In this document: positions 1 to 64,000 of the stretch, one piece after another
Position numbering within the stretch: position 1 is the stretch's first letter
Layout: the number at the start of each line of letters is the position of its first letter
NCBI GenBank assembly: GCA_003167255.1
Contig: PMTR01000033.1
Coordinates: 41,160-105,159 of the forward strand
DNA: 64,000 nucleotides
Reading direction: 5' to 3'
From: Bryobacterales bacterium
GTDB lineage: Bacteria > Acidobacteriota > Terriglobia > Bryobacterales > Bryobacteraceae
Notes under the pieces: generated by a model
Databases searched by the model: none
What the model was told of the DNA's origin: nothing
The model's input: the letters and a program-made list of their open reading frames with translations, nothing else
Translations under genes and position numbers: made by a program

Positions 1-1
1 C

Positions 2-80
2 GCGGGACGCCCTCGTCCCGCAGTCGGAACAACCATATCAGCTTCCTGCACAACGCGAGCAGGCCGACGGGGCGTCGGCC
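2..80. repeat. Two short perfect hairpins at the window edge
   Basis: Two 8-bp palindromic stems lie close together: gcgggacg/cgtcccgc (2-9 and 14-21) and ggccgacg/cgtcggcc (62-69 and 73-80). They resemble the short intergenic hairpins seen elsewhere in this window (55849-55931). No gene is recognised in positions 1-137. Confidence 0.5.
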
Positions 81-137
81 GCGGACAAGGGGTCCGCCCT
101 TCAGCTTGTGCGGATGTGCGGCCCAGATCCCTAAGCT

Positions 138-583
138 TCACTTCCGGCGAAGATGGCAGACGTCCTTTTGGTCCCTGAGCCGGCCTGCCGCGATTTTGGC
201 GGCGAGAATGTCTCGGCGGCAAAGGACCGGCGTGGGCTCTCCTCCGAAATCCACAACAATCCTTCGACTCCACGCTGATGGGAAATCAAGACCGGTCACG
301 GACGTCAGGATGTCGACGCGAACGGGATCCACGCCAATCTGAAAGAAGACTTCGGGTTGAGTGAAGTCGTCTGCGCTCACGCAGCGGTGGGAGCGCCAAA
401 GGCGGCGAGCGCTTCGAGCATGGCGCGTGCGTTCTCGCGGTCAGGCTCGATCCAGATGTCCAGGTCCTTGGTATATCGCGGCTCAGTGTGGACCATCACC
501 GCGTAGCCGCCCACCACCAGCTACCGGACGCCGCCCGCGTTTAAACTTCGTAACAGATCTTTGAAGCCGGAGTTGATCTTCAT
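138..583 (-). pseudogene. Broken nucleotidyltransferase-like gene (MNT/AbiEii/DUF6036 type)
   Basis: Read from an ATG at 583, the minus strand encodes the start of a small nucleotidyltransferase: KDLLRSLNAGGVR, a TAG at 523-521, then LVVGGYAVMVHTEPRYTKDL and a DLDIWI motif typical of the nucleotidyltransferase fold. Homologues normally have a residue (probably Tyr) at the TAG. Near 380 the frame shifts, and the C-terminal part (SADDFTQPEVFFQIGVDPVR onward to KDVCHLRRK) continues in another frame. One nonsense codon and one frameshift mean the gene is dead, or the assembly is wrong at two places. Small proteins of this type usually act as antitoxins or partners of the short protein encoded just upstream. 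Confidence 0.6.
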
Positions 584-734
584 GGATGCCCCGTGCGGCG
601 GCGGCGGTCACTACCAGATCCCAGGCCGCTTCGAAAATCCGCGTGGGACCGAGCTTCTGCCAGAACGCGATATCAAACTCGCGCCCCGGAGCGCGGCCGC
701 GGACCAGCCGGCTCATGATCACTCGATCGCCCAT
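483..734 (-). CDS. Small conserved partner of the nucleotidyltransferase
   Basis: An 83-residue protein starting MGDRVIMSRLVRG with a core of FDIAFWQKLGPTRIFEAAWD and a basic C-terminal stretch (RLQRSVTKFKRG). Short proteins of this pattern often sit directly upstream of a nucleotidyltransferase like the broken one at 138-583. The last 17 or so residues overlap that gene in another frame and look less conserved, so the original stop may have been near the KFKRG segment and this copy may itself be extended by mutation. Function is unknown; a toxin-antitoxin or regulatory role is inferred from the pairing only. Confidence 0.45.
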   Translation of the reverse strand: MGDRVIMSRLVRGRAPGREFDIAFWQKLGPTRIFEAAWDLVVTAAAARGIHEDQLRLQRSVTKFKRGRRPVAGGGRLRGDGPH

Positions 735-765
735 AGTCTCTATTATGAGGCATGCCGGGCCGGCT

Positions 766-2661
766 TCAACGACCCGGCGGCAAGTCCATCACGGGGTTAC
801 TCGCGAAGAAGCCCCAGGGCACCAGCTTGAAACCGGCCTCGTAGACCGGCATCACCGGCCAATCCTCGGGGCGCGGATTGTGCGTGATTCCCATGGTGTA
901 CCAGAGCACGATGTCCTGGTTGTCGACGGAACGGTTGGCGGCGGTCCACTTCACCAGGCCGTCGCCGCCTTTCGACTGGTTGGGATAATCGCCCGCGGCG
1001 TAGCGCTCGGCGGCGTTGTAGGGCGTCACCCAAACGTGCGCGTTCAGAAAGCCGGCGCGCTTGCGCACCCACGAATCGGGTTGCGCGAACGGCACGGAGT
1101 TTTCGCCGGGCAACAGCGCATAGCCCGTGGGATGGCCCAGAGCATTCTTGACCGACGCGCTTTCCACAATCCAGCGGCGGCTGCTCGCCATGTTCAGGCT
1201 TCGCTCGGCTTCGCGTTCCGTGCGCAGCGTGGTCTCCTGCATCAGGAACCCGCCACCGTAGGGATTCTGCTTGCCCACCGGCATGGGAACGCTGTTCATT
1301 TCCACGACGCGGTTGGGCGTGCCATCCACGTCCATGTCGAGCCGGAATGTGAAGAAATGCTGATGGTGCGGCGCCGCCAGGTTCTTGGCCACCAGGTGGC
1401 TGTGCTGGTCGGAGCCATCGGCCACTCCCTTGGCGGCCATGATGCCGGTGAGCGAGACGCGCACTTCGATGGCGCCATTCTGGTGAAAAACCCAGTCGAA
1501 ACCGTACTCGTAATTGCCCGGCTGGGTGAAATAGGAAAGCACCAGCTCGCGCTCGCGCCGCGTGTTGTTCTCGTGCTTCCAGGCGACGCCGGCATCGCGT
1601 TCATAGATAGCCACGGCGCCCGGAATGGTGCGGGGCTCGCCGGAACTCTCCGCCACCACGGCATCGAATACGCTGCAATTGGCGGGGCAATCCACCCCGG
1701 GCCGCAGGGAACTGGCCATGGCGCCGAGACCCAATTCGCCGGCGTCGAAACTGTTGCGGAAATACCAGGCGCCCGACGGATCGCCGTAAGGCACCACCAT
1801 TTCCGAGAGCGACCCGCGATAGAGAACCGGCCGCACGCGCCCGCCATCTTCATAGCCGGCGGTATAGACTACCAAACCCTCGCGGGGATGGAGCGCATAG
1901 CGGAAGCGCCACTTCTGCCAGCGCACTTCACCGTCTTCAATCTGGAAGCCCGGCCCGCCCGGTTGGGTGACAACGAGCGGGGCGAGCGGCGGTGCCCCGG
2001 GCCGCGGCCCCAGGTCGGCATTCTCACGCGAGACGGGGACGTTGCGATCGATGTCGAGAAAGTCGATGACCTTGCCGGTGGTGAGGTTGACGTGCGCCAC
2101 GACGCCTTCCACCGGATGTGCGTACAGATTGGCGCCGGCGCCTGCATAATAGGGCACCACGCACACAACGCGGCCGGCGTCAGTGCCGGGCCCGAAATAG
2201 CCGGCGCTCCATGCCATGGTGAGGACGTTTTCGGCGTCGCGGATGCCGCGTTGGCGCATGGCCTGCGCCCATCGAGGATCGGCGCGCACAATTGCATCCG
2301 CCAGATCGGAATCCTCGGAGTTGATGGCCGGCTGCGCTCCCGGGATGAGCTTCCAGGAATCGATGGCGCTGGTAGAGAGGTTGGCAATCGCCTCCCAGGT
2401 CTGGTTTCGCTTGCGATCATAGATCACCGCGAACGCGCGCCGCGGAACGGCCGTCTTCGCCAGCACCATTTCCTTTGGTGGTTCATCGAGCGCGATGAGG
2501 CTGAAGATGCCGCCGGCGGGAAAGGGGTCGGAGCTTCGCAACAGGTTAGCGGCCGCGCGGATTTCGTCTGCCGTCAGCGGCGCGAGGGGATGCGGAGCGG
2601 CCGCCGCCGGTGACAGGGTGATCAGAATGGAGATGAAAAGGAATGCGAGAATGCTCCGCAT
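766..2661 (-). CDS. Secreted copper amine oxidase
   Basis: 631 residues with an N-terminal signal peptide (about 1-22). It matches the copper/topaquinone amine oxidase family, which oxidises primary amines to aldehydes with release of ammonia and H2O2. The family residues are visible: a catalytic Asp in FRNSFDAGELG (D306), the Tyr that becomes topaquinone in GNYEYGFDW (Y384), a copper-binding HxH in HHQHFF (H433, H435) and a third His in MGITHNPRPEDW near the C-terminus. The length fits the family. It stands alone between a small pseudogene pair and a short antitoxin-like remnant, and its product probably acts outside the inner membrane on environmental amines. Confidence 0.9.
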   Translation of the reverse strand: MRSILAFLFISILITLSPAAAAPHPLAPLTADEIRAAANLLRSSDPFPAGGIFSLIALDEPPKEMVLAKTAVPRRAFAVIYDRKRNQTWEAIANLSTSAIDSWKLIPGAQPAINSEDSDLADAIVRADPRWAQAMRQRGIRDAENVLTMAWSAGYFGPGTDAGRVVCVVPYYAGAGANLYAHPVEGVVAHVNLTTGKVIDFLDIDRNVPVSRENADLGPRPGAPPLAPLVVTQPGGPGFQIEDGEVRWQKWRFRYALHPREGLVVYTAGYEDGGRVRPVLYRGSLSEMVVPYGDPSGAWYFRNSFDAGELGLGAMASSLRPGVDCPANCSVFDAVVAESSGEPRTIPGAVAIYERDAGVAWKHENNTRRERELVLSYFTQPGNYEYGFDWVFHQNGAIEVRVSLTGIMAAKGVADGSDQHSHLVAKNLAAPHHQHFFTFRLDMDVDGTPNRVVEMNSVPMPVGKQNPYGGGFLMQETTLRTEREAERSLNMASSRRWIVESASVKNALGHPTGYALLPGENSVPFAQPDSWVRKRAGFLNAHVWVTPYNAAERYAAGDYPNQSKGGDGLVKWTAANRSVDNQDIVLWYTMGITHNPRPEDWPVMPVYEAGFKLVPWGFFASNPVMDLPPGR

Positions 2662-2819
2662 GACTAAAGGATCTCACTCATAGGTCACCATCGCCATTAT
2701 CCCGCAGCACCTCGTGCCGCGATTCGCTGAATCCGCTTTCCTCGGCATGAATATTTACCGTACAGTAGTAGGGGAGATCATCGCGAGTGCCACGGACTGT
2801 CCAACGAGGCCGGAAACAG

Positions 2820-2978
2820 ATGGAGCGAACGGAACAGACGATTGAAAAGCGCGCCATGCTGATTCTGACCGCCCGCGAGACGAAAGCTTTTGCGGACGCG
2901 ATTCTGAATCCGCCCAAGCCAAACCCCGTCTTTCGCAAGGCTGCGCGTGAATACCGCGAAAAAACGGCCAGGCGGTGA
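2820..2978 (+). CDS. Short DUF1778/TacA-antitoxin-like fragment
   Basis: A 52-residue reading frame from ATG 2820 (GTG 2787 is an alternative start). Its second half, LTARETKAFADAILNPPKPN followed by PVFRKAAREYREK, resembles the C-terminal toxin-contacting part of DUF1778 antitoxins. The N-terminal ribbon-helix-helix part expected in that family is missing, and no GNAT toxin gene follows. It is probably a relic; it could also be a chance reading frame. Confidence 0.35.
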   Translation: MERTEQTIEKRAMLILTARETKAFADAILNPPKPNPVFRKAAREYREKTARR

Positions 2979-3038
2979 CCACTCCGCCGCCATCTGGCGC
3001 GAATCCGGGCTGGAAAGCCTGCTCCACACTCCAAATCG

Positions 3039-4427
3039 CTACAGCACTTCCTCCGCCCAGCCTTCCAGCACCTGTTTCACTTTGGTCATGAACTGGTCGG
3101 CTAGCGCGCCATCGATCAGGCGGTGGTCAAAGCTCAGCGAAACGTGGCAAATGGAGCGAATGGCGATGGCATCGTCGATCACCACCGGTGTCTTGTCCAC
3201 CGTGCCCACGCCCAGAATGGCGACCTGGGGCTGGTTGATGATGGGCGTGCCGACCAGGCTCCCGAAGCTGCCGAAATTGGTGATGGAGAAGGTGCCACCC
3301 AACACTTCGTCGGGCTTGAGCTGGCGCGAGCGGGCGCGCGTCGCCAGATCCACGATGGCGCGCTGCAACCCCAGCACGTTCTTTTCGTCGGCGCCGCGGA
3401 TCACCGGCACAATTAGACCGTTGTCCAGCGCGACCGCGATGCCGATATGGATTTCATTGTGGTAGACGATGTTGTTGCCGTCGAGCGAGGCGTTGAGCAG
3501 CGGGAACTGGCGCAACGCCACGGCGGCGGCGGCGGTGATAAACGGCAGGTAGGTGAGCGAGAAGCCGTGGTTGGCCTGGAACTGGCCTTTGAATCGCTCG
3601 CGCAGCTTTGCCACCTTGGTCATATCCACGCGGTGGATGGTGGTGACGTGCGCGGAAGTGCGCTTGGAGAGCAGCATGTGCTCGGCGATCTTGATCCGCA
3701 TGGTGCTGAGCGGCTCGATTTTCGTCTTGGCGCCCGGGGAAAAGGCCGGCGGCGGTGCGGCGGCCGGCTTGCTTGCATCGGGAGGAGCCGCAACCGGCAC
3801 AGCCGGTGCCGCTGCAGCGGGCCCGGGCGCCGCTGGCGTGCCCTGCGCCATGTAGGCTTCCACGTCCTGCTTGGTGATGCGGCCGCCGGCGCCGGTGCCT
3901 TTTACGCGGCTGAGGTCGATGTTGTTCTCGCGCGCCATTTTTCGCACCAGCGGAGAAAGCGGACCGGACACTTCGGCGGCGGGTTCGGCAGCGGGCTCTT
4001 CCGCCGGCTTGGCTTCAGGCTCGACTGGCGGCGGAGCAGGCGCCGCGGCCGGCGCGGCTGCAACGGGAGCCGGCGCTTCCGGAGCCTTCTCGGCCGGCGC
4101 TGCCACCGATACGGCTGCAACGGCGGCCGGCGCTTCCGGAGCCTTCTCGGCCGGCGCTGCGGGCTCTGCGGGCTTTGCCGCGGCCGCTCCGCCTTCTTCC
4201 GCAATGCGCGCCACCACCGTATTGATCCCTACCGTAGCTCCCTCTTCCACCAGCACCTCGGACAACGTGCCGGCAGCCGGCGAAGGGATTTCAGTATCCA
4301 CCTTATCGGTCGAAATCTCGAACAACGGCTCGTCGCGCTCCACACGGTCGCCGCGCTTCTTGAGCCACTTGGTCAGCGTGCCTTCGACAATGCTCTCGCC
4401 CATCTGGGGCATCACTACGTCGGTCAT
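3039..4427 (-). CDS. 2-oxoacid dehydrogenase E2 (dihydrolipoyl acyltransferase)
   Basis: 462 residues from ATG 4427. The N-terminal lipoyl domain carries the lipoylated Lys in FEISTDKVDTEI (K42). A long Ala/Pro/Glu-rich flexible linker follows, then a peripheral subunit-binding domain (LSPLVRKMARENNIDLSRVK), a second Ala/Pro linker, and the catalytic acyltransferase domain ending with SLSFDHRLIDGA, the HxxxDG active-site motif. It transfers acyl groups from E1 to CoA in a pyruvate, 2-oxoglutarate or branched-chain dehydrogenase complex; the sequence alone does not say which. It is one base downstream of lipB, after lpd, so lipoylation and use of lipoate are co-transcribed. No E1 gene is in view. 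Confidence 0.9.
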   Translation of the reverse strand: MTDVVMPQMGESIVEGTLTKWLKKRGDRVERDEPLFEISTDKVDTEIPSPAAGTLSEVLVEEGATVGINTVVARIAEEGGAAAAKPAEPAAPAEKAPEAPAAVAAVSVAAPAEKAPEAPAPVAAAPAAAPAPPPVEPEAKPAEEPAAEPAAEVSGPLSPLVRKMARENNIDLSRVKGTGAGGRITKQDVEAYMAQGTPAAPGPAAAAPAVPVAAPPDASKPAAAPPPAFSPGAKTKIEPLSTMRIKIAEHMLLSKRTSAHVTTIHRVDMTKVAKLRERFKGQFQANHGFSLTYLPFITAAAAVALRQFPLLNASLDGNNIVYHNEIHIGIAVALDNGLIVPVIRGADEKNVLGLQRAIVDLATRARSRQLKPDEVLGGTFSITNFGSFGSLVGTPIINQPQVAILGVGTVDKTPVVIDDAIAIRSICHVSLSFDHRLIDGALADQFMTKVKQVLEGWAEEVL

Positions 4428-4428
4428 A

Positions 4429-5106
4429 TCAGTTCTCTCTTTCCGTGGCGGCCAGGACGGGCGCCTCGAACAGCATCTCACACTCGAAAACGCGGCCGAA
4501 ATGGGCGGCAAAGACCTGCGAAACTTCCGCCAGCGAAGCGCGCACGCCCAGTTGCGCCATGGAAGTCACAGGCTTGGTAAGCCCGCAGGGGACAATGTAT
4601 TGAAAATAGCTCAAATCCGTATTCACGTTCAGCGCGAAACCGTGCGACGTCACCCACCGGCTGAGGTGCACTCCGATGGCGGCGATTTTGCGATCGCCCA
4701 CCCAAACCCCAGTCAGCTTGGGAATGCGGCCGGCTTCAATGCCGAACTCCGCCAGCGTGTCGATGAGCGACTGCTCGACGGCACGCACGTACGCGCCCAC
4801 GTCGCGCTTCCAATCGCGCAGGTCCAGGATCGGGTAGCCCACCAGTTGCCCCGGTCCGTGATACGTCACGTCGCCGCCGCGATCGGTTGGATAAAAGGAA
4901 ATCCCGGCGCGACTCAAGATCTCGTCCGAAGCCAACAGATTCTCTACGTGGCCGTTGCGCCCCAGCGTGATCACGTGCGGATGTTCCAGAAGCAGCAGGT
5001 GGTCCCCCACCGTGCCCTGTTTGCGCTGGGTAGCAAGCTGCTGCTGCAATTCCAGCGCCTTGCCATAATCGATGCGCCCGAGTTCCCGCACGCAGCACTT
5101 ACGCAT
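4429..5106 (-). CDS. lipB: Octanoyl-[ACP]:protein N-octanoyltransferase LipB
   Basis: 225 residues of standard LipB length. It moves the octanoyl group from acyl carrier protein to lipoyl-domain lysines, the first step of lipoate assembly. Family motifs are clear: RGGDVTYHGPGQLVGYPILD, the conserved Lys in GDRKIAAIGV (K140) and the catalytic Cys in IVPCGLTKPV (C174). It overlaps the end of lpd by 8 bp and is followed after one base by the E2 gene, whose lipoyl domain is its likely substrate. Confidence 0.95.
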   Translation of the reverse strand: MRKCCVRELGRIDYGKALELQQQLATQRKQGTVGDHLLLLEHPHVITLGRNGHVENLLASDEILSRAGISFYPTDRGGDVTYHGPGQLVGYPILDLRDWKRDVGAYVRAVEQSLIDTLAEFGIEAGRIPKLTGVWVGDRKIAAIGVHLSRWVTSHGFALNVNTDLSYFQYIVPCGLTKPVTSMAQLGVRASLAEVSQVFAAHFGRVFECEMLFEAPVLAATEREN

Positions 5107-6502
5107 TGATCGAAAGACCGTATACTGCGTTGAAGGCCTCGCCCAAGGCTTCGTAGAGCGTGGGATGCGCGTGGATGGTTTGCATCATCACCTCGACGGT
5201 GGCTTCGGCTTCCATGGCGGCGACGGCTTCGCCGATCAGCTCGAATGCCTCCGGCCCGATGATGTGGACGCCCAGGATCTCGCCGAACTTTTCGTCGGCC
5301 ACTACCTTAATGAACCCCTCGTGGTGTCCAAGGATCGTCGCGCGGCTATCGCCGGCGAACGGGAAGCGCCCGATCTTCACCTTGTATCCCTGCGCGCGAG
5401 CCTGCGCCTCCGTCATCCCCACGCTGCCGATGCCGGGCTCGGTATAGGTGCAGCCGGGGATGCGATTCTTGTTGATGGGGACGGCCGCCTTGCCGGCTAT
5501 ATGAGCCACCGCGATCATGCCTTCGCGCGTGGCCACGTGCGCCAGTTGCGGCGTGCCTGCCACCACGTCGCCGATGGCGTAGACGTCCGGCTCGGCGGTC
5601 TGCTGGTGTGAATCCACCTGGATAAATCCGCGGTCCAGCTTGACCTTTGTGTTTTCCAGGCCGATCTTTTCGGTATTCGGCTTGCGCCCCACCGCCACCA
5701 ACAATTTTTCGGCCTGTAGCTCTTCCTCCTTGCCGTCCTTGGTGACCAGCTTGAGCGCCACGCCCGTGCCGGTCTTGCGGATGTTTTCGGCGCGCGCGCC
5801 CGTCTCGACGCGAATTTTCTGCTTGCGGAAGTTGCGCTCGAGTTCCTTGGAGATGTCTTCGTCTTCCACCGGCACGATGCGCGGCAGCATTTCAACCACC
5901 GTCACTTCCGTGCCGAAGCGGTTGAAGATAGAAGCGAACTCCACGCCCACCGCCCCCGCCCCGATAATGATGAGGCTCTTGGGAATGGCCGTGAGGTTGA
6001 GGATCTCGACGTTGGTGAGGATTCGCTCGGGGTCGGCCTCCAGACCCGGCATCATACGGGCTTCCGAGCCGGTGGCGATGATGATGTTCTTCGCCTCCAG
6101 CGTCTGCACGCCGGCGTCGCTCTGCACTTCCACTTTGCCGCCGCCCTTGAGCGTGGCGTAGCCCGCAATGCGCTCCACCTTAGCGCGCTTGAGCAGCATC
6201 TCGACGCCCTTGGAATGCTTGGTGACGATGCCATCCTTGCGGTCCTTCACCTTGGGATAGTCCAGGCGCGGATTCTCGCAGACGATGCCTTCCTGGTCCG
6301 CATGCACGAAACGCTGCCAGACGTCGGCCGTCTGGAGCAGCGACTTGGTCGGAATGCACCCCACCAGCAGGCAGGTCCCGCCGAGTCTGGGCTGCTTCTC
6401 GACGAGAGCGGTTTTCAATCCGTACTGGCCGGCACGGATGGCTGCGGAGTAACCGCCGGGACCACTTCCGATCACAATCAGGTCGTAAGGCACTTTTATC
6501 AT
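5099..6502 (-). CDS. lpd: Dihydrolipoyl dehydrogenase (E3)
   Basis: 467 residues, the usual E3 length. It reoxidises dihydrolipoamide with NAD+ through FAD. Visible are the N-terminal FAD-binding GSGPGGY, the redox-active disulfide GGTCLLVGCIPTKS (C44, C49), the NAD-binding GAGAVGVEFASIF, the second FAD motif YAIGDVVAGTPQLAH, and the C-terminal HPTLYEALGEA with the catalytic His-Glu pair region. It is the first gene of the run lpd-lipB-E2; the genes are joined by overlaps or a one-base gap. Confidence 0.95.
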   Translation of the reverse strand: MIKVPYDLIVIGSGPGGYSAAIRAGQYGLKTALVEKQPRLGGTCLLVGCIPTKSLLQTADVWQRFVHADQEGIVCENPRLDYPKVKDRKDGIVTKHSKGVEMLLKRAKVERIAGYATLKGGGKVEVQSDAGVQTLEAKNIIIATGSEARMMPGLEADPERILTNVEILNLTAIPKSLIIIGAGAVGVEFASIFNRFGTEVTVVEMLPRIVPVEDEDISKELERNFRKQKIRVETGARAENIRKTGTGVALKLVTKDGKEEELQAEKLLVAVGRKPNTEKIGLENTKVKLDRGFIQVDSHQQTAEPDVYAIGDVVAGTPQLAHVATREGMIAVAHIAGKAAVPINKNRIPGCTYTEPGIGSVGMTEAQARAQGYKVKIGRFPFAGDSRATILGHHEGFIKVVADEKFGEILGVHIIGPEAFELIGEAVAAMEAEATVEVMMQTIHAHPTLYEALGEAFNAVYGLSINA

Positions 6503-6548
6503 TCTCCCATGTCACCGGAGGCGATGCCGGTGCGTCTACCATAAGGAC

Positions 6549-7901
6549 ATGAAGTGGCTGCTCCTTATTCTGATGCTGGCGGCGGGGCCGGGATTCGCTC
6601 AGACGCGTCCGCCGGCGCAGAAGAAGTCCACGCCCGCCGCGGCGCCGGCGAGGTGGCCCATTTCGAGCTTGGCGGTGGAAGGGACTCACAATTTTACGCG
6701 CGAGCAAGTGCTGGCCATCGCCGGCCTGAAGATTGGCCAGGTTGCCGGCCGCCAGGAATTTGATGCCGCACGCGACCGCCTGACGGCCTCGGGAGCCTTC
6801 GAGACCGTCAGCTATAAGTTCGTCGCGGGCGCCGGCGGCGGTTACGATGCCACATTTCAGGTAACCGAAATCGAACAGGTGTACCCGGTGCGATTCGAGG
6901 AATTGCACGTTTCGGAGAAGGACCTGGTGGCCGCCCTGAAAGCCAAGGACCCGTTGTTTGCGAAGGGCATACTGCCGGCCACCCAGCCGGTCTTCCAGCG
7001 CTACACAAGGTGGGTGGAGGAATACCTGGCGGCCATGGGGATGCAGGAGAAGATAGTGGGCACGGTGATGCCGGACCGGCCCGGCGAATTCGCCATCGTT
7101 TTCTATCCGGCTCGGTCGCTGCCGGCGGTGGCGCTGGTATCGTTCGAAGGAAACCGGGTGCTTCCACAGGAAGTGCTGAAGGAAGCCATCATGAGCGTGG
7201 CGGTCGGCACGCCCTACACCGAAGACCGCTTCCGCGAGTTGCTCAACACGGCGGTGCGGCCGGTATATGAAGCGCGCGGCCGCGTGCGCGTAGCCTTCCC
7301 CAAAATCAAGACCGAGCCGGCCAAAGACGTGCAAGGCGTCAACGTGACGGTTTCAGTGGACGAAGGCGAGACTTACAACCTGGGAAAAGTCACCGTCGAT
7401 CCCCCCACTCCGCTCAAGCCCGACGAGTTGCTGAAGGCCGGAGACTTCAAGACCGGCGACCTGGCCAACTTCGACCGCGTGAACGAAGGCCTCGAACGCA
7501 TCCGCAAGGCGCTGCGGCACGCCGGTTATATGCAAGCCGCGGTCACCGTCTCGCGTCAGGTGGAAGAGGACAAACACACGGTCAACGTGACGGTGCTGGT
7601 GTCGGCGGGACCGCAGTTTTCCATGCGCAAGCTGACCATCGTGGGGCTGGATCTGGATTCGGAAGCGGAGATCAACCGCATCTGGACCATGAAGCCCGGC
7701 AAGCCGTTCAATCCGGATTACCCCGACCTGTTCCTGACTCGCGTCCGCGACGAAGGCCTTTTCGATAATCTCGGCAAGACCAAGGCCGAACTCAAAATCA
7801 ATGAGCAGGACCACACCGCCGACGTCACTCTGACTTTCGCCGGCGGGGCGCCCGACACGAAACCCGGCCGCGGCGGCCGTGGACGCGGTGGCGGGATTTA
7901 G
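6549..7901 (+). CDS. Secreted POTRA-repeat protein (BamA/TamA-like, no barrel)
   Basis: 450 residues with a signal peptide (MKWLLLILMLAAGPGFAQ). Several POTRA-like repeats can be recognised: ISSLAVEGTHNFTREQVLAI, VALVSFEGNRVLPQEVLKEA, a third around NLGKVTVDPPTPLKPDELLK, and a fourth around FSMRKLTIVGLDLDSE. POTRA domains receive and pass on outer-membrane protein substrates. A BamA-type C-terminal barrel is absent; the protein ends in a Gly/Arg-rich tail (GRGGRGRGGGI). It may be a periplasmic chaperone or scaffold for envelope assembly. It is divergent from lpd with only 46 bp between them, which must hold both promoters. Confidence 0.75.
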   Translation: MKWLLLILMLAAGPGFAQTRPPAQKKSTPAAAPARWPISSLAVEGTHNFTREQVLAIAGLKIGQVAGRQEFDAARDRLTASGAFETVSYKFVAGAGGGYDATFQVTEIEQVYPVRFEELHVSEKDLVAALKAKDPLFAKGILPATQPVFQRYTRWVEEYLAAMGMQEKIVGTVMPDRPGEFAIVFYPARSLPAVALVSFEGNRVLPQEVLKEAIMSVAVGTPYTEDRFRELLNTAVRPVYEARGRVRVAFPKIKTEPAKDVQGVNVTVSVDEGETYNLGKVTVDPPTPLKPDELLKAGDFKTGDLANFDRVNEGLERIRKALRHAGYMQAAVTVSRQVEEDKHTVNVTVLVSAGPQFSMRKLTIVGLDLDSEAEINRIWTMKPGKPFNPDYPDLFLTRVRDEGLFDNLGKTKAELKINEQDHTADVTLTFAGGAPDTKPGRGGRGRGGGI

Positions 7902-8027
7902 CCTGCCCCTGTCTCCACGACAACCGTCTCCACGGCAACCGCTTTCTATTCCCTTTTAGGCCATGTATACTCTTACCCAACGTCTATCGGAGGGCAAGCA
8001 AGGAATTTCGGCCTGGAGGAGAGTTCA

Positions 8028-8348
8028 ATGCGCATCAATAAGCTACGTTACGCGGCCCTGACAGCGATTTTGGCCTGCCTGTGTTGCGCGCTCGCCGCAT
8101 GCGGCAAGAGCGTGACGGGCACCTACACGGATCCAGCCAGCGGCTACACAGTGGAACTGAAGTCAGGCGGTGAGGCAACCATCACGTTCATGGGTAATTC
8201 GGGTCCGTGCACGTATAAGGTAGATGGCAACCAAGTCGCACTCACCTGCCAGGGGGGAGGCGGAGGCGGCGTTTTTACGATCCAAAGCGACGGGTCGCTG
8301 GCCCCGCCACCGGGCGCCCCAATGCCGATATTGAAAAAAACGAAGTAG
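8028..8348 (+). CDS. Small lipoprotein of unknown function
   Basis: 106 residues with a signal peptide and lipobox (CALAAC, lipidated Cys about residue 25). The mature part is a small beta-rich domain (GTYTDPASGYTVELKSGGEA, then ITFMGNSGPCTYKVDGNQV) with a Gly-rich loop; similar short domains occur in many acidobacterial lipoproteins without known role. A good ribosome-binding site (ggaggagag) precedes the ATG. Upstream, TATACT at 7966-7971 could be a -10 element, though the -35 is not convincing. Confidence 0.65.
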   Translation: MRINKLRYAALTAILACLCCALAACGKSVTGTYTDPASGYTVELKSGGEATITFMGNSGPCTYKVDGNQVALTCQGGGGGGVFTIQSDGSLAPPPGAPMPILKKTK

Positions 8349-8407
8349 CGAAAGACGGAGCCAACAGGCTGAATCCCGGCCCGGACCGGCCACTCGCCAA
8401 GGCGTGT

Positions 8408-8519
8408 GCGCATCACGCCTTGCGGGTTTGTTCTCCGCCCACCTTCCACAGAATCTGGCGCAGCATCCCCAACAGCACCGGGGCATCGCGCGCGGCGATG
8501 TCGAGACGCCGCACCAGGC
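8408..8519 (-). pseudogene. Detached 3' end of a trmJ-like gene
   Basis: Positions 8440-8519 match 9073-9152, the 3' end of the intact trmJ-like gene, at 78 of 80 bases. On the minus strand both differences are synonymous (Arg CGC/CGG and Leu CTG/CTC). This fragment continues to its own stop with a different tail (KVGGEQTRKA) instead of KVSG. It is thus the end of a homologous gene, now cut off from its body by the Uma2 cassette. Confidence 0.8.
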
Positions 8520-8559
8520 CCGCAAAAAGGCCGAGGCAGCCTCATGGTATTGTGGGTTT

Positions 8560-9060
8560 ATGGGCATCGAGACGCTGATCTCGGTCGACGATTACCTGAA
8601 TACGTCATACGACCCAGATGTGGAGTTCGTGGATGGCGTGTTGGTGGAGCGAAATGTGGGCGACTGGCTGCATAGCCTGGTGCAGAGCAACATCATTTTC
8701 GCGCTGCGGCGCAAGTATCCAAGCATTAAGGCGGTTCCGGAACTGAGGTCCATGGTCAATCCAACGCGGTTCCGGTTGCCCGATGTCTGCGTGATGTTAA
8801 GTGCACCGACGACCTCGGTCCTGCTCGAACCACCGTTCGTGGCGATTGAGATTCTCTCCGAAGACGACCGCATGACCAGAGTGATCGCGAAGCTCAAAGA
8901 GTACGCCGGAATCGGTACGCCGCATATCTGGCTCTTCGATCCCAGACCCCGGCAGATGTTCCTATTCCGTTCCAACAGCCTGCTGGAAATCGAGGGAGAT
9001 CTGATCTCCACGGACAACCCCCACCTCGAACTGACGCGGGAAGAAGTATTTCACGAATAG
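8560..9060 (+). CDS. Uma2-family (DUF820) nuclease-like protein
   Basis: 166 residues from ATG 8560 (MGIETLISVDDYLNTSYDPD). The family has a PD-(D/E)xK restriction-endonuclease-like fold. The expected acidic residues are seen in EFVDGVLVER, RLPDVCVM and FVAIEILSEDD, followed by KLKEYAGIGTPHIWLFDP. The family is very common in cyanobacteria and acidobacteria and is often associated with mobile DNA, but its physiological role is not established. The gene converges on trmJ (3 bp between stops) and has a detached trmJ 3' end on its 5' side, so it looks like cargo of an insertion. Confidence 0.8.
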   Translation: MGIETLISVDDYLNTSYDPDVEFVDGVLVERNVGDWLHSLVQSNIIFALRRKYPSIKAVPELRSMVNPTRFRLPDVCVMLSAPTTSVLLEPPFVAIEILSEDDRMTRVIAKLKEYAGIGTPHIWLFDPRPRQMFLFRSNSLLEIEGDLISTDNPHLELTREEVFHE

Positions 9061-9063
9061 CCC

Positions 9064-9759
9064 TCATCCGCTCACCTTCCACAGAATCTGCCGCAGCATC
9101 CCCAAGAGCACCGGGGCATCGCGCGCGGCGATGTCGAGACGCCGCACCAGGCGGCGCACCTTTTCTTCCGTGGACGCGGCCGTCGTTGGGTTGACGTAGC
9201 CGCTTTGCCGCAGCACGTCCATCAGCAACGCGGTAATCTGTTCGGCCTCCGCGGCCGCCGCCCGCGCAATCTTTCCGGGTTTGGCCTTCACCGCCTTGGG
9301 ATCGCGCGCCAACTCGTAGAGACAGAGCGCAACGGCCTGCCCCAGATTCATGGAAAGATCGGCATCGACAGTCGGAATGCGCATCAGCCAGTGGCAGTGG
9401 CTGAGGTCTTCGTTGGAGAGTCCGAACTTTTCGGAGCCGAACAGTAGGGCCACGGGCGCCTTTGCGAGGGCGCGCTTGATGAGGCGTGCGCCGTACTCCA
9501 GCCGCCGCATGGGGTGCTGCAACCCGCGATGGCCAATGGAGGTTGTGCCCACCACCAGGCGGCAATCGGCGATGGAACTGGCGAGCGTGGCATAATCCTC
9601 AGCCTTTTGCAGCAGCGGGGCAGCTCCCACGGCGGAGCGCGCTTCGCGGAAAGCCACGTCGTAGGGGCTGACCACGCGCAGACGCGCGAAGCCGAAGTTG
9701 GCCATGGCCCGCGCCGCGGCGCCGATATTGAGCGGGTTGCGCGTCGAAACCATCACCAC
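9064..9759 (-). CDS. TrmJ-like SPOUT RNA 2'-O-methyltransferase
   Basis: About 231 residues from a GTG near 9759; GTG 9756 and ATG 9753 are equally possible, and no better upstream start codon is visible. SPOUT/TrmJ motifs run in order: MVSTRNPLNIGAAARAMANF (start of the Rossmann-like knot), ALLFGSEKFGLSNEDL and VDADLSMNLGQAVALCLYEL, which form the SAM-binding knot. The C-terminal helical tail is shorter than in E. coli TrmJ. TrmJ methylates position 32 of tRNAs; the exact substrate here is inferred. The last 80 bp are duplicated at 8440-8519. Confidence 0.85.
   Translation of the reverse strand: MVMVSTRNPLNIGAAARAMANFGFARLRVVSPYDVAFREARSAVGAAPLLQKAEDYATLASSIADCRLVVGTTSIGHRGLQHPMRRLEYGARLIKRALAKAPVALLFGSEKFGLSNEDLSHCHWLMRIPTVDADLSMNLGQAVALCLYELARDPKAVKAKPGKIARAAAAEAEQITALLMDVLRQSGYVNPTTAASTEEKVRRLVRRLDIAARDAPVLLGMLRQILWKVSG
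9073..9152. repeat. 80-bp direct repeat, copy 2 (copy 1 at 8440-8519)
   Basis: This is the 3' coding end of the trmJ-like gene. The partner copy is 78/80 identical in the same orientation; the two mismatches are silent in the trmJ frame. The pair brackets a 553-bp insert containing the Uma2-family gene. Confidence 0.9.
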
Positions 9760-9877
9760 CCGCAGGTTGTTTTTCCAGTTGGTCGAGATGTTTCGATCGT
9801 AGCGTAACGCGGGCGCCGCGGAGGATGCGCCAACCCGCGCTAAATCTGCTAATCTGCCGTTACGGAAAGGAATCGTC

Positions 9878-10906
9878 ATGCCAGCTAAAACGGTGAAGGC
9901 GCCGGTGCGCGCCAGGCGAAGCAAAGCGGAAGTACAGCAGGAGTTTGCGGAAGTCCAGGAACAGGTGGAACAAGCGCGTGAATCGCCGGACACCAAAGGC
10001 CTGGAGGCCGCTCGATTGCGCGAGAGCGAAATCCGGCACGCGGCCGATGGAGCCACCGTGGAAGGCGTCGTGCAGAGAATCTCCGCGCTGGGGCTGGAGG
10101 TTTCCCGGGCGCTATCCGATGTCGCCGGCAAGCTCACCGAAGAGGTGCAGTTGCTGGCGGCGGTGCGCGAGACCGTGACGCTCGAACGGAAGGAACTGGA
10201 ACGCCTCCACAAGATCGACGTGGCGGCGACGGCTCTCGACCAGATGGTGCAGGACTACGCCCGCGAGAAGCAGCAACTCGAGGCCGAGATCGCCGCCCAG
10301 CGCACGGCCTGGGAGGAAGAATCCGAGAAGACCGAAGGCCAGCGCAAGGATCTGGAAGAGGGCCTCAAGAAGCAACGCCAGCGCGAGATCGAGGACTACG
10401 AATACAAGAAAGCTCTGGAACGGAAAAAAGCGCAGGACAAGTACGAAGAAGAGGTGCGCCTGGCCGAGAAGAAAAACCAGGAAAAACAGGAAGCTCTGGA
10501 GAAAGGCTGGAAGCAGCGCGAAACCGCCCTCAAAGAGCGCGAAGAGGATTTCGCCCGGCTGCAGAAGGAGGCGGAAGGATTTCCAGCCCGTCTGCAGAAA
10601 GAGGCGCAGACCGCGGCCGAGCAGTCCCGCAAGGAGACTGAAGCCAGGTTCGAGCAACAGATACTGGTGCTGAAGAAGGACGCCGAAACCGAGAAGCGTC
10701 TGGCGACTATGCAGGTCAACTCGTTGGAAGAGTCGGTGGCCCGGCAACAGGCGCAGATCGCCGCACTCGAAAAACAACTCGCGGATGCCAAGCAACAAGT
10801 GCAAGACATCGCGGTGAAAGCCATCGAAGGCGCCAGCGGAGCGAAAGCTCTGTCGCACATCAACCAGATCGCCATGGAGCAGGCGAAGAACCGTCCGCAG
10901 GGGTAA
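9878..10906 (+). CDS. Long coiled-coil protein, function unknown
   Basis: 342 residues, nearly all predicted helix. Residues about 100-320 are rich in Glu, Lys, Gln and Arg with heptad character (for example DYEYKKALERKKAQDKYEEE), and there is no signal peptide or membrane segment. The N-terminus is basic (KAPVRARRSKAEVQQ). No enzymatic motif is visible. It is transcribed divergently from trmJ (118 bp apart). Low-complexity proteins like this may be structural or cytoskeletal; I do not recognise the family. Confidence 0.7.
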   Translation: MPAKTVKAPVRARRSKAEVQQEFAEVQEQVEQARESPDTKGLEAARLRESEIRHAADGATVEGVVQRISALGLEVSRALSDVAGKLTEEVQLLAAVRETVTLERKELERLHKIDVAATALDQMVQDYAREKQQLEAEIAAQRTAWEEESEKTEGQRKDLEEGLKKQRQREIEDYEYKKALERKKAQDKYEEEVRLAEKKNQEKQEALEKGWKQRETALKEREEDFARLQKEAEGFPARLQKEAQTAAEQSRKETEARFEQQILVLKKDAETEKRLATMQVNSLEESVARQQAQIAALEKQLADAKQQVQDIAVKAIEGASGAKALSHINQIAMEQAKNRPQG

Positions 10907-10920
10907 GATCAAGAGATTAT

Positions 10921-10964
10921 TTCTTCTCCCCCGTTTTCTCCGCGTCTTCCGCGCCTCCGCGTTG
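10921..10964. repeat. Pyrimidine-rich CTCCGCG-type intergenic repeat
   Basis: The stretch contains tctccgcg, cttccgcg and cctccgcg in succession and resembles the arm of the palindrome at 17227-17282. It lies between the coiled-coil gene and rplM; no other gene is seen in that gap. Confidence 0.4.
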
Positions 10965-11081
10965 CACTCGGAGCCCGATCGGCGGATGGCCGGCAGCCCT
11001 GTAACCCGATTTGACAATGAACCCCTAATCTCTGTAAGCTTAATGTTTTGCAGTTCAAGAAACAGTTGGAGACGTGTGTCA

Positions 11082-11513
11082 ATGAGTACCGAGTTCCCAT
11101 CCAAGGACGGCATTATCCGGCAGTGGCATGTGATTGACGCCCAAGAGGCGATTTTAGGCAAGATCGCCAGCAAGGCGGCCATGCTGCTGATGGGCAAGAC
11201 CAAGCCCATCTACACGCCGTTTCTGGATACCGGCGATCACGTCATCGTGATCAACGCCGACAAAGTGAAAGTCAGCGGCCGAAAGGAAGAAGACAAGATG
11301 TATCGCCATTTCACCGGATATCCCGGCGGATTGGTGGAGAAGAGCTTGAAGCGCGTGCGGGCTGAAAAGCCGGTCCGCCTGATTGAGGACGCCATCTTCG
11401 GCATGCTGCCGAAGACCAAGCTCGGCAAACAGATGTATCGAAAACTGAAGGTCTACGCGGGCGACAAACACCCGCACGCGGCGCAGAAACCGTCCGCGTT
11501 GGCCGTGAGATAG
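11082..11513 (+). CDS. rplM: 50S ribosomal protein L13
   Basis: 143 residues from ATG 11082. L13 assembles early onto 23S rRNA. Hallmarks are [40 protein letters not shown], the FTGYPGG loop and [20 protein letters not shown] followed by VYAGDKHPH. As in most bacteria it is directly followed by rpsI (13 bp gap) in one operon. Confidence 0.97.
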
Positions 11514-11526
11514 AGGTACAAGTTCA

Positions 11527-11925
11527 GTGGCAGCGACGATTGTTCAATATTTGGGTACGGGCCGGCGGAAGAGGTCGGTGGCCCGCGTGATTTTGCGGCC
11601 CGGTAAGGGCGAGATTCAGGTGAATGGACGCGCCTTCGAGAATTATTTCCCAACGGAGAGTTCGCGCGCCGTGGTACGGCAGCCGCTGGCGGCGACCGAG
11701 TCCATGGATAAGTTCGATCTGCTGATTCTGGCCGATGGCGGCGGTGTGGCCGGCCAGGCGGGTGCATGCCGTCTGGGCATATCCCGGGCATTGGTGGAGT
11801 TCAATGCGGAACTGCGGTCCAGGCTCAAGAAGCTCGGCTTCCTGACCCGCGACCCGCGCAAGCACGAGCGGAAGAAGTACGGTCAAAAGGGCGCGCGTAA
11901 ACGGTTCCAGTTCTCCAAACGATAA
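11527..11925 (+). CDS. rpsI: 30S ribosomal protein S9
   Basis: 132 residues from a GTG start. It has the S9 signature [19 protein letters not shown], the [20 protein letters not shown] core, and the C-terminal basic tail ending FQFSKR, whose last Arg reaches the ribosomal P-site tRNA. It is co-transcribed with rplM. In many genomes rpsB follows; here rpsB starts 112 bp later. Confidence 0.97.
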
Positions 11926-11934
11926 ATTCTTCGT

Positions 11935-11950
11935 GGGGCCGCAAGGCCCC
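11935..11950 (+). terminator. GNRA-capped hairpin after rpsI
   Basis: ggggcc-gcaa-ggcccc forms a perfect 6-bp stem with a GCAA tetraloop, 9 bp after the rpsI stop. No T-run follows, so it may stop transcription only weakly, protect the mRNA 3' end, or be part of the rpsB leader. Confidence 0.45.
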
Positions 11951-12037
11951 TCAACAACAACGGCTATCCGTGCCGATCCGCGCACAAATCTCGCTTTGGG
12001 CCGTGTCGCGGATGACGGTGGCTGACTAGGAGGTATT

Positions 12038-12949
12038 TTGCCGGCAATATCGATGAAAGAATTGCTCGAAGCGGGCGTTCACTTCGGGCACCAGACCAAG
12101 CGCTGGAATCCCAAGATGAAGGAATACATCTTCGGGGAACGCAACGGCATCTATATTATCGATCTTCAGAAGACTCTGAAGATGTTCAAAGACGCCGCCC
12201 GGTATGTGGGCGAGATGGCTGCGCAGGGCAAGAACGTGCTCTTCGTAGGCACCAAGCGTCAAGCGCAGGAAGCCATCGCCGAAGAAGCCAAACGCTGCCA
12301 GATGTACTACGTCAACCAGCGCTGGTTGGGCGGCCTGCTCACCAACATGCTGACAGTGCAGAAATCCATCAAGCGCCTGAAGGAACTGGAAGCCATGTCC
12401 TCGGTGGAAGGCGGATACGCGGGCCGGCCGAAGAAAGAAGTCATCCGGCTGGAGCGCGAGCGCAAGCACCTTGACCAGAACCTGGCGGGCATCAAGGATA
12501 TGCCGGGCCTGCCCGATATCCTCTTCGTGATCGACTCCAATAAGGAGGCCATCGCGGTGAAGGAAGCGCGCCGCCTGGGAATCCCCGTGGTGGCGATCGT
12601 CGACACCAACTGCGACCCCGATGAAGTGGATTACGTGATTCCCGGCAACGACGACGCGCTGCGCGCCATTCGCCTGTTCGCCAGCAAGATCGCCGATGCC
12701 GTGGTGGAAGGCCGGTCGCTCGCCACCGAGCAGGATTTCGCGGCCGACAAGATCGCCCAGGACGAAGCCCCGGCCGAGGAAAGCATGCTGGAGTACACCG
12801 AATACGTGGACCCCAAGTACGCCGAGAAGATCATGGCCGAAAGCCTGGCCATGGAAGACGATCCGGCCACCGGATCGCAGCGTAAGGGCCCCGTTTCCGA
12901 AACCGCCGAGCCAGCCCCGGAGCCGGTAGCCGGCGAGGGCGGACACTAG
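12038..12949 (+). CDS. rpsB: 30S ribosomal protein S2
   Basis: 303 residues from a TTG start at 12038, chosen because aggagg (12028-12033) is correctly spaced and the family begins [20 protein letters not shown]. The core ([42 protein letters not shown]-like [29 protein letters not shown]) is typical. The C-terminal 70 or so residues form an acidic Ala/Glu/Pro-rich extension that is not part of the usual S2 fold. It leads rpsB-tsf-pyrH. Confidence 0.97.
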
Positions 12950-12976
12950 AGATCACTTGTGACAACCGCTCTCGCG

Positions 12977-13008
12977 ACTCCGATGCGAGCCGCGACGGTA
13001 AGGGAGCG
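12977..13008. repeat. Half copy of the GGAGCCGCGACC palindromic repeat
   Basis: The stretch gagccgcgac-ggtaagggagcg in the rpsB-tsf gap matches one arm of the palindromes at 29867-29944 and 42524-42597. The second arm is absent. Confidence 0.5.
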
Positions 13009-13038
13009 ATTGCCAAGGAAGCAAAGAGACACAATCAT

Positions 13039-13677
13039 ATGGCGGAAATTACCGCGGCACTCGTAAAAGACCTCCGCGACCGGACCGGCGCGGGGATGAT
13101 GGAATGCAAGAAAGCTCTGGTGGAAGCCAAGGGCGATATCGCCGACGCGGAGATCGTGCTGCGCAAGCACGGCATCTCGCTGGCCGATAAGAAGTCGGCG
13201 CGTGCCACCCGCCAGGGCCTGATTGGATCCTACATCCACCACGGCGGGCAACTGGGCGTGCTGGTGGAAATCAACTGCGAATCCGATTTCGTGGCGCGCA
13301 CCGACGATTTCAAAGAGCTGGTGCACGACGTGGCCATGCACATCGCCGCCGCCGATCCGCGCTTCATTCGCAAGGAAGACGTCACCGAGGCCGTGCTGGC
13401 CAAAGAGCGGGAAATCGCGCGGGAGCGCGCCGTGCTGGAAGGCAAGCCGGAGAAAATTCTCGACAAGATCGTCGAGGGCCGCCTGGGCAAATTCTACGAA
13501 GAAGTCTGCCTGCTGGAACAGCCGTTCGTGAAGGAAGCCACCTTGACGGTCGGCCAGTTGGTGAAAACCAAGATTGCCAAACTGCAGGAGAACATCACCA
13601 TTGCGCGCTTCGTCCGCTTCAAAGTGGGCGATGTGGCGGCGATGGAAGCGGGCCACGAAAACCCGGCATTGGCGTAA
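13039..13677 (+). CDS. tsf: Elongation factor Ts
   Basis: 212 residues, a short-form EF-Ts. It exchanges GDP for GTP on EF-Tu. The N-terminal UBA-like domain (ITAALVKDLRDRTGAGMMEC followed by KKALVEAKGDIADAE) and the EF-Tu-contact TxCxSDF-like core (LVEINCESDFVARTDDF) are intact. The second half of the usual dimerisation core is reduced, as in Thermus. Its stop codon is immediately followed by the pyrH start. Confidence 0.97.
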   Translation: MAEITAALVKDLRDRTGAGMMECKKALVEAKGDIADAEIVLRKHGISLADKKSARATRQGLIGSYIHHGGQLGVLVEINCESDFVARTDDFKELVHDVAMHIAAADPRFIRKEDVTEAVLAKEREIARERAVLEGKPEKILDKIVEGRLGKFYEEVCLLEQPFVKEATLTVGQLVKTKIAKLQENITIARFVRFKVGDVAAMEAGHENPALA

Positions 13678-14385
13678 ATGCCCGCCTTTAAACGCATCCT
13701 GCTGAAGCTCAGTGGCGAAGTGTTGGCGGGCGGCGCATCGTTCGGAATCGATTCCGAAAAGGTCAAAGGCCTGGCACGGGAAGTGGCCGATGTGGCCGCG
13801 GCCGGCATCCAAATCGCCGTGGTCGTGGGCGGCGGCAATATCTTCCGCGGCGTGGCCGCGGCGGCGCAGAAGATGGACCGCGTGACGGCCGACCATATGG
13901 GCATGCTGGCCACCGTAATCAATTCGCTGGCCCTTTCCGATGCGCTCGAACAAGCCGGTGTTTCCACCCGCGTGATGAGCGCCATCGAAATGCGCCAGGT
14001 GGCCGAACCGTATATCCGGCGGCGCGCCATGCGGCACCTGGAAAAAGGCCGCATCGTGATCTTCGCCGCCGGCACATCCAACCCCTACTTTTCCACCGAC
14101 ACCGCCGCCACCCTGCGGGCCCTCGAGATCAAGGCCGACATCATCGCCAAAGCCACCCGCGTGGATGGCGTCTACGACAAGGACCCGTTGCAATTCCCGG
14201 ACGCGGTCAAGTACGACCAGATCACCTACCTCGAAGTGCTGGCCCAGGGCCTGCGAGTGATGGATGCCTCCGCCGTAGCCATGTGCCGTGACAACCAGCT
14301 TCCAATTATCGTTTTCAATTTGAATACGACAGGCAATATAATGCGTATGGCGATTGGCGAGCCAGTTGGTACTGTAATTAAATGA
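13678..14385 (+). CDS. pyrH: UMP kinase with an apparently exchanged 3' end
   Basis: 235 residues. It phosphorylates UMP to UDP. The amino-acid-kinase motifs [25 protein letters not shown] and the ATP-region [13 protein letters not shown] are standard. From about 14300 the codons become AT-rich (CCA ATT ATC GTT TTC AAT TTG...) unlike the strongly GC-ending codons before, and the last 16 codons recur at 41737-41784 just ahead of frr. This suggests that the present 3' end arrived with the downstream island and replaced the original. The protein still reads through to a normal C-terminus. Confidence 0.95.
14338..14385. repeat. Left copy of the pyrH 3'-end direct repeat (att-like)
   Basis: ATA-ATG-CGT-ATG through the pyrH stop codon is repeated at 41737-41784 in the same orientation. 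Of the 15 sense codons, nine are identical, three differ silently (CCA/CCC, ACT/ACC, GTA/GTC) and three change residue (Ala/Ser, Ile/Met, Lys/Gln). The stop differs too (TGA/TAG). Together the copies flank 27 kb. Confidence 0.85.
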
Positions 14386-14496
14386 CTGAGTTGCGGTTTA
14401 CAACTATACGGCAACTCTAAGTCCGCCGGCTCGCTGCCGAAAATCCACAGTTGATGATAAGATGGGCAACTCAACTGTTTGCGTGTCGACGAACTT

Positions 14497-15804
14497 ATGC
14501 CGGAAAAGCGTTGGTTCTGGGCGACTCTCACGCTGTCCTGCATCACTCTTGTTTCGGCGGTGTTCGCCGCGTGGGAGGTCGTGGAAAACCGGTTCTTTCG
14601 ATATGCGAACTATGTCACGCTTCACTATCTCTACATCACGCGCGGCATCGCCTCTTCGCTCCTGCTAGCTTTTTGGGCCGCCTGGTTTGTGTTGCGCCAG
14701 AGGAGGAAAAGCGAGGAGGAACTCCGGCGATCTCGCGAGCGCTATCGCGGATTGCTCGAAGTCTTCCCGGGCGCTGTGATCCTCTACGACTCCAGCCGCC
14801 GCGTGCTGGAGTGGAATGCATCGGCCCAGCGCATGTACGGCTATGGAAAGGACGAGGTCTGCGGCAGCAGCCTTCCAGTAATTCCGCAGGCGAAGAGGGG
14901 CGAGTTAGGGGACTTCATCCGCCGAGTGGAGTGCGGGGAGCCGATATTGGACGTGGAAACCATGCGGCAACCGAAGGATGGCGAAGCCTTTGAGGTTCAA
15001 CTCAGCCTTCTTCCCTTCCGCGAGTCGGCCGGTCCGCTCCTTTTTCTGGAAGTCACTTCCGATATTCGCGAGCGCGTCCGCTGGCGGCAGCGCATGCTGG
15101 AAATCGAAAAGCTCACCAGTATGGGCAAAATGGCCGCGGGGACCGCGCATCATCTGAATTCTCCCCTCGCCGCGCTCCTGATCCGAGTCCAGATGATGCG
15201 CCAGCGTATTAAGGAGGACGCACTGGCGGCGGATGCCGCGCGCCTGGAAGAAGGCCTGAACTTCTGCAGTCATTTCGTGCGGCGGCTTCTGGAGTTCACT
15301 CGTACGGCATCGATGCAGAAGGCGCCGCAAGATGTCGCTTCGGTGGTCGAATCGGTGACCGATTTCTTCCTGCCCGCGCTCCGCTCGAAGGGCGTCGCGC
15401 TCTCGGTGGATGTTTCGCGGGGCCGTGGACGCATGGTTCTCGCCGATCGAAACCTTCTGGAAAGCCTGCTGCTAACCCTTCTCAGTAATGCCCTGGATGC
15501 GGTATTGCCAGGCGGAGAAATCCGGGTCTTCTGCCGGCAAATCTCCGCCGGCCGCATTGGATTCGTGGTAAAAGATAACGGTTGCGGCATCAGCGCCGCC
15601 TGCCGGGAGCGCCTGTTCGAGCCGTTCTTCACCACCAAGGAGCCTGGCAAGGGCACTGGTCTCGGCCTTGCGATGGCGAAGAATGTGGTCCTCGAACATG
15701 GTGGAGCGATTGAACTCGAAAGCCAGGCCGGAGAAGGAACCACCGTCTACGTGGATTTCCCGCTGGCCGCAGTGCAGCCGGTGAGCCTCAAGGTGGAGCT
15801 GTGA
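14497..15804 (+). CDS. Membrane sensor histidine kinase (PAS, NtrB-like)
   Basis: 435 residues from ATG 14497 (an in-frame TTG lies 18 bp upstream). Two transmembrane helices (about 8-30 and 46-66) surround a very short outer loop. A PAS domain follows (RGLLEVFPGAVILYDSSRRV), then a HisKA segment GKMAAGTAHHLNSPLAALL with the likely phospho-accepting His at 218 (the usual next residue Glu is His here), and an ATPase domain with NALDAV (N box), KDNGCGIS (G1), FFTTKEPGKGTGLGL. It overlaps the response-regulator gene by 4 bp, so both are made together. First genes of the island; the signal is unknown. Confidence 0.9.
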   Translation: MPEKRWFWATLTLSCITLVSAVFAAWEVVENRFFRYANYVTLHYLYITRGIASSLLLAFWAAWFVLRQRRKSEEELRRSRERYRGLLEVFPGAVILYDSSRRVLEWNASAQRMYGYGKDEVCGSSLPVIPQAKRGELGDFIRRVECGEPILDVETMRQPKDGEAFEVQLSLLPFRESAGPLLFLEVTSDIRERVRWRQRMLEIEKLTSMGKMAAGTAHHLNSPLAALLIRVQMMRQRIKEDALAADAARLEEGLNFCSHFVRRLLEFTRTASMQKAPQDVASVVESVTDFFLPALRSKGVALSVDVSRGRGRMVLADRNLLESLLLTLLSNALDAVLPGGEIRVFCRQISAGRIGFVVKDNGCGISAACRERLFEPFFTTKEPGKGTGLGLAMAKNVVLEHGGAIELESQAGEGTTVYVDFPLAAVQPVSLKVEL

Positions 15805-17171
15805 AGACTGGAACGGAAACGCGCGGCGCCTCGATTCTCGTGGTAGACGACGACGCCAGCCTGGCATCGACGCTCAAGGAGTTCCTGGTTCGCGAAGGGT
15901 ACTCGGTGGAGGTCGCACTCTCCGCCGCCGAGGCCCTCTCAATCCAAGAGGCCAACCCCGGCATTTCGCTGGCACTGGTCGATCTGATCATGCCGGTCAC
16001 CGATGGACTGACCCTTACCGACGAACTCCGCCGCCGTAATCCAGACCTCAGCGTGATCATTATGACCGGATACGGTACCATCGAGACCGCCGTCGATGCG
16101 ATCAAGCGCGGAGCCGAGGACTACGTCACCAAGCCGTTCGACTACGAGGCTGTGCGCAAGAAGATTGCCCGCCTGACGGAGGTGATTGAACTGCGCGAGC
16201 GGGTCGCCCAACTTGAGAAGAATCTGGAACGCCACCCCTGTTTCGAGAACATCGTAAGCCTCTCGCCTGCCATGGAGCGCGTTCTCGAACGCGCCCGTCT
16301 GGCGGCTGCAAGCGCCGTCCCGGTGCTGCTGCTGGGCGAGACCGGAACCGGCAAGGAAATGCTCGCGCGCGCCATCCATGCCGCCAGCCCGCGTGCCCGC
16401 ATGCCCTTTGTGCCCGTCAACTGCGGCGCCCTGCCACGCGAATTGGCGGAAAGCGAGCTGTTTGGTTTCCGCAAAGGCGCTTTTACCGGTGCTTACGCCG
16501 ATGCGCCAGGCCTCTTCTCGGCAGCATCCAGCGGCAGCATATTCCTGGATGAGATTGGCGAAATGCCGAAGGATATCCAAGTGAAGTTACTTCGAGTATT
16601 GCAGGAGGGCGAACTGCGGCCCATAGGCAGCACACGGGCTGTACAGGTGGACGTTCGGCTGATTGCCGCCACCAACCGGAGTCTGACGGAACTGCGCTCC
16701 GGATTGCTGCGCGAGGATCTGTACTTCCGAATCGCCACGGTTGTGCTGGAAATGCCCGCGCTGCGCACTCGTCCCGAGGATATCCTGGTGCTGGCCCAGC
16801 ATTTCGCCGGACGGGTCTCACGGCGCTACAACCGGGAGATTTCGCTTTCGCGTTCCGCGCTCGAACTTCTGCTGGGCTATTCTTTCCCGGGAAATGTGCG
16901 CGAGTTGGAGAGCCTCGTGGAAAGCGCCAGCGCCATGTCCGCCGAGGACCCGCAGGTCATCACCGATAAGGACCTTCGGCCGCTGCTGGGAGCGGGGACG
17001 CCCGGCATGGCGGGACAAAGGGCGGGCGAGTCACTCTCGATGGAGGAAATGGAGCGTCTCACCGTGCGGCGGGCCTTGCTTGCATCGGCGGGCAACCGCA
17101 GCAAGGCGGCGGCGCTGCTGGGCATCTCGCGCGATACACTGTACCGGAAACTGCGGCAGTACGAGTTGTGA
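15801..17171 (+). CDS. Sigma-54-dependent NtrC-type response regulator
   Basis: 456 residues, GTG start overlapping the kinase gene (GTGA). Receiver domain with acidic pocket VVDDD, phospho-acceptor D61 in LALVDLIMP and K in VTKPFDY. AAA+ domain with Walker A GETGTGKE, the sigma-54 contact GAFTGA, Walker B IFLDEIGEMP and the arginine region REDLYFRI. C-terminal Fis-type helix-turn-helix (NRSKAAALLGISRDTLYRKL). It should activate sigma-54 promoters when phosphorylated. The adjacent electron-transfer genes are natural targets, but I see no convincing -24/-12 element upstream of them. Confidence 0.92.
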   Translation: MKTGTETRGASILVVDDDASLASTLKEFLVREGYSVEVALSAAEALSIQEANPGISLALVDLIMPVTDGLTLTDELRRRNPDLSVIIMTGYGTIETAVDAIKRGAEDYVTKPFDYEAVRKKIARLTEVIELRERVAQLEKNLERHPCFENIVSLSPAMERVLERARLAAASAVPVLLLGETGTGKEMLARAIHAASPRARMPFVPVNCGALPRELAESELFGFRKGAFTGAYADAPGLFSAASSGSIFLDEIGEMPKDIQVKLLRVLQEGELRPIGSTRAVQVDVRLIAATNRSLTELRSGLLREDLYFRIATVVLEMPALRTRPEDILVLAQHFAGRVSRRYNREISLSRSALELLLGYSFPGNVRELESLVESASAMSAEDPQVITDKDLRPLLGAGTPGMAGQRAGESLSMEEMERLTVRRALLASAGNRSKAAALLGISRDTLYRKLRQYEL

Positions 17172-17226
17172 TGCCGGAGGGAGCGGTGAGAATCGGACGC
17201 GGAGACGCCGGCAGAGAAAACGAAAA

Positions 17227-17282
17227 TTCACCGCGGAGACGCTCTCTCCATCTTCTCCGCGCCTCCGCGTCTCCGCGGTGAA
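17227..17282. repeat. Long perfect palindrome between regulator and cytochrome gene
   Basis: The 16-bp arms ttcaccgcggagacgc (17227-17242) and their exact complement (17267-17282) surround a pyrimidine-rich loop. It could terminate the regulator mRNA or be a dispersed repeat; a related pyrimidine-rich stretch is at 10921-10964. Confidence 0.6.
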
Positions 17283-17348
17283 CGGATCTTTTGTAACCCA
17301 AACCTCTCCCCGCGGAAGATTTGGCGTTTTGGAGCGCGACGTGCTCAC

Positions 17349-18584
17349 ATGGAGCGTATGGTCGCGTTGAGTAGACCGGGACAATTCCTGCTTTGGATCG
17401 TCGCGGCCTTTGTCGCCATAGGGATCCTGGTGACCAACCTGATCTCCGAGTACCGCTCTCCGGTGACCAGGCACGCGCTGTACGTGGTGGGCGTCCCGGA
17501 AAAAGGCGCGGAGCTGTTTTTCGGGGGAAAGCGGTGCTCGGTGTGCCATGCGGTAAACGGCAAGGGAGGGCACGTGGGACCCGATCTGGGGACGATTCAC
17601 CCCGGCAGGCCGGCCATGGGCTGGCTGGCAACGGTCCTGTGGAACCATTCACCGGCCATGTGGAACCGCATGCGCGGTGTCACGCCGCCGCAGCTCGATC
17701 AGCAGGAGATGGCCCACATCCTCTCGTTTCTGTACCAGGCAGCGACAGAGGATCATCCTGGTGACGCCCGCGCCGGCGAGCTCGTATTCTCGATCAAGGG
17801 CTGCGTGCAGTGCCATGCGGTGCGCGGCGAAGGCGGTCATACCGCGCCGGAACTTTCGCAGGTGGCGGCCAGCGGGGATGCTGTCGCCTGGGTGAGAGCC
17901 ATGTGGAACCACGCGCAGCGAATGGTCGGGCCGATCTCCAGCAAGCTGGGCGAGTGGCCCGAGTTTCAGGGGGAGGAGATGAACCACCTGATCGCCTACG
18001 TGAGCGGCGGCCAGGGGCGGGGCGAGTTCGACGCGCGCTCGGGAAGTGTGCTCCGCGGCAGCGCCGAGCATGGATGGAAGGTGTTCCAGGAGAAGTGCAT
18101 CCAATGTCACTCAGTGAGCGGGGAAGGCGGCAAGATCGGGCCGGAGCTCGGTCCCGACCTCGACCTTCCGCACAGCACGGCGCGCTTTGCGACGATCTTG
18201 TGGAACCATGCTCCGGCCATGCTGGCGCGGGCCCGCCAGGTTTCCACGGTGATACCCGCCTTGGATGGCGAAGAAATCAAGGACGTGCAGACGTTCCTGA
18301 TCAGCCTGCAGTACTTCGAGCCGTCGGGCTCCGCATTGTTGGGCCAACGTGTGTTTGACGCGCGGGGATGCGCGCGGTGCCACGGCGCCAAAGCCGAAGG
18401 CACCCATGAGGGCCCGCGGCTCAAGCCCAGCGCCGACGTCTTCACTCCCGTTTCGCTGGCCAGCACGCTTTGGAATCACGGGCCCGGAATGTGGGCCCGC
18501 GCCCAGCAATTGGGCGTTGCCTGGCCGGCTCTGGAAAGCGCGGACCTCGGCAACCTTACCAGTTTCCTGAACGATTCGAAGTAA
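17349..18584 (+). CDS. Membrane-anchored tetraheme cytochrome of four fused class I domains
   Basis: 411 residues. An N-terminal membrane anchor (about 12-32) is followed by four repeated cytochrome c domains, each with one haem-binding motif: CSVCH, CVQCH, CIQCH and CARCH. Each haem motif is followed about 40-50 residues later by a repeated WNH segment with a nearby Met (for example LWNHSPAMW, MWNHAQRM, LWNHAPAM, LWNHGPGMW), the probable distal ligand region. This is tandem duplication of one domain. It likely passes electrons in the periplasm between the quinone-side proteins and the decaheme cytochrome encoded next. Confidence 0.88.
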   Translation: MERMVALSRPGQFLLWIVAAFVAIGILVTNLISEYRSPVTRHALYVVGVPEKGAELFFGGKRCSVCHAVNGKGGHVGPDLGTIHPGRPAMGWLATVLWNHSPAMWNRMRGVTPPQLDQQEMAHILSFLYQAATEDHPGDARAGELVFSIKGCVQCHAVRGEGGHTAPELSQVAASGDAVAWVRAMWNHAQRMVGPISSKLGEWPEFQGEEMNHLIAYVSGGQGRGEFDARSGSVLRGSAEHGWKVFQEKCIQCHSVSGEGGKIGPELGPDLDLPHSTARFATILWNHAPAMLARARQVSTVIPALDGEEIKDVQTFLISLQYFEPSGSALLGQRVFDARGCARCHGAKAEGTHEGPRLKPSADVFTPVSLASTLWNHGPGMWARAQQLGVAWPALESADLGNLTSFLNDSK

Positions 18585-18589
18585 TCAGA

Positions 18590-18716
18590 GGTGGGACAGA
18601 CGATCGGTTTGTGTCGTCTGTCAAGGTGGGACAGACGATCGGTTCTTGTCGTCTGTCAAGGCCCGCTGCTCCCCAATGAGGCATGACAGACCACGAAACC
18701 CGATGGTCTGTCCCAC
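18590..18716. repeat. Three GGACAG-family hairpins
   Basis: Three palindromes: gacagacga/tcgtctgtc at 18595-18622, the same stem again at 18630-18657, and gacagacca/tggtctgtc at 18685-18712 in reverse orientation. The stem base change (g to c) is compensated on the other arm. The rest of the 292-bp gap (18585-18876) holds no recognisable gene. Confidence 0.75.
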
Positions 18717-18876
18717 CGCATTGCCTGTAGCGAGATCGTACACGTTGTACGGAATTCGGACAGGCAAGTCCGTAAACTGGCCGGTTGGTGTTTGGGAGGG
18801 CTCGCTTCCAGCAGGCGGATGGATGGCCTCGCGCGGGGCGCGCTGCGGTGGTTACCAACGTGCTATCCCCGCGCTG

Positions 18877-19848
18877 ATGAAATCGCTATTCCTGCTGGCG
18901 TGGCTGCCGGGCTTGGCGCTCAGCGCATGGGGACAGGTTGCGGGTGGATCCGCATATGTCGGGAGCAACACCTGCGAGGAGTGCCATAAGCAGGGGTATC
19001 GAAGATTCTCCGCCACGAAGATGGCGAAGGTCTTTTTCGATGCTCCCAGAAATGACCTGGAGAAGCAGGGGTGCGAAGCCTGTCATGGTCCGGGACGGGA
19101 GCACGTCGAGGCGGCGCGGGAGCACGATCGCGTACGCGCGCAGGGGCAGGTCTATGCGGGGCCGCCGAGCGGCCAGTTCATTCTGCGCCTGGGCAAGGGC
19201 TCGCCGCTTTCGGCCAGCGAGCAGACCGCCCGCTGCCTGCAATGCCACGAAAAGGGCGGACGGCTGTTCTGGAAAGGCAGCGCGCACGAAGGACGGGGTC
19301 TGTCTTGCATGACGTGCCACCAGGTTCACCAGAACCGCCCGGCAGCGCCGGCCACAGCCGCGTTCAAGGAACCGCTGACCGGCAATACGCTGTTTCCGAC
19401 ACGGACGCAGATGGAGGTCTGCCTGGAATGCCACCCCATGCGGCGCGCGCAGCTTCAGCGGTCATCGCACATGCCGCTGCGCGAAGGCGAGATGACTTGC
19501 GCGAGTTGCCATAACCCGCACGGCAGCCCGAACCCCAAGCTGCTGGTGGCGGCTTCGGTCAACGAAACCTGCTACAAGTGCCACCCGGAGCGGCGCGGGC
19601 CCTTTCTGTGGGAGCATCCGCCGGTGATGGAGAGCTGCCTGAACTGCCATGAGCCGCACGGCTCTACGCGGCCGCAGTTGCTGAAGGTCAGCCCGCCGCG
19701 CCTCTGCCAGGAGTGTCACGACTCGACCGGCCATCCGGGCCAGCCTCACCTCGCCACGGAGCGTTACGTATTCAACCGGGGATGCACGAACTGCCACTCC
19801 CAGATCCATGGGTCGAACCACCCGTCGGGTAGCAGGTTCCAACGCTGA
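18877..19848 (+). CDS. Decaheme c-type cytochrome, DmsE/MtrA-like
   Basis: 323 residues from ATG 18877 (MKSLFLLAWLPGLALSAWG signal peptide). Ten CxxCH motifs are present: CEECH, CEACH, CLQCH, CMTCH, CLECH, CASCH, CYKCH, CLNCH, CQECH and CTNCH, with NPHG and EPHG segments after two of them as in the DmsE/MtrA family. Such proteins fill an outer-membrane barrel and conduct electrons across the membrane. The barrel gene follows after 11 bp, the standard MtrA-MtrB pairing. Confidence 0.9.
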   Translation: MKSLFLLAWLPGLALSAWGQVAGGSAYVGSNTCEECHKQGYRRFSATKMAKVFFDAPRNDLEKQGCEACHGPGREHVEAAREHDRVRAQGQVYAGPPSGQFILRLGKGSPLSASEQTARCLQCHEKGGRLFWKGSAHEGRGLSCMTCHQVHQNRPAAPATAAFKEPLTGNTLFPTRTQMEVCLECHPMRRAQLQRSSHMPLREGEMTCASCHNPHGSPNPKLLVAASVNETCYKCHPERRGPFLWEHPPVMESCLNCHEPHGSTRPQLLKVSPPRLCQECHDSTGHPGQPHLATERYVFNRGCTNCHSQIHGSNHPSGSRFQR

Positions 19849-19859
19849 AGGAGCATCCA

Positions 19860-22073
19860 ATGAACTTGCACAGAACGAGAATCCTTGGACGCCGCTTCCA
19901 ACCCATCCTGCTTCTGCCGTTGGCGTTTCTGCTGAAGCCGGTTCTGCACGCCCAGGAAACAGGCCCGGAGCGCGGGAACCTCGAAATCGGGGTGCGCGCG
20001 CTGGCGGGCGATCACAATTCCTCCCAATTCAACGAGTACCGCGATCTCCATCCGGGCTTTTTCGTGCAGGACTTTCAAACCAGCCTGGACCACCTGTTCC
20101 ACGGAAACTACTTTCTGACGGTGCAGACGCGCGACAGCCTGCAGAAAGATCAGCGTTTCCGCGTGACCTTCGGCGATACCAGCAAATTCAAATTCGAATT
20201 CGACTGGGACTCCACGCCGCACGAATTCAGCAACTCCGCCATGACGCTGTTCACGCCCGGCAGCCCGGGAGTGTTCACCATCCCCACCGCGGTGCGCAAC
20301 AATCTCATTAACAGTCCGGCCAGCCTGCCCACCATGCTGCAGTTCGCCACGGGGGCAAACACCGCGTCGAGGCGGCAGCTCGGCGGCGGCAAGTTCACCT
20401 ATACGCCCAATGGCGCCTGGGCGCTGTTCCTGCAGTACTCGCACGAAAAGGAGAGCGGCTATCGGCCGTTCGGCTCGCTGCTCAACTCCTCCAATATGCT
20501 GGAACTGCCCGAGCCCACCGACTACCGGACGGACGAGCTCAAGGCGGGAGTGGAATACGGCAACAGCCGCGGCGGGTTTCAGGCGGGCTACTCGGCTTCG
20601 ATCTTCAACAACCAAGCGCCGGCGCTGCAGTGGCAAAACCCGTTTAACAGCGTCAGTGCGGTCAGCAACTCGTCGCAGGGCCAAATCGCGCTATACCCGG
20701 ACAACACGGCGCAATCGCTGGAATTTGCCGGCGCCGTGAATCTCTCCGCTTCCACGCGCCTCATGGCTTACATTTCGCCGGAGTGGATGCGGCAGAACTC
20801 GGCGTTCCTGCCTTACACGGTCAACTCGGCGGTGACCGGCGTGGCGCCGCTTCCGGCCACCAGCCTGAACGGAAAAAAGACGCGGCTCGCCATGAACTAC
20901 ACGCTGGCCAGCCATCCAGTCAAGGATCTGCTGGTCACGGTGCGTTACCGCGATTACGATTACATCAACGACACGCCCAGCCTGCTGTTCCAGAACTACG
21001 TGCAAACCGATAGCAGCGTCAACGCCCTGGCCCGGCAGAGCCTGCCGTATTCCTTCAACCGGCAGACCGCGGGCGTGGACGCCACCTGGATGCTTCACAA
21101 AGGCGACGCCCTTACGTTGGGGTATAACTTCGAGAACCTGGACCGGCAATATCGCGATGTGGCCAAATCGCAGGAGCATACCGGTTGGGTGACGCTCGAT
21201 CTCAACCCCAGGAAGTGGATCTTCTTCCGGGGCTCCTACCGGCTGGCGAAGCGCGATCCGCAGAATTACGACCTCAGCCGCAATATAGACCTGCTGGATC
21301 CACAGGGAGAAGGCGCCACCGCCGTAGCCATGCCCGCAGGCTGGGAACTCTTTGACGAGGCAGCCCGCACGCGCTACAAGGCCGATGCGCTGCTGGAGAT
21401 CGATCCCACCGACCGCCTCGAACTGACGGCTTCCTACGAAAATCAGCAGGAGCGCTACAACGACACCATTTACGGAATGCTGGGCAACCGCAACATGGAA
21501 TCGACCATCGATGGAAGCTATACCCTGAGCGCCCATGTTTCACTGGTGGCTAATTACGCCTACGAAACGTATAAGACCGATCAACGCTCGCGCCAGTATT
21601 CCGGACCAAGCGGCAGCAACCCGGCTAACGACACGTCTAATAACGACTGGGAAAGTTACATCCGGGATGGCGTCAACACCGTTGGGGGTGGCGTCAGCGT
21701 ATCCGGGCTGCGCAGGAAGCTCACATTCGACGGTCTCTACAGCCTGTCGATGGCCAAGGGGAATATCCTCAACCGGACGCTCGGCAACCCGCTGCTCGCG
21801 GGCTTCCTGGTAACCACGGCGCAAGATTATCCGGAGACCGGCACCCGGTTCCACACCGTGACCGCCGCCGTGCGGTACAAGCTGACCAACAGCGTATTCT
21901 GCAGGGCGGAATACCGCCTCGAGCGCTACGACCAGGCGGACTTCCAGACGGCTGTCATGACTCCGTACATGGTTCCGCTCGATTCCAGAACGAATACCTC
22001 TATATTCCTGGGGGCCAGTGTTCCCGGGTATCATGTAAATATTTTGTCGTTATCGCTGGACTACAGGTTCTAA
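19860..22073 (+). CDS. MtrB/PioB-type decaheme-associated outer-membrane barrel
   Basis: 737 residues with a signal peptide (about 1-30), then many alternating beta-strand segments typical of a large barrel (for example RFRVTFGDTSKFKFEFDWD and KAGVEYGNSRGGFQAGYSAS), ending in YHVNILSLSLDYRF with the C-terminal aromatic residue expected for outer-membrane insertion. The MtrB/PioB family forms the sheath around a decaheme cytochrome. The family call rests on pattern, length and the direct neighbourhood of the decaheme gene. No outer-surface (MtrC/OmcA-type) cytochrome gene is seen. Confidence 0.82.
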   Translation: MNLHRTRILGRRFQPILLLPLAFLLKPVLHAQETGPERGNLEIGVRALAGDHNSSQFNEYRDLHPGFFVQDFQTSLDHLFHGNYFLTVQTRDSLQKDQRFRVTFGDTSKFKFEFDWDSTPHEFSNSAMTLFTPGSPGVFTIPTAVRNNLINSPASLPTMLQFATGANTASRRQLGGGKFTYTPNGAWALFLQYSHEKESGYRPFGSLLNSSNMLELPEPTDYRTDELKAGVEYGNSRGGFQAGYSASIFNNQAPALQWQNPFNSVSAVSNSSQGQIALYPDNTAQSLEFAGAVNLSASTRLMAYISPEWMRQNSAFLPYTVNSAVTGVAPLPATSLNGKKTRLAMNYTLASHPVKDLLVTVRYRDYDYINDTPSLLFQNYVQTDSSVNALARQSLPYSFNRQTAGVDATWMLHKGDALTLGYNFENLDRQYRDVAKSQEHTGWVTLDLNPRKWIFFRGSYRLAKRDPQNYDLSRNIDLLDPQGEGATAVAMPAGWELFDEAARTRYKADALLEIDPTDRLELTASYENQQERYNDTIYGMLGNRNMESTIDGSYTLSAHVSLVANYAYETYKTDQRSRQYSGPSGSNPANDTSNNDWESYIRDGVNTVGGGVSVSGLRRKLTFDGLYSLSMAKGNILNRTLGNPLLAGFLVTTAQDYPETGTRFHTVTAAVRYKLTNSVFCRAEYRLERYDQADFQTAVMTPYMVPLDSRTNTSIFLGASVPGYHVNILSLSLDYRF

Positions 22074-22089
22074 AGCAAAGGAGAAATCA

Positions 22090-22503
22090 ATGCATCGAAC
22101 TATCCATATCGTTCTCGCCGCGGCTTGCGTGGCGTCTTGTGGGGTGATGGTCGTTCGGGCCGGAGACGTCGGCCCGCGAATCATCGACGTCACCGCCGAC
22201 GCGGACAACCGGTTCAAGATCCCGAAAATGAAGGATCCGGTGATCACCATGAAGGCGAACGAGGTGGCGGTCCTGCGGATCACCGCGCACCGGGGCGGAG
22301 AGTGGGATGAAAAGGACGGGTCCATTCATACCTTCACGATCAATGCTTTGAAGGACCGCGGCTGGAATTTCCGTTTGAAAGAGGGGACCCAGAAATTCCC
22401 GGTAGTGGCGCCTTCCGAGCCCGGAGAGTACGTGGTGGAGTGCACGGTGAAGTGCGGCAAGGGGCACGACGATATGAAGATGAAGCTGGTGGTGACCCCG
22501 TAG
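22090..22503 (+). CDS. Secreted cupredoxin with a CuA-type ligand set
   Basis: 137 residues with a signal peptide. The copper ligands are visible: His in GSIHTFTINAL and the cluster CTVKCGKGHDDM, which has the C-x3-C-x3-H-x2-M spacing of the binuclear CuA site in cytochrome oxidase subunit II and N2O reductase, rather than the single-Cys pattern of plastocyanin-like proteins. There is no oxidase subunit nearby, so it is probably a soluble electron carrier within this module. A ribosome-binding site (aaggag) precedes the ATG. Confidence 0.82.
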   Translation: MHRTIHIVLAAACVASCGVMVVRAGDVGPRIIDVTADADNRFKIPKMKDPVITMKANEVAVLRITAHRGGEWDEKDGSIHTFTINALKDRGWNFRLKEGTQKFPVVAPSEPGEYVVECTVKCGKGHDDMKMKLVVTP

Positions 22504-22511
22504 GGGACGGC

Positions 22512-23342
22512 ATGGAAGCCACGCGGCGCGGTTTCATTCAATTTCTGGCCCGGGGCACGGGCCTGCTGTTGGTCTCCTGGGTGGTGGTAAGGACGGTGGC
22601 GGCGCATCTGTTCCACGCGAAGCTGCCTCCGCGATCCGTGGCGCCCGGGAAACAACGATGGGTGATGGTCATCGATCTGGCCAAGTGCGACGGTTGCCGG
22701 GACTGCACCAAGGCCTGCACCAAGATGCATTTCGTGCCGCCAATGCAGGAATGGATCAAGGTCTACGAGATAGCCGATAATTCGGCCGCGGGATCCTATT
22801 TCCTGCCGCGCACCTGCATGCACTGCGACAACCCGCCGTGCGTGCGCGGCTGCCCGGTAGGAGCCACCTATAAGCGCACCGACGGCATTGTCATGATGGA
22901 CCAGGAGCGCTGTATCGGCTGCCGCAACTGCATAGCCCAGTGCCCCTATTCGGCGCGGGCGTTCAACTGGTCGGAGCCGCCGCACACGCCGGAAGAACTC
23001 GCGCAGCCTTATTCGGTGGAGCACAACTACCCGCACCGCAAGGGAGTCGTCGAGAAGTGCATTCTGTGCCCGGAAATGCTGCGCATGGGCATGCTCCCCG
23101 GCTGCGCGGAACACTGCACCATGGGGGCCATTTACTTCGGGGACGAATTCGAGGATGCCGTCACCAACAGCAAGGGCGACACGGTCCAGTTCTCCAGGAT
23201 CGCGGCCAAGGGCGCGGGATTCCGGCTCATGGAAGAACTCGGCACGGAGCCGCGCATCTACTACCTGCCGCCGGTCAACCGCAAGTATCCTTCGCCCACG
23301 GAAAAACACCAGCACGACGCCGACATGGCGAACCCCGCCTAG
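22512..23342 (+). CDS. Four-cluster ferredoxin-like subunit (NrfC/PsrB/DmsB type)
   Basis: 276 residues from ATG 22512. The N-terminus TRRGFIQFLARGTGLLLVSW resembles a Tat signal or membrane anchor. Four Cys sets are visible: CDGCRDCTKAC, CMHCDNPPCVRGCP, CIGCRNCIAQCP and CILCPEMLRMG...CAEHC, enough for four [4Fe-4S] clusters. Such subunits pass electrons between an NrfD-type quinone protein and a catalytic or cytochrome partner. It sits 8 bp after the cupredoxin gene and 9 bp before the NrfD gene. No molybdopterin catalytic subunit is encoded here. Confidence 0.9.
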   Translation: MEATRRGFIQFLARGTGLLLVSWVVVRTVAAHLFHAKLPPRSVAPGKQRWVMVIDLAKCDGCRDCTKACTKMHFVPPMQEWIKVYEIADNSAAGSYFLPRTCMHCDNPPCVRGCPVGATYKRTDGIVMMDQERCIGCRNCIAQCPYSARAFNWSEPPHTPEELAQPYSVEHNYPHRKGVVEKCILCPEMLRMGMLPGCAEHCTMGAIYFGDEFEDAVTNSKGDTVQFSRIAAKGAGFRLMEELGTEPRIYYLPPVNRKYPSPTEKHQHDADMANPA

Positions 23343-23351
23343 GGAGGCAAT

Positions 23352-25397
23352 GTGAACCAACGAGAGAATAACCTGATGCAGACGCTGGACATGTCCAACC
23401 CGAAGTTTCGGGCGTGGGTGGGGCTGCTCGGGGCGGTCATTCTATGGGGCGCCTTCGCATACAGCCTGCAGTTGCGCCATGGCCTGGCGGAGACCGGGAT
23501 GCGCGACCAGATTTCCTGGGGCCTGTACATTTCGAACTTCGTTTTCTTTATCGGGATCAGCCATGCAGGCACGCTGATATCCGCCATTCTCCGCGTCACC
23601 GACGCGGATTGGCGGCGGCCCATCACGAGGATGGCGGAAGGCATCACGGTGGTGGCCCTCTGCATCGGAGGCACCATGGTGCTGATCGATCTCGGGCGGC
23701 CCGACCGTGCGCTGAACCTGTTCCGCTACCCGCGGATCCAATCGCCCATTGTCTGGGATGTGCTTTCCGTCAGCACCTACCTCAGCGGGTGCCTGATCTA
23801 CTTCTACCTGCCGTTAATGCCGGACCTGGCGATCCTCGCCGAGGAGGCCAACCTGGGCAGCTTCCGGCGCCGCGTCTACCAGCTTCTTTCGCTGGGGTGG
23901 ACGGGAACGCCCGGCGAGTGGCGCCTCCTGGAGAAGGCGATTTCGGTGACGGCGGTGATGATTATTCCGCTGGCTATTTCGGTCCACACGGTGGTGTCGT
24001 GGATCTTCGCCATGACCCTGCGGCCCGGTTGGGACAGCAGCATATTTGGGCCGTATTTCGTGGTGGGAGCCATCTATTCGGGCGCCGCCGCGGTGGTGCT
24101 GGCGATGTGCATCCTGCGGAGTGTGCTGCACCTGGAGGAATACCTCGAGCCAGTGCACTTCCGCAACCTGGGGCTGCTGCTGCTCTCGTTCTCGCTGCTG
24201 TACCTGTATTTCAACGTGAACGAATACCTGACGGTGGCTTACAAGTTTCAGGGCGGCGAGAAACTGCTGCTCGACCGGCTGTTCAGCGGCGACTACGCGC
24301 CGTACTTCTGGACAGTTCAGGTGGTGGGAGTGCTTCTGCCGATGCTGCTGATGATGGCGGTGCTCGGCCCCAAGCGCTACCGGCATTTCACCGTGCCGGG
24401 ATTGGGTCTGGCTTCGTTCCTGGCGATTGCCGGCGCGTGGGCCAAGCGCTACCTCATCGTCGTGCCGACGCTTTCCAGCCCCTTCCTGCCCATCCAGCGG
24501 GTTCCGGAGAGTTGGGGCCACTATACTCCGACCTGGATTGAATGGTCGATCACCGCGGCCGCCTTTGCCGCGTTTCTGCTTCTTTACACCCTGCTCGTGA
24601 AGTTTTTCCCGGTGGTGTCGGTGTGGGAGACCCGGCATATGGAGCCGCCCGCCGAAGAGATGGAGACCGTATCCGGCTTCGGTCCGCGGGCGTGGGGTTC
24701 CGCGGCGCGGCTTTCGCTGATATTAGTGGGCATTTTGCTGGTTGGCGCGACGCTGGCTCGTGCGGAAGAGAAACCGGTGGCGGGGCCGACGACGCTCTCG
24801 GTGACCTGGAGCAACCTTCCATCGGCGGCAGTCCCGAAGATGGAGGACGCACGCACAGATCCGGCGCCGGGCACGCCGTGGCAAATCGGCGCTTTTGCCG
24901 GAGGCATGCCGCACTTCTGGAACTCGCCCGGCAATGCGGCCAAGAGCCCCGGAGTCTACCCCGTCGTCTCGGTGGCCGCGCAGTTGAAGGACGTAAAAGG
25001 CCAGGCGCTCTCCTTCCAGCCGGTGAAGTTCAAGCTGAAGACGTCGCTCGGGTGGCTGGATTTCGGCGCGCGGCCTACCGACGATGAGGGCAAAGTGGCG
25101 TTGGTGGTCCGCGATCGCCGTTACGGGAGCTATCCCGTCTCGGTAGCCTACCCCGGAGACGGCGTGCACCAGCCCAGCCTCGGCGAGACCATCGTCGAGT
25201 TCGGCCTGCGTCCCGCGGCGGCGCTGCCGGAAGGCGGCGTGCTGACATCGCCGACTTTCACTCCCGAGATCGGCCTGCCATTTGTGCTTTTCTACGGCTC
25301 CATGTGGTGCGTCTTCGCGTACTCGCTGGGGTACCTCGTAATTTGGAAGATGCGCGCGGCGCGGCAGGCAATCGCGCTGAAGCCGGACACCCAGTGA
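23352..25397 (+). CDS. NrfD/PsrC-type quinone protein with a C-terminal Ig-like domain
   Basis: 681 residues, GTG start with gggagg correctly placed. Residues about 20-430 carry the NrfD pattern of eight or more transmembrane helices, including WGLYISNFVFFIGISHAGTL and YLYFNVNEYLTVAYKFQGGE. Unusually, a further helix (LSLILVGILLVGATLARA) leads to a periplasmic beta-rich domain (about 470-640: LKDVKGQALSFQPVKFKLKT, YPVSVAYPGDGVHQPSLGET) like an Ig/bacterial sandwich domain, and a last helix closes the protein. Family members without this tail are about 400 residues. The tail may dock the cupredoxin or a cytochrome. Confidence 0.88.
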   Translation: MNQRENNLMQTLDMSNPKFRAWVGLLGAVILWGAFAYSLQLRHGLAETGMRDQISWGLYISNFVFFIGISHAGTLISAILRVTDADWRRPITRMAEGITVVALCIGGTMVLIDLGRPDRALNLFRYPRIQSPIVWDVLSVSTYLSGCLIYFYLPLMPDLAILAEEANLGSFRRRVYQLLSLGWTGTPGEWRLLEKAISVTAVMIIPLAISVHTVVSWIFAMTLRPGWDSSIFGPYFVVGAIYSGAAAVVLAMCILRSVLHLEEYLEPVHFRNLGLLLLSFSLLYLYFNVNEYLTVAYKFQGGEKLLLDRLFSGDYAPYFWTVQVVGVLLPMLLMMAVLGPKRYRHFTVPGLGLASFLAIAGAWAKRYLIVVPTLSSPFLPIQRVPESWGHYTPTWIEWSITAAAFAAFLLLYTLLVKFFPVVSVWETRHMEPPAEEMETVSGFGPRAWGSAARLSLILVGILLVGATLARAEEKPVAGPTTLSVTWSNLPSAAVPKMEDARTDPAPGTPWQIGAFAGGMPHFWNSPGNAAKSPGVYPVVSVAAQLKDVKGQALSFQPVKFKLKTSLGWLDFGARPTDDEGKVALVVRDRRYGSYPVSVAYPGDGVHQPSLGETIVEFGLRPAAALPEGGVLTSPTFTPEIGLPFVLFYGSMWCVFAYSLGYLVIWKMRAARQAIALKPDTQ

Positions 25398-25477
25398 CCG
25401 AGAGGAGCTCCGAAGCGTTCGCCCAGTCGCGCGCAGGCGAGTTCCTTCTCTCTGCTATACTTCCGTCAAAGGAGACG

Positions 25478-25933
25478 ATGGCCTTGGAGGGTCAGCACTG
25501 GCGGCAACGGGCGAAAGACCTTCCGTGGGCCTCTTTCCTGGCCACGCTCCTGCCGGCGTGGCGCTCAGCCGCGGCAGCGCTCCTACTCCTTGTCTTCCTA
25601 ATCCCGTACGGTTTCGGTTTGGCCGGGCTCGCCGAACGCGAGAGGCCGGCCTGCGGCATGCAATGCTGCAAAGGCTCCAAGGCCAGTTGCTGCCGAAGAT
25701 CCAGCAAGAACGCGAACCAGGCCGGCCCAGGCTGGGTCGCCTCGTCGAAGTGCCCAGGTAGTTGCGAACAACTTCCTGCGGCGTCCGGAACACTTTCGGC
25801 GAGTCTTGTCGCATCCCGGATCGCGGTCACCCCAGTCGGCCCGGTGTCGCGTCTGCGAATCTCGGCCGGCTCACCGCGCGGATCCTCCGAGGCTGGTTTC
25901 GCTCTCTTTGAACGGCCGCCTCCCTGCGTCTAG
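25478..25933 (+). CDS. Cys-rich membrane-anchored small protein
   Basis: 151 residues from ATG 25478 (aaaggag just upstream). One hydrophobic segment (SAAAALLLLVFLIPYGFGL) is followed by a Cys cluster CGMQCCKGSKASCC and a later CPGSC. The cluster suggests metal binding or disulfides outside the membrane. It precedes the TonB-type receptor by 166 bp in the same orientation; similar Cys-rich proteins beside such receptors suggest metal handling, but this is inference. I do not recognise a named family. Confidence 0.55.
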   Translation: MALEGQHWRQRAKDLPWASFLATLLPAWRSAAAALLLLVFLIPYGFGLAGLAERERPACGMQCCKGSKASCCRRSSKNANQAGPGWVASSKCPGSCEQLPAASGTLSASLVASRIAVTPVGPVSRLRISAGSPRGSSEAGFALFERPPPCV

Positions 25934-25954
25934 CCCCCATTCCTGTTCACTCAA

Positions 25955-26042
25955 GTAGGACAGGCCATCGTCTTTCGTGGCCTGTCATGCCTCGCTGAAG
26001 CACGGCCGCTTGACAGACGACGTAAACCGATCGTCTGTCCCA
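25955..26042. repeat. Two GGACAG-family hairpins
   Basis: gacaggcca/tggcctgtc at 25959-25986 and gacagacga/tcgtctgtc at 26012-26039. They belong to the same family as 18590-18716, with compensated stem changes, and lie in the gap before the TonB-type receptor. Confidence 0.75.
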
Positions 26043-26099
26043 CTCGGCTGCGGCCAACCATCCAACGCAGGGAAAGAGTTCTGAACCAGGAGATCTGAA

Positions 26100-28301
26100 A
26101 TGAAAAGTACTTCTACGAAGTGTGGAGCTCTATTCTTACTGGCAGTGTCCATGCTAATTGCCGCCACCGGCAGTGTTCGCGGCATCGTACACGATCCGCA
26201 GCACCGCCCGGTGCCGGGCGCGCAGGTCGTTCTTCACGGCCCGAATGCAACAGAGACGAAAACCGTGCAATCCGCCGGAAACGGTGAGTTTCAGATCAAC
26301 GGCGTTCCAGAGGGAGCATATACCCTCGATGTCTCCGCCCAGGGTTTCCGGACGCTTGAGCAGCAGGTGGTCGTGACGGCGGACAAGGCGCCCATCCTGC
26401 ACTTTCGACTCGAACTCGCGCCGCTAAACTCAAGCGTCGAAGTTTCCGCCGCCAACAGCAGGTTGAACCCGCAGACGTCAACGGTTCAAACCCTGGTTTC
26501 CCCGGAAGACATCGCTCAGACCCCGGGAGCGGATCAAACCAACAGCCTCGCGATGATTACCGATTTTACGCCGGGGGCTTATATGGTTCACGACATGCTC
26601 CACATGCGCGGCGGCCATCAGGTGAACTGGTTTTTCGACGGCATCCCCGTGATCAACACGAACATCGCGGCCAATGTGGCGCCACTCATCAATCCGAAGA
26701 ACGTGGAAGAACTGGAGGTCGAGCGCGGCGGATACTCCAGCCAGTATGGCGACCGCACATACGGGTTTCTTAACGTCGTGACGCCATCCGGCTTCGAGCG
26801 CAACAACCAGGCCGAACTGACCCTGTCCGCCGGGAATTTCTATTCCACCGACGATCAGTTGAGCTTCGGCAGCCACACCCAGCGCTTTGCCTATTATGCG
26901 AGCGTGGATGGAAATCGCTCGCAACTGGGACTGGGCGCGCCGGTTTCGCAAGTCATCCACGATCAGGATAGCGGCGTGGGCGGATTTCTCTCTCTCCTCT
27001 TTAATCCCACCGCCAAGGACCAGCTCCGCTGGATCGCCTCGCTGCGCGAAGATCATTATCAGATTCCCAACACCGCGGACGATCAAAGCGCCGGCGTTCG
27101 CGATGTCAATCTGGAAAAGGACTACTTAGCGGGCTTCCATTGGACTCACAGCTTCGCCGAGGGCGTGGAGTTTACACTCTCCCCTTATTTCCATTACAAC
27201 AACGCACACTACCTGAGTGGACCGCGGGATACCCCCTTCATCCTCGACGACAATATCCGTTCGAATTATGTGGGCGCCCGCTCCGTTCTGCACGTGCAAA
27301 AGGGGCGCAACGATGCGCGGGCCGGCATTGAAGTGTGGGGCCAGCGCGACAATACCTCCTTCGGACTTACTGCCAATCCCGGCGGAAGCGTGCTGAATCA
27401 GCAGGAGAAGCATTGGGCCAACTCGGACGCGCTGTTCCTGGAAGATCGATACAAGGCGGCCTCGTGGCTCATGTTGGACCTTGGCATCCGGCTCACACAT
27501 TATGCGGGGCTGATCGATGAGAACGCCGTCGATCCGCGAATCGGCGCGGCCATACGGATTCCCCGTCTGAACTGGACTCTGCACGGCTACTATGCGTATT
27601 ACTACCAGCCCCCTCCGCTCGACAGCCTGGCCGGTCCGTCGCTCCAGTTTGCGATTGCACAGGGGTATGGTTTCATTCCGCTGCGGGGCGAGCGCGATAT
27701 TCAGCATGATATCGGGCTCAGCATCCCCGTGCGCGGATGGGCGCTCGACGTGGACAGTTTCCACACCAGCGCGCGCAATTTCCTGGACCATGACGTGATC
27801 GGCAATTCCGGCATTTTTATTCCGCTGACGGATCTGGCTGCGATCATCAGCGGAACGGAAGTCACGATACGTTCGCCGCGGCTCTTCCATGTGGCCCAGT
27901 GGCGCTTCGCGTACTCCAATCAGATTGCGCAGGGAATCGGCCCGGTCACGGGAGGTTTACTCGAATTCACCGACTCTGGCAACTTCCTCCTCGATCACGA
28001 CCAGCGCAACACGGTAACTTCCGTCCTCACATTGAGCCTGCCAGGCCACGCCTGGGCGACGCCTGCCTATCAGTTCGGCTCCGGCTTTCTAAATGGCGAC
28101 GGCCCAGCGCACCTGCCGCCGCACTCCACGTTCGACCTGTCGATCGGCAAGACATTCCGGGAGAACGTGACCATTTCCGCCAATGCCGTCAACATCGCCA
28201 ATACCCGCTACCTGCTGGACACAAGCAATACGTTCGGCGGGACACACTACATCAACCCTCGCCAGATCTATGGCGAGGTCAGGTACCGGTTTCACTTTTG
28301 A
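26100..28301 (+). CDS. TonB-dependent receptor-like protein with carboxypeptidase-regulatory domain
   Basis: 733 residues. Signal peptide, then a carboxypeptidase regulatory-like domain (about 26-105: SVRGIVHDPQHRPVPGAQVV, GEFQINGVPEGAYTLDVSAQ), a plug domain (PGAYMVHDMLHMRGGHQVNW, DGIPVINTN, VEELEVERGGYSSQYGDRTY) and a barrel ending with IYGEVRYRFHF. It should import or bind an unknown ligand at the outer membrane. The barrel is somewhat short for the acidobacterial Oar-like group. The last 92 coding bases plus the stop recur at 29160-29256 with only synonymous differences. Confidence 0.88.
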   Translation: MKSTSTKCGALFLLAVSMLIAATGSVRGIVHDPQHRPVPGAQVVLHGPNATETKTVQSAGNGEFQINGVPEGAYTLDVSAQGFRTLEQQVVVTADKAPILHFRLELAPLNSSVEVSAANSRLNPQTSTVQTLVSPEDIAQTPGADQTNSLAMITDFTPGAYMVHDMLHMRGGHQVNWFFDGIPVINTNIAANVAPLINPKNVEELEVERGGYSSQYGDRTYGFLNVVTPSGFERNNQAELTLSAGNFYSTDDQLSFGSHTQRFAYYASVDGNRSQLGLGAPVSQVIHDQDSGVGGFLSLLFNPTAKDQLRWIASLREDHYQIPNTADDQSAGVRDVNLEKDYLAGFHWTHSFAEGVEFTLSPYFHYNNAHYLSGPRDTPFILDDNIRSNYVGARSVLHVQKGRNDARAGIEVWGQRDNTSFGLTANPGGSVLNQQEKHWANSDALFLEDRYKAASWLMLDLGIRLTHYAGLIDENAVDPRIGAAIRIPRLNWTLHGYYAYYYQPPPLDSLAGPSLQFAIAQGYGFIPLRGERDIQHDIGLSIPVRGWALDVDSFHTSARNFLDHDVIGNSGIFIPLTDLAAIISGTEVTIRSPRLFHVAQWRFAYSNQIAQGIGPVTGGLLEFTDSGNFLLDHDQRNTVTSVLTLSLPGHAWATPAYQFGSGFLNGDGPAHLPPHSTFDLSIGKTFRENVTISANAVNIANTRYLLDTSNTFGGTHYINPRQIYGEVRYRFHF

Positions 28302-28304
28302 CCG
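28208..28304. repeat. 97-bp direct repeat, copy 1 (copy 2 at 29160-29256)
   Basis: It covers the 3' end and stop of the TonB-type receptor gene. Identity to copy 2 is 94/97; the three differences (CCT/CCC, ATC/ATT, GAG/GAA) are all silent in the receptor frame. Confidence 0.9.
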
Positions 28305-28397
28305 CGCGCCAGCCGAGCCGGTGTAGTGCGTCGCAGGGGATGGCCGCTTCTGGATTTCGGAATGACGGCCAGTTTCAGCGCGTACCGGCGTGGGATG

Positions 28398-28463
28398 TCA
28401 TGGGGATGTCATCCGGTGGCAGCGTTCCAGCATGTGGTGAAGATACAGCCGGTCGTCCTTCAC
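28398..28463 (-). pseudogene. Truncated HepT (HEPN toxin) start
   Basis: A GTG overlapping the mntA-like stop by 4 bp starts the peptide VKDDRLYLHHMLERCHRMTS and then a TGA. The pattern KDDRxYLxHMLE is the usual start of HEPN-domain HepT toxins. The rest of the toxin, including the catalytic RxxxxH region, is missing. Confidence 0.65.
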
Positions 28464-28753
28464 AACGGCGTGGCCTCGCGAAGGATTCTGTCGCGCACGT
28501 ACCAGTGGAGCGATTTCTCGGTCCCGACATGGACCTTCATCCCGAGCAACTCCTGGAGATCCTGAACCAGCCCTGAGTGATCCAGCAGGCTCCTGCCCGG
28601 CTCCCACGCTACCAGCAGGTCGAGGTCGCTGTCGTCATTGGCTTCACCACGGGCCACCGAGCCGAAGACGCGCAGGCTGTGGGCGCCGCGCTGCCCGGCG
28701 AGCCGGAGGATCTCCTCCCGCCGTTCCGCCCGCAATGCGTCCAGGGTGACCAT
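28460..28753 (-). CDS. MntA-like nucleotidyltransferase antitoxin
   Basis: 97 residues from ATG 28753 (an upstream ATG at 28771 adds six residues). The minimal nucleotidyltransferase motif GSVARGEANDDSDLDLLV (GS plus DxD) is intact. In MntA/HepT modules this protein AMPylates and silences the HEPN toxin. Here the toxin gene that overlaps its 3' end is reduced to about 21 codons, leaving the antitoxin alone. It lies inside the segment bracketed by the duplicated receptor 3' ends. Confidence 0.8.
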   Translation of the reverse strand: MVTLDALRAERREEILRLAGQRGAHSLRVFGSVARGEANDDSDLDLLVAWEPGRSLLDHSGLVQDLQELLGMKVHVGTEKSLHWYVRDRILREATPL

Positions 28754-29159
28754 GTCTCCATTGTGCGACAATTCCGCGCTACAATCATCCGGCTGTCACT
28801 CCGCCGTCGGACGGCGCCAGCGTCGAAGCGCCGCCCCAATTGTCTGCGACGACTCCACGAGGCCGGCGTTCTCAAGATCGTCATCGGCACCAAGGGTCGG
28901 CTGTTCAGTGCAAGAAACAACCGGCACCGTCATCGCCCGAGATCTTGCCGCCAAGTCCTCCCGGCTTTCCACTCGAAGAACTGGCAGCGCTATGTTGGAG
29001 CGCTTAAGCGGTTGCACAAGCAAAAGATAGCTAAGGGCCGACGCAAAAATAGTTTCACATCGGCGGACTGGAAGATGTGGCGCACGCACTCCTGCGTGCC
29101 GCGTCAAGGCACTCTTGCCGACGCCCGCTGCCCCTGGGCGCAGAGGCGTCGAGTGGAGA
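28754..29159. other. Gap without recognisable gene; hairpin repeat at 29082-29124
   Basis: No reading frame here resembles a known protein. At 29082-29099 gcacgca-ctcc-tgcgtgc forms a hairpin, followed at 29101-29124 by an imperfect gcgtc...gacgc palindrome. The same pair of hairpins with changed stems occurs at 55849-55889. Confidence 0.5.
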
Positions 29160-29256
29160 CTACCTGCTGGACACAAGCAATACGTTCGGCGGGACACACT
29201 ACATCAACCCCCGCCAGATTTATGGCGAAGTCAGGTACCGGTTTCACTTTTGACCG
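29160..29256 (+). pseudogene. Detached 3' end of a TonB-type receptor gene
   Basis: 97 bp matching the receptor 3' end (28208-28304). It begins directly at a Tyr codon with no start or upstream homology and ends at the same stop, encoding the C-terminal 31 residues through YRFHF. All three base differences are synonymous, so this is a piece of a functional homologue rather than a decaying duplicate. Confidence 0.85.
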
Positions 29257-29276
29257 GGACGCAGTCCTGGATTCCC

Positions 29277-29701
29277 TTACGCCTCCCTATAGAAACACGC
29301 CCCGGCCGTCGCCGCTATCAGCACTTCCACCAGTCCGACCGCCGTGGCCGTCACCAGCAGGCCGATCGGATATACGTGCAGGAAGGCCATCATTCCGTTT
29401 GCCATGGCGTGGGCCAGGAGCCATACAGCCGCTCCCGCCGTATCGCCGTCCGGGGACCGGGTCCGAAGCGAGGGCGCATCGCTGCATACAGCCAGACCGC
29501 GATGATCCCGGCGGCGAATCCCCACACGTTGAACGCCACGATCTGCTTGGCCGACGTTGCGGCGGGCCGCCCAATCGCCTTGGCCGCTTCACTCCACTGC
29601 GGCTGGAGAATCACGCCGTTCACAACACCCTCGACCACGTTGATGATCACCCCCGCGATGATTCCACCAAGAATCACCCGGCCCATGTTGATTTTTCCCA
29701 T
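29277..29701 (-). pseudogene. Small membrane protein with a frameshift
   Basis: From ATG 29701 the frame encodes MGKINMGRVILGGIIAGVII and a second helix (IVAFNVWGFAAGIIAVWLYA). At about 29450, in a ggtcccc run, the reading frame is lost; the adjacent frame then continues with GDTAGAAVWLLAHAMANGMM and two more helices to CFYREA. Together they would make a four-helix protein of about 140 residues. A one-base indel in the C-run, either real or a sequencing error, explains it. Function unknown. Confidence 0.6.
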
Positions 29702-29837
29702 CTCGCTCCTTCCCGTTTCGCCCGGCCTGTATGAAACCGCCTGCGTCTTGTTGATTTTATGCCAGCCCACCGCACCACGCAAGCGCAAATCGGGTGCGCG
29801 ACACATCAGTGAGAGCTTTACGCAAATGCCGGCCACT

Positions 29838-29944
29838 TGAGAGAATCCTAGCGTAGGGAGTACTCCAATCGGAGCCGCGACCGTAAGGGAGCGTTAGGTC
29901 TATGGGCAACGCCAGCAGCGCTCCCTTACGGTCGCGGCTCCGAT
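29838..29944. repeat. GGAGCCGCGACC-type long palindrome with flank
   Basis: The 26-27-bp arms 29867-29893 and 29919-29944 are complementary (core ggagccgcgaccgtaaggg). The preceding 27 bp (ttgagagaatcctagcgtag...) is also shared with the copy at 42495-42597, so the unit is about 105 bp. It fills much of the 404-bp gap between 29702 and 30105, which has no recognised gene. Confidence 0.8.
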
Positions 29945-30105
29945 CGGGCTTCCTTGTCATCCACTCTATGTCGTGCACCCGCGCAAATCGCGCCGGCGTT
30001 TCCGGCTGACATGGAGCGGTGTAGTAATGTATACCTGGAATGTGGCGTGAGTGACTTAACCGCGGACACGGAGGTAATCGCATCGGCAGCCAAATCATCC
30101 GCACG

Positions 30106-30981
30106 TTGATCGACCGCAGGGAAGCGCCCGCGCAGGCGGTTCTGCCGGAGGAATTGAGAAGCGCTTACGGTGGCGACCTGTGGTTCCCGCCGGCAAGTCC
30201 CGAATGGCCCTATGTGATCGGCAACTTCGTGAGCACTGTTGACGGGGTGGTGAGCTACGAAATCGCCGGCCAATCCGGAGGAGGCGATATCAGCAGATTC
30301 GACCCGTCGGATCGTTTCATTATGGGGCTCCTCCGGGCGTCGGCGGACGCCGTCATGATGGGATCCGGTACGCTTCATGAAACCGCCCCCGGGCATTTAT
30401 TCGTTGCCGGCCGGGCATACCCGGAAGCCCGCGACCTGTATGCGCGCTACCGCTCGGAGACCCTTCGGAAGAAGGCGCCGCCGCTCCATGTTGTGGTTAG
30501 CGGAAGCGGCAGGATGGACCTCACCAGAGCCGTTTTTCGGACACCCGGAATCCGAACTTTGATTGTCACCACGAAAGCCGGTGGAGACCTCCTCGCAGCC
30601 AGCGGCGCGGCATCGCTGGTCTCCACTGAGGTTCGGCAGCTCGAAGGTCCCATCATTGCGCCAGCGGCCATTCTCGAACTTCTGCGTGCCGAGTTCGACG
30701 TATCGCTGCTTCTCCATGAAGGCGGCCCCACCCTCTTCGGTAAATTCCTGGCCGATGGCTGCGTCGACGAACTCTTCCTCACCATAGCCTCTCAAGTGGC
30801 CGGCCGAAACACGCCGCCACCCCGCCCGGGATTCATCGCAGGCGTGGGGTTTACTCCCGAAACAGCGCCCTGGCTGGACCTTGTCAGCGTGAAGCAGCAA
30901 GGCAACCACCTGTACCTGCGTTACAGCACCGCCAGTGAGTCAGGTAAACCACGTTCTGAACGTGAGGGGCCGGTCGTCTGA
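30106..30981 (+). CDS. RibD C-terminal/dihydrofolate-reductase-like reductase
   Basis: About 291 residues from TTG 30106. The start is uncertain: the best ribosome-binding site (ggagg at 30070) points to an ATC (30082) in the same frame, with plausible coding sequence between. The RibD_C fold is indicated by YVIGNFVSTVDGVVSYEIAG, FIMGLLRASADAVMMGSGTL, a nucleotide-binding stretch and LLLHEGGPTLFGKFLADGCV followed by DELFLTI. RibD-type enzymes reduce a ribosylamino-pyrimidine in riboflavin synthesis, but stand-alone relatives often have other NADPH-dependent roles. It converges on and overlaps the last gene of the RiPP-like operon by 42 bp. Confidence 0.75.
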   Translation: MIDRREAPAQAVLPEELRSAYGGDLWFPPASPEWPYVIGNFVSTVDGVVSYEIAGQSGGGDISRFDPSDRFIMGLLRASADAVMMGSGTLHETAPGHLFVAGRAYPEARDLYARYRSETLRKKAPPLHVVVSGSGRMDLTRAVFRTPGIRTLIVTTKAGGDLLAASGAASLVSTEVRQLEGPIIAPAAILELLRAEFDVSLLLHEGGPTLFGKFLADGCVDELFLTIASQVAGRNTPPPRPGFIAGVGFTPETAPWLDLVSVKQQGNHLYLRYSTASESGKPRSEREGPVV

Positions 30982-32403
30982 GCGGACCATTACGAATGAC
31001 GTGACGCGCCGGCCCGCGACCCACACGGTGGACACACTGGGAAATACGTCCGGCGGTTCGCTGGCGGACAGGAACTCGGGAAGGGAGGGGAGTCCGGGTG
31101 GGGTGGCAAAGTGTTCGGTCATGGCAAAGAACGCTTTGGCGCCGGGCCGCAGCACGTCGTAAACGGCCTTGAGGAAATTCAGCTTCTCGGGAAGGTATTG
31201 AAGAAGCTGAACGCAGATCACTAATGCAGCGGAGCCGCTGGCCAGTGGGAGCTGGTCGGCCGTACCGATGATTGCGCCCGGGGCATCGCCTCCCGGATTG
31301 AGGTCGAGACCCACCAACTGATGTTGCGGCCACCCGCTCGCAATATCGCGAAGCGCGGCGCCGCTACCACAGCCGATGTCAACGACGCGCAACCTGCCTT
31401 TCTGCGACAGAGTCGAAATGAGCTCTCGGAAGTGAGCCGGACCAACCTCCGCTTCTATCGACCATTCACCTGAGCGGGCGTGCAGCCGGCGGCTGCGAAC
31501 CATCGGGCTGGTCTCGACGGCGCCGCAGGAAGCAGCGCGGCTAAACGTCGTGCGCAACAGGAAATCGGCAGCATCGAGCGCCCGCCTGAGAAGGTCGATT
31601 CGAGCGCTCGCGGTCTGCCGGGAATTCACATATTCGGCCAGGAGGGTTGCCCGGAGGGACGGCGGAAGCGGCTCGGAGAATTGACCAGGGAAGCTGAATA
31701 GAGTCGCAAGGTTGGCGATTGGCACGTCCCAAAAAGACGCCATTTCCAGATCGACGAGCACCGGATGGCCATCCCGAAACAGGAAGTGTTCCCGTTTGAT
31801 ATCGGAAATAACCAGCATGGGGGAGTTTGCCACAGAGGCGGCCAGCGCTTCCGCGGCTTCCAGAACCTTGCCACGACGGTCTTCCGCGCCGCCGAACGTC
31901 AGCAGGATTTCCGCCGCGAGGCGGGCTGGCGAAGGAAAGCCAGTGGCCGTCAAGTCCGGGAAGAGGGAGTGGGCTTCTTCCTGCTTCATCTGACAGGCAT
32001 CGTGAAGGCGGGCCAGATAACGAACGATGGCGATCAATTCGGCCTCATCGGGTCTGGCCGGCGCCTCCGCCCGGCCAAGATCGCAATAGAGAATGGCGCC
32101 GCGTTCGGGATCTGACGACAGAATCGCCGGAGACTCGATGTGGCGGCGTTCCAGATATTCGTGAATCCGCACGCACAAGCTCGCCACCTGAGGCGAGGCA
32201 ACCTTCAGGATCAAGTGCGTATTGCCGCTGCAAACGCGATAAGTTTGACTCACATCCGACAGCGCCAGGGGCTCGACGGTCATGCCGGCAGCGGCCAACC
32301 CGCATCGAGCCAGGTACTCGCGCGCCCGGCGCTCCAGGCACGCCACTTCCACGGATGAGAGCAGTATGCGCTTCACGCGCGCTTGGGGAATCAGGGACAA
32401 CAT
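30940..32403 (-). CDS. Kinase-like/SAM-methyltransferase fusion protein
   Basis: 487 residues from ATG 32403. Residues about 1-290 have an aminoglycoside-phosphotransferase-like fold: NTHLILKVASPQ (ATP-side Lys), VISDIKREHFLFRDGHPVLV (catalytic-loop Asp; the usual HxD is SD and the Asn is His), VDLEMAS (metal-binding Asp). Residues about 330-487 are a class I methyltransferase with the SAM motif RVVDIGCGSGA and later LVGLDLN, VICVQLLQYLPE. Last gene of the minus-strand operon, overlapping the SPASM radical SAM gene by 13 bp. It may modify the peptide product or a small group attached to it; the kinase half may be degenerate. Confidence 0.7.
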   Translation of the reverse strand: MLSLIPQARVKRILLSSVEVACLERRAREYLARCGLAAAGMTVEPLALSDVSQTYRVCSGNTHLILKVASPQVASLCVRIHEYLERRHIESPAILSSDPERGAILYCDLGRAEAPARPDEAELIAIVRYLARLHDACQMKQEEAHSLFPDLTATGFPSPARLAAEILLTFGGAEDRRGKVLEAAEALAASVANSPMLVISDIKREHFLFRDGHPVLVDLEMASFWDVPIANLATLFSFPGQFSEPLPPSLRATLLAEYVNSRQTASARIDLLRRALDAADFLLRTTFSRAASCGAVETSPMVRSRRLHARSGEWSIEAEVGPAHFRELISTLSQKGRLRVVDIGCGSGAALRDIASGWPQHQLVGLDLNPGGDAPGAIIGTADQLPLASGSAALVICVQLLQYLPEKLNFLKAVYDVLRPGAKAFFAMTEHFATPPGLPSLPEFLSASEPPDVFPSVSTVWVAGRRVTSFVMVRSDDRPLTFRTWFT

Positions 32404-33719
32404 GCAACACCCGCGAAACGGCCGAGTTCTTCTTCGATAAGCCCGGCGAGCGCCGGGCAATCCGGGTTGGCCATTCGGCGGAGCTGCAGCGCCAGCACAG
32501 ACGCACGTTCAGCGACTGGCAGACGCGAAATGCGGGATCGGGCATCGCCGATGCTGGACACTTCGCCGCACAAGGCATCGAAGAAAGAAGCCGCGACGCC
32601 TGCCCAGTCGAGCTGAAGCCCTTGTAAGAGCCGCCGCGTCCGGACGGCATCGTGAAAGAGGCCAAACAAGGTCTGGTTCAGAACTTGAATTGGAAGGGCA
32701 GCCTCGTACTCGGATTCGTCAAGACGCTTCGCCTCATATCCGCGTGCGAGCCAGCCTTCGGGCATTCCGGGACAAACTTCCGCGGCCGCGCAGTTCCCGC
32801 ATTCGCCGGTCTTCGTACGGCGGAATCTCGACGGATAGACGTCCTCCAGAGTGTGCCGCTCTGAAATGGGGTGGGCGAAATCGGTGAAGTAGCAATCGAC
32901 CATAAAATTTGGAAGGCCGAAGGCGTTTTCCGGGAACGTTCCCGAAATGGCGTGTTGGATGCACGCTGGCAAGTTGAAGTCACGGAGAACGGCGGGAGCA
33001 CTGCGCCGGGCCAGCAGAAACCGGGCGCGTTCGAACTGCGAGCGGACTCGCGGAAGATCCGCCGCCGGCGGCAGCCAATCGGTATTGTCTTCTCCGTGAA
33101 TCCGAAATCGATTCTCTTTGTTTGCAGCACCGTATTCCCGGTGAACGGGCAGATAGTACAGACAATACAGCGGAGCTTGCCGTGAAGCCTCGCGCGTGCG
33201 CAGAATGAAAGCGGCGATGTCAGCCAGGCGATGGTAGTTCAACCGGTTGATTGAAGTGTTCGTGAACACGGCGGGAAAGAAGCGAAAGATGTTGCCCAGG
33301 CCTTGTTCCAGATCTTCGAAATGCGTGGCGGAGCCTGAGATGGCGGTGTGCATCGCAGGGTCGCAGGCGTGGATGGATACGTTGGCCTTGTCGAACAGGG
33401 CCCCGAGCGCCCGGGCCAGGCCCGAATCGGCGAGGTAGACGCCCATGGTGTCGAGAACCAGAGAGGACCACCAGATCCGCTTGGTTCGCAGGTACTCGAT
33501 CAGTTCGACTGCATCCTTGCGCTGTGTGAACTCGCCGCCCGACATTTCGAGCTCCACGCGGCGGCCCTCAAACATCTCTTCGATCCGATCGAAGGTCTCC
33601 TTCACCTGCGCCGTCGGCATGTAGCTGATGTTCCGGGGAACATGCAGCACGTGGCAGAATCCGCACTGGTGAGCGCACGCATACAAGGACTTGATAACGA
33701 TGTTGACCGTGGCCGTCAC
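32391..33719 (-). CDS. Radical SAM protein with SPASM-like Cys tail
   Basis: 442 residues from a GTG at 33719 that overlaps the YcaO stop by 4 bp. The radical SAM cluster motif is C15-AHQ-C19-GF-C22. Downstream are typical TIM-barrel segments (ELEMSGGEFTQ, DTMGVYLAD, SIHACDP). Near the C-terminus CGNCAAAEVCPGMPEG supplies extra Cys for auxiliary Fe-S binding as in SPASM/twitch enzymes. Such enzymes cross-link or otherwise activate residues of ribosomal peptides. It lies in an operon with YcaO, PqqD and two other radical SAM genes. Confidence 0.82.
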   Translation of the reverse strand: MTATVNIVIKSLYACAHQCGFCHVLHVPRNISYMPTAQVKETFDRIEEMFEGRRVELEMSGGEFTQRKDAVELIEYLRTKRIWWSSLVLDTMGVYLADSGLARALGALFDKANVSIHACDPAMHTAISGSATHFEDLEQGLGNIFRFFPAVFTNTSINRLNYHRLADIAAFILRTREASRQAPLYCLYYLPVHREYGAANKENRFRIHGEDNTDWLPPAADLPRVRSQFERARFLLARRSAPAVLRDFNLPACIQHAISGTFPENAFGLPNFMVDCYFTDFAHPISERHTLEDVYPSRFRRTKTGECGNCAAAEVCPGMPEGWLARGYEAKRLDESEYEAALPIQVLNQTLFGLFHDAVRTRRLLQGLQLDWAGVAASFFDALCGEVSSIGDARSRISRLPVAERASVLALQLRRMANPDCPALAGLIEEELGRFAGVACCP

Positions 33720-34975
33720 TGGTCCCGTTCTCCGGCGGCGGCCTGGGCCTCGTGGACCGCGGCGAGCGCGCGCGCGCCAACCCGGTACTCGTCGACGGCT
33801 ACGCATTCCAGGCCGGGCACAAGGACGCGGACGACACTAACGTCCAGATCGCTTTTCGTCAGATCCGCGACCAGAATCCGGCGCATATCGAAGCAGGCGA
33901 GCCGTTCTACCATCCAGAGGATGTCATCGCGGATGTCGCGATGACGGCGGCCGGAGGTCTTCAGCGACGACCTGGTGAAAGCCGGCCTGGTCAGGCTCCA
34001 CTCCGTGCCGGTCACCTTACCGTTGCCTGCGCGGCGCCGCCAATACGCGATGTCCTCGCGGGACCCCTGGATGTCTGCTGCCCGGCTCTGCGCGGCCTCG
34101 GTGATAGCGCGGGTGAGGGCGACTTCCGGATCGGGGTGAGCGCCCATGCCTTCGTGCGCCAGCACGCCGTGCGCAACCTGTTCGAAGCTGGCTGCGTAAT
34201 ACGCGGGCACCTTCAATTCGGAAGCAATGTCGCGAAGGAACAGGCGGACGCCGGCGCGATCGAAACTGTCAATCAAACGGCGGACGCCGGCTGGGGCATC
34301 GGCGAGATCGACTCCAGGGTAGCGATCGCCCATCCCGTGGCCTACTCTCACCCAACACAAAGACCACGAGTCACGCTCAATAAGCTCGGCAAGACCATGG
34401 CAGATGGCTTCCTCCGGGATGTTACCGGAAGCCAGGCCGTTCGTGCTGCCGCGCAGAATCATCAGAGGCCCGGCCGGGATGTATGGATGGAAGACGGCGT
34501 TGGCCGGAACCCAACAGGACTCGCCTGTCATGAGTTCTCGTGCCGGGTACCATTCGATGGGACGATCGGGCCGGTAGGGCGTCCATACAGGGAGGTTCAG
34601 TTCGCTGGGGTCGAGGGCGTTTTCGGAGCACGCAAGGCGCTCATATGATTCGACTCGTCCGGGCAACTCGCCCGGTTCGGCGCAGCAGTATTCGATCGCC
34701 TCCATGATCGCTCCGGCGCGCGCCTGCGAGCGGGAGGCGCCCTTCCCGCATGTGATGGAGACACTATTCTTGTGGGCGGACGGCCTTACGCAGGAGTATA
34801 CGGGAATGCCGATGCGGTCCAGACCGGTGATGTCCGCGATGCGGGTGACCCCGATTCTGGAAAGAAGCGGCTCCATTCGCCGGCAGGTGGCTCTGGCGCT
34901 GACCGTCCGGTGAACGCCTGTGCCTCCGATCTTCGGCGCACTTCGGACAAGCGGCGCGAATGCAGGCGCATTCAC
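33716..34975 (-). CDS. YcaO-family peptide cyclodehydratase/thioamidase
   Basis: 419 residues. YcaO proteins use ATP to activate peptide backbone amides, making azolines or, with TfuA, thioamides. ATP-site residues are seen in SQARAGAIMEAIEYCCAEPG, AICHGLAELIERDSW and a later DPEVALTRAITEAAQSRAAD. The C-terminus lacks the PxPxP tail of azoline-forming YcaO proteins. A tfuA-type gene is encoded 4 kb away in the same cluster, so thioamidation is the better guess. It overlaps both neighbours by 4 bp. Confidence 0.88.
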   Translation of the reverse strand: MNAPAFAPLVRSAPKIGGTGVHRTVSARATCRRMEPLLSRIGVTRIADITGLDRIGIPVYSCVRPSAHKNSVSITCGKGASRSQARAGAIMEAIEYCCAEPGELPGRVESYERLACSENALDPSELNLPVWTPYRPDRPIEWYPARELMTGESCWVPANAVFHPYIPAGPLMILRGSTNGLASGNIPEEAICHGLAELIERDSWSLCWVRVGHGMGDRYPGVDLADAPAGVRRLIDSFDRAGVRLFLRDIASELKVPAYYAASFEQVAHGVLAHEGMGAHPDPEVALTRAITEAAQSRAADIQGSREDIAYWRRRAGNGKVTGTEWSLTRPAFTRSSLKTSGRRHRDIRDDILWMVERLACFDMRRILVADLTKSDLDVSVVRVLVPGLECVAVDEYRVGARALAAVHEAQAAAGERDQ

Positions 34976-36648
34976 TGGACGCGCTCCCGCTCCCGGCTGG
35001 CGGCCCGCAATTCCGGTATCAATGCCGCGAGAGGCGCGGGGACCTCGGAAGCGTCCAGCGCGACGCGGCCGTCGTACGGCTGGGCCGGGGGGGCCTTGCG
35101 GCCGTGGATGGACAGGCCTTCAATGTAGGATCTCATCAGGTGGAACCTGGCGCGGCGCTCTTCCCGCGGCAATCCGTCCGTCCAGCACAGGGCGATGCGC
35201 CGCACGTGCGGTTCGAGGGCGGAAATCGCATCGGGGACCTCGATCTCACGAGGAAGGATGCGAACTCCGAAGCGGTCCCGATTGACGAAAAGGGACGAGT
35301 GCGGGTCCACTCGGGCCTGCGAAACCATGAAACGGACGGCGGCTCCGGTCTTGGCCGCTGCGTTGCGCAGGCGTTCGGCAAGACGCGAACTGCGTTTCAT
35401 CGTGCTCTCGTATTCTCCGAGCGTCTCGCCCGGATAGTTCGAGACCAGATTCAGCCCTAGCGATATTCCCGCATCCACGGCCATGGCAAGCGTTTCTTCC
35501 GTTTCCGCAACCGAGGTATGCCGGTCCATGCGGGCGAGGGTCCGCCCGTCCAGCGACTCGACGCCGAAATTCACCTTTTCAAAGCCGGCCGCGCGCATGG
35601 AATGGAGCAGCGGCCGCGGCAGCCGCCGCGGTTCGCAGTGAGCGAAGACGACCTGCGGTTTGAACGAAAGCCGTTGCATTCCGGCGGCCAGTTCGGCGAG
35701 CCATGGCGGCGACACGTTCAGAGTGCTGTCACAGAAGAAGAGGCGGGACGTGCCGAAGCGCTGGCGTTGTGCATCGATCTCGCCTAAAACGGATTCGCTT
35801 TCGCGAAGCCGGTAATTCTTGGGGTAGATCGATTCGTAGCAGTAGGCGCAGCGGCGGGCACACCAGCGCGACCCCCCCACGCTGACCGCGTCGTGGAAGT
35901 CGCGGTTGGTGTCGCTGTAGTAACGCAGCGTGGCGCCCGGAAATGGAAGACCCGAAAAGTCCGGCCAGGGCAGGCTATCGAGATTGGTTGGCGCGGAGGG
36001 GCCGGGAATACGGATTAGGCGGCCGCTGTCGATGCGAACCAGTCCAGGTGTCGCAAGTGAGTCCACGGGCCTTCCGCATTCCAATGCGTCCATGAGCGGG
36101 ATGAGGGTCGTCTCCGCCTCTCCGGGAAGCAGGGCGTCGGCCCAGTTAGCGCGCAACACCAGTTCCTGAATCTCGGCGTAGATGGTTCCCCGGCCGCCAA
36201 GAATGCGCGGAACCTGCGGTGCGCGTTCGTGGAACAATACACTCGCCCAGAGCACTATGAAGAGATTGCTGACCAGGGCCGGCAGGAGCACAACCTCGGG
36301 ACTGAGCTGCGCCATGGCTTCGGCCCAGGTTTCAACGTGGGGCCGCAGGGATGAAAGAAGGTCGCGGTCTGCGTCGCTCAACTGCCGCTGGACGGCTTCA
36401 TCCTGCGGCCACAGCGCCCCGAACAAGAGCTCCGGGCGGTGAAGGAACTGGACTTGCTCCGCCCAGACCTCCCCGTACACTTCGGTTTCGTCCTGCAGGC
36501 GCAAGGAGAGATCCTCGTCGTTCAGGCGAAGAATGTGCTCGAAATCGGCGAAGATCGCCTCGTGGCCTTCCGCGCGCAACAGCGCCGCCAGATAGCCGGC
36601 GCCCAGGCGGTGGTTGTATACCGGGAACAACGGCACCAGTATTCGCAT
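34972..36648 (-). CDS. B12-binding-type radical SAM enzyme (second)
   Basis: 558 residues. The N-terminal region (MRILVPLFPVYNHRLGAGYL, then LLPALVSNLFIVLWASVLFH) resembles a cobalamin-binding domain of the radical SAM B12 class. The SAM cluster is in SRWCARRCAYCYES, and GVESLDGRTLARMDRHTS is a typical barrel motif. Enzymes of this class methylate unactivated carbons or form rings. The His of a classic DxHxxG B12 motif is not obvious, so cobalamin binding is inferred. It overlaps the first radical SAM gene by 1 bp and YcaO by 4 bp. Confidence 0.8.
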   Translation of the reverse strand: MRILVPLFPVYNHRLGAGYLAALLRAEGHEAIFADFEHILRLNDEDLSLRLQDETEVYGEVWAEQVQFLHRPELLFGALWPQDEAVQRQLSDADRDLLSSLRPHVETWAEAMAQLSPEVVLLPALVSNLFIVLWASVLFHERAPQVPRILGGRGTIYAEIQELVLRANWADALLPGEAETTLIPLMDALECGRPVDSLATPGLVRIDSGRLIRIPGPSAPTNLDSLPWPDFSGLPFPGATLRYYSDTNRDFHDAVSVGGSRWCARRCAYCYESIYPKNYRLRESESVLGEIDAQRQRFGTSRLFFCDSTLNVSPPWLAELAAGMQRLSFKPQVVFAHCEPRRLPRPLLHSMRAAGFEKVNFGVESLDGRTLARMDRHTSVAETEETLAMAVDAGISLGLNLVSNYPGETLGEYESTMKRSSRLAERLRNAAAKTGAAVRFMVSQARVDPHSSLFVNRDRFGVRILPREIEVPDAISALEPHVRRIALCWTDGLPREERRARFHLMRSYIEGLSIHGRKAPPAQPYDGRVALDASEVPAPLAALIPELRAASRERERVQ

Positions 36649-38030
36649 TACGAACTCCCGGCACAGCCCGTCTCGGTTGCCGAGAGGCTGTCGATTCGAA
36701 TATCCGAGAGGTTGAGCCCCAACCGCTTCCCGATTCGGCTCTTTTCGTCCACCATCCCATCCGAGAAGTGATAGAAGCCGGAGAAGAGGCTGGGGAACGC
36801 CGCGATCGTTTCCGCGACTTCGGCCAGATTCGCCTCGCGTCCGGGCGCGATGATGGTCGAGTAGACATCGGGCCGGAAGGTCAGGCGGTCGCGGAACTCT
36901 TCGTAGAGCGCGGTTCCAGGCAGCGGTGTGACCAGCGAATAAAACACATTAGCACCGCAGTGGTTCAGATACTGTCCGAAGGCGAGCGTCTGGTGAAAAT
37001 CGCTCATGGTTTCGAACGGGAAGCCCCACATGAGCGGCGTGTGGGTGTACATGCCCAGGCGCGCGGATTGTCGCACCGCGTCCGCCGTTTGCTCGAACGG
37101 GATCGCCTTGTTCACGCGCGCCAGTACCGCGGGTGAGCCGGACTCAACACCGTAGAACACGTACTGACAGCCCGCGGCGGCCATCCGGTCGAGCAACTCC
37201 GAATCGACACGGTCGATCCGGGTTGTGCAGCCCCACGAGGCAGGGACGCCTGCCGATTCAAACCGGTCGCAGAATTCGATAGTTCGTTTCCGGTTGACCG
37301 TGAACAGGTCGTCCACGAACGCAATGTGCCGGACGCCGCAGCCGCGCAGCCACTCGATTTCGGCCAGCACATTGTCCACGCTACGCGCGATGTTCTGCCG
37401 GTTCCACATGGAGACGACGTCACAATAGGTGCAGGTGTACGGGCAGCCGCGGGCATAAACCACGCCGACTACGTCATAGTCCTGGAGATTGACACGGTCG
37501 TACTCGGGAAACACAATCTGGTCCAACTCGCGCCGGCGCTCGCGGCGGGAGTTCACCGTCACAACTGAATTGGCGGCGCGCCATGCCAGCCCGGGAATCG
37601 TCCAGGCAGGCGGACTGCCCTTAGCCAGGAACCTGAGAAGATCGACGGCCGTCTCCTCGCCCTCGCCGCACACCACGAAATCGATGGCGGGGAAGGTTTC
37701 CAGCAGTTCCTTGGCTACGGCGCTTGGGCCCGGACCTCCGAAGACAATCTTGATTTCTGGTCTGCAAGCCCGGAGCTTCTCAACCGCCAGCACACCGTAT
37801 GGAAGCATACCGGCGAAGCAGGAGATGCCCACCACAGGCGCATCCGCGGTTTCAAGAAACTCCGCAATTCGATCGATGCGGAACAAATCCGGCCCACGCT
37901 CCAGGGCGTAGTCGCGGAAAACCGTGGAGAAGCCGGCATCCTCGGCCGCGGCGACGATATACAACGCGCCGAGAGGGGCCATTTTCATAGATTGACCGGC
38001 AGCCAGGTTGAAAACGGCAAAATCCGGCAT
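36648..38030 (-). CDS. B12-binding-type radical SAM enzyme (first)
   Basis: 460 residues from ATG 38030, 4 bp after the pqqD-like stop. N-terminal B12-binding-like domain (LAAGQSMKMAPLGALYIVAA, KIVFGGPGPSAVAKELLETF, FVVCGEGEETAVDLL). The radical SAM cluster is in GCPYTCTYCDV, followed by HIAFVDDLFTVNRKRTIEFC and YGVESGSPAVLARVNKAIPF. The class includes C-methyltransferases acting on ribosomal peptides and other metabolites. Two such enzymes side by side suggest two separate carbon-centred modifications. Confidence 0.83.
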   Translation of the reverse strand: MPDFAVFNLAAGQSMKMAPLGALYIVAAAEDAGFSTVFRDYALERGPDLFRIDRIAEFLETADAPVVGISCFAGMLPYGVLAVEKLRACRPEIKIVFGGPGPSAVAKELLETFPAIDFVVCGEGEETAVDLLRFLAKGSPPAWTIPGLAWRAANSVVTVNSRRERRRELDQIVFPEYDRVNLQDYDVVGVVYARGCPYTCTYCDVVSMWNRQNIARSVDNVLAEIEWLRGCGVRHIAFVDDLFTVNRKRTIEFCDRFESAGVPASWGCTTRIDRVDSELLDRMAAAGCQYVFYGVESGSPAVLARVNKAIPFEQTADAVRQSARLGMYTHTPLMWGFPFETMSDFHQTLAFGQYLNHCGANVFYSLVTPLPGTALYEEFRDRLTFRPDVYSTIIAPGREANLAEVAETIAAFPSLFSGFYHFSDGMVDEKSRIGKRLGLNLSDIRIDSLSATETGCAGSS

Positions 38031-38034
38031 TGCC

Positions 38035-38328
38035 TTAGAGTGGGGAGTCAGGCCCAACCCGATCGGGCGGAAGTACACACAGCAGACCCTGAGCCATCAT
38101 GTCGTCAAGCGCCTGGTCCACCAGCCGGTACAATTCGAGAGTGTCCCCGAAGACGCGCCCGGCGACCAATTCCCGGATGGCTTCTCGCGTGGCGCCGCTC
38201 TTGGCGGCTTCGAAAACGATTTTGGCGTCACCGTTCAGAACAAAAACTTCATCGTTGTCGAATCGGTGCACCAGAAGCTCATCGCCAATCGCGCGGTCGA
38301 GCACCTCCTCTGGAGCGGCGTATCTCAA
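38035..38328 (-). CDS. PqqD-like peptide-recognition protein
   Basis: 97 residues resembling the PqqD/RRE fold, a small winged-helix-like domain that binds the leader of a ribosomal peptide and hands it to modifying enzymes. Visible are YAAPEEVLDRAIGDELLVHR, the strand DEVFVLNGDAKIVFEAAKSG and a C-terminal helix pair (LYRLVDQALDDMMAQGLL). It sits between the candidate precursor gene (30 bp) and the first radical SAM gene (4 bp), the usual place for a recognition element. Confidence 0.82.
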   Translation of the reverse strand: MRYAAPEEVLDRAIGDELLVHRFDNDEVFVLNGDAKIVFEAAKSGATREAIRELVAGRVFGDTLELYRLVDQALDDMMAQGLLCVLPPDRVGPDSPL

Positions 38329-38358
38329 GTCGGGCCTCTAGGCTGAACTCAACGCGGC

Positions 38359-38769
38359 TCAGAACTTGCCGGCAATTCCGATGCCGACAGTTATCCCCAC
38401 CGGGCCAATGCCCCCGCCAATCGGTTTCCGGACTTTGGAAATCTGCGGATCGAACTTTATTACACCATTCTTGTTGGCAGCGGCGGCGAGGCGTTGGTCC
38501 CCCACAATCTGGAGTTGAAATGCCTTCGCGTTCTTGCTCACCGAAGAATTCACGCTTTTCGAGAGGCTGGCCATGGCCTTATGTTGCGAATCGGACAGAC
38601 GCGAAAGCATCGCGGCGGCCTGCTTGGGCGCCAACGCACCCAACTGCATGGAAATGCCTGGTAGCATCTTCTGTAAAGCCGCCTGGACCTCCTCTTCGCT
38701 TCCTTCGGCCTGCACCAGATACTGATTCGGTCCGGTGCCAAGAATCACAAGATTGCGGCTTGCAGCCAT
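38359..38769 (-). CDS. Candidate RiPP precursor-like protein with Gly-rich C-terminus
   Basis: 136 residues from ATG 38769, chosen because gaggagg lies about 9 bp upstream. It is first in the minus-strand operon. The N-terminal 100 or so residues are an ordinary soluble, Ala/Gln/Ser-rich helical stretch (LVILGTGPNQYLVQAEGSEE, VQAALQKMLPG) that could be a long leader. The last 19 residues, GGGIGPVGITVGIGIAGKF, are striking: Gly alternating with Ile/Val and no charge until the final Lys. Such a tail is a plausible core for backbone modification. I recognise no family; it could instead be an unrelated small protein. Confidence 0.6.
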   Translation of the reverse strand: MAASRNLVILGTGPNQYLVQAEGSEEEVQAALQKMLPGISMQLGALAPKQAAAMLSRLSDSQHKAMASLSKSVNSSVSKNAKAFQLQIVGDQRLAAAANKNGVIKFDPQISKVRKPIGGGIGPVGITVGIGIAGKF

Positions 38770-38820
38770 ATGTGCATACCCTCCTCGCAGCAGAATTATA
38801 TCATACAATTGAAAACTAAC

Positions 38821-38859
38821 TGCCTAAGAAAAATGCCTAAGAAACATGCCTAAAATGCA
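38821..38859. promoter_or_regulatory. Three 13-bp tandem repeats between divergent RiPP-like genes
   Basis: tgcctaagaaaaa, tgcctaagaaaca and tgcctaaaatgca follow one another exactly, in an AT-rich gap between the precursor-like gene and tfuA. The 13-bp period is compatible with an operator array. The AT-rich stretch ttatatcatacaattg (about 38797-38812) beside it is a likely promoter for the leftward operon. Confidence 0.55.
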
Positions 38860-38867
38860 AAAATGTG

Positions 38868-39563
38868 ATGAGCGCTCGACAGCGCCAAAAGGCTCCCCAT
38901 TTGGCTCGTAAACCCATTGTCTTTCTCGGGCCCAGCCTGAGGGCGGAAGAGGCAAGGGAAATCCTGGACGCCGACTATCGCCCCCCAGCCCGGCGGGGCG
39001 ACATGACCGCGGCGGCTCGCGAATCGCCGCCAGTTATCGGCCTTATTGACGGCGTATTCCTGGCGAGCTTACCCCCGTCACCCCTTGAAGTGTTGGAAGT
39101 GCTGCGAGGCGGTACGGCGGTCATGGGCGCATCGAGTCTCGGGGCCTTACGGGCCGTAGAGTTAGAATCACACGGCATGGTAGGCATCGGGAAGATCTTC
39201 GCAATGTACCGGCGAAGGCAGATCATCGCGGACGACGAAGTCGCGCTGGTCTTTTCGGGGGAGGATCTGAGACCGCTTTCGGAACCGCTGGTCAACATAC
39301 GATACGGCCTCTCCGCGGCCCGGCGCGTGGGCGTGATTGGCGCGCGGGAGCGCCAATGCCTCATTCGAATCGCTAAGGAGATTTACTTTGCCGAGCGAAC
39401 CTGGCCCCTCGTTTTTCATTCCGCGAAGAACTGTATGGATTCGGACAGATTAGAAGCGTTGGCTGCATTTATCGATCAGGGCGCCTTCGATCTGAAGAGA
39501 AAAGATGCGGTACAACTCCTCCATGCTGTGCGAAAGTTCCTCAAGGGTGAACGGCCAACGTAA
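38868..39563 (+). CDS. TfuA-family protein
   Basis: 231 residues from ATG 38868 (GTG 38865 also possible). The TfuA domain is clear: FLGPSLRAEEAREILDADYR, PPARRGDMTAA, IGLIDGVFLASLPPSPLEVL, GASSLGALRAVELESHGMVG and ADDEVALVF. TfuA works with YcaO in peptide thioamidation, supplying sulfur by acting on a sulfur carrier. The gene is divergent from the YcaO operon and overlaps the next gene by 17 bp. Confidence 0.88.
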   Translation: MSARQRQKAPHLARKPIVFLGPSLRAEEAREILDADYRPPARRGDMTAAARESPPVIGLIDGVFLASLPPSPLEVLEVLRGGTAVMGASSLGALRAVELESHGMVGIGKIFAMYRRRQIIADDEVALVFSGEDLRPLSEPLVNIRYGLSAARRVGVIGARERQCLIRIAKEIYFAERTWPLVFHSAKNCMDSDRLEALAAFIDQGAFDLKRKDAVQLLHAVRKFLKGERPT

Positions 39564-41013
39564 GCTGCGGTTTCTCATCCGCGGACAGAGTCTGCCGGAT
39601 TCGAACTGGCTCAACCAGGCACTCGCTGCTCTGGGACACGCGGTAATAGAAAGCCGCCTGACGCCCGCCGAATGCGACGTGCTGCTGGTGCACGATCCAT
39701 CCGCGGCAACTGTCCGCGAGGTGGAGGCGGCCCGCCGGACCGGCATCTTGACGATCCTGCGCTCCTGGCGCGATCCGGAGACGCTTGAAGCCGCGGGATC
39801 GTCGGCTGCGGGATACGACTGGGTCGTGACCACCGGACTTGCCGGGATGGTGAATGCTTACGCCAGCGTAGGCGCGCGGGCTGTAACGCTGTTGCCGTCG
39901 GCGCCGCCGCTGGTTTCGCCCCGGAATCCGAGGCCGCGCGATTACGACATCATTTTTGCCGGGCGATTAACGGGTCCGGAGCGCAAGCTCCGTCTGGATT
40001 TCTTGCGGAGGGCCGCCAGCAAATGGAAGGTTGCCGTGATCACCGATGATGCCGCCGCCTGGAATGGCGCTCATCCGCTGGCGGCGTCCAGGCTCGAAGA
40101 ATTCCATAGGCGCGCCCGCCTCACGCTGCATACCGATCGCATCGCGCTCAACCGGTTTGGAGTGACGCGTGGGTGCCCGGCAAGGCGCCCTTTTTTCGGT
40201 CCGGCGTTTGGGTGCGTGCTGTTGGCCGAGTTGCGTCCGTGGCTGCTCCACTGCTTCGATCCGGCTTCGGAAATGGCGGGCTTCGCTGATGAGGAACAGG
40301 CGATTTGCGAAGCGGCCGCGCTGCTTGAAGACCCGCAGCGCATGGAGAGCATTGCGGCCGCCGGCGCGGAGCGAGTACGTGCGGATCATTTGCCGGAAAG
40401 GCGGGCACGCCAACTTGTGACACTGGCGTCGGGAACCGTTCCTGCCGCGATGCAGGTGCTGGCGCTTGGACCGTGGTATCAGCAGATCGAGTTGCCGGGC
40501 GGGGAGAAAACCTGCCTGCTGGAGCATTCAAATGTGAAGCGATGGCAACGCTTGAAGCACGTGTTTCCGGATGTGCGAGGACGCAGTGTTCTCGACCTGG
40601 GGATGAATGCGGGTTTCTTCTCGCTCGAATGCGTGCGGCGCGGCAGCACGCGCGTGTGCGGCGTAGAGTGCTCGCCGCTGTCGTGCGCCCAGGCCCGGTT
40701 CGTGTTTGAGCAGTGGCGGACGAACATCGTGGAAGTTTTGGAGCGAGACATTCTGGAAGCCCCGGCGGGGCCCTTCGACGTTTGCCTGGCGCTTGCATTG
40801 CTGCACCATTTCGAGAACATAGGTCCCTTGCTGCGAATCGCGACCGAGCGTTGCCGCGAGGTGGTGCTCGAATGGGGATTGCGGGAGGGTTCGTTCTATC
40901 ACCCGGTGGAAGACGTCACGAACTGGTTCAAGCGCGCCGGGTGGAATCCGGTGGTTGTGTCGGAGGGCGTGCGGCCTATAGTTATCGCACGGGCTGACGG
41001 TCACGCCGTTTGA
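39547..41013 (+). CDS. Glycosyltransferase-like/methyltransferase fusion
   Basis: 488 residues from GTG 39547; ATG 39523 would add eight. The first 300 or so residues look like a CgeB/GT-B type glycosyltransferase (DYDIIFAGRLTGPERKLRLD; FGPAFGCVLLAELRPWLLHC; GFADEEQAICEAAALLEDPQ, with the usual C-terminal nucleotide-sugar region). From about 330 a CmoB-like class I methyltransferase follows (LGPWYQQIELPGGEKTC, SVLDLGMNAGFFSLECVRRG, then LALALLHHFENIGPLL). The gene is translationally coupled to tfuA, suggesting that the product is glycosylated and methylated, or that the GT half is a binding domain. Confidence 0.72.
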   Translation: MNGQRKLRFLIRGQSLPDSNWLNQALAALGHAVIESRLTPAECDVLLVHDPSAATVREVEAARRTGILTILRSWRDPETLEAAGSSAAGYDWVVTTGLAGMVNAYASVGARAVTLLPSAPPLVSPRNPRPRDYDIIFAGRLTGPERKLRLDFLRRAASKWKVAVITDDAAAWNGAHPLAASRLEEFHRRARLTLHTDRIALNRFGVTRGCPARRPFFGPAFGCVLLAELRPWLLHCFDPASEMAGFADEEQAICEAAALLEDPQRMESIAAAGAERVRADHLPERRARQLVTLASGTVPAAMQVLALGPWYQQIELPGGEKTCLLEHSNVKRWQRLKHVFPDVRGRSVLDLGMNAGFFSLECVRRGSTRVCGVECSPLSCAQARFVFEQWRTNIVEVLERDILEAPAGPFDVCLALALLHHFENIGPLLRIATERCREVVLEWGLREGSFYHPVEDVTNWFKRAGWNPVVVSEGVRPIVIARADGHAV

Positions 41014-41088
41014 AGGCGATCGTGGAACAGGCATAGCATTCGGTTGCTTCGGGCCGACGCTGTGCTGCGCGGCGCCCGACTCGATCCT

Positions 41089-41167
41089 CATCCACACTCC
41101 GATCCACGCCAGTTGGCTCAACCAGGTCGAGGTCTATTTCCCGGAAAGAAAACAGGCGCTGATGTAA
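41089..41167 (+). pseudogene. IS630-type transposase remnant
   Basis: The plus strand encodes DSILIHTPIHASWLNQVEVY followed by FPERKQALM and a stop. HTPxHASWLNQxE is the strongly conserved C-terminal DDE region of IS630-family transposases. Nothing upstream of it is recognisable as transposase, so only this scrap is left, close to the right end of the island. Confidence 0.65.
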
Positions 41168-41200
41168 CATCCGGATCATTCGCGACGCCTAACTGTCACG

Positions 41201-41608
41201 ATGACTAAAAAGCTGCTTTTTGTAACCACTCTTCTGCTTGTCCTTGCTTTCGCCGCTGTGGCGGCCGACGTCAACGGCAAGTGGGTCTATGAACAAGCCG
41301 GCCGCGGCGCAAATGGAACCCCCACCAAAGTCACCCTTACCCTTAAGGCCGAGGGCGGCAAATTGATGGGCAACAGCTCCAGGCCCGGCCGTGACGGCGC
41401 CGCCGTGGACACCCCGATCACCGAAGGCACAGTATCTGGCGACAACATTGCCTTCAAGACCTCCCAGGACATGGGCGGCAACACCATGGTGACCTCGTAC
41501 ACTGGCACGGTGTCCGGCGACGAGATCAAGTTGAAGATCATACGTCCCGGGCGCGGCGGTGGCGATCCAGTTCCTACCGAAGTGGTCGCCAAGCGGGCGA
41601 CCACCTAA
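41201..41608 (+). CDS. Small secreted protein, beta-rich, unknown function
   Basis: 135 residues with a signal peptide (about 1-22). The mature part (DVNGKWVYEQ, TLTLKAEGGKLMGNSS, TEGTVSGDNIAFKTS, YTGTVSGDEIKLKII) is a repeated beta-strand pattern of a small barrel. This protein type is frequent in acidobacteria, but no role is known to me. It lies at the right end of the island, before the pyrH remnant. Confidence 0.65.
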   Translation: MTKKLLFVTTLLLVLAFAAVAADVNGKWVYEQAGRGANGTPTKVTLTLKAEGGKLMGNSSRPGRDGAAVDTPITEGTVSGDNIAFKTSQDMGGNTMVTSYTGTVSGDEIKLKIIRPGRGGGDPVPTEVVAKRATT

Positions 41609-41736
41609 TTCGTTTAACCTCCAGGCCGGGCAACCAGGCGGCAGGGAACTGATCCGGCGGCCATTCGTGCGCGTTTGCGCGCGGTGGCCGCCGTTTTGTT
41701 TTTGAAGGAGAAGGACTTCCGAAACGCCCACCCGCT

Positions 41737-41784
41737 ATAATGCGTATGTCGATGGGCGAGCCCGTTGGTACCGTCATTCAATAG
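41737..41784 (+). pseudogene. Detached 3' end of pyrH before frr
   Basis: It encodes [15 protein letters not shown] and a TAG stop, matching the C-terminus [15 protein letters not shown] of the intact pyrH at 14338-14385. It has no upstream pyrH sequence. It lies 38 bp before frr, the position a native pyrH end would have, so this is probably the original end displaced by the insertion. Confidence 0.85.
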
Positions 41785-41822
41785 CTCGGGGAAGCCCAAG
41801 GCGATTCGGAGACACCGTCCTT

Positions 41823-42428
41823 ATGAAGCCAGAACAGCACGCAGCACCCAGCGATTCCACTTTCAACTCGATCAAGGAAGTCGAGGCCAACCTGAAGGCC
41901 CACATGGAGAAAGCCGTCTCGGATCTGCAGCACGAAATGGCCGCCATCCGAACCGGGCGAGCCTCACTGGGGATCTTGGATCACATCCGGGTGGATTACT
42001 ACGGCACGCCGACGCCGCTCAACCAGGTTGCCAACCTGCACGTACCGGAACCGTCGCTGATCACCATCCAGCCCTGGGACATTTCGCAGATCGGGCCGAT
42101 TGAAAGGGCGATCCGGATTTCGGACCTGGGCCTCAACCCGTCCAACGACGGCAAGCTCATCCGCCTGCCCATTCCGCCGCTCACCGAAGAGCGCCGCAAG
42201 GAGTTGGTGAAGAAGTTGCACGCCGCCGCCGAGCACCATCGCGTTTCCGTGCGCAACATCCGCCGCGACGGCAACGAAAACGTCAAGAAGCTCTTGAAAG
42301 ACAAGAAAATCACCGAGGACGACGACAAGAAAGCCCACGACGAAATCCAGAAGCTGACCGATCTCTACATGGGCAAGATCGACGCCGCGGCGAAGGGCAA
42401 AGAGAAAGACATCCTGGAGATCAAATAG
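41823..42428 (+). CDS. frr: Ribosome recycling factor
   Basis: 201 residues. It splits post-termination ribosomes together with EF-G. Family motifs include IRTGRASLGILDHIRVDYYG, TPLNQVANLHVPEPSLITIQ, PWDISQIGPIERAI and LRRDGNE-like VRNIRRDGNENVKKLLKDKK. The N-terminus is longer than usual by about 15 residues (PEQHAAPSDSTFNS). It is normally the gene after pyrH; here 27 kb intervene. Confidence 0.97.
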   Translation: MKPEQHAAPSDSTFNSIKEVEANLKAHMEKAVSDLQHEMAAIRTGRASLGILDHIRVDYYGTPTPLNQVANLHVPEPSLITIQPWDISQIGPIERAIRISDLGLNPSNDGKLIRLPIPPLTEERRKELVKKLHAAAEHHRVSVRNIRRDGNENVKKLLKDKKITEDDDKKAHDEIQKLTDLYMGKIDAAAKGKEKDILEIK

Positions 42429-42494
42429 CGCCGGTGGGACAGGCGTCCTCGCCGGTCGATTCGCGGTGAGGAAATTCGTGTGAATAGCCGCCAA

Positions 42495-42597
42495 TTGAGA
42501 AGATCCTAACGTAGCAGTACATCAATCGGAGCCGCGACCGTTAGGGAGCGACCCGCCCGCGGAGATCAAACGCTCCCTTACGGTCGCGGCTCTGATT
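42495..42597. repeat. GGAGCCGCGACC-type long palindrome with flank
   Basis: Arms 42524-42550 and 42571-42597 pair with two or three mismatches. Both the palindrome and the 26-bp flank (ttgagaagatcctaacgtag...) recur at 29838-29944. It fills most of the gap between frr and higB; nothing else is recognised there. Confidence 0.8.
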
Positions 42598-42671
42598 GGT
42601 GTCCAGCCCTCTTCACTTCTCTGTCCCACACCCGTTGAGTCGATACGCCGCACGTAGTACGTTTGATGTGT

Positions 42672-42947
42672 ATGATTCGTTCGTTCCGATGCCCGGAGAC
42701 CAAGGCGATCCAAGAAGGACTTGGGAGCCGGAAGTTTCGCGGGATCGAAGAACAGGCGCGCAAGCGGCTGCGCTGGCTGGATGCCGCCACCAGCCTCACC
42801 GATTTGGGCGCCATTCGGGGCAACCGGGTGGAGCTGAAGCGCGACCGGGCCGGTCAGCACAGCATTCGGATCAACGACCGCTGGCGGATCTGCTTTTGCT
42901 GGCGCGATGGCAATGCGTGTGACGTCGAGATTGTGGATTACCACTAG
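42672..42947 (+). CDS. higB: HigB/RelE-type toxin
   Basis: 91 residues from ATG 42672. The fold and motifs are those of HigB-type mRNA interferases: SFRCPETKAIQEGLGSRKFR, ARKRLRWLDAATSLTDLG, NRVELKRDRAGQHSIRINDR, WRICFCWRDGNACDVEIVDY. It cuts mRNA on the ribosome. The antitoxin gene follows 12 bp later, the HigB-first order typical of this family. Confidence 0.9.
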   Translation: MIRSFRCPETKAIQEGLGSRKFRGIEEQARKRLRWLDAATSLTDLGAIRGNRVELKRDRAGQHSIRINDRWRICFCWRDGNACDVEIVDYH

Positions 42948-42959
42948 AAAGGGAGAGTC

Positions 42960-43262
42960 ATGGCTCAGAGAAGGAAACTGCCGCCCATCCACCCGGGCAA
43001 GTTGCTCCGGGATGAACTCCATGAGATTGGAGTCAGCCTGAACGAACTGGGGCGCGCGCTCCGGGTTCCGATGAACCGGATCAGCGCCATCGTCAACGGA
43101 AACCGGGCCATCACCGTGGACACCGCGATGCGTCTGGCCCTGTATTTCGGTACGTCGCCGCAGTACTGGCTGAATCTCCAGAGCGCATACGATTTGGAAG
43201 TCGCGGAGCAGAAAATTCGGCCGCAAATAGATAAGGAAGTCCTGCCGCGCACAGCCGCATGA
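42960..43262 (+). CDS. higA: HigA-type antitoxin
   Basis: 100 residues with an XRE-type helix-turn-helix: PPIHPGKLLRDELHEIGVSL, NELGRALRVPMNRISAIVNG, ITVDTAMRLALYFGTSPQYW. It binds and neutralises HigB and should repress the shared promoter. ATG at 42960 is preceded by aaagggaga. Confidence 0.92.
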   Translation: MAQRRKLPPIHPGKLLRDELHEIGVSLNELGRALRVPMNRISAIVNGNRAITVDTAMRLALYFGTSPQYWLNLQSAYDLEVAEQKIRPQIDKEVLPRTAA

Positions 43263-43341
43263 GGCGGTGCCGGGCGGGCAGACGATTCAAAGCGCTGGCC
43301 GGCGATGGTAGTGGAGATTGTCGACTATCGCTTGGAGAGGC

Positions 43342-43391
43342 GCACGAGAATATATATCACGCAGTTCAGTGCTGTCCCGGTTTGTCCCCAA
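43342..43391. repeat. Left end sequence of the SPARDA-vapBC segment
   Basis: acgagaatatatatcacgca plus gttcag and the terminal-like tgtcccggtttgtcccca (43373-43390). A similar stretch lies at 47061-47107. The 17-bp gtcccggtttgtcccca is repeated in inverted form at 47940-47956 with one mismatch. Confidence 0.75.
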
Positions 43392-43412
43392 CTAAAACAT
43401 TTTACGTACTTT

Positions 43413-43432
43413 TTGTGTTATTATCGACACAA
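43413..43432. promoter_or_regulatory. AT-rich promoter/operator candidate before SPARDA
   Basis: ttgtgt-tattatcg-acacaa is a perfect 6-bp inverted repeat over a -10-like TATTAT in a clearly AT-rich stretch, 50 bp before the first SPARDA gene. No ideal -35 is seen. Confidence 0.35.
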
Positions 43433-43482
43433 TTCAATGTGGTGTCCACCGCGTCTCGATGCCCGCATTGCGACGAGGACGA

Positions 43483-44811
43483 TTGAAGACCCTCAGCCAA
43501 CAAACGTTTCTAGGCCAGCAGGGCATCAACCTGATCGAGCGCCGTATTCACGAGATGGGCTACTGGTGGTACCCATCGGCCGTGGCGGAAGTCGGCATCG
43601 ATGGAATTCTGGAGATTCGCGACAGCCAGACGGGCCGTATGACGAATCTCATCCTTCAGGTCCAGAGTAAAGCCACAGAGCGTCCCTGGCCAGGGGAGCG
43701 TGATGACAGCTTCCACTATATCTGCGACGAGGAAGATCTACAGTATTGGCTCGCCGGAACGGCAGAAGTCCTGTTAATCATGACTAGGCCGAGCGAGGAA
43801 CAGGCATATTGGGCGCCGGTGAAGGCTTACTTCAACACGCACCCGGAAAACCGCGTGGCCCGGCGCATCTCGGTAGTCAAGGCCGATTCGAGATTCGACA
43901 AGACGGCAGCGGAGGCCCTCTTGCGCCTCGCGGCGCCGAAGGAAGCGGGCGCGTACCTGTCACCCCGACCCAAGAAGGAGCGGCTATATTCGAATCTTTT
44001 GCGCGTCTCGCATTACGCTCCAGACCTGCACATCGCCCAGACCGACATCCGAGAAGGTCGACAATTATGGGCCAAGGCTAAAGAGCTTGGGGTCGAAATA
44101 GGACCAGAGTGGTCCTTCTCCGGCGGAAACATCCTTTCCTTCCATGATCTCTCGCACTATCCGTGGAATCGCTTCTGCGATACCGGCACCCACGAGACCT
44201 TCAATACTTCGGAATGGGCCGAGTCAGACGACCCAAATCGCCAGCGCCAGTTCGTCCGTCTTCTTAACTGCTCGCTTACTGAGCGGCTCAAGGAGTGGGA
44301 TGTCCGAAGGCGCAGGGACGACGACATGTACTACTTTGCTGCGGCGAGAACATTCAGGCCGCGGCGCGTCGATTTCTCCGGATCCATTGCGGAGCAGTTC
44401 CGGACCGTGGTGCAGAAGTACCCGTCCGGCCGGACCAGCTATATCCGACATCTTGCCTTCAGCGGCTATTTCAAGAAAATGGATGGTCTCTGGTACCTGG
44501 AAATCACACCGTCCTACATTTTTACGATGGATGGGTTCAGGCCATCGAAATACGAAGCCGATCTCCTATCCGGAATCAAGCAAATCGAACATAACGATGC
44601 CGTATTGGTGCAGGTCCACCTATGGACGGATCTGCTCACGCGCAGGGCCGATCTCGTGCATCAGGATTATGCGTTCCTCCGGTTCTCCGAACTCCTCTCG
44701 TTCGAGCTGCCCTATGGAATTAACGATAAGGAATGGCTCTCGAAAGAGGATCTCGACGTCGCGGAGAGCGGCCTCGATTCCCTCACGAAACTCGGGCCGC
44801 TCTTCCAATGA
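43483..44811 (+). CDS. SPARDA effector: DUF4365 nuclease-APAZ protein
   Basis: 442 residues if TTG 43483 is used (gagga well spaced; the family starts near SQQTFLGQQGIN); ATG 43459 adds eight. Residues about 5-150 form the DUF4365 (DREN) PD-(D/E)xK nuclease with VAEVGIDGILEIRD (D40) and ILQVQSK (Q61, K63). Residues about 165-440 are an APAZ domain, which binds the short Argonaute and its guide. In described SPARDA systems the heterodimer degrades DNA indiscriminately after the Argonaute recognises plasmid or phage DNA. It overlaps the pAgo gene by 4 bp. Its base composition is lower in GC than its neighbours. Confidence 0.85.
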   Translation: MKTLSQQTFLGQQGINLIERRIHEMGYWWYPSAVAEVGIDGILEIRDSQTGRMTNLILQVQSKATERPWPGERDDSFHYICDEEDLQYWLAGTAEVLLIMTRPSEEQAYWAPVKAYFNTHPENRVARRISVVKADSRFDKTAAEALLRLAAPKEAGAYLSPRPKKERLYSNLLRVSHYAPDLHIAQTDIREGRQLWAKAKELGVEIGPEWSFSGGNILSFHDLSHYPWNRFCDTGTHETFNTSEWAESDDPNRQRQFVRLLNCSLTERLKEWDVRRRRDDDMYYFAAARTFRPRRVDFSGSIAEQFRTVVQKYPSGRTSYIRHLAFSGYFKKMDGLWYLEITPSYIFTMDGFRPSKYEADLLSGIKQIEHNDAVLVQVHLWTDLLTRRADLVHQDYAFLRFSELLSFELPYGINDKEWLSKEDLDVAESGLDSLTKLGPLFQ

Positions 44812-46247
44812 GACCCTTTTTCATTCAGGAACCGGAGCTGCAGTTCGGACAAGGGCGCCACATTGATATCCGCTTCGGCATATCGAATTACAAGCCGCTG
44901 GACTATCGCGACAAACTAGCGCCGAAGACAATCCCGCTCGGCATTGTTGGGCCCGAGCGCAACATCTCCGATCTCCGGGAATGGCTCAACCTTTGTGGAA
45001 AGGGCATTGAGGCTAAATCCTCGAACCAGCCAAATCTCTTCCCTTCGTTTCCTGGCTTTGGGGACGATACTCCCTATGACGCGAAGCTCCTATTCGACTC
45101 GCGCCTCGAACGCCAGATGTCCATGCGCGATCTCCCGAAATCCGTGGACGTGAAGGGCTACAACAAGTTCATCACTGAGCTCGCGGAAACCTATATCAAG
45201 GAAGCCGAGGCATGCTCTGAGCGCGGCGCTTCTGTCGTGATATGTGCGCTACCCATCGAAGCACTTGATCTCATCGACCCAGACGAACCCGCGCCGGAAG
45301 ACGCGGAGACACCAGAGACGCCGGAGCAAGATTTTCATGACCTGCTGAAGGCCCGTGCCATGCAGATCCAGCGGATAAAGCCTATTCAGATCGTCCTGCC
45401 AATGACGTACTCGGAGAATGTCCGTCGGAAAAAGCGCAAAAAGAAGGCCGATACCCGTAAACTGCAGGACACGGCGACGCGCGCTTGGAACTTCCATACA
45501 GCCCTCTATTACAAGGCTGGAGGCGCCCCTTGGCGTCTAATCCGGGACGAGGCTGACATTACTTGCTGTTTCGTAGGTGTGAGCTTTTACAAGACACTCG
45601 ACGGCTCGATGATATTCACCAGCTCCGCACAAGTGTTCAATGAACGGGGTCAGGGCCTGATAGTTCGCGGCAGCCCGGCGAAGATCGCCAAAAACGACCG
45701 TGACATCCACATGACCGGCGAAGGCGCGCACAAACTGATAACGGACGCGCTCGCCGCCTATCGTGCCGAGCACAGGACAATGCCGGCGCGCGTTGTCGTG
45801 CACAAAACTTCCGGCTTTGATGATGACGAAATCGAAGGCTTCGTCAAGGGTATAGAGGATAAGGATATCGGTCTGTACGACCTCGTGAATGTCTCGAAAT
45901 CCCATACGCGTCTGTTCCGGGTTGGGCTCTATCCCCCACTCCGCGGTACGGCGATAGAAGTGGACGAAGACCAAGCGCTTCTCTATTCCCGAGGCGCAGT
46001 CGATTTCTTCCAAACCTACCCCGGCATGTACGTGCCAAGGCCACTGGAACTGCTTGCCGAAGATTCGGATAGGTCGATTTCCGATATCACGAAAGAAGTT
46101 CTGGCGCTCGCAAAAATGAACTGGAACAATACAGAATTCGACAATTCGATGCCGGTCACAATTCAAGCCGCCAAGAGGGTTGGCAGGATCTTGAAGTATA
46201 TCGGAATAAATGACCGTGTCAGCCCCTTATATAGCTCTTATATGTAG
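44808..46247 (+). CDS. Short prokaryotic Argonaute (MID-PIWI), inactive slicer
   Basis: 479 residues from ATG 44808 (ATGA overlap). It has no PAZ domain. A MID-like region (about 45-240, KTIPLGIVGPERNISDLREW; SVVICALPIEAL; DTRKLQDTATRAWN and YYKAGG as guide-5'-end pocket) leads into PIWI. The strand that normally carries the first catalytic Asp reads FVGVSFYK (Ser at about 259), and later segments (ARVVVHKTSGFDDDEIEGFV; NTEFDNSMPVTIQAAKRVGR) have the fold but not the full DEDX set, so target cutting is not expected. It guides the paired nuclease. Confidence 0.88.
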   Translation: MRPFFIQEPELQFGQGRHIDIRFGISNYKPLDYRDKLAPKTIPLGIVGPERNISDLREWLNLCGKGIEAKSSNQPNLFPSFPGFGDDTPYDAKLLFDSRLERQMSMRDLPKSVDVKGYNKFITELAETYIKEAEACSERGASVVICALPIEALDLIDPDEPAPEDAETPETPEQDFHDLLKARAMQIQRIKPIQIVLPMTYSENVRRKKRKKKADTRKLQDTATRAWNFHTALYYKAGGAPWRLIRDEADITCCFVGVSFYKTLDGSMIFTSSAQVFNERGQGLIVRGSPAKIAKNDRDIHMTGEGAHKLITDALAAYRAEHRTMPARVVVHKTSGFDDDEIEGFVKGIEDKDIGLYDLVNVSKSHTRLFRVGLYPPLRGTAIEVDEDQALLYSRGAVDFFQTYPGMYVPRPLELLAEDSDRSISDITKEVLALAKMNWNNTEFDNSMPVTIQAAKRVGRILKYIGINDRVSPLYSSYM

Positions 46248-46253
46248 GCGCTA

Positions 46254-46340
46254 ATACCTCGGCTTCAACTCCTCCGACTCCCGCCATAGCCGCTCCCATT
46301 CCTGCCCATACCGCTCCGCCGCTGGCATTTGGGGGTTGAG
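46254..46340 (-). pseudogene. Gene-end remnant of unknown origin
   Basis: The minus strand reads LLNPQMPAAERYGQEWERLW then RESEELKPRY and a stop, with the look of a protein C-terminus but no start. It lies between pAgo and vapC. I cannot assign it. Confidence 0.3.
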
Positions 46341-46393
46341 TAACCCAGAAATATGCAGGTCGGCGATCACTACTCGGGAAACCGGGTCAGATT

Positions 46394-46777
46394 TCAATAG
46401 CTTGGTATCTCAAGAGGCAGCTCCCCGATCATCTGGAAGTGCTTTCGGTTCTTCGAGACGAGTGTGAGGCCTTCCGTGATAGCAGTCGCAGCAATTAGAG
46501 CATCGAAGGTACGCAGGCCGTCTGATTTCGCGTAGCGCTTGAGTAGCTCGTAGGCCAAGCCCGTAATCTGCGCACCGAGGTCCGCATGCACCGGAAAGGT
46601 GTTGATAAGGCTGTCAATGCCGTCGGCATCGCGCTGATTCCTGGCGCCAACGATCAGTTCATGCGCGGTAATGATCGAAATGGTAATGTCATCGAGAGAA
46701 TCGACATAGGTCGCGGCAACGGCGATCCTCCTGGAGACATCAACCATGACATCCGTGTCGATGAGGTAACGGGCCAT
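46394..46777 (-). CDS. VapC-type PIN-domain toxin
   Basis: 127 residues. PIN acidic residues are in place: YLIDTDVMVDVS, TAHELIVGARN, RTFDALIAATAI and LVSKNRKHFQMI. PIN toxins are Mg-dependent RNases, often cutting tRNA. Its antitoxin gene is 17 bp upstream in the same operon. Confidence 0.9.
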   Translation of the reverse strand: MARYLIDTDVMVDVSRRIAVAATYVDSLDDITISIITAHELIVGARNQRDADGIDSLINTFPVHADLGAQITGLAYELLKRYAKSDGLRTFDALIAATAITEGLTLVSKNRKHFQMIGELPLEIPSY

Positions 46778-46794
46778 GGTGTTTCGCGCTTGTG

Positions 46795-47019
46795 TTAACC
46801 CCGAGGATTATTCCGCAATGCGTTCACATAGCTGACGCCGTCGGCGATGTCATCGCGATCGGCCCACATGCCATAGAAGGGAAGGTCTTTGATGGAGCGG
46901 CGACCAAGGGCAGGCTGGCCCTCGGCCGGCACGTGCACCTCGACCACCGTCCCCTCCTTGATCGCAACATTTTCCAGGGGCCGAAAAATGCCGTTCTCGT
47001 ATTTCGCGGGAATCGTCAT
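46795..47019 (-). CDS. VapB-like antitoxin (DUF104/AF2212 type)
   Basis: 74 residues from ATG 47019 (MTIPAKYENGIFRPLENVAI), the usual start of the family; upstream ATGs at 47046 and 47079 are less likely. The small beta domain KEGTVVEVHVP is followed by a C-terminal segment (DLPFYGMWADRDDIADGVSY) that should wrap the PIN toxin. It precedes vapC. Confidence 0.82.
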   Translation of the reverse strand: MTIPAKYENGIFRPLENVAIKEGTVVEVHVPAEGQPALGRRSIKDLPFYGMWADRDDIADGVSYVNALRNNPRG

Positions 47020-47060
47020 AACGTCCGCCTGCTCTGCCTGTCTCATCGTAGCATTTATGT

Positions 47061-47107
47061 GTACGAGAGAATATATCACGCAGTTCAGGATGTCCCAGTT
47101 TCCCCAC
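47061..47107. repeat. Internal copy of the SPARDA-segment end sequence
   Basis: acgagagaatatatcacgca, gttcag and tgtcccagtttccccac match 43342-43391 with a few small differences, in the same orientation. Confidence 0.75.
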
Positions 47108-47227
47108 AGTTTCCGTGCTATACTGCTACCGAATCGAGTTGGCGTTACGCCGTGAAGGCCCGCCGGTCGATTTAATTCTCATGTACGGCACTGGATGTAC
47201 TTCCAGCATGCCGGGTAAGGAGCAGAC

Positions 47228-47722
47228 GTGTCTGCAAAAAGTGAACTTCTGACGAAGAGAGTTCAAACCGCTTACAAGCAACTCTCCGTCGCTGCAACAG
47301 CCCTCAACTCAGCTTCAGACGAACTGGGTGAAACGATCTCCGCACTTGATGCCGCCCTCAAGAAACTAGCTCTCGGTATCCCGACTTGGCACAGGATCGG
47401 AGGCGGTGAGGACGAGGACTACAATTATTGGGACCGATACATCGGATACGCGAAGATCGGAACCAAGTGGGGCGTAGCCCTCAGCACGGTTTCTGGAAAC
47501 CGTCAGTACCCTGAGCACGAGAACGATGAATCGTGGCTCTTCAATGACGCACCGCGATCGTTCCGTATCGAGGCGGTTGACAAGATTCCGGACCTTTTGG
47601 AAGCGCTGATCGCGAAAGTCGCAGAGACGACCAAGACGATTCAAACCAAGACCACCGAGGCGAAGGAACTCGCTGAGGCGATCACCGGGGTGGCCAAGTC
47701 GGCTGCCCCGGAACGCAAGTAA
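47228..47722 (+). CDS. Unknown soluble protein with flanking helices
   Basis: 164 residues from GTG 47228 (ggagcagac upstream). Residues 1-55 and 115-160 are Ala/Leu/Lys/Thr-rich helices of coiled-coil character; the middle (about 60-105) is a compact Trp/Tyr-rich domain (GEDEDYNYWDRYIGYAKIGT; KWGVALSTVSG; SWLFNDAPRSFR). No family is recognised. It is followed by a small membrane protein gene 20 bp later, and both lie inside the inverted-repeat-bounded defence segment. Confidence 0.6.
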   Translation: MSAKSELLTKRVQTAYKQLSVAATALNSASDELGETISALDAALKKLALGIPTWHRIGGGEDEDYNYWDRYIGYAKIGTKWGVALSTVSGNRQYPEHENDESWLFNDAPRSFRIEAVDKIPDLLEALIAKVAETTKTIQTKTTEAKELAEAITGVAKSAAPERK

Positions 47723-47742
47723 GCGGATGGAGGCCAACTTTT

Positions 47743-47883
47743 ATGAAGGTCATCATCCCGATCTGCGTGGTGGCCCTTGTCCTCATTTATGCCCTGTACC
47801 GCAAGGGCGATGTCAAGGCCGCCTTCAAGACCCCGCTAATCGAATTTTCGCTCGATACTAAGGCCCCTATGCCTTGCAAGTAG
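47743..47883 (+). CDS. 47-residue single-helix membrane protein
   Basis: ATG 47743, preceded by ggagg. The sequence begins MKVIIPICVVALVLIYALYR (one transmembrane helix) and ends in a short charged tail (FKTPLIEFSLDTK) with a final Cys-Lys. Its spacing and orientation suggest co-translation with the preceding unknown gene. Function unknown; small membrane partners are common in abortive-infection systems, but that is only a guess. Confidence 0.55.
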   Translation: MKVIIPICVVALVLIYALYRKGDVKAAFKTPLIEFSLDTKAPMPCK

Positions 47884-47939
47884 TCCGTTGCCAGGGAAGA
47901 GATCAGCGCTTCCCTCGTTTCGCCTCTCTGGGTGATTTT

Positions 47940-47957
47940 GTGGGGAGAAACCGGGAC
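47940..47957. repeat. Right inverted end of the SPARDA-vapBC segment
   Basis: gtggggagaaaccgggac. Its reverse complement matches the left end at 43374-43390 at 16 of 17 positions. It lies 34 bp from the csm5 stop. Confidence 0.75.
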
Positions 47958-47990
47958 GGAGTAACCAATTACCCAACTCTGTAGCCGGCC

Positions 47991-49139
47991 CTACTCCTGA
48001 ACGCTCAGTTCCACCCAGCCCGGCAGCGTCGCCGGCCGGTTATTCAGGAACACGATCCGCCGCGTCTTGGGAAATGGCAGATTCGTCGCCAGTGCCCGGT
48101 TGTAGAGCTGGTATTGCTCCAGAATCTGCCGGTAGTCCGGGTTCGTGGCGTCCAGCCAGGCGCTCTTCGAGGTCAGGCCGCCGCCCCATCCCAGGCAGAA
48201 CAGGCAGGCGCCGTTTTCCCGCGCCTGCGCGAGACGCTTTTCCAACTCGTCGAGACTCTGATCCAGCAATCCCATGCCGGCCCAGGAGGCATACTGGCGT
48301 TGCAGCGATAGCAGGCCGCCGGCATAGACGTTGACGGCTTCGAAGATCTTGGATCGGTTGAAGCCATCGGGCCAACGCAGTGTGCGCCTCACTTCGGGCT
48401 TGAGCAGGAAGTCCTTCTCCTGCCAATCCCCTTCGAACGTGGTTCCCGGCGCGGCCATTTCGGCGAACGATGGCGTGCTCTCATCGGGGCGCGCCCCATC
48501 CACCGTGCCGCTGGGGCTCCGCTTCCATCCGAGCACAAAGCCCGGCCCGCGAGGCTGTATCGTGGAAGTGCGCAACAAATAAATCTTGAAATTCTTGGTC
48601 GCGATCGCGCCCGAATCGCCCGCGCTCAGCAGGCGCATCTTGTTCGCGCCGCCGGAACCGAGCGCGAGGTCCTCGACGATGTCCGCCGGCTTCCGCGGCA
48701 CCCGCTCACCTTTCACGCGGCCCAGCACATCCTGCAGCATGCCGTCGCGCCAGTTCGCAAAAACCATGCCGGTGCGCAGCGCGCCCTTGAGAGCTGCGCC
48801 TGGCAAGTACGGCCCGGAAGCGCCCGCGGCGAACGTGGGGATGTGCAGGCTGTCGCCCATGGCGCGATTCCAGTACGCGGAATACGCGGCGTTCTCAAAT
48901 GGAATGCGGCGGCCGGCGAAATTCTGCGCGAATCCGCCCCAGGAAGCGAAGTCCAGCTTCTCGGCGCTCTTGAGCTGCGTGAGGTAACTCTCCAGGCGCG
49001 GCCCCTTTGCCAGCAGGCGGAAGATCCGCCACTGGTCGAGCACGTTGACGTGGTCTTTCCAGACCATGTAGTCGATGGGACTGAGCTTGCGGCCATCACC
49101 CACCAGCAGCGGCGTCAGGCATGTGGCACGGTACCGCAT
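47991..49139 (-). CDS. csm5: Csm5, type III-A CRISPR RAMP protein
   Basis: 382 residues. Csm5 caps the 3' end of the crRNA in the Csm complex. RAMP features: an opening strand CLTPLLVGDGRKLSPIDYMV, HIPTFAAGASGPYLPGAALK followed by GALRTGMVF (the Gly-rich loop of RAMPs), and a C-terminal part with LFCLGWGGGLTSKSAWLD. Last gene of the minus-strand operon cas10-csm2-csm3-csm4-csm5; it starts where csm4 stops (1-bp overlap). Confidence 0.9.
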   Translation of the reverse strand: MRYRATCLTPLLVGDGRKLSPIDYMVWKDHVNVLDQWRIFRLLAKGPRLESYLTQLKSAEKLDFASWGGFAQNFAGRRIPFENAAYSAYWNRAMGDSLHIPTFAAGASGPYLPGAALKGALRTGMVFANWRDGMLQDVLGRVKGERVPRKPADIVEDLALGSGGANKMRLLSAGDSGAIATKNFKIYLLRTSTIQPRGPGFVLGWKRSPSGTVDGARPDESTPSFAEMAAPGTTFEGDWQEKDFLLKPEVRRTLRWPDGFNRSKIFEAVNVYAGGLLSLQRQYASWAGMGLLDQSLDELEKRLAQARENGACLFCLGWGGGLTSKSAWLDATNPDYRQILEQYQLYNRALATNLPFPKTRRIVFLNNRPATLPGWVELSVQE

Positions 49140-50446
49140 CAGCGCACCTCGGGTAGCGGAATCGACAACGCAAAGCCGGCGCGATACACCGGATGCGCGA
49201 AGCCGTCGGGCGCCACATTGGCGGCCGACCCGCGCGGCGCGGCTTCGGCGTACAGCACCGAACCCTCCGCCACCATTTGGATTTGTTTCTTCAATTCGCC
49301 GGAGCCGGCGGCGCTCTCCACGCGGCCGCCGCGCGCCAGCACGGTGTAGTTGCCGCGACGCCAGTCGACGGAGTCGGCGTCCCCCGGCGTGAACAGCGAG
49401 AGCAGCCAGTGGGCGCGCGAGCCGGGCTGCACGATTATGATCTCTTCCGCAAGCGGGGCGAGCACAGGTTCGGGTTCCGTGGGCGCTTCAGCGACCTCTG
49501 CTTCCTCTTCCATTTCCAACACGGCGATGGACGATGAGCCTTCCACTGCGGCAGTTTCCGCCGCAGCGCCTCCCGCGAGATCGACTTCGGAAACCGGCGG
49601 CACGTCCGTCGCTTCGCCGGGCGGCAGCGCCACGGGGAAGACAGGCCAGGAGGCCTGTCCTACTGGGGCCGATTCGGCGGGCGCTGCTTCGGGCGCCGGC
49701 TCCGGCTCAGCCACGGTAACGGACCGCTCCGGCTTCGCCGCCGGCAGAATCATCTCGGGGAGATCGCCTTCGGTGAACTCCGGCGTTTCGGCGCGCCCCC
49801 AGCCGCGCGAACGCTCTCCGCCAAAACCGCTGTCGGCCAGCAGCCGGAACGCCGCTTTCACTGGCTCGGCCCAGCGCGCGTGGGCAGCCCCATCCTGGAA
49901 GGAGACGATGGTCCACAACCCGCAACCCGGCCGAAACTCGATGCAGGCCGTGGAATGGCGTTCGGTCGCGCCGGTCAAACGGTCCACGGCAGCGCTCCAG
50001 CGCAGCGCGGTGCGGAACGGGCCGGGACGTCCGGCCGGCACCAGGCACTCGCTCGGGCCGTCCACGCTCCACTCGTTATCGTCGAGCGGGCGCCCGGCGA
50101 GCATGGCCTGCACCACTTCGAGCGGCACAAACCGCGCGCTTCTCCAGCGCACCCGCGCCGACAGCGCCGAGGGCGATGCAGGCGGCCAGACCGTCCGCGG
50201 CGGCACCACAAAACCGACGTCATCCACGAACGGGAAGCAGGAGCCAAAACAGACTGCCGGCTCGCTCGCGCGGGCGGTCGCGGCCAGCCAGTCTTCGAGC
50301 GAACCCAGGCGCGCCATCGCCGCCGTGACCGCGGAGTACAGCGAGTCGCTGTGGTAGATGAAGTCCACCCGGTTGCGCGCTCCGGAATCGGGGCCGATGC
50401 GCCAGGGGCCGGTGGGACGGAGTTTAACGACCAGTCCCGGGTTCAT
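49139..50446 (-). CDS. csm4: Csm4 with a long Pro/Ala/Glu-rich insert
   Basis: 435 residues, well above the roughly 300 usual for Csm4, which binds the crRNA 5' handle and Cas10. The N-terminal RAMP half (LVVKLRPTGPWRIGPDSGAR, DFIYHSDSLYSAVTAAMARL, and later FGGERSRGWGRAETPEF) is normal. Residues about 248-345 are low-complexity, acidic and Pro/Ala-rich. Within them PVGQASWPVFPV is encoded by a copy of the dispersed GGACAG palindrome (49640-49659). The C-terminal part (SRAHWLLSLFTPGDADSVDW; FAHPVYRAGFALSIPL) resumes the RAMP fold. Confidence 0.88.
   Translation of the reverse strand: MNPGLVVKLRPTGPWRIGPDSGARNRVDFIYHSDSLYSAVTAAMARLGSLEDWLAATARASEPAVCFGSCFPFVDDVGFVVPPRTVWPPASPSALSARVRWRSARFVPLEVVQAMLAGRPLDDNEWSVDGPSECLVPAGRPGPFRTALRWSAAVDRLTGATERHSTACIEFRPGCGLWTIVSFQDGAAHARWAEPVKAAFRLLADSGFGGERSRGWGRAETPEFTEGDLPEMILPAAKPERSVTVAEPEPAPEAAPAESAPVGQASWPVFPVALPPGEATDVPPVSEVDLAGGAAAETAAVEGSSSIAVLEMEEEAEVAEAPTEPEPVLAPLAEEIIIVQPGSRAHWLLSLFTPGDADSVDWRRGNYTVLARGGRVESAAGSGELKKQIQMVAEGSVLYAEAAPRGSAANVAPDGFAHPVYRAGFALSIPLPEVR
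49640..49659. repeat. GGACAG-family palindrome inside csm4
   Basis: gacaggcc-agga-ggcctgtc followed by ctac, matching the core of the intergenic hairpins at 18590-18716 and 25955-26042. It lies in frame in the low-complexity part of csm4. Confidence 0.7.
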
Positions 50447-51282
50447 TACTCCTCGCGCAGAAATGCAAAAGCCGAATCGGTAACCGCGGCCTGGATGGCG
50501 GCCAGCGTCGCGCCCGCGCCGATTTCCTCTTCAGAAGCCCCGGACGCGTAGTGATTCCTGCCGCGCCACACCAGGCGCAGCTTGGAGAAACTCACACGGC
50601 CGCTGCCGCGAGAGCCGCCGCCGCCCAGCGAATCGTCTTCCAGCAGCCGCAGTCCTTCCAGCACGCGCAGAAACAGCGGCGCATCCTCTTCGCACAGCAC
50701 GTCCATCACCAGGCGCGTCTTGAAACGCGCGCCCGCCGGAACCCGCTCGAGCGTGCGCGGGTTGGCCTGCGACGTGATACGGTCGATGGCGTTCTCGCTC
50801 TTCACCTCGGTGAGCTCGTCGTCCAGGTTCTCGCGCATTTGCGAAGTGATGCTCTCCGCGTCGAGCGGCGCATCGAACACCGCCAGGCGCGCCGGCGTGG
50901 CTTGCGTGGTTTCGAGCGTTTCGCCCTGCACCCGCTCCATGCGGCCGGGATTGCGGCCGAACAGCAGGCAGATGTCATCGTCCGGGCGGTCGCTCTGGTG
51001 GATGCGCACTTCCTGCCCCTTGCGCCGCGACAGGTACACCAGTTCAGTGGGCACGGCCAGACCGGAAGACTGCTCCAGCAGCGAGCGGATTTTGCCGCGC
51101 AACGAACTGCCCGGCACGTAGGGACGGCCAAAGGCGTCCTTGACCACGGGGTTATCGGAGCCGCCGATCTCGAGCGATCCCTTGCCGGCGCCAACGTGCA
51201 GGCCGGTTTCGCACGTCATTTCGCCTTCCAGTATCAGCTTGCCGATCAGTTTCAATTCGGTTTGGGGTGTATGTGCGCTCAT
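50446..51282 (-). CDS. csm3: Csm3, type III-A backbone RNase subunit
   Basis: 278 residues. Csm3 forms the filament along the crRNA and cuts bound target RNA every six bases. The opening RAMP strand LIGKLILEGEMTCETGLHVG is followed by GSDNPVVKDAFGRPYVPGSS and LRGKIRSLL; the Asp of SDNPVV (D43) aligns with the catalytic Asp of known Csm3 proteins, so target RNA cutting should work. GGGGSRGSGRVSFSKL is the Gly-rich loop. Confidence 0.93.
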   Translation of the reverse strand: MSAHTPQTELKLIGKLILEGEMTCETGLHVGAGKGSLEIGGSDNPVVKDAFGRPYVPGSSLRGKIRSLLEQSSGLAVPTELVYLSRRKGQEVRIHQSDRPDDDICLLFGRNPGRMERVQGETLETTQATPARLAVFDAPLDAESITSQMRENLDDELTEVKSENAIDRITSQANPRTLERVPAGARFKTRLVMDVLCEEDAPLFLRVLEGLRLLEDDSLGGGGSRGSGRVSFSKLRLVWRGRNHYASGASEEEIGAGATLAAIQAAVTDSAFAFLREE

Positions 51283-51285
51283 GCT

Positions 51286-51831
51286 TTACTCGTTGTAGGC
51301 CACGATGGCCTCGAAAAGATCCTTGAACCGTTCGTACCCGCGGTTGTCGTTCTTGCGCGTCACCTGGAGGAGCAGTTTTTCGAGCTGATCCAGGCTGCGC
51401 AAGCCGTGCCGCGCAATGGTATAAGCCAGGCGGGCGCGCAGCATGACGAACTCGTGCTGGCGTTCGCTTTCGGGCGCGCGGACGGCCCGCCGCACCGCGC
51501 TGTAAAGGCGGCGCAACTGGCTCTTGGTGCCGGAATCCATGTCGCGCATGCGGCTCACCACGGCATGCGCCTGGTTGTCCAGATACAGACTGTCGCCAAT
51601 CAGTTTTTCCAGTTCGATCTCGGGCGGCCCTTCCGGCCTTCCGCGATCGAAGCCGCGGCGCTCGCCGCGGTCTCCACGGTCTCCACGGTCCGGGCGGTCG
51701 CCGTGCGGCGGCCCGCCACCGGGACGGTCGCCCCGAGGTCCGCGGGGAGGGCCGCTGCCCGGTCCGCCACCCGGTCCGCCGCCTTCCCGCGGCGGGCGAT
51801 TCTGCTTCGGTTGTTCCTGCTCTTGTGCCAT
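51286..51831 (-). CDS. csm2: Csm2 with an Arg-Gly-rich disordered N-terminus
   Basis: 181 residues. The C-terminal 110 or so residues are the helical Csm2 small-subunit domain (LEKLIGDSLYLDNQAHAVVS, KSQLRRLYSAVRRAVRAPES, LRARLAYTIARHGLRSLDQL, FKDLFEAIVAYNE). The first 70 residues are almost only Gly, Pro, Arg and Asp (for example GDRPDRGDRGDRGERRGFDR), an RG-rich intrinsically disordered tail not normal for Csm2. Such tails bind RNA or promote condensation. Gap of 3 bp to both neighbours. Confidence 0.85.
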   Translation of the reverse strand: MAQEQEQPKQNRPPREGGGPGGGPGSGPPRGPRGDRPGGGPPHGDRPDRGDRGDRGERRGFDRGRPEGPPEIELEKLIGDSLYLDNQAHAVVSRMRDMDSGTKSQLRRLYSAVRRAVRAPESERQHEFVMLRARLAYTIARHGLRSLDQLEKLLLQVTRKNDNRGYERFKDLFEAIVAYNE

Positions 51832-51834
51832 GTG

Positions 51835-53292
51835 CTAAACCTCTGTCACCAATCTGGCCCACTCCAGGGCCACCAGGCCCGCGGGCCGCAGCTTCACTTC
51901 GGCCGATTTTCGGCCCACCATTTCGCTGATCAGGTGCGTGCGCAGTTTTTGGAATTCGCGGTCGCGCGTGCCGCTCAGAATACGGTTGAAGCGCCGCTGC
52001 ACGCGCCACGTGCGCTCGGTCGCGGCTTCGCCCCCGGCATACGCGTCGCGCCGGTAAAAGCTTCGTAGTTGGTAGAGGAACTGTTTGGACATCCGGAAAT
52101 CGTGGATCAGCCGGGTCACGGTGTCTTTCAGCTCCGCCGCATCCGCCAGGTGCCGCCACTCCAGAATCCGGCCCAGCAGGAAGATACAGTCTTTATCCGC
52201 CGATTTCGCCAGCTCCAGGTTACGGCCGGCGTCTTCGTACACCGACGCCAGCGGATAATACGTCTCCGGCGCCAGCGCGATGGCCATCGATATGGTTTTG
52301 CCTTCCGGACCGGGGTACTCTTTGAGATTCTCTTCCGTGAAGCGGTGGAACAGCCTCTGCACTTCGCGCGCCAGCGCGATGAGCGCGTCCCACGACCCGT
52401 AGACCGCGAAATCGTCGCCGCCGCAATAGATGATGCTCACCTTGCGCCAGAACTCCGGCAGCGAGCACAGCACTTCCAGCTCGCCGGCGAAAAACTGTTT
52501 GTAGAGCACCGAAAGCGGCACGTGCTCTTCGATGCTGTGCACGCGGCGCAGGCGCAGGCCGAAGTTGTCTACATCGCCGCGCAACACGCCCCAGATGGAG
52601 CGGCCTTGCGCCCGCCGCGCCAGGGTCTGTACCGGGGCGGCCACTTTGCCGTCGTCCGACGGGGCCGCGTGGCGTGCCACCAGGATGCCGTCCGGCGACA
52701 GGTTGGAAGTCAGGCTCCAGGTGTGTTTGCCTTCTCCCGGCGTGACTTTTCCAGGGTTTTCCGGGGACCATCCGATGGAGGAAGCCTCGCGCACCTTCGC
52801 GCCCATTTCCTTGGCGAAGTAAGAATCGGCGGAGAGCTGGCTGGGAGCGGTGAAAAGTTGGAACGCGGCGGCTCCCGCATCGGCAAAGGGAGCGTTGCGT
52901 TTGCTCTGCAATTGTTCGTTGATGCGCCGGCGGATCACAGCCCAATCGCCCAGGTTGTCGGTAGCGCCCCAGATCAGCTTGACCCAACCGGCGCTGATGT
53001 CGGCAATCTGACGCGCCGCGGAATGGAGAAAAGCCTCCGCCGCATCGAGCGATTCGCCGGGCAGCACCACCAGGAACTGGCCGCCGCCGCTTGACCCAAG
53101 CAGAATGCGGGCCAGCCCGAGTTCGGCAAGCAGCGCCCGGGGAAGCACTTCGCACAGCAGGGCGATCCATTGCGACCTGCCTGACAGCAAGTCTTCACCC
53201 GCAGAGCGCGCAGAACGTCCTTCCGCGTGCCCCGCTAAAAGGAACTCCTCCGTGCCCAGAATCTTACCTTGCAGTAGAATCTGTTGGGACAT
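51835..53292 (-). CDS. cas10: Cas10/Csm1 lacking the HD nuclease domain
   Basis: 485 residues; typical Csm1 has 700-850. Palm 1 begins almost at the N-terminus (ARILLGSSGGGQFLVVLP, about 61-78), so the HD DNase domain is missing and no zinc-ribbon Cys set is seen between the palms. Palm 2 has VLRGDVDNFG and IIYCGGDDFAVYG with GGDD at 291-294, so cyclic oligoadenylate synthesis should be possible. The C-terminal helical domain (about 390-485) is present. First gene of the csm operon. Confidence 0.9.
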   Translation of the reverse strand: MSQQILLQGKILGTEEFLLAGHAEGRSARSAGEDLLSGRSQWIALLCEVLPRALLAELGLARILLGSSGGGQFLVVLPGESLDAAEAFLHSAARQIADISAGWVKLIWGATDNLGDWAVIRRRINEQLQSKRNAPFADAGAAAFQLFTAPSQLSADSYFAKEMGAKVREASSIGWSPENPGKVTPGEGKHTWSLTSNLSPDGILVARHAAPSDDGKVAAPVQTLARRAQGRSIWGVLRGDVDNFGLRLRRVHSIEEHVPLSVLYKQFFAGELEVLCSLPEFWRKVSIIYCGGDDFAVYGSWDALIALAREVQRLFHRFTEENLKEYPGPEGKTISMAIALAPETYYPLASVYEDAGRNLELAKSADKDCIFLLGRILEWRHLADAAELKDTVTRLIHDFRMSKQFLYQLRSFYRRDAYAGGEAATERTWRVQRRFNRILSGTRDREFQKLRTHLISEMVGRKSAEVKLRPAGLVALEWARLVTEV

Positions 53293-53372
53293 TCGACCAG
53301 AAAAAGCCTTGAGAATCCCTCACTGTAGCACAGATTCCTGAGAACTTCGGAGGCCCCGGGCAACTGTAGGAT

Positions 53373-53816
53373 ATGCGAAAACTCCCAGCCTTGCTGGCAA
53401 TCGGGATGGCCATGGCGGCCTTGAGCTTCGGCCAAACCAAGCCGGCCCCCGCACATCAGCGGGAAACTCCAGCGGCGCCCGCCAAAACGGCCGCCGCTCC
53501 GAAGAAATCGGACAAGGAGATTGAAGCGGCCATCCGCGCCAAGTTCGCCAAGTCCAAGATCAACGCCGACAAGTTCCAGGTGCACGTGCAGGGCGGCGTG
53601 GCGACCATCGAGGGCCACACCGAAGTTGTGCAGCACAAAGGCGTAGCCACGCGTCTGGCCAAGACCGGCGGGGCGCTGGCGGTCAACAATCGCGTCCAGA
53701 CCAGCGATGCCGCCAAGAAGAAGGCCGCTGCCAATCTGGATGAGGGCCGCCGGCGCGCTCAGGTGAAGCGCGGCGACGCCCGCTCCGACTCCGACCCGCC
53801 GCGCACCAGTAAATGA
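53373..53816 (+). CDS. Secreted BON-domain protein
   Basis: 147 residues with a signal peptide (about 1-20), an Ala/Pro-rich linker, one BON domain (DKEIEAAIRAKFAKSKINAD, VHVQGGVATIEGHTEVVQHK, AVNNRVQT) and a basic tail. BON domains bind phospholipid or osmoregulatory partners in the periplasm. It is divergent from cas10 (80 bp). Confidence 0.8.
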   Translation: MRKLPALLAIGMAMAALSFGQTKPAPAHQRETPAAPAKTAAAPKKSDKEIEAAIRAKFAKSKINADKFQVHVQGGVATIEGHTEVVQHKGVATRLAKTGGALAVNNRVQTSDAAKKKAAANLDEGRRRAQVKRGDARSDSDPPRTSK

Positions 53817-54052
53817 TGGTTTTCCCGATATCGGCAATGCTGCCGAAATTGTGGGGCAGACCCCCTGGTCTGCGCGGGTCCCCCCGGACCCGCTCTCCTG
53901 TCGAAGAATCAACTCCTTGGACAACTGATAAGCCGTATGCAACCTGCCGTGAGTCCGAGTAGCCCCGCGACGGGGCGTAAGACTCGCTCCGGCCCGCCGC
54001 GCTCAGGCCACTGATTCGCGCATGATAAACTGGGAGAAACACGAGTCTTGCT

Positions 54053-54988
54053 ATGAAATCTCTTGGTCTATCCCTATTCTTATGTCTGGCCGCTGCGATG
54101 GCGCAGACCGCCCCTCCGGCGCCGCCACCGCCCCCGCCGGACGAAAAAGGCGACGCCATCATCGCCATCTTTGAAGACGGCGGCAAAATCACTCTGGATG
54201 AATTCCGGGCGCTCATCCCGGCGCTGCCGGCGAATCTTCAGCAGATCGCCCAGCAGGATCGCCAGAAGTTCCTCCATTACTACGCCATGATGCGCAAACT
54301 GTCGCAGATGGCCGAACATGAAAAACTCGATCAGCACAGCCCGTATAAAGAGGTCCTGGTCTACGGCCGCTTGTCCACATTGACGGATATCAAGTTGAAG
54401 GATGTTTTGGATTCCATGACGGCGACGCCGGAAGAGGTGGAAAAGTATTACCACGAGCACCAGGAGCCCTATAAATCAGTGAAGGTCAGCGCGATTTACA
54501 TCGCGTTTGGAGACGCGGAATCGTCTTCCAGCCCGGCCAGTTCCTCGAGTTCGGCCAGCCGGGTCGCCAGGAAGATACTCACCGAAGAAGAAGCCAAAGC
54601 CAAGGCCGCGAAACTGCTCGCGCAGGCCCGCGCCGGTGCGGACTTCAAGGCGCTGGTGAAAGAAAACTCCGACGACGAAACCTCCCGCGACAAAAGCGGC
54701 GATTTCGGCACGTGGCGCATGAGCGACAACGTCCCCGATCTCATGCGGCCGGTGGTGTTCGGACTGAAGCAGGGTGAGCTGGGCGAGCCGGTGCGGCAAG
54801 CTCATGGATACTATATCTTCCGCGCCGACGAAGTCGCTTTTGCCCCGCTTGCGCAGGTCCGCGACTCCATCATCCAACAACTGAAGCAGCAGCACTTCCA
54901 GGAATGGACGCAGAAGCTGGACGCCGGCACTAAAGTGGAATTCCCCAAATCGGAAACACCCGTTCCAGCGCCCGCAGGCGGCAAGTAG
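54053..54988 (+). CDS. Secreted parvulin-type peptidyl-prolyl isomerase
   Basis: 311 residues with a signal peptide. A SurA/PrsA-like N-terminal chaperone part (KITLDEFRALIPALPANLQQ) leads to a PpiC parvulin domain (about 175-275: ADFKALVKENSDDETSRDKS, GDFGTWRMSDNVPDLMRPVV, FGLKQGELGEPVRQAHGYYI). It should assist folding of secreted or outer-membrane proteins. A Ser-rich stretch (SSSSPASSSSSASR) interrupts the chaperone-parvulin junction. The 236-bp gap before it (53817-54052) has no recognised gene. Confidence 0.88.
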   Translation: MKSLGLSLFLCLAAAMAQTAPPAPPPPPPDEKGDAIIAIFEDGGKITLDEFRALIPALPANLQQIAQQDRQKFLHYYAMMRKLSQMAEHEKLDQHSPYKEVLVYGRLSTLTDIKLKDVLDSMTATPEEVEKYYHEHQEPYKSVKVSAIYIAFGDAESSSSPASSSSSASRVARKILTEEEAKAKAAKLLAQARAGADFKALVKENSDDETSRDKSGDFGTWRMSDNVPDLMRPVVFGLKQGELGEPVRQAHGYYIFRADEVAFAPLAQVRDSIIQQLKQQHFQEWTQKLDAGTKVEFPKSETPVPAPAGGK

Positions 54989-54991
54989 CCG

Positions 54992-55780
54992 TTATTTCAC
55001 TACAACCTGAATCGTCAGTATTTCGCCGGTCGGAATGATCTGCACGCCCAGGACCCCGCTGAGGGAATCCTTGGTTGCCCGCATGGTCAAAACCGCTTTC
55101 TCCCCCGCCGCGAGCACGGCCGGCTCCAATTGAAAGTCTAGGCCCAGTTGCTTTGGCATAGACAGCCGGATCTCTCCGGGCGACCCGTTGACGATGATAA
55201 CCTTCTCGGCCTTGTCTCCCTCCAGAGTGACCATTTTCTTGTCGGCCCCCACCTTGCCCAGCGCGAAATCCGGCGTCTTGGCGAACTCTTTAGGGATCCC
55301 GCTGGCAATTGCCGGCGCTGAGACGGCGGCTCCATTACCCGCTTCCACTTTTTGGACGATCCCCACCGGCGACACCACGACGCTTTGGTTCACGTACCAA
55401 TACCAGTTGCCATTCTCATATTTCCACAAGCTCGGAACCTTCAGGTTCCACTCGCCTAGCGGAAAGCCCGGCTGTTGAACTTTTTGGGCGCACTGCGTGA
55501 TGGCGGTCGCGCGCGTGAAATTTTCGGAGTATCGGATTTCCAGCAGTTCGAACTTGGTGAAATCCGGCTTGCCAATGCCGTAGTAATAGTCCTTGGTGTC
55601 GTCGGCAATCAGGGCTTCGGCTTTGCGATACTCCTTTTTCAGCAACAGCCCATAGAACTCGTTGATGCGCGCCCGTAGAGCCTGGTCGACATCGGCCGGC
55701 GGTTTGGGGGCATCGGGCGGAGCGGTCTGTGCAAAGCACGCGGCCGCAACCAGCACGGCTATAGCGATCCGGAATCTCAT
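54992..55780 (-). CDS. Secreted protein with NTF2-like and unknown C-terminal domain
   Basis: 262 residues with a signal peptide (AVLVAAACFAQ). Residues about 30-140 (INEFYGLLLKKEYRKAEALI; YSENFTRATAITQCAQ; PSLWKYENGNWYWYVN) look like a periplasmic NTF2-like fold. The C-terminal 100 residues are beta-rich (VTLEGDKAEKVIIVNGSPGE). Unknown function; it converges on the parvulin gene with 3 bp between stops. Confidence 0.65.
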   Translation of the reverse strand: MRFRIAIAVLVAAACFAQTAPPDAPKPPADVDQALRARINEFYGLLLKKEYRKAEALIADDTKDYYYGIGKPDFTKFELLEIRYSENFTRATAITQCAQKVQQPGFPLGEWNLKVPSLWKYENGNWYWYVNQSVVVSPVGIVQKVEAGNGAAVSAPAIASGIPKEFAKTPDFALGKVGADKKMVTLEGDKAEKVIIVNGSPGEIRLSMPKQLGLDFQLEPAVLAAGEKAVLTMRATKDSLSGVLGVQIIPTGEILTIQVVVK

Positions 55781-55848
55781 TCCTTTATTATACGAGAGGA
55801 CTGGAAATGACCGGCCACTGTATTACGCCAGCTCAGTTGCCTTGTGGC

Positions 55849-55931
55849 GCACGCACTCGTGCGTGCCGCGTCGACACTCGTGTCGACGCTGTGGGGCGGC
55901 CAATCCTGGCCGCAGCCGCCTTTAGGCGGCT
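55849..55931. repeat. Array of four consecutive hairpins
   Basis: gcacgca/tgcgtgc, gcgtcgacac/gtgtcgacgc, gcggcca/tggccgc and agccgcc/ggcggct follow each other with 2-4-base loops. The first two recur with altered stems at 29082-29124. They fill the gap between two minus-strand genes; no coding sequence is seen there. Confidence 0.75.
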
Positions 55932-55986
55932 CTCTCCCCTGCTAAGACTGTCCGTCTATGTCTCGGACGCCGCCCTACCGTTACCC

Positions 55987-57771
55987 TCAACACTTGAAAT
56001 CGGCGAACGTCGAGTGCCGGTCGGAACCGTGTTCCAATGCCAGGTCGCGACGCTCGTAGTCGATATGAACCGCCGACACCACCATCAGAGCATTGGCCAC
56101 TTGCATCCGCACCGTGAACGGGTGCGCCGCATCGCTTTGTACGCCCGGGAATAGTTCCGACAGCACCAGATGGCGGCAGGCCAGCGGCGGGAATTCGTCC
56201 AACTGTTTCTCCGCTACCAGCCCCGATGGACCGAAAAGCTGCAGCTTGGGCGTGCCGGTCTGGTCGTCTTCGAATTCGATGTTCATCACCGCCAGCACGC
56301 AATCGCGCTTGCGGTTGGACGCGCCACCAATAATGTGGGCGCCGGAAACGATGTAGTCGCTGGCCAGGTTGCCGCGGTCCGCCGCCTCGCGGTAGGCCTT
56401 GGCCGTAGCGCCGCCCGGCCGGAAATGCGTAAACGCCACGCGGCCCCATTCCTTCGCCGTGACTTCCACCTTCTGCAGAGAGTGCGAGGTCTTGGGAATG
56501 GTTGCCATTCCGAAGCCTCCGGAAAAACCGTCCGGCAGCGGCAGCGCGCGCGCGTCGATGCGGCAGCTCTGAAACTCCGTCAGGCGCACCACACCCTGGT
56601 TGGTCGCGGCCGAAGGCGCTACGCGCTCCGCGAACTGGTCGTCGCGGTTCGAAACCCATGCGATCTCGCCGTTCCCGGTGGTCGCGAACGGCATCAGCCA
56701 GAGCGCTTCCTCCACCCAGCGGCTGGAACTGAGGTAGATCCGCGAATCCAGTTGCAGGCCGCCCACACGCAGCCCCTTGAACAACAGAGGCGTATACAGC
56801 AACGCGGACGCCGGGAACGATTTGTTCGGCCCATACGGCGTCGCGCGCGCCGGCTTCATGGGCGCATCGGCCGAAAAATGCAGCGGGTGCTCCACCGTAA
56901 AACTATTCCCCTGCCGGCCTTTGATGAAGGTATAGCCGAACGGTACCTTTTCGCTATCGTTGTGGACCACCACCACGCCGCCATCGGCCAGCTTGGCTTC
57001 CTTGAGCGGCTTGACGGCGAACGCTTCACCGGGAGTGGCCACCGTCTCCAGTTCGCCCAGCCGGTAGAGGACGGTCTGGTGTGGATTCAACCGGTATGCC
57101 TGCTGGCCCACCGCGCGGCCCAGCCGGTCCACCACGCGCACCGAGCCATGCGATTCCTCCTCGTTGGGGTTGAACAAGGCGAGCGCGCAATGGTATTCCG
57201 AAAGCGCCGGGAACGGCATCGAATAGTTGAAATGCCCCACCACCTGCTGCGGCGGGGCCGGATGAGCATGCACGTTGTCGAAGTTGGAAGGCAGGTCCCA
57301 GCGCATGAACCCGGCGCTGAACAAATCGCCCGCGCGCGCCACCTGGTTGGCCGAAGGCGCCAGGCGAATCTTGGCGCCGCCGAAGAATGCGTCGCGATGC
57401 GACAGATCCTTCATGTTGACCAGCGTCGGCCGCAGCGCGGGAATATTCAGCCGCCCACCCTGATCGAGCTTGATCTCTTTGCCGGCCGCGTCGAACAGCA
57501 GGATCTGGTACTCGGTCGAGTAGTGCGAATCCCGGTAACCCTCGATTCCCGGAAAGCAGGTAGCCGTCAGCAGCAGGTCGCTGGTCAGTTGCTGCGCCGG
57601 ATCCACCACCACCAGCGGCGCCGCCACGTCCAGCCAGCAGGCGCCCACCGCCGGTTCGGTCATCTTCGATGCTTCCGGGTATTGCGGCGAGCCCTGCGCA
57701 GCTTCTCCCGCTCCAACCAGCCAGGAGCCCGCGAGGCTCGCCAGGAACGTCCGGCGATCGATCGTAAACAT
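55987..57771 (-). CDS. Large Tat-exported protein of unknown function
   Basis: 594 residues. The N-terminus IDRRTFLASLAGSWLVGAG is a Tat-type signal. The rest has repeated beta-strand blocks (LFSAGFMRWDLPSNFDNVHA, ALALFNPNEEESHGSVRVVD, FMPFATTGN-like WLMPFATTGNGEIAW) in which phrases about adhesion-like sandwich domains recur, but no enzyme motif is evident. Proteins of this kind are common in acidobacteria. No operon partner. Confidence 0.65.
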   Translation of the reverse strand: MFTIDRRTFLASLAGSWLVGAGEAAQGSPQYPEASKMTEPAVGACWLDVAAPLVVVDPAQQLTSDLLLTATCFPGIEGYRDSHYSTEYQILLFDAAGKEIKLDQGGRLNIPALRPTLVNMKDLSHRDAFFGGAKIRLAPSANQVARAGDLFSAGFMRWDLPSNFDNVHAHPAPPQQVVGHFNYSMPFPALSEYHCALALFNPNEEESHGSVRVVDRLGRAVGQQAYRLNPHQTVLYRLGELETVATPGEAFAVKPLKEAKLADGGVVVVHNDSEKVPFGYTFIKGRQGNSFTVEHPLHFSADAPMKPARATPYGPNKSFPASALLYTPLLFKGLRVGGLQLDSRIYLSSSRWVEEALWLMPFATTGNGEIAWVSNRDDQFAERVAPSAATNQGVVRLTEFQSCRIDARALPLPDGFSGGFGMATIPKTSHSLQKVEVTAKEWGRVAFTHFRPGGATAKAYREAADRGNLASDYIVSGAHIIGGASNRKRDCVLAVMNIEFEDDQTGTPKLQLFGPSGLVAEKQLDEFPPLACRHLVLSELFPGVQSDAAHPFTVRMQVANALMVVSAVHIDYERRDLALEHGSDRHSTFADFKC

Positions 57772-57897
57772 GGTTACCCCCTTGCCGTCTCCGCTATCGC
57801 CGCGGCAAGCAATCCAATTCTTTCCAGGATACTATCTTATTCCCCAGGGCGAACCGGCCGGTGGCGTCTGATTTCCGGGCAGCGTCTGGAATCTGGG

Positions 57898-57977
57898 GTA
57901 TTTCGGGGACAGGCTACGAAACTCCCAAACGGCAGCGGCTGAGCGATTGGGGGTTGCGTAGCCTGTCCCCGAAATAC
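57898..57977. repeat. Perfect 21-bp inverted repeat (GGACAG family)
   Basis: The arms 57898-57918 and 57957-57977 are exact reverse complements with core ttcggggacaggctacg; the loop is 38 bp. The core ggacaggc/gcctgtcc links it to the other GGACAG hairpins. Confidence 0.75.
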
Positions 57978-58040
57978 TGGAAATACTGGGAGTATACTGG
58001 AAAGTGCTGGAGAGCCCAGAATGGAAATCTCGGTTTAGAT

Positions 58041-59843
58041 ATGGGTACAGAGGATCTGTTCATAAGGATCTGTTCGCAGGCGACCCCTGCGCTGGCGGCG
58101 CTGATTCTCGTGACGTCACCGACCTGGGCCAAGCCAAACATACCAGACCTTGCGCGCCGGTGTAGTGCACCAGTCCGCTGGAACCAGCGCTCGCTTGGCC
58201 AGCAGAATGCTTGCCGGGCGCTCGCTAAGATTGCGTTGGAAGACAAGGTGGCCAGCATCCGTGGCAATGCTGTCGAGTTGCTGACTGACCAGGCCTTGCT
58301 GGCGAAAATCGCGGTGGACGATAGCGATGCCAGTGTGCGCAGCGCTGCCGTCGCGAACTTAACCGACAGATCCCGGGCCTTGCTGGCTAAGATCGCGTTG
58401 GACGACAAAGATGCCAGCGTACGTGGCGCGGCGAGGTCCGTTCTGGCCAAGGTCGCGGCGGAGGAGCAGGCTTCGCTGGCAAGCATCGCAATGGGTGATA
58501 ATTATTACCAGGCCCGGAATCTCGCCGCCCGTTTAGCAGCTGTCGGAACCTTGTCGGACCAGGCACTGCTCGCTAAGGTGGCGGTGATTAAGAATTTAGA
58601 AAATAATGACAGGGTCAATCCTCAGGTCCGCCGAGCCGCGGTCGAAAAGCTAACAGATCAAACCTCGCTGGAGATGGTCGCGATGAAAGACGAGGACGGC
58701 GATGTTCGTCTGGCTGCGGTCGGGCGGCTAACGGATCAAACTGCGCTGGCGAAGGTCGCGCTTTCCTTGGAATTTGATTATGACGTTGAACATAGGCAGA
58801 CGAACGCCCAGATTGCGGCCGTCAAAAAGCTAACAGACCAAACTGTGCTGGGGAAGATTGCGTTGCAGGGGAACATGGGTGCGAGGGACGCCGCAGTCCG
58901 GAAGCTAACGGATCAAACTGAGCTGGCGAGGGTGGCGACTCAGGGCACGAATGGGAGTGTCCGCTACGTGGCCGTCCAAAAGCTGACGGATCAAACCGTG
59001 CTGGCGCAGGTTGCCATAAGGGACGCGGATGTCTTGACTCGTCTATTTGCGATCGACCACCTAATGGATCAAGCTGCACTGGCGCAGGCAGCAAATGGAG
59101 ACCCGTATAAGGGCAACCGATTGGCCGCCATCGCAAGGCTCACAGATCAAGTCGCACTGGCGGCAATCCACGCTCGTGAGAAAGGCGGATACAGAGCCAA
59201 CACGGAGGGGGCGGAGGGGGCTGCGGCACTCATCTGCCTCGCCTTACAGGACCCGGTCGTCGTCGCTCGAATGCCCAATGCGAAACTAGCGACGTCTTAT
59301 AGGCAGACCTCGCAGGCTTATGAGCGGGGACCGATTCGTGGCGAGAACATCAGCTTCAGCATTCGGCAGGCTTCGAGAGTTCTGGCCTCCGGGTTTTGGG
59401 CCACAAGTTTTCCGCAGGTCGTAGAAGCTTCGACAGTGTCTCGAACGCCCTTGGTTGACGTGTCGGGCATGCTGAGAGAACTTGTCGCCCAACCAGAGTT
59501 CGCGCGAGAGGACCTGGTCAAGCTGGCCCAATCCGAGATTCCTGAGGTTCAGGCGGCGGCCTCGGCATGGTATACCAGGGATCTAACAGATAATCAGCTT
59601 GCGAAAGCTGCAGTCGAAAACAAGGACGACCATATCCGCATGGCCGCTATTAAAAGGCTGACCGATCAGGCGCTACTGGCGCAGATCGCGGTGGGAGACA
59701 AGGATCCCCCCATCAGGCAAGCGGCCGCCGAAAGGCTAACCGACAAAGCACTGTTGGCGAAGATTGCGACGCAGGATAAGGATCCCGCCATCAGGGAGGC
59801 CGCAGAACATCGCCTCACTGAACTCTGGGTCGGCAAGCATTGA
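58041..59843 (+). CDS. Secreted HEAT/LRV-like repeat protein
   Basis: 600 residues from ATG 58041, which is followed by a signal-peptide-like segment (SQATPALAALILVTSPTWA). At least 14 repeats of about 20-30 residues follow the pattern LTDQxxLAKVAxxDxDxxVR-xAAVxK (for example LTDQALLAKIAVDDSDASVR). They should stack into a helical solenoid for protein binding. An interruption at about 410-520 separates the last three repeats. Function unknown. Confidence 0.75.
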   Translation: MGTEDLFIRICSQATPALAALILVTSPTWAKPNIPDLARRCSAPVRWNQRSLGQQNACRALAKIALEDKVASIRGNAVELLTDQALLAKIAVDDSDASVRSAAVANLTDRSRALLAKIALDDKDASVRGAARSVLAKVAAEEQASLASIAMGDNYYQARNLAARLAAVGTLSDQALLAKVAVIKNLENNDRVNPQVRRAAVEKLTDQTSLEMVAMKDEDGDVRLAAVGRLTDQTALAKVALSLEFDYDVEHRQTNAQIAAVKKLTDQTVLGKIALQGNMGARDAAVRKLTDQTELARVATQGTNGSVRYVAVQKLTDQTVLAQVAIRDADVLTRLFAIDHLMDQAALAQAANGDPYKGNRLAAIARLTDQVALAAIHAREKGGYRANTEGAEGAAALICLALQDPVVVARMPNAKLATSYRQTSQAYERGPIRGENISFSIRQASRVLASGFWATSFPQVVEASTVSRTPLVDVSGMLRELVAQPEFAREDLVKLAQSEIPEVQAAASAWYTRDLTDNQLAKAAVENKDDHIRMAAIKRLTDQALLAQIAVGDKDPPIRQAAAERLTDKALLAKIATQDKDPAIREAAEHRLTELWVGKH

Positions 59844-59861
59844 CCCAAGCGGCTACGGAGG

Positions 59862-60170
59862 CTTTTGGACTTAGCAACCGACGCGCTCTTTACGCTGCGA
59901 TTCGCCGAGCGTGCCGATGGCCAACAGCTCACGCACTTCTGCTACGAAGCTGACTGAGGCAGCATGGTCATGACGGACATGCTCAAGAAGTTTCGCGGCT
60001 ATTATCACTTCATCAAGAAGCAGCAGAAGCACCGGGAGGCCTTCGCTTCGGTCGATCGGAAGGGAGCCTACCGCTTCGACGCGGACCCGCCACGAGTCCA
60101 AGTGCTGGCGGGCAGGAGCACCGTACAGTGGGCGAACCAGGGCATTTTGGTGGCCGCCGGCCGATGGGCT
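59862..60170 (+). pseudogene. Replication-relaxation protein remnant
   Basis: The plus strand reads LDLATDALFTLRFAERADGQ, then LTHFCYEAD, a TGA, and GSMVMTDMLKKFRGYYHFIK. The pattern EADRGSM...KxxxYxxxxxQxxHxxxF is that of replication-relaxation-family proteins of plasmids and integrative elements. The TGA stands where the family has Arg (CGA to TGA), and after about 60170 similarity is lost. The surrounding 59844-60501 gap has nothing else recognisable. Confidence 0.6.
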
Positions 60171-60501
60171 CCCCTTGGGCGCTCTGGCACGCGCTCGCAA
60201 GTTCGACCAGCGAAATCCAGACCCACTGGACAACTGGAGCAATGCCCGGGCGGATTCCTTGGCGCGCCTGTCAGGCCAGCAGACGGGGAATGTCCAAGAG
60301 CCGGCGCCGTCAGCCGATATGGGTGACGTCAGATCAGCGACAGGGGGCGACGCTCGCAAGCTTCCCAGGATGACCACCATGGACACGCAATCATCTCTTC
60401 CACCAGTGCCGAATTCTTCACGCTCGGGATGCGGGGGTGGAGGCCTGGCGAGTCACGACACACTGAATGCGGAAAGTTCTCCAGGAGACGTTAAGCCTGA
60501 C

Positions 60502-60990
60502 CTATTTACTGGAGAAATAGGGCCACTCGGTTTTGCGCGGGCGCACCGAAAGCTCACGATCTCCGCTTGCTAAGTTCTCAGAGACTTCCGCTGAAGAGCG
60601 GTAGGTGGCATTACGAACCCCGAGTCCCACCGCCGCATCAGCCAACGCAAATATCATTCTGTCTGGCAGCCCTATGTGGTTGACCAGCACTTCGAGCTCG
60701 TCCCAGAGCCGATTCATTTCGGCGGTTCTCCTTAACAGGATCTGCGCCTGGCGATACTGTGCCCTCAAGCAGAATCTAATCCATGGCCGTGCGTCATTTT
60801 GAGGCGTCCAAGCACCCTGTCCTACCTGGGCCAGGACATCGTAGCATTCCGCGGTATGGCTCCCGAGGTACTCTTCGATGCCGCAGAACTGCGGCTCAAG
60901 AATGCCCTCCCTCGCCAGGACCACCGCCTGTAGGCAGCGGGCCATGCGCCCATTACTATCGGAGACCCGCCCGCGCCCGTCGCAGGGTCA
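60502..60990 (-). pseudogene. Truncated Fic-type protein
   Basis: The minus strand reads SNGRMARCLQAVVLAREGIL, then FCGIEEYLGSHTAECYDVLA and an ordinary helical tail to 60502. This is the part of Fic proteins after the HPFxDGNGR active-site loop; the loop itself is damaged (DSNGR preceded by DGRGR and a stop, with no HPF), and the N-terminal half is gone. Fic enzymes AMPylate proteins; this one cannot. Confidence 0.55.
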
Positions 60991-61014
60991 GCCGCGAGAT
61001 CGGACACTTCTCAA

Positions 61015-62865
61015 TTACGGATTGAGATGCATGCGCCGTACGAGAGTCTGGAAGCGTGGATCTGAGCGAATGTCATCATACGCCGGATCTGCCTTGAGGT
61101 ATAGCCAAACGTCGCGCTGCTCGACGGCCCGTTCCAGCCAGTGGAGTGCCGCATCTTTATCGCCGAGGCTTGCGTAGAGCTGGGCGAGGGAGGCGGCTGG
61201 CTCCGAGCCGCGCGCCGAGGCGGAAATCATGTGTTCAATTCGTTTCTTCAGGTAGCCGTTGTAACCCGCACTCGCGTAAGCCTGCCGCAGGGTTTCGGCA
61301 AATTCTGGGTCATTGGAAAGCGTATAACTTTTGCTCTGGCTTTCAACGGCGGCGTTAAGCTTGCCTTGTTTTCCAAGGATTGTCGAGATCTCGTTAAGCT
61401 GTACCGGCGCCGTGTGCGGATACAGTTCGATCATCTTCTGGCGCTGAGCGACTGCCTCGTCGTAGCGGCCTGCATCGTAGAGGATCGTTCCCAGCCAATC
61501 ATCGATGTTGACTTCGAAGGGATCGAGCTGATGCGCTTTTCGGACTTCAGCGAGGCTATCGTCCAGCAGGCCAATTGCCGCGAGGTAGTGTGAGTACCAA
61601 TGATGAGCGGTTGGATAATTCGGTTGGAGATCGATGGCTCGCCGGAATTCCCTCTCGCTGCCCGGCCAGTCCCAATCGACGAAGGCCTTTATCCAGCCGA
61701 GCGATGTGTGAGCCTCGGCCAGGTTGTCGTCGATGTGAAGCGCCAAGCGAGCCGCCTCTCGAGACTTTGGGTAGGCCTCCGCCGGCGGCATGCGTCCGTG
61801 GGCGCCTAGAACCAGGTAGGAATCGGCAATCCCGGCGTAAGCGCGAGCATAATCTGGGTCCTGAGCGACGGCCTGAAGAAAATATTCGAGTCCCGCCTGC
61901 TCGCTCTCGTTGGTCCTTTGGCGCCAGTAATAGCGGCCCTGAAGGTAAAGGTCATGGGCTCGAGGATCGACCATATCGGCCTTTCCGGGTCGCTCTGGAA
62001 CCTTCGCCGGCAGTTTGGCCCCGACTTGGCCGGCTATCGCCCGAGCGACATCATCTTGAAGACCGAGGACGTTGCCCAGGTCGCCATCGAAGCTCTGAGC
62101 CCACAGATGCTGTTCCTTGTCGGCATCAATCAACCGCGCGGTGATCCGTACCCGCTTCCCCGACCGGAGTACCGTGCCTGCAACGATCGCATCCGCGCCG
62201 AGCTCGCGAGCAATTTCTGAAATCGCCTTCTTGGTGCCTTTATAACGCGCGGCAGAGTTGCTGGAGATCACCCGTACCTGGGAAAGTTTGCCCAAATCGG
62301 CGATCAGTTCATCTGTCATTCCATCGGCGAAGTATTCCTCCGCCGGGTCGCCCGAGAGATCATGGAGCGGCAGGACTGCCAGCGATTTGATGTGGCGTGG
62401 GGAGGGCTTGTGCAGAAGCCAGCCGGCGAGAACGAGGCCCGCCAGTGCGGCAACTGCAGCGATGAGGTAGATCCGGATGCGTCTCCTCCCTCCCGGCGGA
62501 CGGGCCGGTAAGGCGCGCTCTGGCGATTCGCGGAGCACTGTAGTAACAGGAGCAATGAACCGGTAACCACACCGCGGCACCGTTTCGATGAACCTCGGGT
62601 TAGCGGAGGAGTCGCCCAGCGCATCCCGCGCCTTGTTGACCGCGGTTGCCAATCCCTGCTCGTAATCGACGAAGGTGCCCGACGGCCAGAGGTCTTGCTG
62701 GAGTTCCTCGCGGGTCAGAATTTGCCCGGGGCGCTGCAGCAACAGCGCGAGCACCCGGAATGGTTGGGATTGCAGCTTGAGTCTGATCCCGTTCCGGCGT
62801 AACTCGCTGGCGCCTAGATCCGCCTCGAACGATCCAAAGCGGAAGACCCCGTTCTGGACTGGCAT
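61015..62865 (-). CDS. CadC/ToxR-like winged-helix regulator with TPR domain
   Basis: 616 residues. Residues 1-105 form an OmpR-type winged helix (ELRRNGIRLKLQSQPFRVLA, REELQQDLWPSGTFVDYEQG, FIETVPRCGYRFIAPV). One transmembrane helix follows (about 133-151, IYLIAAVAALAGLVLAGWLL), then an adenylate-cyclase-associated-like FlgO/TolB-type segment (SLAVLPLHDLSGDPAEEYFA, DGMTDELIADLGKLSQVRVI) and at least six TPR-like repeats to the C-terminus. Membrane-bound DNA-binding regulators of this architecture are abundant in acidobacteria; target unknown. Confidence 0.88.
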   Translation of the reverse strand: MPVQNGVFRFGSFEADLGASELRRNGIRLKLQSQPFRVLALLLQRPGQILTREELQQDLWPSGTFVDYEQGLATAVNKARDALGDSSANPRFIETVPRCGYRFIAPVTTVLRESPERALPARPPGGRRRIRIYLIAAVAALAGLVLAGWLLHKPSPRHIKSLAVLPLHDLSGDPAEEYFADGMTDELIADLGKLSQVRVISSNSAARYKGTKKAISEIARELGADAIVAGTVLRSGKRVRITARLIDADKEQHLWAQSFDGDLGNVLGLQDDVARAIAGQVGAKLPAKVPERPGKADMVDPRAHDLYLQGRYYWRQRTNESEQAGLEYFLQAVAQDPDYARAYAGIADSYLVLGAHGRMPPAEAYPKSREAARLALHIDDNLAEAHTSLGWIKAFVDWDWPGSEREFRRAIDLQPNYPTAHHWYSHYLAAIGLLDDSLAEVRKAHQLDPFEVNIDDWLGTILYDAGRYDEAVAQRQKMIELYPHTAPVQLNEISTILGKQGKLNAAVESQSKSYTLSNDPEFAETLRQAYASAGYNGYLKKRIEHMISASARGSEPAASLAQLYASLGDKDAALHWLERAVEQRDVWLYLKADPAYDDIRSDPRFQTLVRRMHLNP

Positions 62866-63081
62866 TTACCCCGTTCTCTCTCCATATAGATCTTACCGCA
62901 CCATTCCGGCACTTGAACTAGACCCGCAACCTATAGCAAACAAGTGAGATATCAGGTGAGCTATCTTTGAACCCCGAATCAGACTCGGTGCATGGATAAA
63001 TCGGGGTGTTGGTCCCAAACTTGGAAGCACGTTCCGCCCCGGCCTGAGCCGGACCTGGAGCGACAAAGGAAAAAGAAACAA

Positions 63082-63750
63082 GTGCAAACAATCAGATTTC
63101 GAGTATCCATCCTGGCAATGGCCCTGCTGGCGCTTGCCATTTCCACAATGCCGATGTCAGCCCAAGAGGGGCGCCCCCCAACTGGCCGCGTAGCGTATCA
63201 CTTCGTTGCAAGGCTGCTACAAAGTCCCAGTGGTACTTTCTTCGTAATCGGGTACGTGAACTTTCTTGACGGGGTCTCGGCTCCGCTGTTTGACGGAGCT
63301 CCGGGCGAAAAGACCGCCTTGATGACGTTTCGGAGCGATACATTTTCCGCCGCTCCGCTCTTCAATGGAAACGTGTTGGCGCTGAATTGGCCTTCGGCAC
63401 CGGCACCAGTCGTAACGTTCTATCTCAACAACAGCCCGAATCAGGACTGGAACCAACCCAATAGTTTTTCAAGCGGCCAGCCTATCGGCTCCTTCAACGC
63501 CCGCGTGGGCCAGATCGCCATCACCGGATCCACGGCTGTAGTCACGTATTCGTACGATTGGGTGTCGACGCAGAATTTTTCCCTTGGAGGAAAGATGTTT
63601 AACCTCGGCCGCCTTTCCCCAGGCGGAGGAACCATCTCGAACTATGTCAGCACAGTACCTGTTACGACTACCGTGAGCGGTTTCCCGACTGCGTTAACCA
63701 GCGCCGGCACGTCATTCGTGATCGGCCAGAGTGCAAAGGCTGATGAGTGA
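63082..63750 (+). CDS. Small secreted protein of unknown function
   Basis: 222 residues from GTG 63082, with aaagga upstream and a signal peptide (ILAMALLALAISTMPMSAQE); ATG 62992 would add 30 charged residues without an export role. The mature chain is beta-rich and polar (YHFVARLLQSPSGTFFVIGY; VTFYLNNSPNQDWNQPNSFS; AVVTYSYDWVSTQNFSLGG). I recognise no domain. Confidence 0.65.
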   Translation: MQTIRFRVSILAMALLALAISTMPMSAQEGRPPTGRVAYHFVARLLQSPSGTFFVIGYVNFLDGVSAPLFDGAPGEKTALMTFRSDTFSAAPLFNGNVLALNWPSAPAPVVTFYLNNSPNQDWNQPNSFSSGQPIGSFNARVGQIAITGSTAVVTYSYDWVSTQNFSLGGKMFNLGRLSPGGGTISNYVSTVPVTTTVSGFPTALTSAGTSFVIGQSAKADE

Positions 63751-63777
63751 TTCCACGATTTTCGAAAAGCTCACGAG

Positions 63778-63809
63778 CCGCCATGGCGCGTTGGGCCGCG
63801 CCATGGCGG
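63778..63809 (+). terminator. Perfect 12-bp hairpin after the secreted-protein gene
   Basis: ccgccatggcgc (63778-63789) and its complement (63798-63809) surround an 8-base loop. No T-run follows, so it may be a repeat or an mRNA-stabilising hairpin rather than a true terminator. Confidence 0.5.
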
Positions 63810-63878
63810 GGCAGAGCTGCAACACGCTACCCTCTGCCGTGCACTTGCGACGGGAATCAACAAGGAGAAGTCGGGAAC

Positions 63879-64000
63879 ATGCCAGCAACGAAGACCGCAA
63901 CAGCGACGTTTCCGACTCATATCGATTCACCCGAGGCCTCCGGCGGCACAGGAAAACTCGCCGGTGCCTCCGGTACGATCAACTACTTCGGGATGGCCGA
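63879..64000 (+). CDS. Start of a protein running off the window
   Basis: From ATG 63879 (caaggagaa upstream) the frame stays open to the window end, giving 40 residues: MPATKTATATFPTHIDSPEA and a Gly/Ser-rich continuation GGTGKLAGASGTINYFGMA. No signal peptide or motif can be judged from this part. Confidence 0.5.
   Translation, partial: MPATKTATATFPTHIDSPEASGGTGKLAGASGTINYFGMA

Follow-up and report, generated by a model that had tools for sequence, protein, structure and literature searches.

A putative RiPP locus joining YcaO and TfuA with three radical SAM enzymes in a Bryobacterales bacterium

Thioamidated natural peptides are, to our knowledge, few. The described TfuA-YcaO clusters for thioamidated RiPPs (thioviridamide-type, thiovarsolins) resemble the locus presented here in having YcaO and TfuA near a precursor-like gene. 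The accessory proteins of thioviridamide are a HopA1-like protein and a cysteine decarboxylase, neither of which is among the genes of the present cluster. In contrast to those clusters, it combines three radical SAM enzymes, PqqD, two fusion proteins and a Gly/Ile-rich candidate precursor without Cys. In the literature consulted no thioamidated natural peptide with chemically shown radical SAM modifications was found. The roles of TfuA/ThiS and of YcaO in thioamidation have been described (PMC13063428). A survey has moreover recorded TfuA-YcaO together with a B12 radical SAM enzyme in Bradyrhizobium and Desulforegula, with a SPASM radical SAM enzyme and a stand-alone PqqD in Sphaerisporangium and others, with two radical SAM enzymes in B. 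thailandensis, and in clusters with glycosyltransferases (PMC8120280). Each enzyme type of the locus is already known beside YcaO-TfuA, and the complete set very probably brings familiar peptide-modifying parts together in a new way.

The closest named families are those of the methanogen McrA-glycine pair (TIGR03266 for YcaO, NF033432 for TfuA), and a glycine target would suit the tail of the candidate precursor. The locus differs from that pair in the lack of McrA, in its placement in a separate and mainly bacterial clade and in being a multi-enzyme cluster with a putative leader-recognition (RRE) protein.

The window is a stretch of 64,000 nt from a Bryobacterales bacterium (GCA_003167255.1, contig PMTR01000033.1), a soil-type bacterium, and all coordinates are window positions (Table 1). 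The eight proteins named in the original prediction were all found where it had placed them and with the domains it had given, although a likely precursor inside the same interval had been overlooked. On the minus strand the order is the precursor-like ORF, the PqqD-like gene, radical SAM genes a and b, YcaO, radical SAM gene c and the kinase-like/methyltransferase fusion. From radical SAM gene a to the fusion, neighbouring genes overlap by 1 bp (TAATG), 4 bp (GTGA), 4 bp (GTGA) and 13 bp; YcaO sits between two radical SAM genes with a 4-bp overlap on either side, and enzyme c starts at the GTG within the GTGA overlap with the YcaO stop. The genes for TfuA and the glycosyltransferase/methyltransferase fusion lie on the plus strand, so that ycaO and tfuA, the pair by which a TfuA-YcaO cluster is recognised, share one locus but are divergent rather than adjacent. 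All reading frames are intact and coupled, the catalytic motifs are retained with one CxxxCxxC motif in each of the three radical SAM proteins, and the domain and motif matches are well beyond chance. The gene content, the coupling, the enzyme types, the YcaO clade and the precursor-like gene can all be read from the sequence itself. No transporter or protease had been reported, and none was present in the cluster or appeared in a non-exhaustive scan of its flanking ORFs.

Table 1. Positions of the genes and control elements of the locus within the window.
Feature	Position	Strand	Characteristics
APH-type kinase-like + SAM methyltransferase fusion	30940-32403 (ORF to 32460)	-	PF01636, PF08241
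Radical SAM enzyme c	32391-33719 (ORF to 33806)	-	CAHQCGFC; Radical_SAM E=2.6e-10
YcaO	33716-34975	-	McrA-glycine thioamidation type; PF02624 E=2.8e-82
Radical SAM enzyme b, B12-type	34972-36648	-	CARRCAYC
Radical SAM enzyme a, cobalamin-binding	36648-38030 (ORF to 38078)	-	CPYTCTYC
PqqD-like protein, putative stand-alone leader-recognition (RRE) type	38035-38328	-	97 aa
Candidate precursor	38359-38769	-	136 aa; long leader and Gly/Ile/Val-rich tail KPIGGGIGPVGITVGIGIAGKF; no Cys
Divergent control region	38779-38853	-	sequence and repeat search
Ribosome site	38779-38786	-	sequence
Extended -10 TGATATAAT	38795-38803	-	sequence
Three TTAGGCA direct repeats, 13 bp apart	38821-38853		repeat search
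TfuA	38865-39563	+	McrA-glycine thioamidation type; PF07812 E=5.4e-37
Glycosyltransferase + SAM methyltransferase fusion	39505-41013	+	overlaps end of tfuA

The candidate precursor is encoded by the first gene of the operon, with a GAGGAGGG ribosome site about 10 nt 5' of its ATG, and is the putative substrate of the enzymes. Its length is large for a RiPP precursor. The tail given in Table 1 forms the C-terminal end; Gly, Ile or Val occupy 15 of 22 tail positions (matched by 0 of 10,613 background 22-mers), and these 22 residues include eight Gly and one Thr but no Cys or Ser, a composition that argues against azolines or thioethers and agrees with thioamidation of glycine. Likewise the Cys-containing core by which sactipeptides and ranthipeptides are recognised is lacking. 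A single-sequence AlphaFold model of low confidence predicts strands and helices at 6-101 and a disordered tail at 102-137. The protein has no Pfam or NCBIfam family and no homologue in 396 genomes of the phylum except one chance-like match (L160, E 0.003), which was rejected as it appears antisense to an unrelated gene. The codon score is positive and not the top of the six frames, the better-scoring frame being broken by stops, and codon usage was not decisive as proof of coding. In the divergent control region a consensus scan called no promoter because of the poor -35.

YcaO scored 308.4 bits against TIGR03266, under the curated cut-off of 365, and its function is therefore extrapolated; TfuA scored 235.2 bits against NF033432, equal to the cut-off of 235.2 (235.1 or 235.3 in a six-frame search). 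The closest solved structures are 6pe3 (M. jannaschii MJ1094) for YcaO and the TfuA 6xp8 (E=3e-41) for TfuA. YcaO retains the conserved acidic residues, the invariants in alignment A1 being E92, E95, E197, E200 and Q296. McrA (PF02249) is absent from the genome, with positive controls, and ThiS-family carriers are present. In the YcaO tree the window sequence falls within a mainly bacterial 13-row clade (support 99/94), beside but separate from a methanogen clade of 16 rows (100/99). The former also takes in L177, a locus from another genome of the same class, together with two Actinomycetota, a Nitrososphaera and seven loci of the same class. Seven loci of the clade have a small ORF directly upstream of YcaO, with a common leader family and variable tails. 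By sequence comparison this unnamed family is robust, with leave-one-out E values of 5e-13 to 3e-23 and each member ranking above 10,500 shuffles. The window precursor scored 3.8 bits against it (15th among 2,001; hhalign P 0.018), a weak likeness, and its membership was rejected as unproven. The proposal of a peptide-thioamidation locus is supported by the McrA-glycine type of the pair, the missing McrA, the precursor-like gene that opens the operon and the clade relatives beside recognisable or candidate precursors.

L177 resembles the window in clade and in having YcaO, TfuA, a small candidate precursor and a B12 radical SAM enzyme with 37% identity to enzyme a over 410 aa. It differs in carrying two YcaO, a subtilase, an MFS protein and an NHLP-type leader (35.1 bits, below the cut-off of 40), and its 10.1-kb contig is without enzyme b, enzyme c, PqqD or the fusions. 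Outside the clade, locus L165 has YcaO-TfuA with a Nif11 precursor above the cut-off. A scan of genome contigs with a five-row YcaO alignment gave 80 loci, nearly all of them methanogen McrA pairs without other cluster genes, and when enzyme a and YcaO were searched against plasmids, relatives appeared, but none of the loci opened shared the cluster. One apparent thaumarchaeal YcaO-TfuA pair, L057 (labelled Nitrosotalea), was dropped; as its YcaO clusters with sequences of Methanosarcinales/ANME type, it is probably a mis-binned contig and was not used as evidence.

Two B12-type radical SAM enzymes had been predicted. For enzyme a the B12-binding match is clear (69 bits, E=3.3e-19; Radical_SAM 71 bits), whereas that of enzyme b is weak (E=0.0012, below cut-off), even though B12-radical-SAM families still match it best. 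The top NCBIfam match of enzyme a is NF050148 ApyD, itself a B12 radical SAM enzyme working on a RiPP, which performs beta-methylation in C-terminal beta-amino-alpha-keto acid RiPPs (PMC11117315). Scoring 187 bits where the cut-off is 750, enzyme a is a distant relative of this beta-carbon methyltransferase; unlike the ApyD systems, the cluster has no MNIO, P450 or Tyr-rich core. Enzyme b (Radical_SAM 57.8 bits; TIGR03975 rSAM_ocin_1 E=1.6e-23, below cut-off) is similarly a distant relative of the RiPP radical SAM C-methyltransferases. It has no close relatives in 257 genomes of the order, where only generic matches of 22-33% were obtained and the best other match stood at 29%, and a viral scan gave nothing. 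The SPASM-type label given to enzyme c agrees with its Cx2Cx5C tail (C336, C339, C345), although neither Pfam nor NCBIfam calls the domain; the 399 genomes searched in this class gave no match at E<=1e-15.

The PqqD-like protein scored 14.1 bits against PF05402, under the Pfam cut-off of 23.4, but its predicted fold points tentatively to a winged-helix RRE. The top Foldseek matches are the lasso B1 RRE/leader-peptide complexes 5v1u, 6jx3 and 5v1v (prob up to 1.00, E 0.045 at best, from a low-confidence model), with PqqD 3g2b ranking lower. In the kinase-like/methyltransferase fusion PF01636 matches at 68-278 (E=4.1e-9) and PF08241 at 360-445 (E=1.3e-10). In the glycosyltransferase/methyltransferase fusion PF13524 matches at 166-305 (E=8.5e-16) and PF13649 at 362-438 (E=6e-8), and no relative of this protein turned up at E<=1e-25 among 399 genomes from the class.

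Among the genomes searched no second one has all the genes together, and the cluster is missing from almost the entire class, including the one other genome of its genus. The co-occurrence search that had been suggested thus found the full combination nowhere else. The claim that the locus matches no nameable RiPP class was nevertheless overstated, as partial sets of TfuA-YcaO partners had been published (PMC8120280).

Taken together, the locus is probably, with appreciable doubt, a RiPP biosynthetic cluster whose pathway leads to a thioamidated and C-methylated peptide. This reading is supported by the 1-13 bp overlaps, the McrA-glycine-type YcaO/TfuA in a genome with ThiS-family carriers and no McrA, the tail composition, the YcaO clade with its leader family, L177, L165 and the predicted RRE fold. 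It is weakened by a precursor without homologue, whose codon score is not the best and whose leader is only weakly like the clade family, by the YcaO score under the TIGR03266 cut-off, by the occurrence of the complete set in no other genome and by a cluster without protease or transporter. We infer the thioamide product, each modification site, the roles of the fusions and any bioactivity. The PqqD-like protein would bind the leader of the 136-residue precursor and present it to the enzymes. TfuA would free sulfide from a thiocarboxylated ThiS-type carrier, while YcaO with ATP would activate a backbone amide whose oxygen is then displaced by the sulfide to leave a thioamide, the likeliest sites being one or several of the glycines in the Gly-rich tail. 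The cobalamin-type enzymes a and b may methylate unactivated carbons of Ile, Val or Gly in the core. Enzyme c may introduce another C-H-based change, such as a carbon-carbon or carbon-heteroatom link or an epimerisation, and presumably makes no thioether, since the precursor has no Cys. The two fusion proteins may act late in the tailoring of the peptide, and leader removal and export would fall to general cell machinery.

The same precursor and cluster could yield an azoline formed from Thr, or an amidine ring, instead of a thioamide. All three chemistries occur in the YcaO superfamily and the solved structures related to this YcaO include the cyclodehydratases TruD and LynD. This outcome is nonetheless improbable, because no E1/ThiF cyclodehydratase partner or azoline dehydrogenase is among the cluster genes, the tail offers one Thr and neither Cys nor Ser, and a TfuA scoring exactly at the McrA-glycine cut-off is present. 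Somewhat less improbable, though still unlikely, is that two units adjoin, a YcaO-TfuA system modifying a peptide or protein and a separate small-molecule pathway with the radical SAM, kinase and glycosyltransferase genes. None of the YcaO-TfuA loci opened holds a relative of enzyme c or of either fusion, and APH and glycosyltransferase domains are often contained in small-molecule pathways. Nevertheless YcaO is joined by its 4-bp overlaps to radical SAM genes on both sides and the operon itself includes a putative leader-recognition protein. Homologous loci with the radical SAM genes in a separate, non-peptide pathway had been named in advance as what would speak against the prediction; in L177 the best homologue of enzyme a stands near YcaO, TfuA and a candidate RiPP precursor, which argues the other way.

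It is also hardly probable that YcaO and TfuA modify a cellular protein by thioamidation, as happens with methyl-coenzyme M reductase or uL16, and that the candidate precursor is an ordinary small protein. The closest characterised YcaO/TfuA act on McrA, a folded protein, one YcaO targets uL16 (PMC13063428) and the candidate is long for a RiPP precursor. This genome has no McrA, however, the PqqD-like protein and the radical SAM array are RiPP-like, relatives adjoin precursor-like ORFs, and the lack of the cluster in its genus's other genome and in most of the class speaks against a housekeeping modifier. A decayed or silent cluster without product would agree with the orphan distribution and the lack of transporter and protease; it is very improbable given the intact, coupled frames, the kept catalytic motifs and the extended -10 and ribosome site upstream of the precursor.

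If the preferred reading of a RiPP cluster is followed further, the locus could define a distinct class, in which glycine thioamides and several radical SAM C-H modifications are placed on a Gly/Ile-rich, Cys-free core. Its makers would be YcaO and TfuA from a bacterial branch of the McrA-type pair, one that had changed over from the maintenance of proteins to peptide natural products, or in the opposite direction; the phospho- and glyco-transfer fusions would add modifications new to thioamidated peptides. This extension is rather doubtful. Should the RiPP reading be true, the locus would be a compact gene set for a peptide with both backbone thioamides and C-H methylation. Moreover, with a bacterial clade that stands beside the McrA thioamidation enzymes and has a conserved leader family, the kinship of protein-modifying and peptide-modifying pairs becomes testable.

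All eight genes which the original prediction had placed in this RiPP-like cluster were found, with the domains claimed, and its list had left out the gene that opens the minus-strand operon, a precursor-like ORF. From radical SAM enzyme a to the APH fusion the minus-strand junctions overlap by 1 (TAATG), 4 (GTGA), 4 (GTGA) and 13 bp, which points to translational coupling of these genes. The APH-like domain, kinase-like by sequence, keeps catalytic-type aspartates (ISD, DLE) and the canonical HGD is missing. A single C39 peptidase gene lies outside the cluster, elsewhere in the genome. In the divergent promoter region a repeat search found three exact copies of TTAGGCA, 13 bp apart (38821-38853), a possible operator.

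Coordinates of the cluster genes and of small leader-family ORFs at related loci in other genomes
Feature	Location	Strand	Remark
Precursor-like ORF	38359-38769	-	first in minus-strand gene order
PqqD-like protein	38035-38328	-	second
B12 radical SAM a	36648-38030	-	third
B12-type radical SAM b	34972-36648	-	fourth
YcaO	33716-34975	-	fifth
Radical SAM c	32391-33719	-	sixth
APH/methyltransferase fusion	30940-32403	-	seventh, last
TfuA	38865-39563	+	overlaps glycosyltransferase/methyltransferase fusion gene
Glycosyltransferase/methyltransferase fusion	39505-41013	+	overlaps TfuA gene
Leader-family small ORF	L051 11612-11911	-	upstream of YcaO
Leader-family small ORF	L054 8264-8536	+	upstream of YcaO
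Leader-family small ORF	L167 about 8080-8370	+	upstream of YcaO
Leader-family small ORF	L170 11615-11932	-	upstream of YcaO
Leader-family small ORF	L171 11848-12144	-	upstream of YcaO
Leader-family small ORF	L172 11674-11943	-	upstream of YcaO
Leader-family small ORF	L176 8229-8492	+	upstream of YcaO

The candidate precursor has GAGGAGGG before its ATG (38769) and, a short way upstream, an extended -10, TGATATAAT; a consensus scan reported no promoter before this ORF, because the -35 is poor. Its product (136 residues, lacking Cys, no family match in Pfam/NCBIfam scans) ends in KPIGGGIGPVGITVGIGIAGKF. The Gly, Ile and Val count of the 22-residue tail was reached by none of 10,613 background stretches of that length, taken from those ORFs of the window locus and of related loci that are 200 codons or longer. 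A low-confidence, single-sequence AlphaFold model places strands and helices at residues 6-101 and leaves the tail disordered, as would be expected of a leader plus core. Codon scoring was compatible with coding, not decisive. The sole weak match in 396 phylum genomes appears antisense to an unrelated gene and was rejected. The phylum search, some of the family scans and the model used a 137-residue form (38362-38772) with one added N-terminal residue, the results being unaffected.

The PqqD-like protein reached only 14.1 bits against PF05402 and its predicted model is weak (pLDDT 55). The top five PDB matches of this model are lasso-peptide RRE (leader-recognition fold)/leader complexes (5v1u, 6jx3), with PqqD 3g2b ranking lower; as their E-values are 0.045 or worse, they are support for an RRE fold, not proof.

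By sequence, YcaO and TfuA are nearest to the type that thioamidates the glycine of methyl-coenzyme M reductase (McrA). The best NCBIfam families are TIGR03266 for YcaO (308 bits vs a cut-off of 365) and NF033432 for TfuA (235.2 bits, equal to the cut-off), and among solved structures YcaO is closest to M. jannaschii MJ1094 (6pe3) and TfuA to 6xp8, itself a TfuA protein. No McrA was found in the genome by a search that detected its positive controls; three ThiS-family matches are present. In a midpoint-rooted tree of 48 rows YcaO falls in a 13-member clade (support 99/94) with two copies from L177 (a related locus), two Actinomycetota, one Nitrososphaera and seven same-class loci. It adjoins a 16-row clade (100/99) of sequences from methanogens, ANME and related archaea, and the node uniting the two is weak (87/46). 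Most Proteobacterial plasmid sequences and other same-class loci lie outside. The YcaO of a contig labelled Nitrosotalea (L057), probably mis-binned, clusters with Methanosarcinales/ANME sequences.

At seven loci of the 13-member YcaO clade a small ORF directly upstream of a McrA-type YcaO-TfuA pair encodes a common leader of about 60 residues, followed by variable, hydrophobic/Gly tails. Leave-one-out profiles recovered all members (E 5e-13 to 3e-23), outranking all 10,500 shuffles, and no Pfam/NCBIfam model covers the six copies scanned (L051, L054, L170, L171, L172, L176). From their sequences these proteins are a probable new RiPP precursor family. In L165, whose YcaO stands outside the window's clade, a Nif11-type precursor (2534-2773, +), above Pfam and NCBIfam cut-offs, adjoins YcaO-TfuA. 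The nearest relative of the window's cluster among the loci found is L177 (1-10148), which shares YcaO, TfuA and a B12 radical SAM protein (37% identity to enzyme a over 410 residues) but has a second YcaO, a subtilase, an MFS gene and a candidate NHLP-type precursor, an ORF resembling Os17/Frankia peptides (35.1 bits vs a cut-off of 40).

In the proposed pathway the RRE would bind the precursor leader, TfuA and ThiS would supply sulfide and YcaO would thioamidate the tail glycine(s). TfuA has been described as a hydrolase which, with thiocarboxylated ThiS homologues, provides YcaO with sulfide (PMC13063428). Enzymes a and b would methylate unactivated carbons; the nearest named family of enzyme a is ApyD, which catalyses beta-methylation of Tyr (PMC11117315). 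Enzyme c would introduce one more change by radical chemistry, which would not be a thioether since the candidate precursor is without Cys, and both fusion proteins would carry out late tailoring.

Elsewhere in the window are Type III-A CRISPR genes (47991-53292, -) for Csm5, Csm4, a RAMP protein (probably Csm3) and Cas10, a carboxypeptidase-regulatory TonB receptor, and genes for a multihaem cytochrome, an MtrB/PioB outer-membrane porin and NrfD (18646-25397, +) that look like an extracellular electron-transfer conduit. A Soli_TIGR03435 protein is present in a same-class genome and, together with the window's TonB receptor, suggests Acidobacteriota as the source.

The individual parts of the cluster are already known as YcaO-TfuA company, since a 2021 survey of TfuA-YcaO clusters lists, in other taxa, B12 radical SAM proteins, SPASM radical SAM proteins with stand-alone PqqD, radical SAM pairs and glycosyltransferases as partners (PMC8120280); neither the complete gene set nor this core type is reported in the sections of the survey that were read. 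We do not treat the cluster as a new category. Among 399 class genomes enzyme c had no match at E 1e-15 and the glycosyltransferase fusion none at E 1e-25. McrA-type TfuA is present in 20 of these genomes. For enzyme b, 257 order genomes yielded nothing more specific than generic matches, and this YcaO type was not found in the one other genome of the genus that was searched (82% complete). Base composition is not unusual. We infer that the cluster is a cassette, patchily inherited or transferred.

Follow-up and report, generated by a model that had tools for sequence, protein, structure and literature searches.

Gene content of the cluster

The window, a 64,000-nucleotide stretch of a contig from a soil Bryobacterales bacterium, carries a tightly packed operon encoding, in this order, a protein of 136 residues, a PqqD-like protein, radical SAM proteins 1 and 2, YcaO, radical SAM protein 3, and an APH-methyltransferase fusion (Table 1). 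The genes for TfuA and a glycosyltransferase-methyltransferase fusion are divergent from the operon, and no peptidase or exporter is encoded in the cluster. Between the two transcription units, tandem TGCCTAAGAA repeats occupy positions 38818 to 38843 with a 13-base spacing, followed by a partial third copy (to 38855), and may form an operator. A consensus scan of this divergent region returned no sigma-70-like promoter.

Table 1. Features of the cluster and of the repeats that flank the segment carrying it
Feature	Position	Strand	Basis
Candidate precursor, 136 aa	38359..38769	minus	ATG at 38769, stop at 38359; no family match
Stand-alone PqqD-like protein, 97 aa, proposed RRE	38035..38328	minus	Pfam PqqD E 0.062, profile 9-67 of 67
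B12-binding radical SAM protein 1	36648..38078	minus	Pfam B12-binding and Radical_SAM; motif CPYTCTYC
Radical SAM protein 2	34972..36648	minus	Radical_SAM, partial B12-binding match; motif CARRCAYC
YcaO	33716..34975	minus	TIGR03266 E 6e-92; PDB MJ1094 E 2e-46
Radical SAM protein 3, MoaA/PqqE-like	32391..33806	minus	Motif CAHQCGFC and C-terminal cysteines
APH-type phosphotransferase-SAM methyltransferase fusion	30940..32460	minus	Pfam APH 4e-9, Methyltransf_11 1e-10
TfuA, YcaO partner in thioamidation	38865..39563	plus	Pfam TfuA 5e-37; NF033432 at cut-off, 235.2 bits
Glycosyltransferase-methyltransferase fusion	39505..41013	plus	Profile matches (Pfam, NCBIfam)
Divergent promoter region	38770..38864	.	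TATAAT and tandem TGCCTAAGAA repeats
Left copy of pyrH 3'-end repeat, 36 bases	14337..14372	plus	Present pyrH end, more diverged
Right copy of pyrH 3'-end repeat, 36 bases	41736..41771	plus	Just before frr

The PqqD-like protein stays under the Pfam cut-off (14.1 versus 23.4 bits), though nearly the whole profile is covered, and a search of PDB sequences gave no match. Radical SAM protein 1, which probably starts at an ATG near 38030, has ApyD as its best NCBIfam model (187 bits versus a cut-off of 750); for radical SAM protein 2 the best model is the RiPP C-methyltransferase TIGR03975 (83 bits versus 282). The CxxxCxxC cluster motif is found in all three radical SAM proteins of the locus. YcaO is closest to the type that thioamidates the McrA glycine, yet it scores 308 bits, short of the 365 required by TIGR03266, and it exceeds the cut-off of TIGR00702. 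Alignment revealed that its three ATP-binding motifs are all intact. Motifs 1 to 3 (GAIMEAIE, CHGLAELIERD, and EAAQSR) display, with the numbering matched by eye, the Met, His, and Ala that are the preferred residues of TfuA-associated YcaOs (PMC8120280).

The presence of a YcaO of the thioamidating subtype together with TfuA assigns the locus to the YcaO-TfuA thioamidated-RiPP type of cluster. The nearest models of both proteins, TIGR03266 and NF033432, describe the McrA glycine thioamidation system of methanogens, and radical SAM protein 1 likewise shows similarity to the model for the MCR glutamine C-methyltransferase (107 bits). In contrast to that system, the genome lacks McrA, and the methanogen target thus cannot be the substrate of the YcaO and TfuA of the locus.

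The first gene of the operon and its C-terminal tail

The preliminary description had placed the 136-residue ORF first in an operon, behind a strong ribosome-binding site and ahead of a pqqD-like gene, all of which was borne out. A clear Shine-Dalgarno sequence lies upstream of the ATG (...GAGGAGGGTATGCACAT-ATG, with GAGGAGG ten bases before the start), the PqqD-like gene follows after a gap of ~30 nt, and the genes for the three radical SAM proteins and YcaO lie beyond it. By codon usage, the ORF's own frame scores highest among the six (0.215); one antisense frame reaches 0.151, as is likewise seen at the other genes of the locus.

The unusual tail reported for this protein is also real. Its last 19 residues (GGGIGPVGITVGIGIAGKF) comprise 8 Gly, 4 Ile, 2 Val, and 1 Lys and are otherwise uncharged; the whole protein is devoid of Cys, and the tail has a single Thr. 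We propose that the last ~19 to 25 residues, ending in this sequence, constitute the core. Of 3,354 ORFs (those of at least 60 aa in all DNA examined), just one, the candidate precursor, ends in a 19-mer that has 8 or more Gly, 6 or more Ile/Val, and no more than 1 charge. Five consecutive repeats of [IV][GAST] occur once among 3,833 ORFs (586,407 residues), again in this protein, and four consecutive repeats occur in one further place. Nowhere else do the same translations contain its strictly alternating ten residues, VGITVGIGIA. As most of the ORFs counted are mechanical rather than genes, these figures are a statement on the rarity of the tail, not on its function.

Of the interpretation offered earlier, one part was supported and the other was not. 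The ORF is still the best precursor candidate: no gap in the locus holds another plausible small ORF, and the first position in the operon is that seen in other acidobacterial YcaO-TfuA loci. The suggestion of a nitrile-hydratase-like leader found no support, with Pfam and NCBIfam searches yielding no family match for the protein and none to NHLP, Nif11, or other leader families at E values up to 1.

Search for relatives

Homologues of the candidate precursor, including any located away from modifying enzymes, were sought and not found in 237 genomes of the family, 396 sampled genomes of the phylum, or plasmids. Short peptide patterns, which distant relatives would escape, retrieved no close relatives from 84,980 species genomes. 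Weak matches (e.g., L103, E 0.003) turned out to lie in unrelated reading frames, expected by chance at such a number of genomes. Radical SAM proteins 2 and 3 had no orthologues where searched, and the latter had no relative in 180 genomes of the class or in plasmids. The plasmid neighborhoods of TfuA or radical SAM genes were inspected and represent other kinds of clusters.

Small first ORFs in other acidobacterial YcaO-TfuA loci

TfuA searches produced matches in 19 other acidobacterial genomes. An ORF of 87 to 105 aa directly precedes the first enzyme gene in at least eight loci (L050, L052, L060, L061, L079, L080, L081, and L083). A small ORF is therefore commonly first in acidobacterial YcaO-TfuA loci, and its position favors the 136-aa gene as the precursor. 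The first ORFs of seven of these loci (all except L050) can be aligned into a single loose family that has a common N-terminal part and a changing tail. These seven ORFs, of ~90 aa, had no convincing match in Pfam or NCBIfam. An ~840-aa Ser/Thr kinase with TPR repeats precedes the small ORF in L052 and L079, the two loci examined. In a further locus, L051, a PF14407 RiPP-peptide match lies after TfuA.

The locus closest in enzyme content is L050, where a true TIGR03975 RiPP C-methyltransferase (667 bits) is encoded beside a first ORF of 93 aa. It shares with the window the enzyme types (radical SAM protein, YcaO, and TfuA) and a small first ORF with an alternating end (TISIKIKGTFVEK), and it differs in having a single radical SAM protein and a TfuA with a long extension. 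Homology of TISIKIKGTFVEK to the TVGIGIAGKF of the window was rejected as not significant. The alignment score was reached in 383 of 5,000 shuffles, and the likeness of the two tails is thus a resemblance only.

An insertion between pyrH and frr holds the cluster

The genes rpsB-tsf-pyrH-frr are contiguous in a genome of the same genus (G162) and in four other family members. In G162, which has ~95% protein identity in this region, the pyrH-frr gap is about 40 bases. In the window, ~27.4 kb separate the two genes (positions 14337 to 41771), with the cluster inside. The right copy of the 36-base direct repeat that bounds this stretch is nearly identical to the pyrH 3' end of G162. A diverged left copy together with a G162-like right copy is as expected of DNA that inserted at the pyrH end and supplied a new end to the gene. 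The cluster therefore sits in an acquired segment, which would explain why relatives of the precursor are missing.

No integrase was recognized in the inserted segment, which also holds a histidine kinase and an NtrC-type regulator (identified by eye from the translation). Multiheme cytochromes, an MtrB/PioB porin, and NrfD are encoded at 17349 to 25397 and may form an extracellular electron transfer module. Next to frr, positions 42428 to 47946 form another region for which the contig of the same-genus genome gave no match. It contains a RelE/HigA-like pair (by eye), a DUF4365 protein (PADLOC Argonaute-associated REase type), and a short prokaryotic Argonaute (44733 to 46247). Csm5 and Csm4 of a type III CRISPR system are encoded at 47991 to 50446.

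Discussion

We consider it probable that the 136-aa gene specifies a RiPP precursor and that this RiPP belongs to an undescribed subtype of the YcaO-TfuA (thioamidated) kind. The cluster is best read as a thioamidated-RiPP variant that is an orphan and was acquired horizontally; the identity of the substrate, the start of the core, and all of the chemistry are inferred. Specifically, the PqqD-like protein would bind residues 1 to about 112, which would serve as a long leader, and the Gly/Ile/Val tail would be the core. YcaO and TfuA would exchange sulfur for at least one backbone oxygen, most likely at Gly, using ATP and a sulfide donor, and the B12-type radical SAM proteins would add methyl groups to Ile/Val (or Gly) at unactivated carbons. 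Further changes may be introduced by radical SAM protein 3, the APH-methyltransferase, and the glycosyltransferase-methyltransferase.

Several observations argue for this assignment: the place of the gene at the head of a packed operon for modifying enzymes, with 30 nt between it and the PqqD-like gene; a thioamidating YcaO with intact ATP motifs and the Met/His/Ala signature, accompanied by a TfuA that scores at the NCBIfam cut-off; a genome without McrA; a tail unique among the ORF translations; and the first-position ORFs of eight loci, the PF14407 match in L051, and the lack of a rival gap ORF. Against it stand the length of the protein, which exceeds that of a usual leader plus core, the lack of a precursor homologue, the RRE call under the Pfam cut-off, radical SAM proteins 1 and 2 scoring far under the cut-offs of the RiPP models, the missing peptidase and exporter, and the nonsignificant likeness to the L050 tail.

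Some of these points would also fit a 136-aa protein that is modified but kept whole as a small structural or functional protein, with no peptide being released, as in McrA or ribosomal protein uL16. Its unusual length and the nearness of YcaO and TfuA to the McrA-modifying type are consistent with such a fate, which we judge unlikely but not negligible because the operon has no peptidase or exporter gene. Nonetheless, tailoring enzymes of this number and kind (three radical SAM proteins, a glycosyltransferase, and methyltransferases), together with a PqqD-like protein, are in keeping with peptide natural products, and known thioamidated RiPP clusters may lack transporters too (PMC8120280). 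It is quite improbable that the gene encodes an accessory protein (a chaperone, regulator, or immunity protein) with the true substrate elsewhere in the genome; such a role would account for the missing leader family match and for the lack of any homologue showing precursor behavior, but it is at odds with the gene position, the tail composition, and operon gaps free of other small ORFs. Proteusins of the polytheonamide type combine alternating beta-branched and small residues with B12 radical SAM enzymes; the present cluster differs from them in having YcaO-TfuA. A proteusin-like product, with a core epimerized by radical SAM protein 3, C-methylated by the other two, and folded as a beta-helix behind a nitrile-hydratase-like leader, would agree with the strict alternation of small and beta-branched residues, the B12 radical SAM proteins, and the long leader, but is very improbable given that no NHLP or Nif11 leader was matched, that the alternating stretch is just ten residues, and that radical SAM protein 3 is nearer MoaA/PqqE than any named epimerase.

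As a precursor locus, the cluster resembles those of thioviridamide and thiovarsolin (survey PMC8120280) in bringing together a thioamidating YcaO and TfuA, a small first ORF, and tailoring enzymes. It departs from them in that B12 radical SAM and a stand-alone PqqD occur together, with three radical SAM proteins in all, in that TfuA is divergent rather than co-directional, and in that the candidate precursor has 136 aa, no Cys, one tail Thr, and no known leader type. Every single element of the cluster is already known: some YcaO-TfuA clusters have a B12 radical SAM protein, or a radical SAM protein plus a stand-alone PqqD, and a few acidobacterial YcaO-TfuA clusters have been reported (PMC8120280). 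This combination of enzymes with this precursor was not found in a limited sample of the open-access literature. A bolder proposal, which we regard as distinctly doubtful, is that a protein-sized, hitherto unseen leader presents a Gly/Ile alternating tail for thioamidation and C-methylation at several positions, yielding a beta structure that has a modified backbone and is membrane-active or self-assembling, and that the whole travels on a mobile segment inserting at the pyrH end.

If the precursor assignment is true, YcaO-TfuA thioamidation would extend to a core made almost wholly of Gly, Ile, and Val. One acidobacterial cluster would then unite this thioamidation with the chemistry of B12 radical SAM enzymes, with three radical SAM proteins in all, and with a recognition protein that stands alone. 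The locus offers a compact, testable nine-gene set with a clean before/after insertion site, in a phylum with few characterized peptides.
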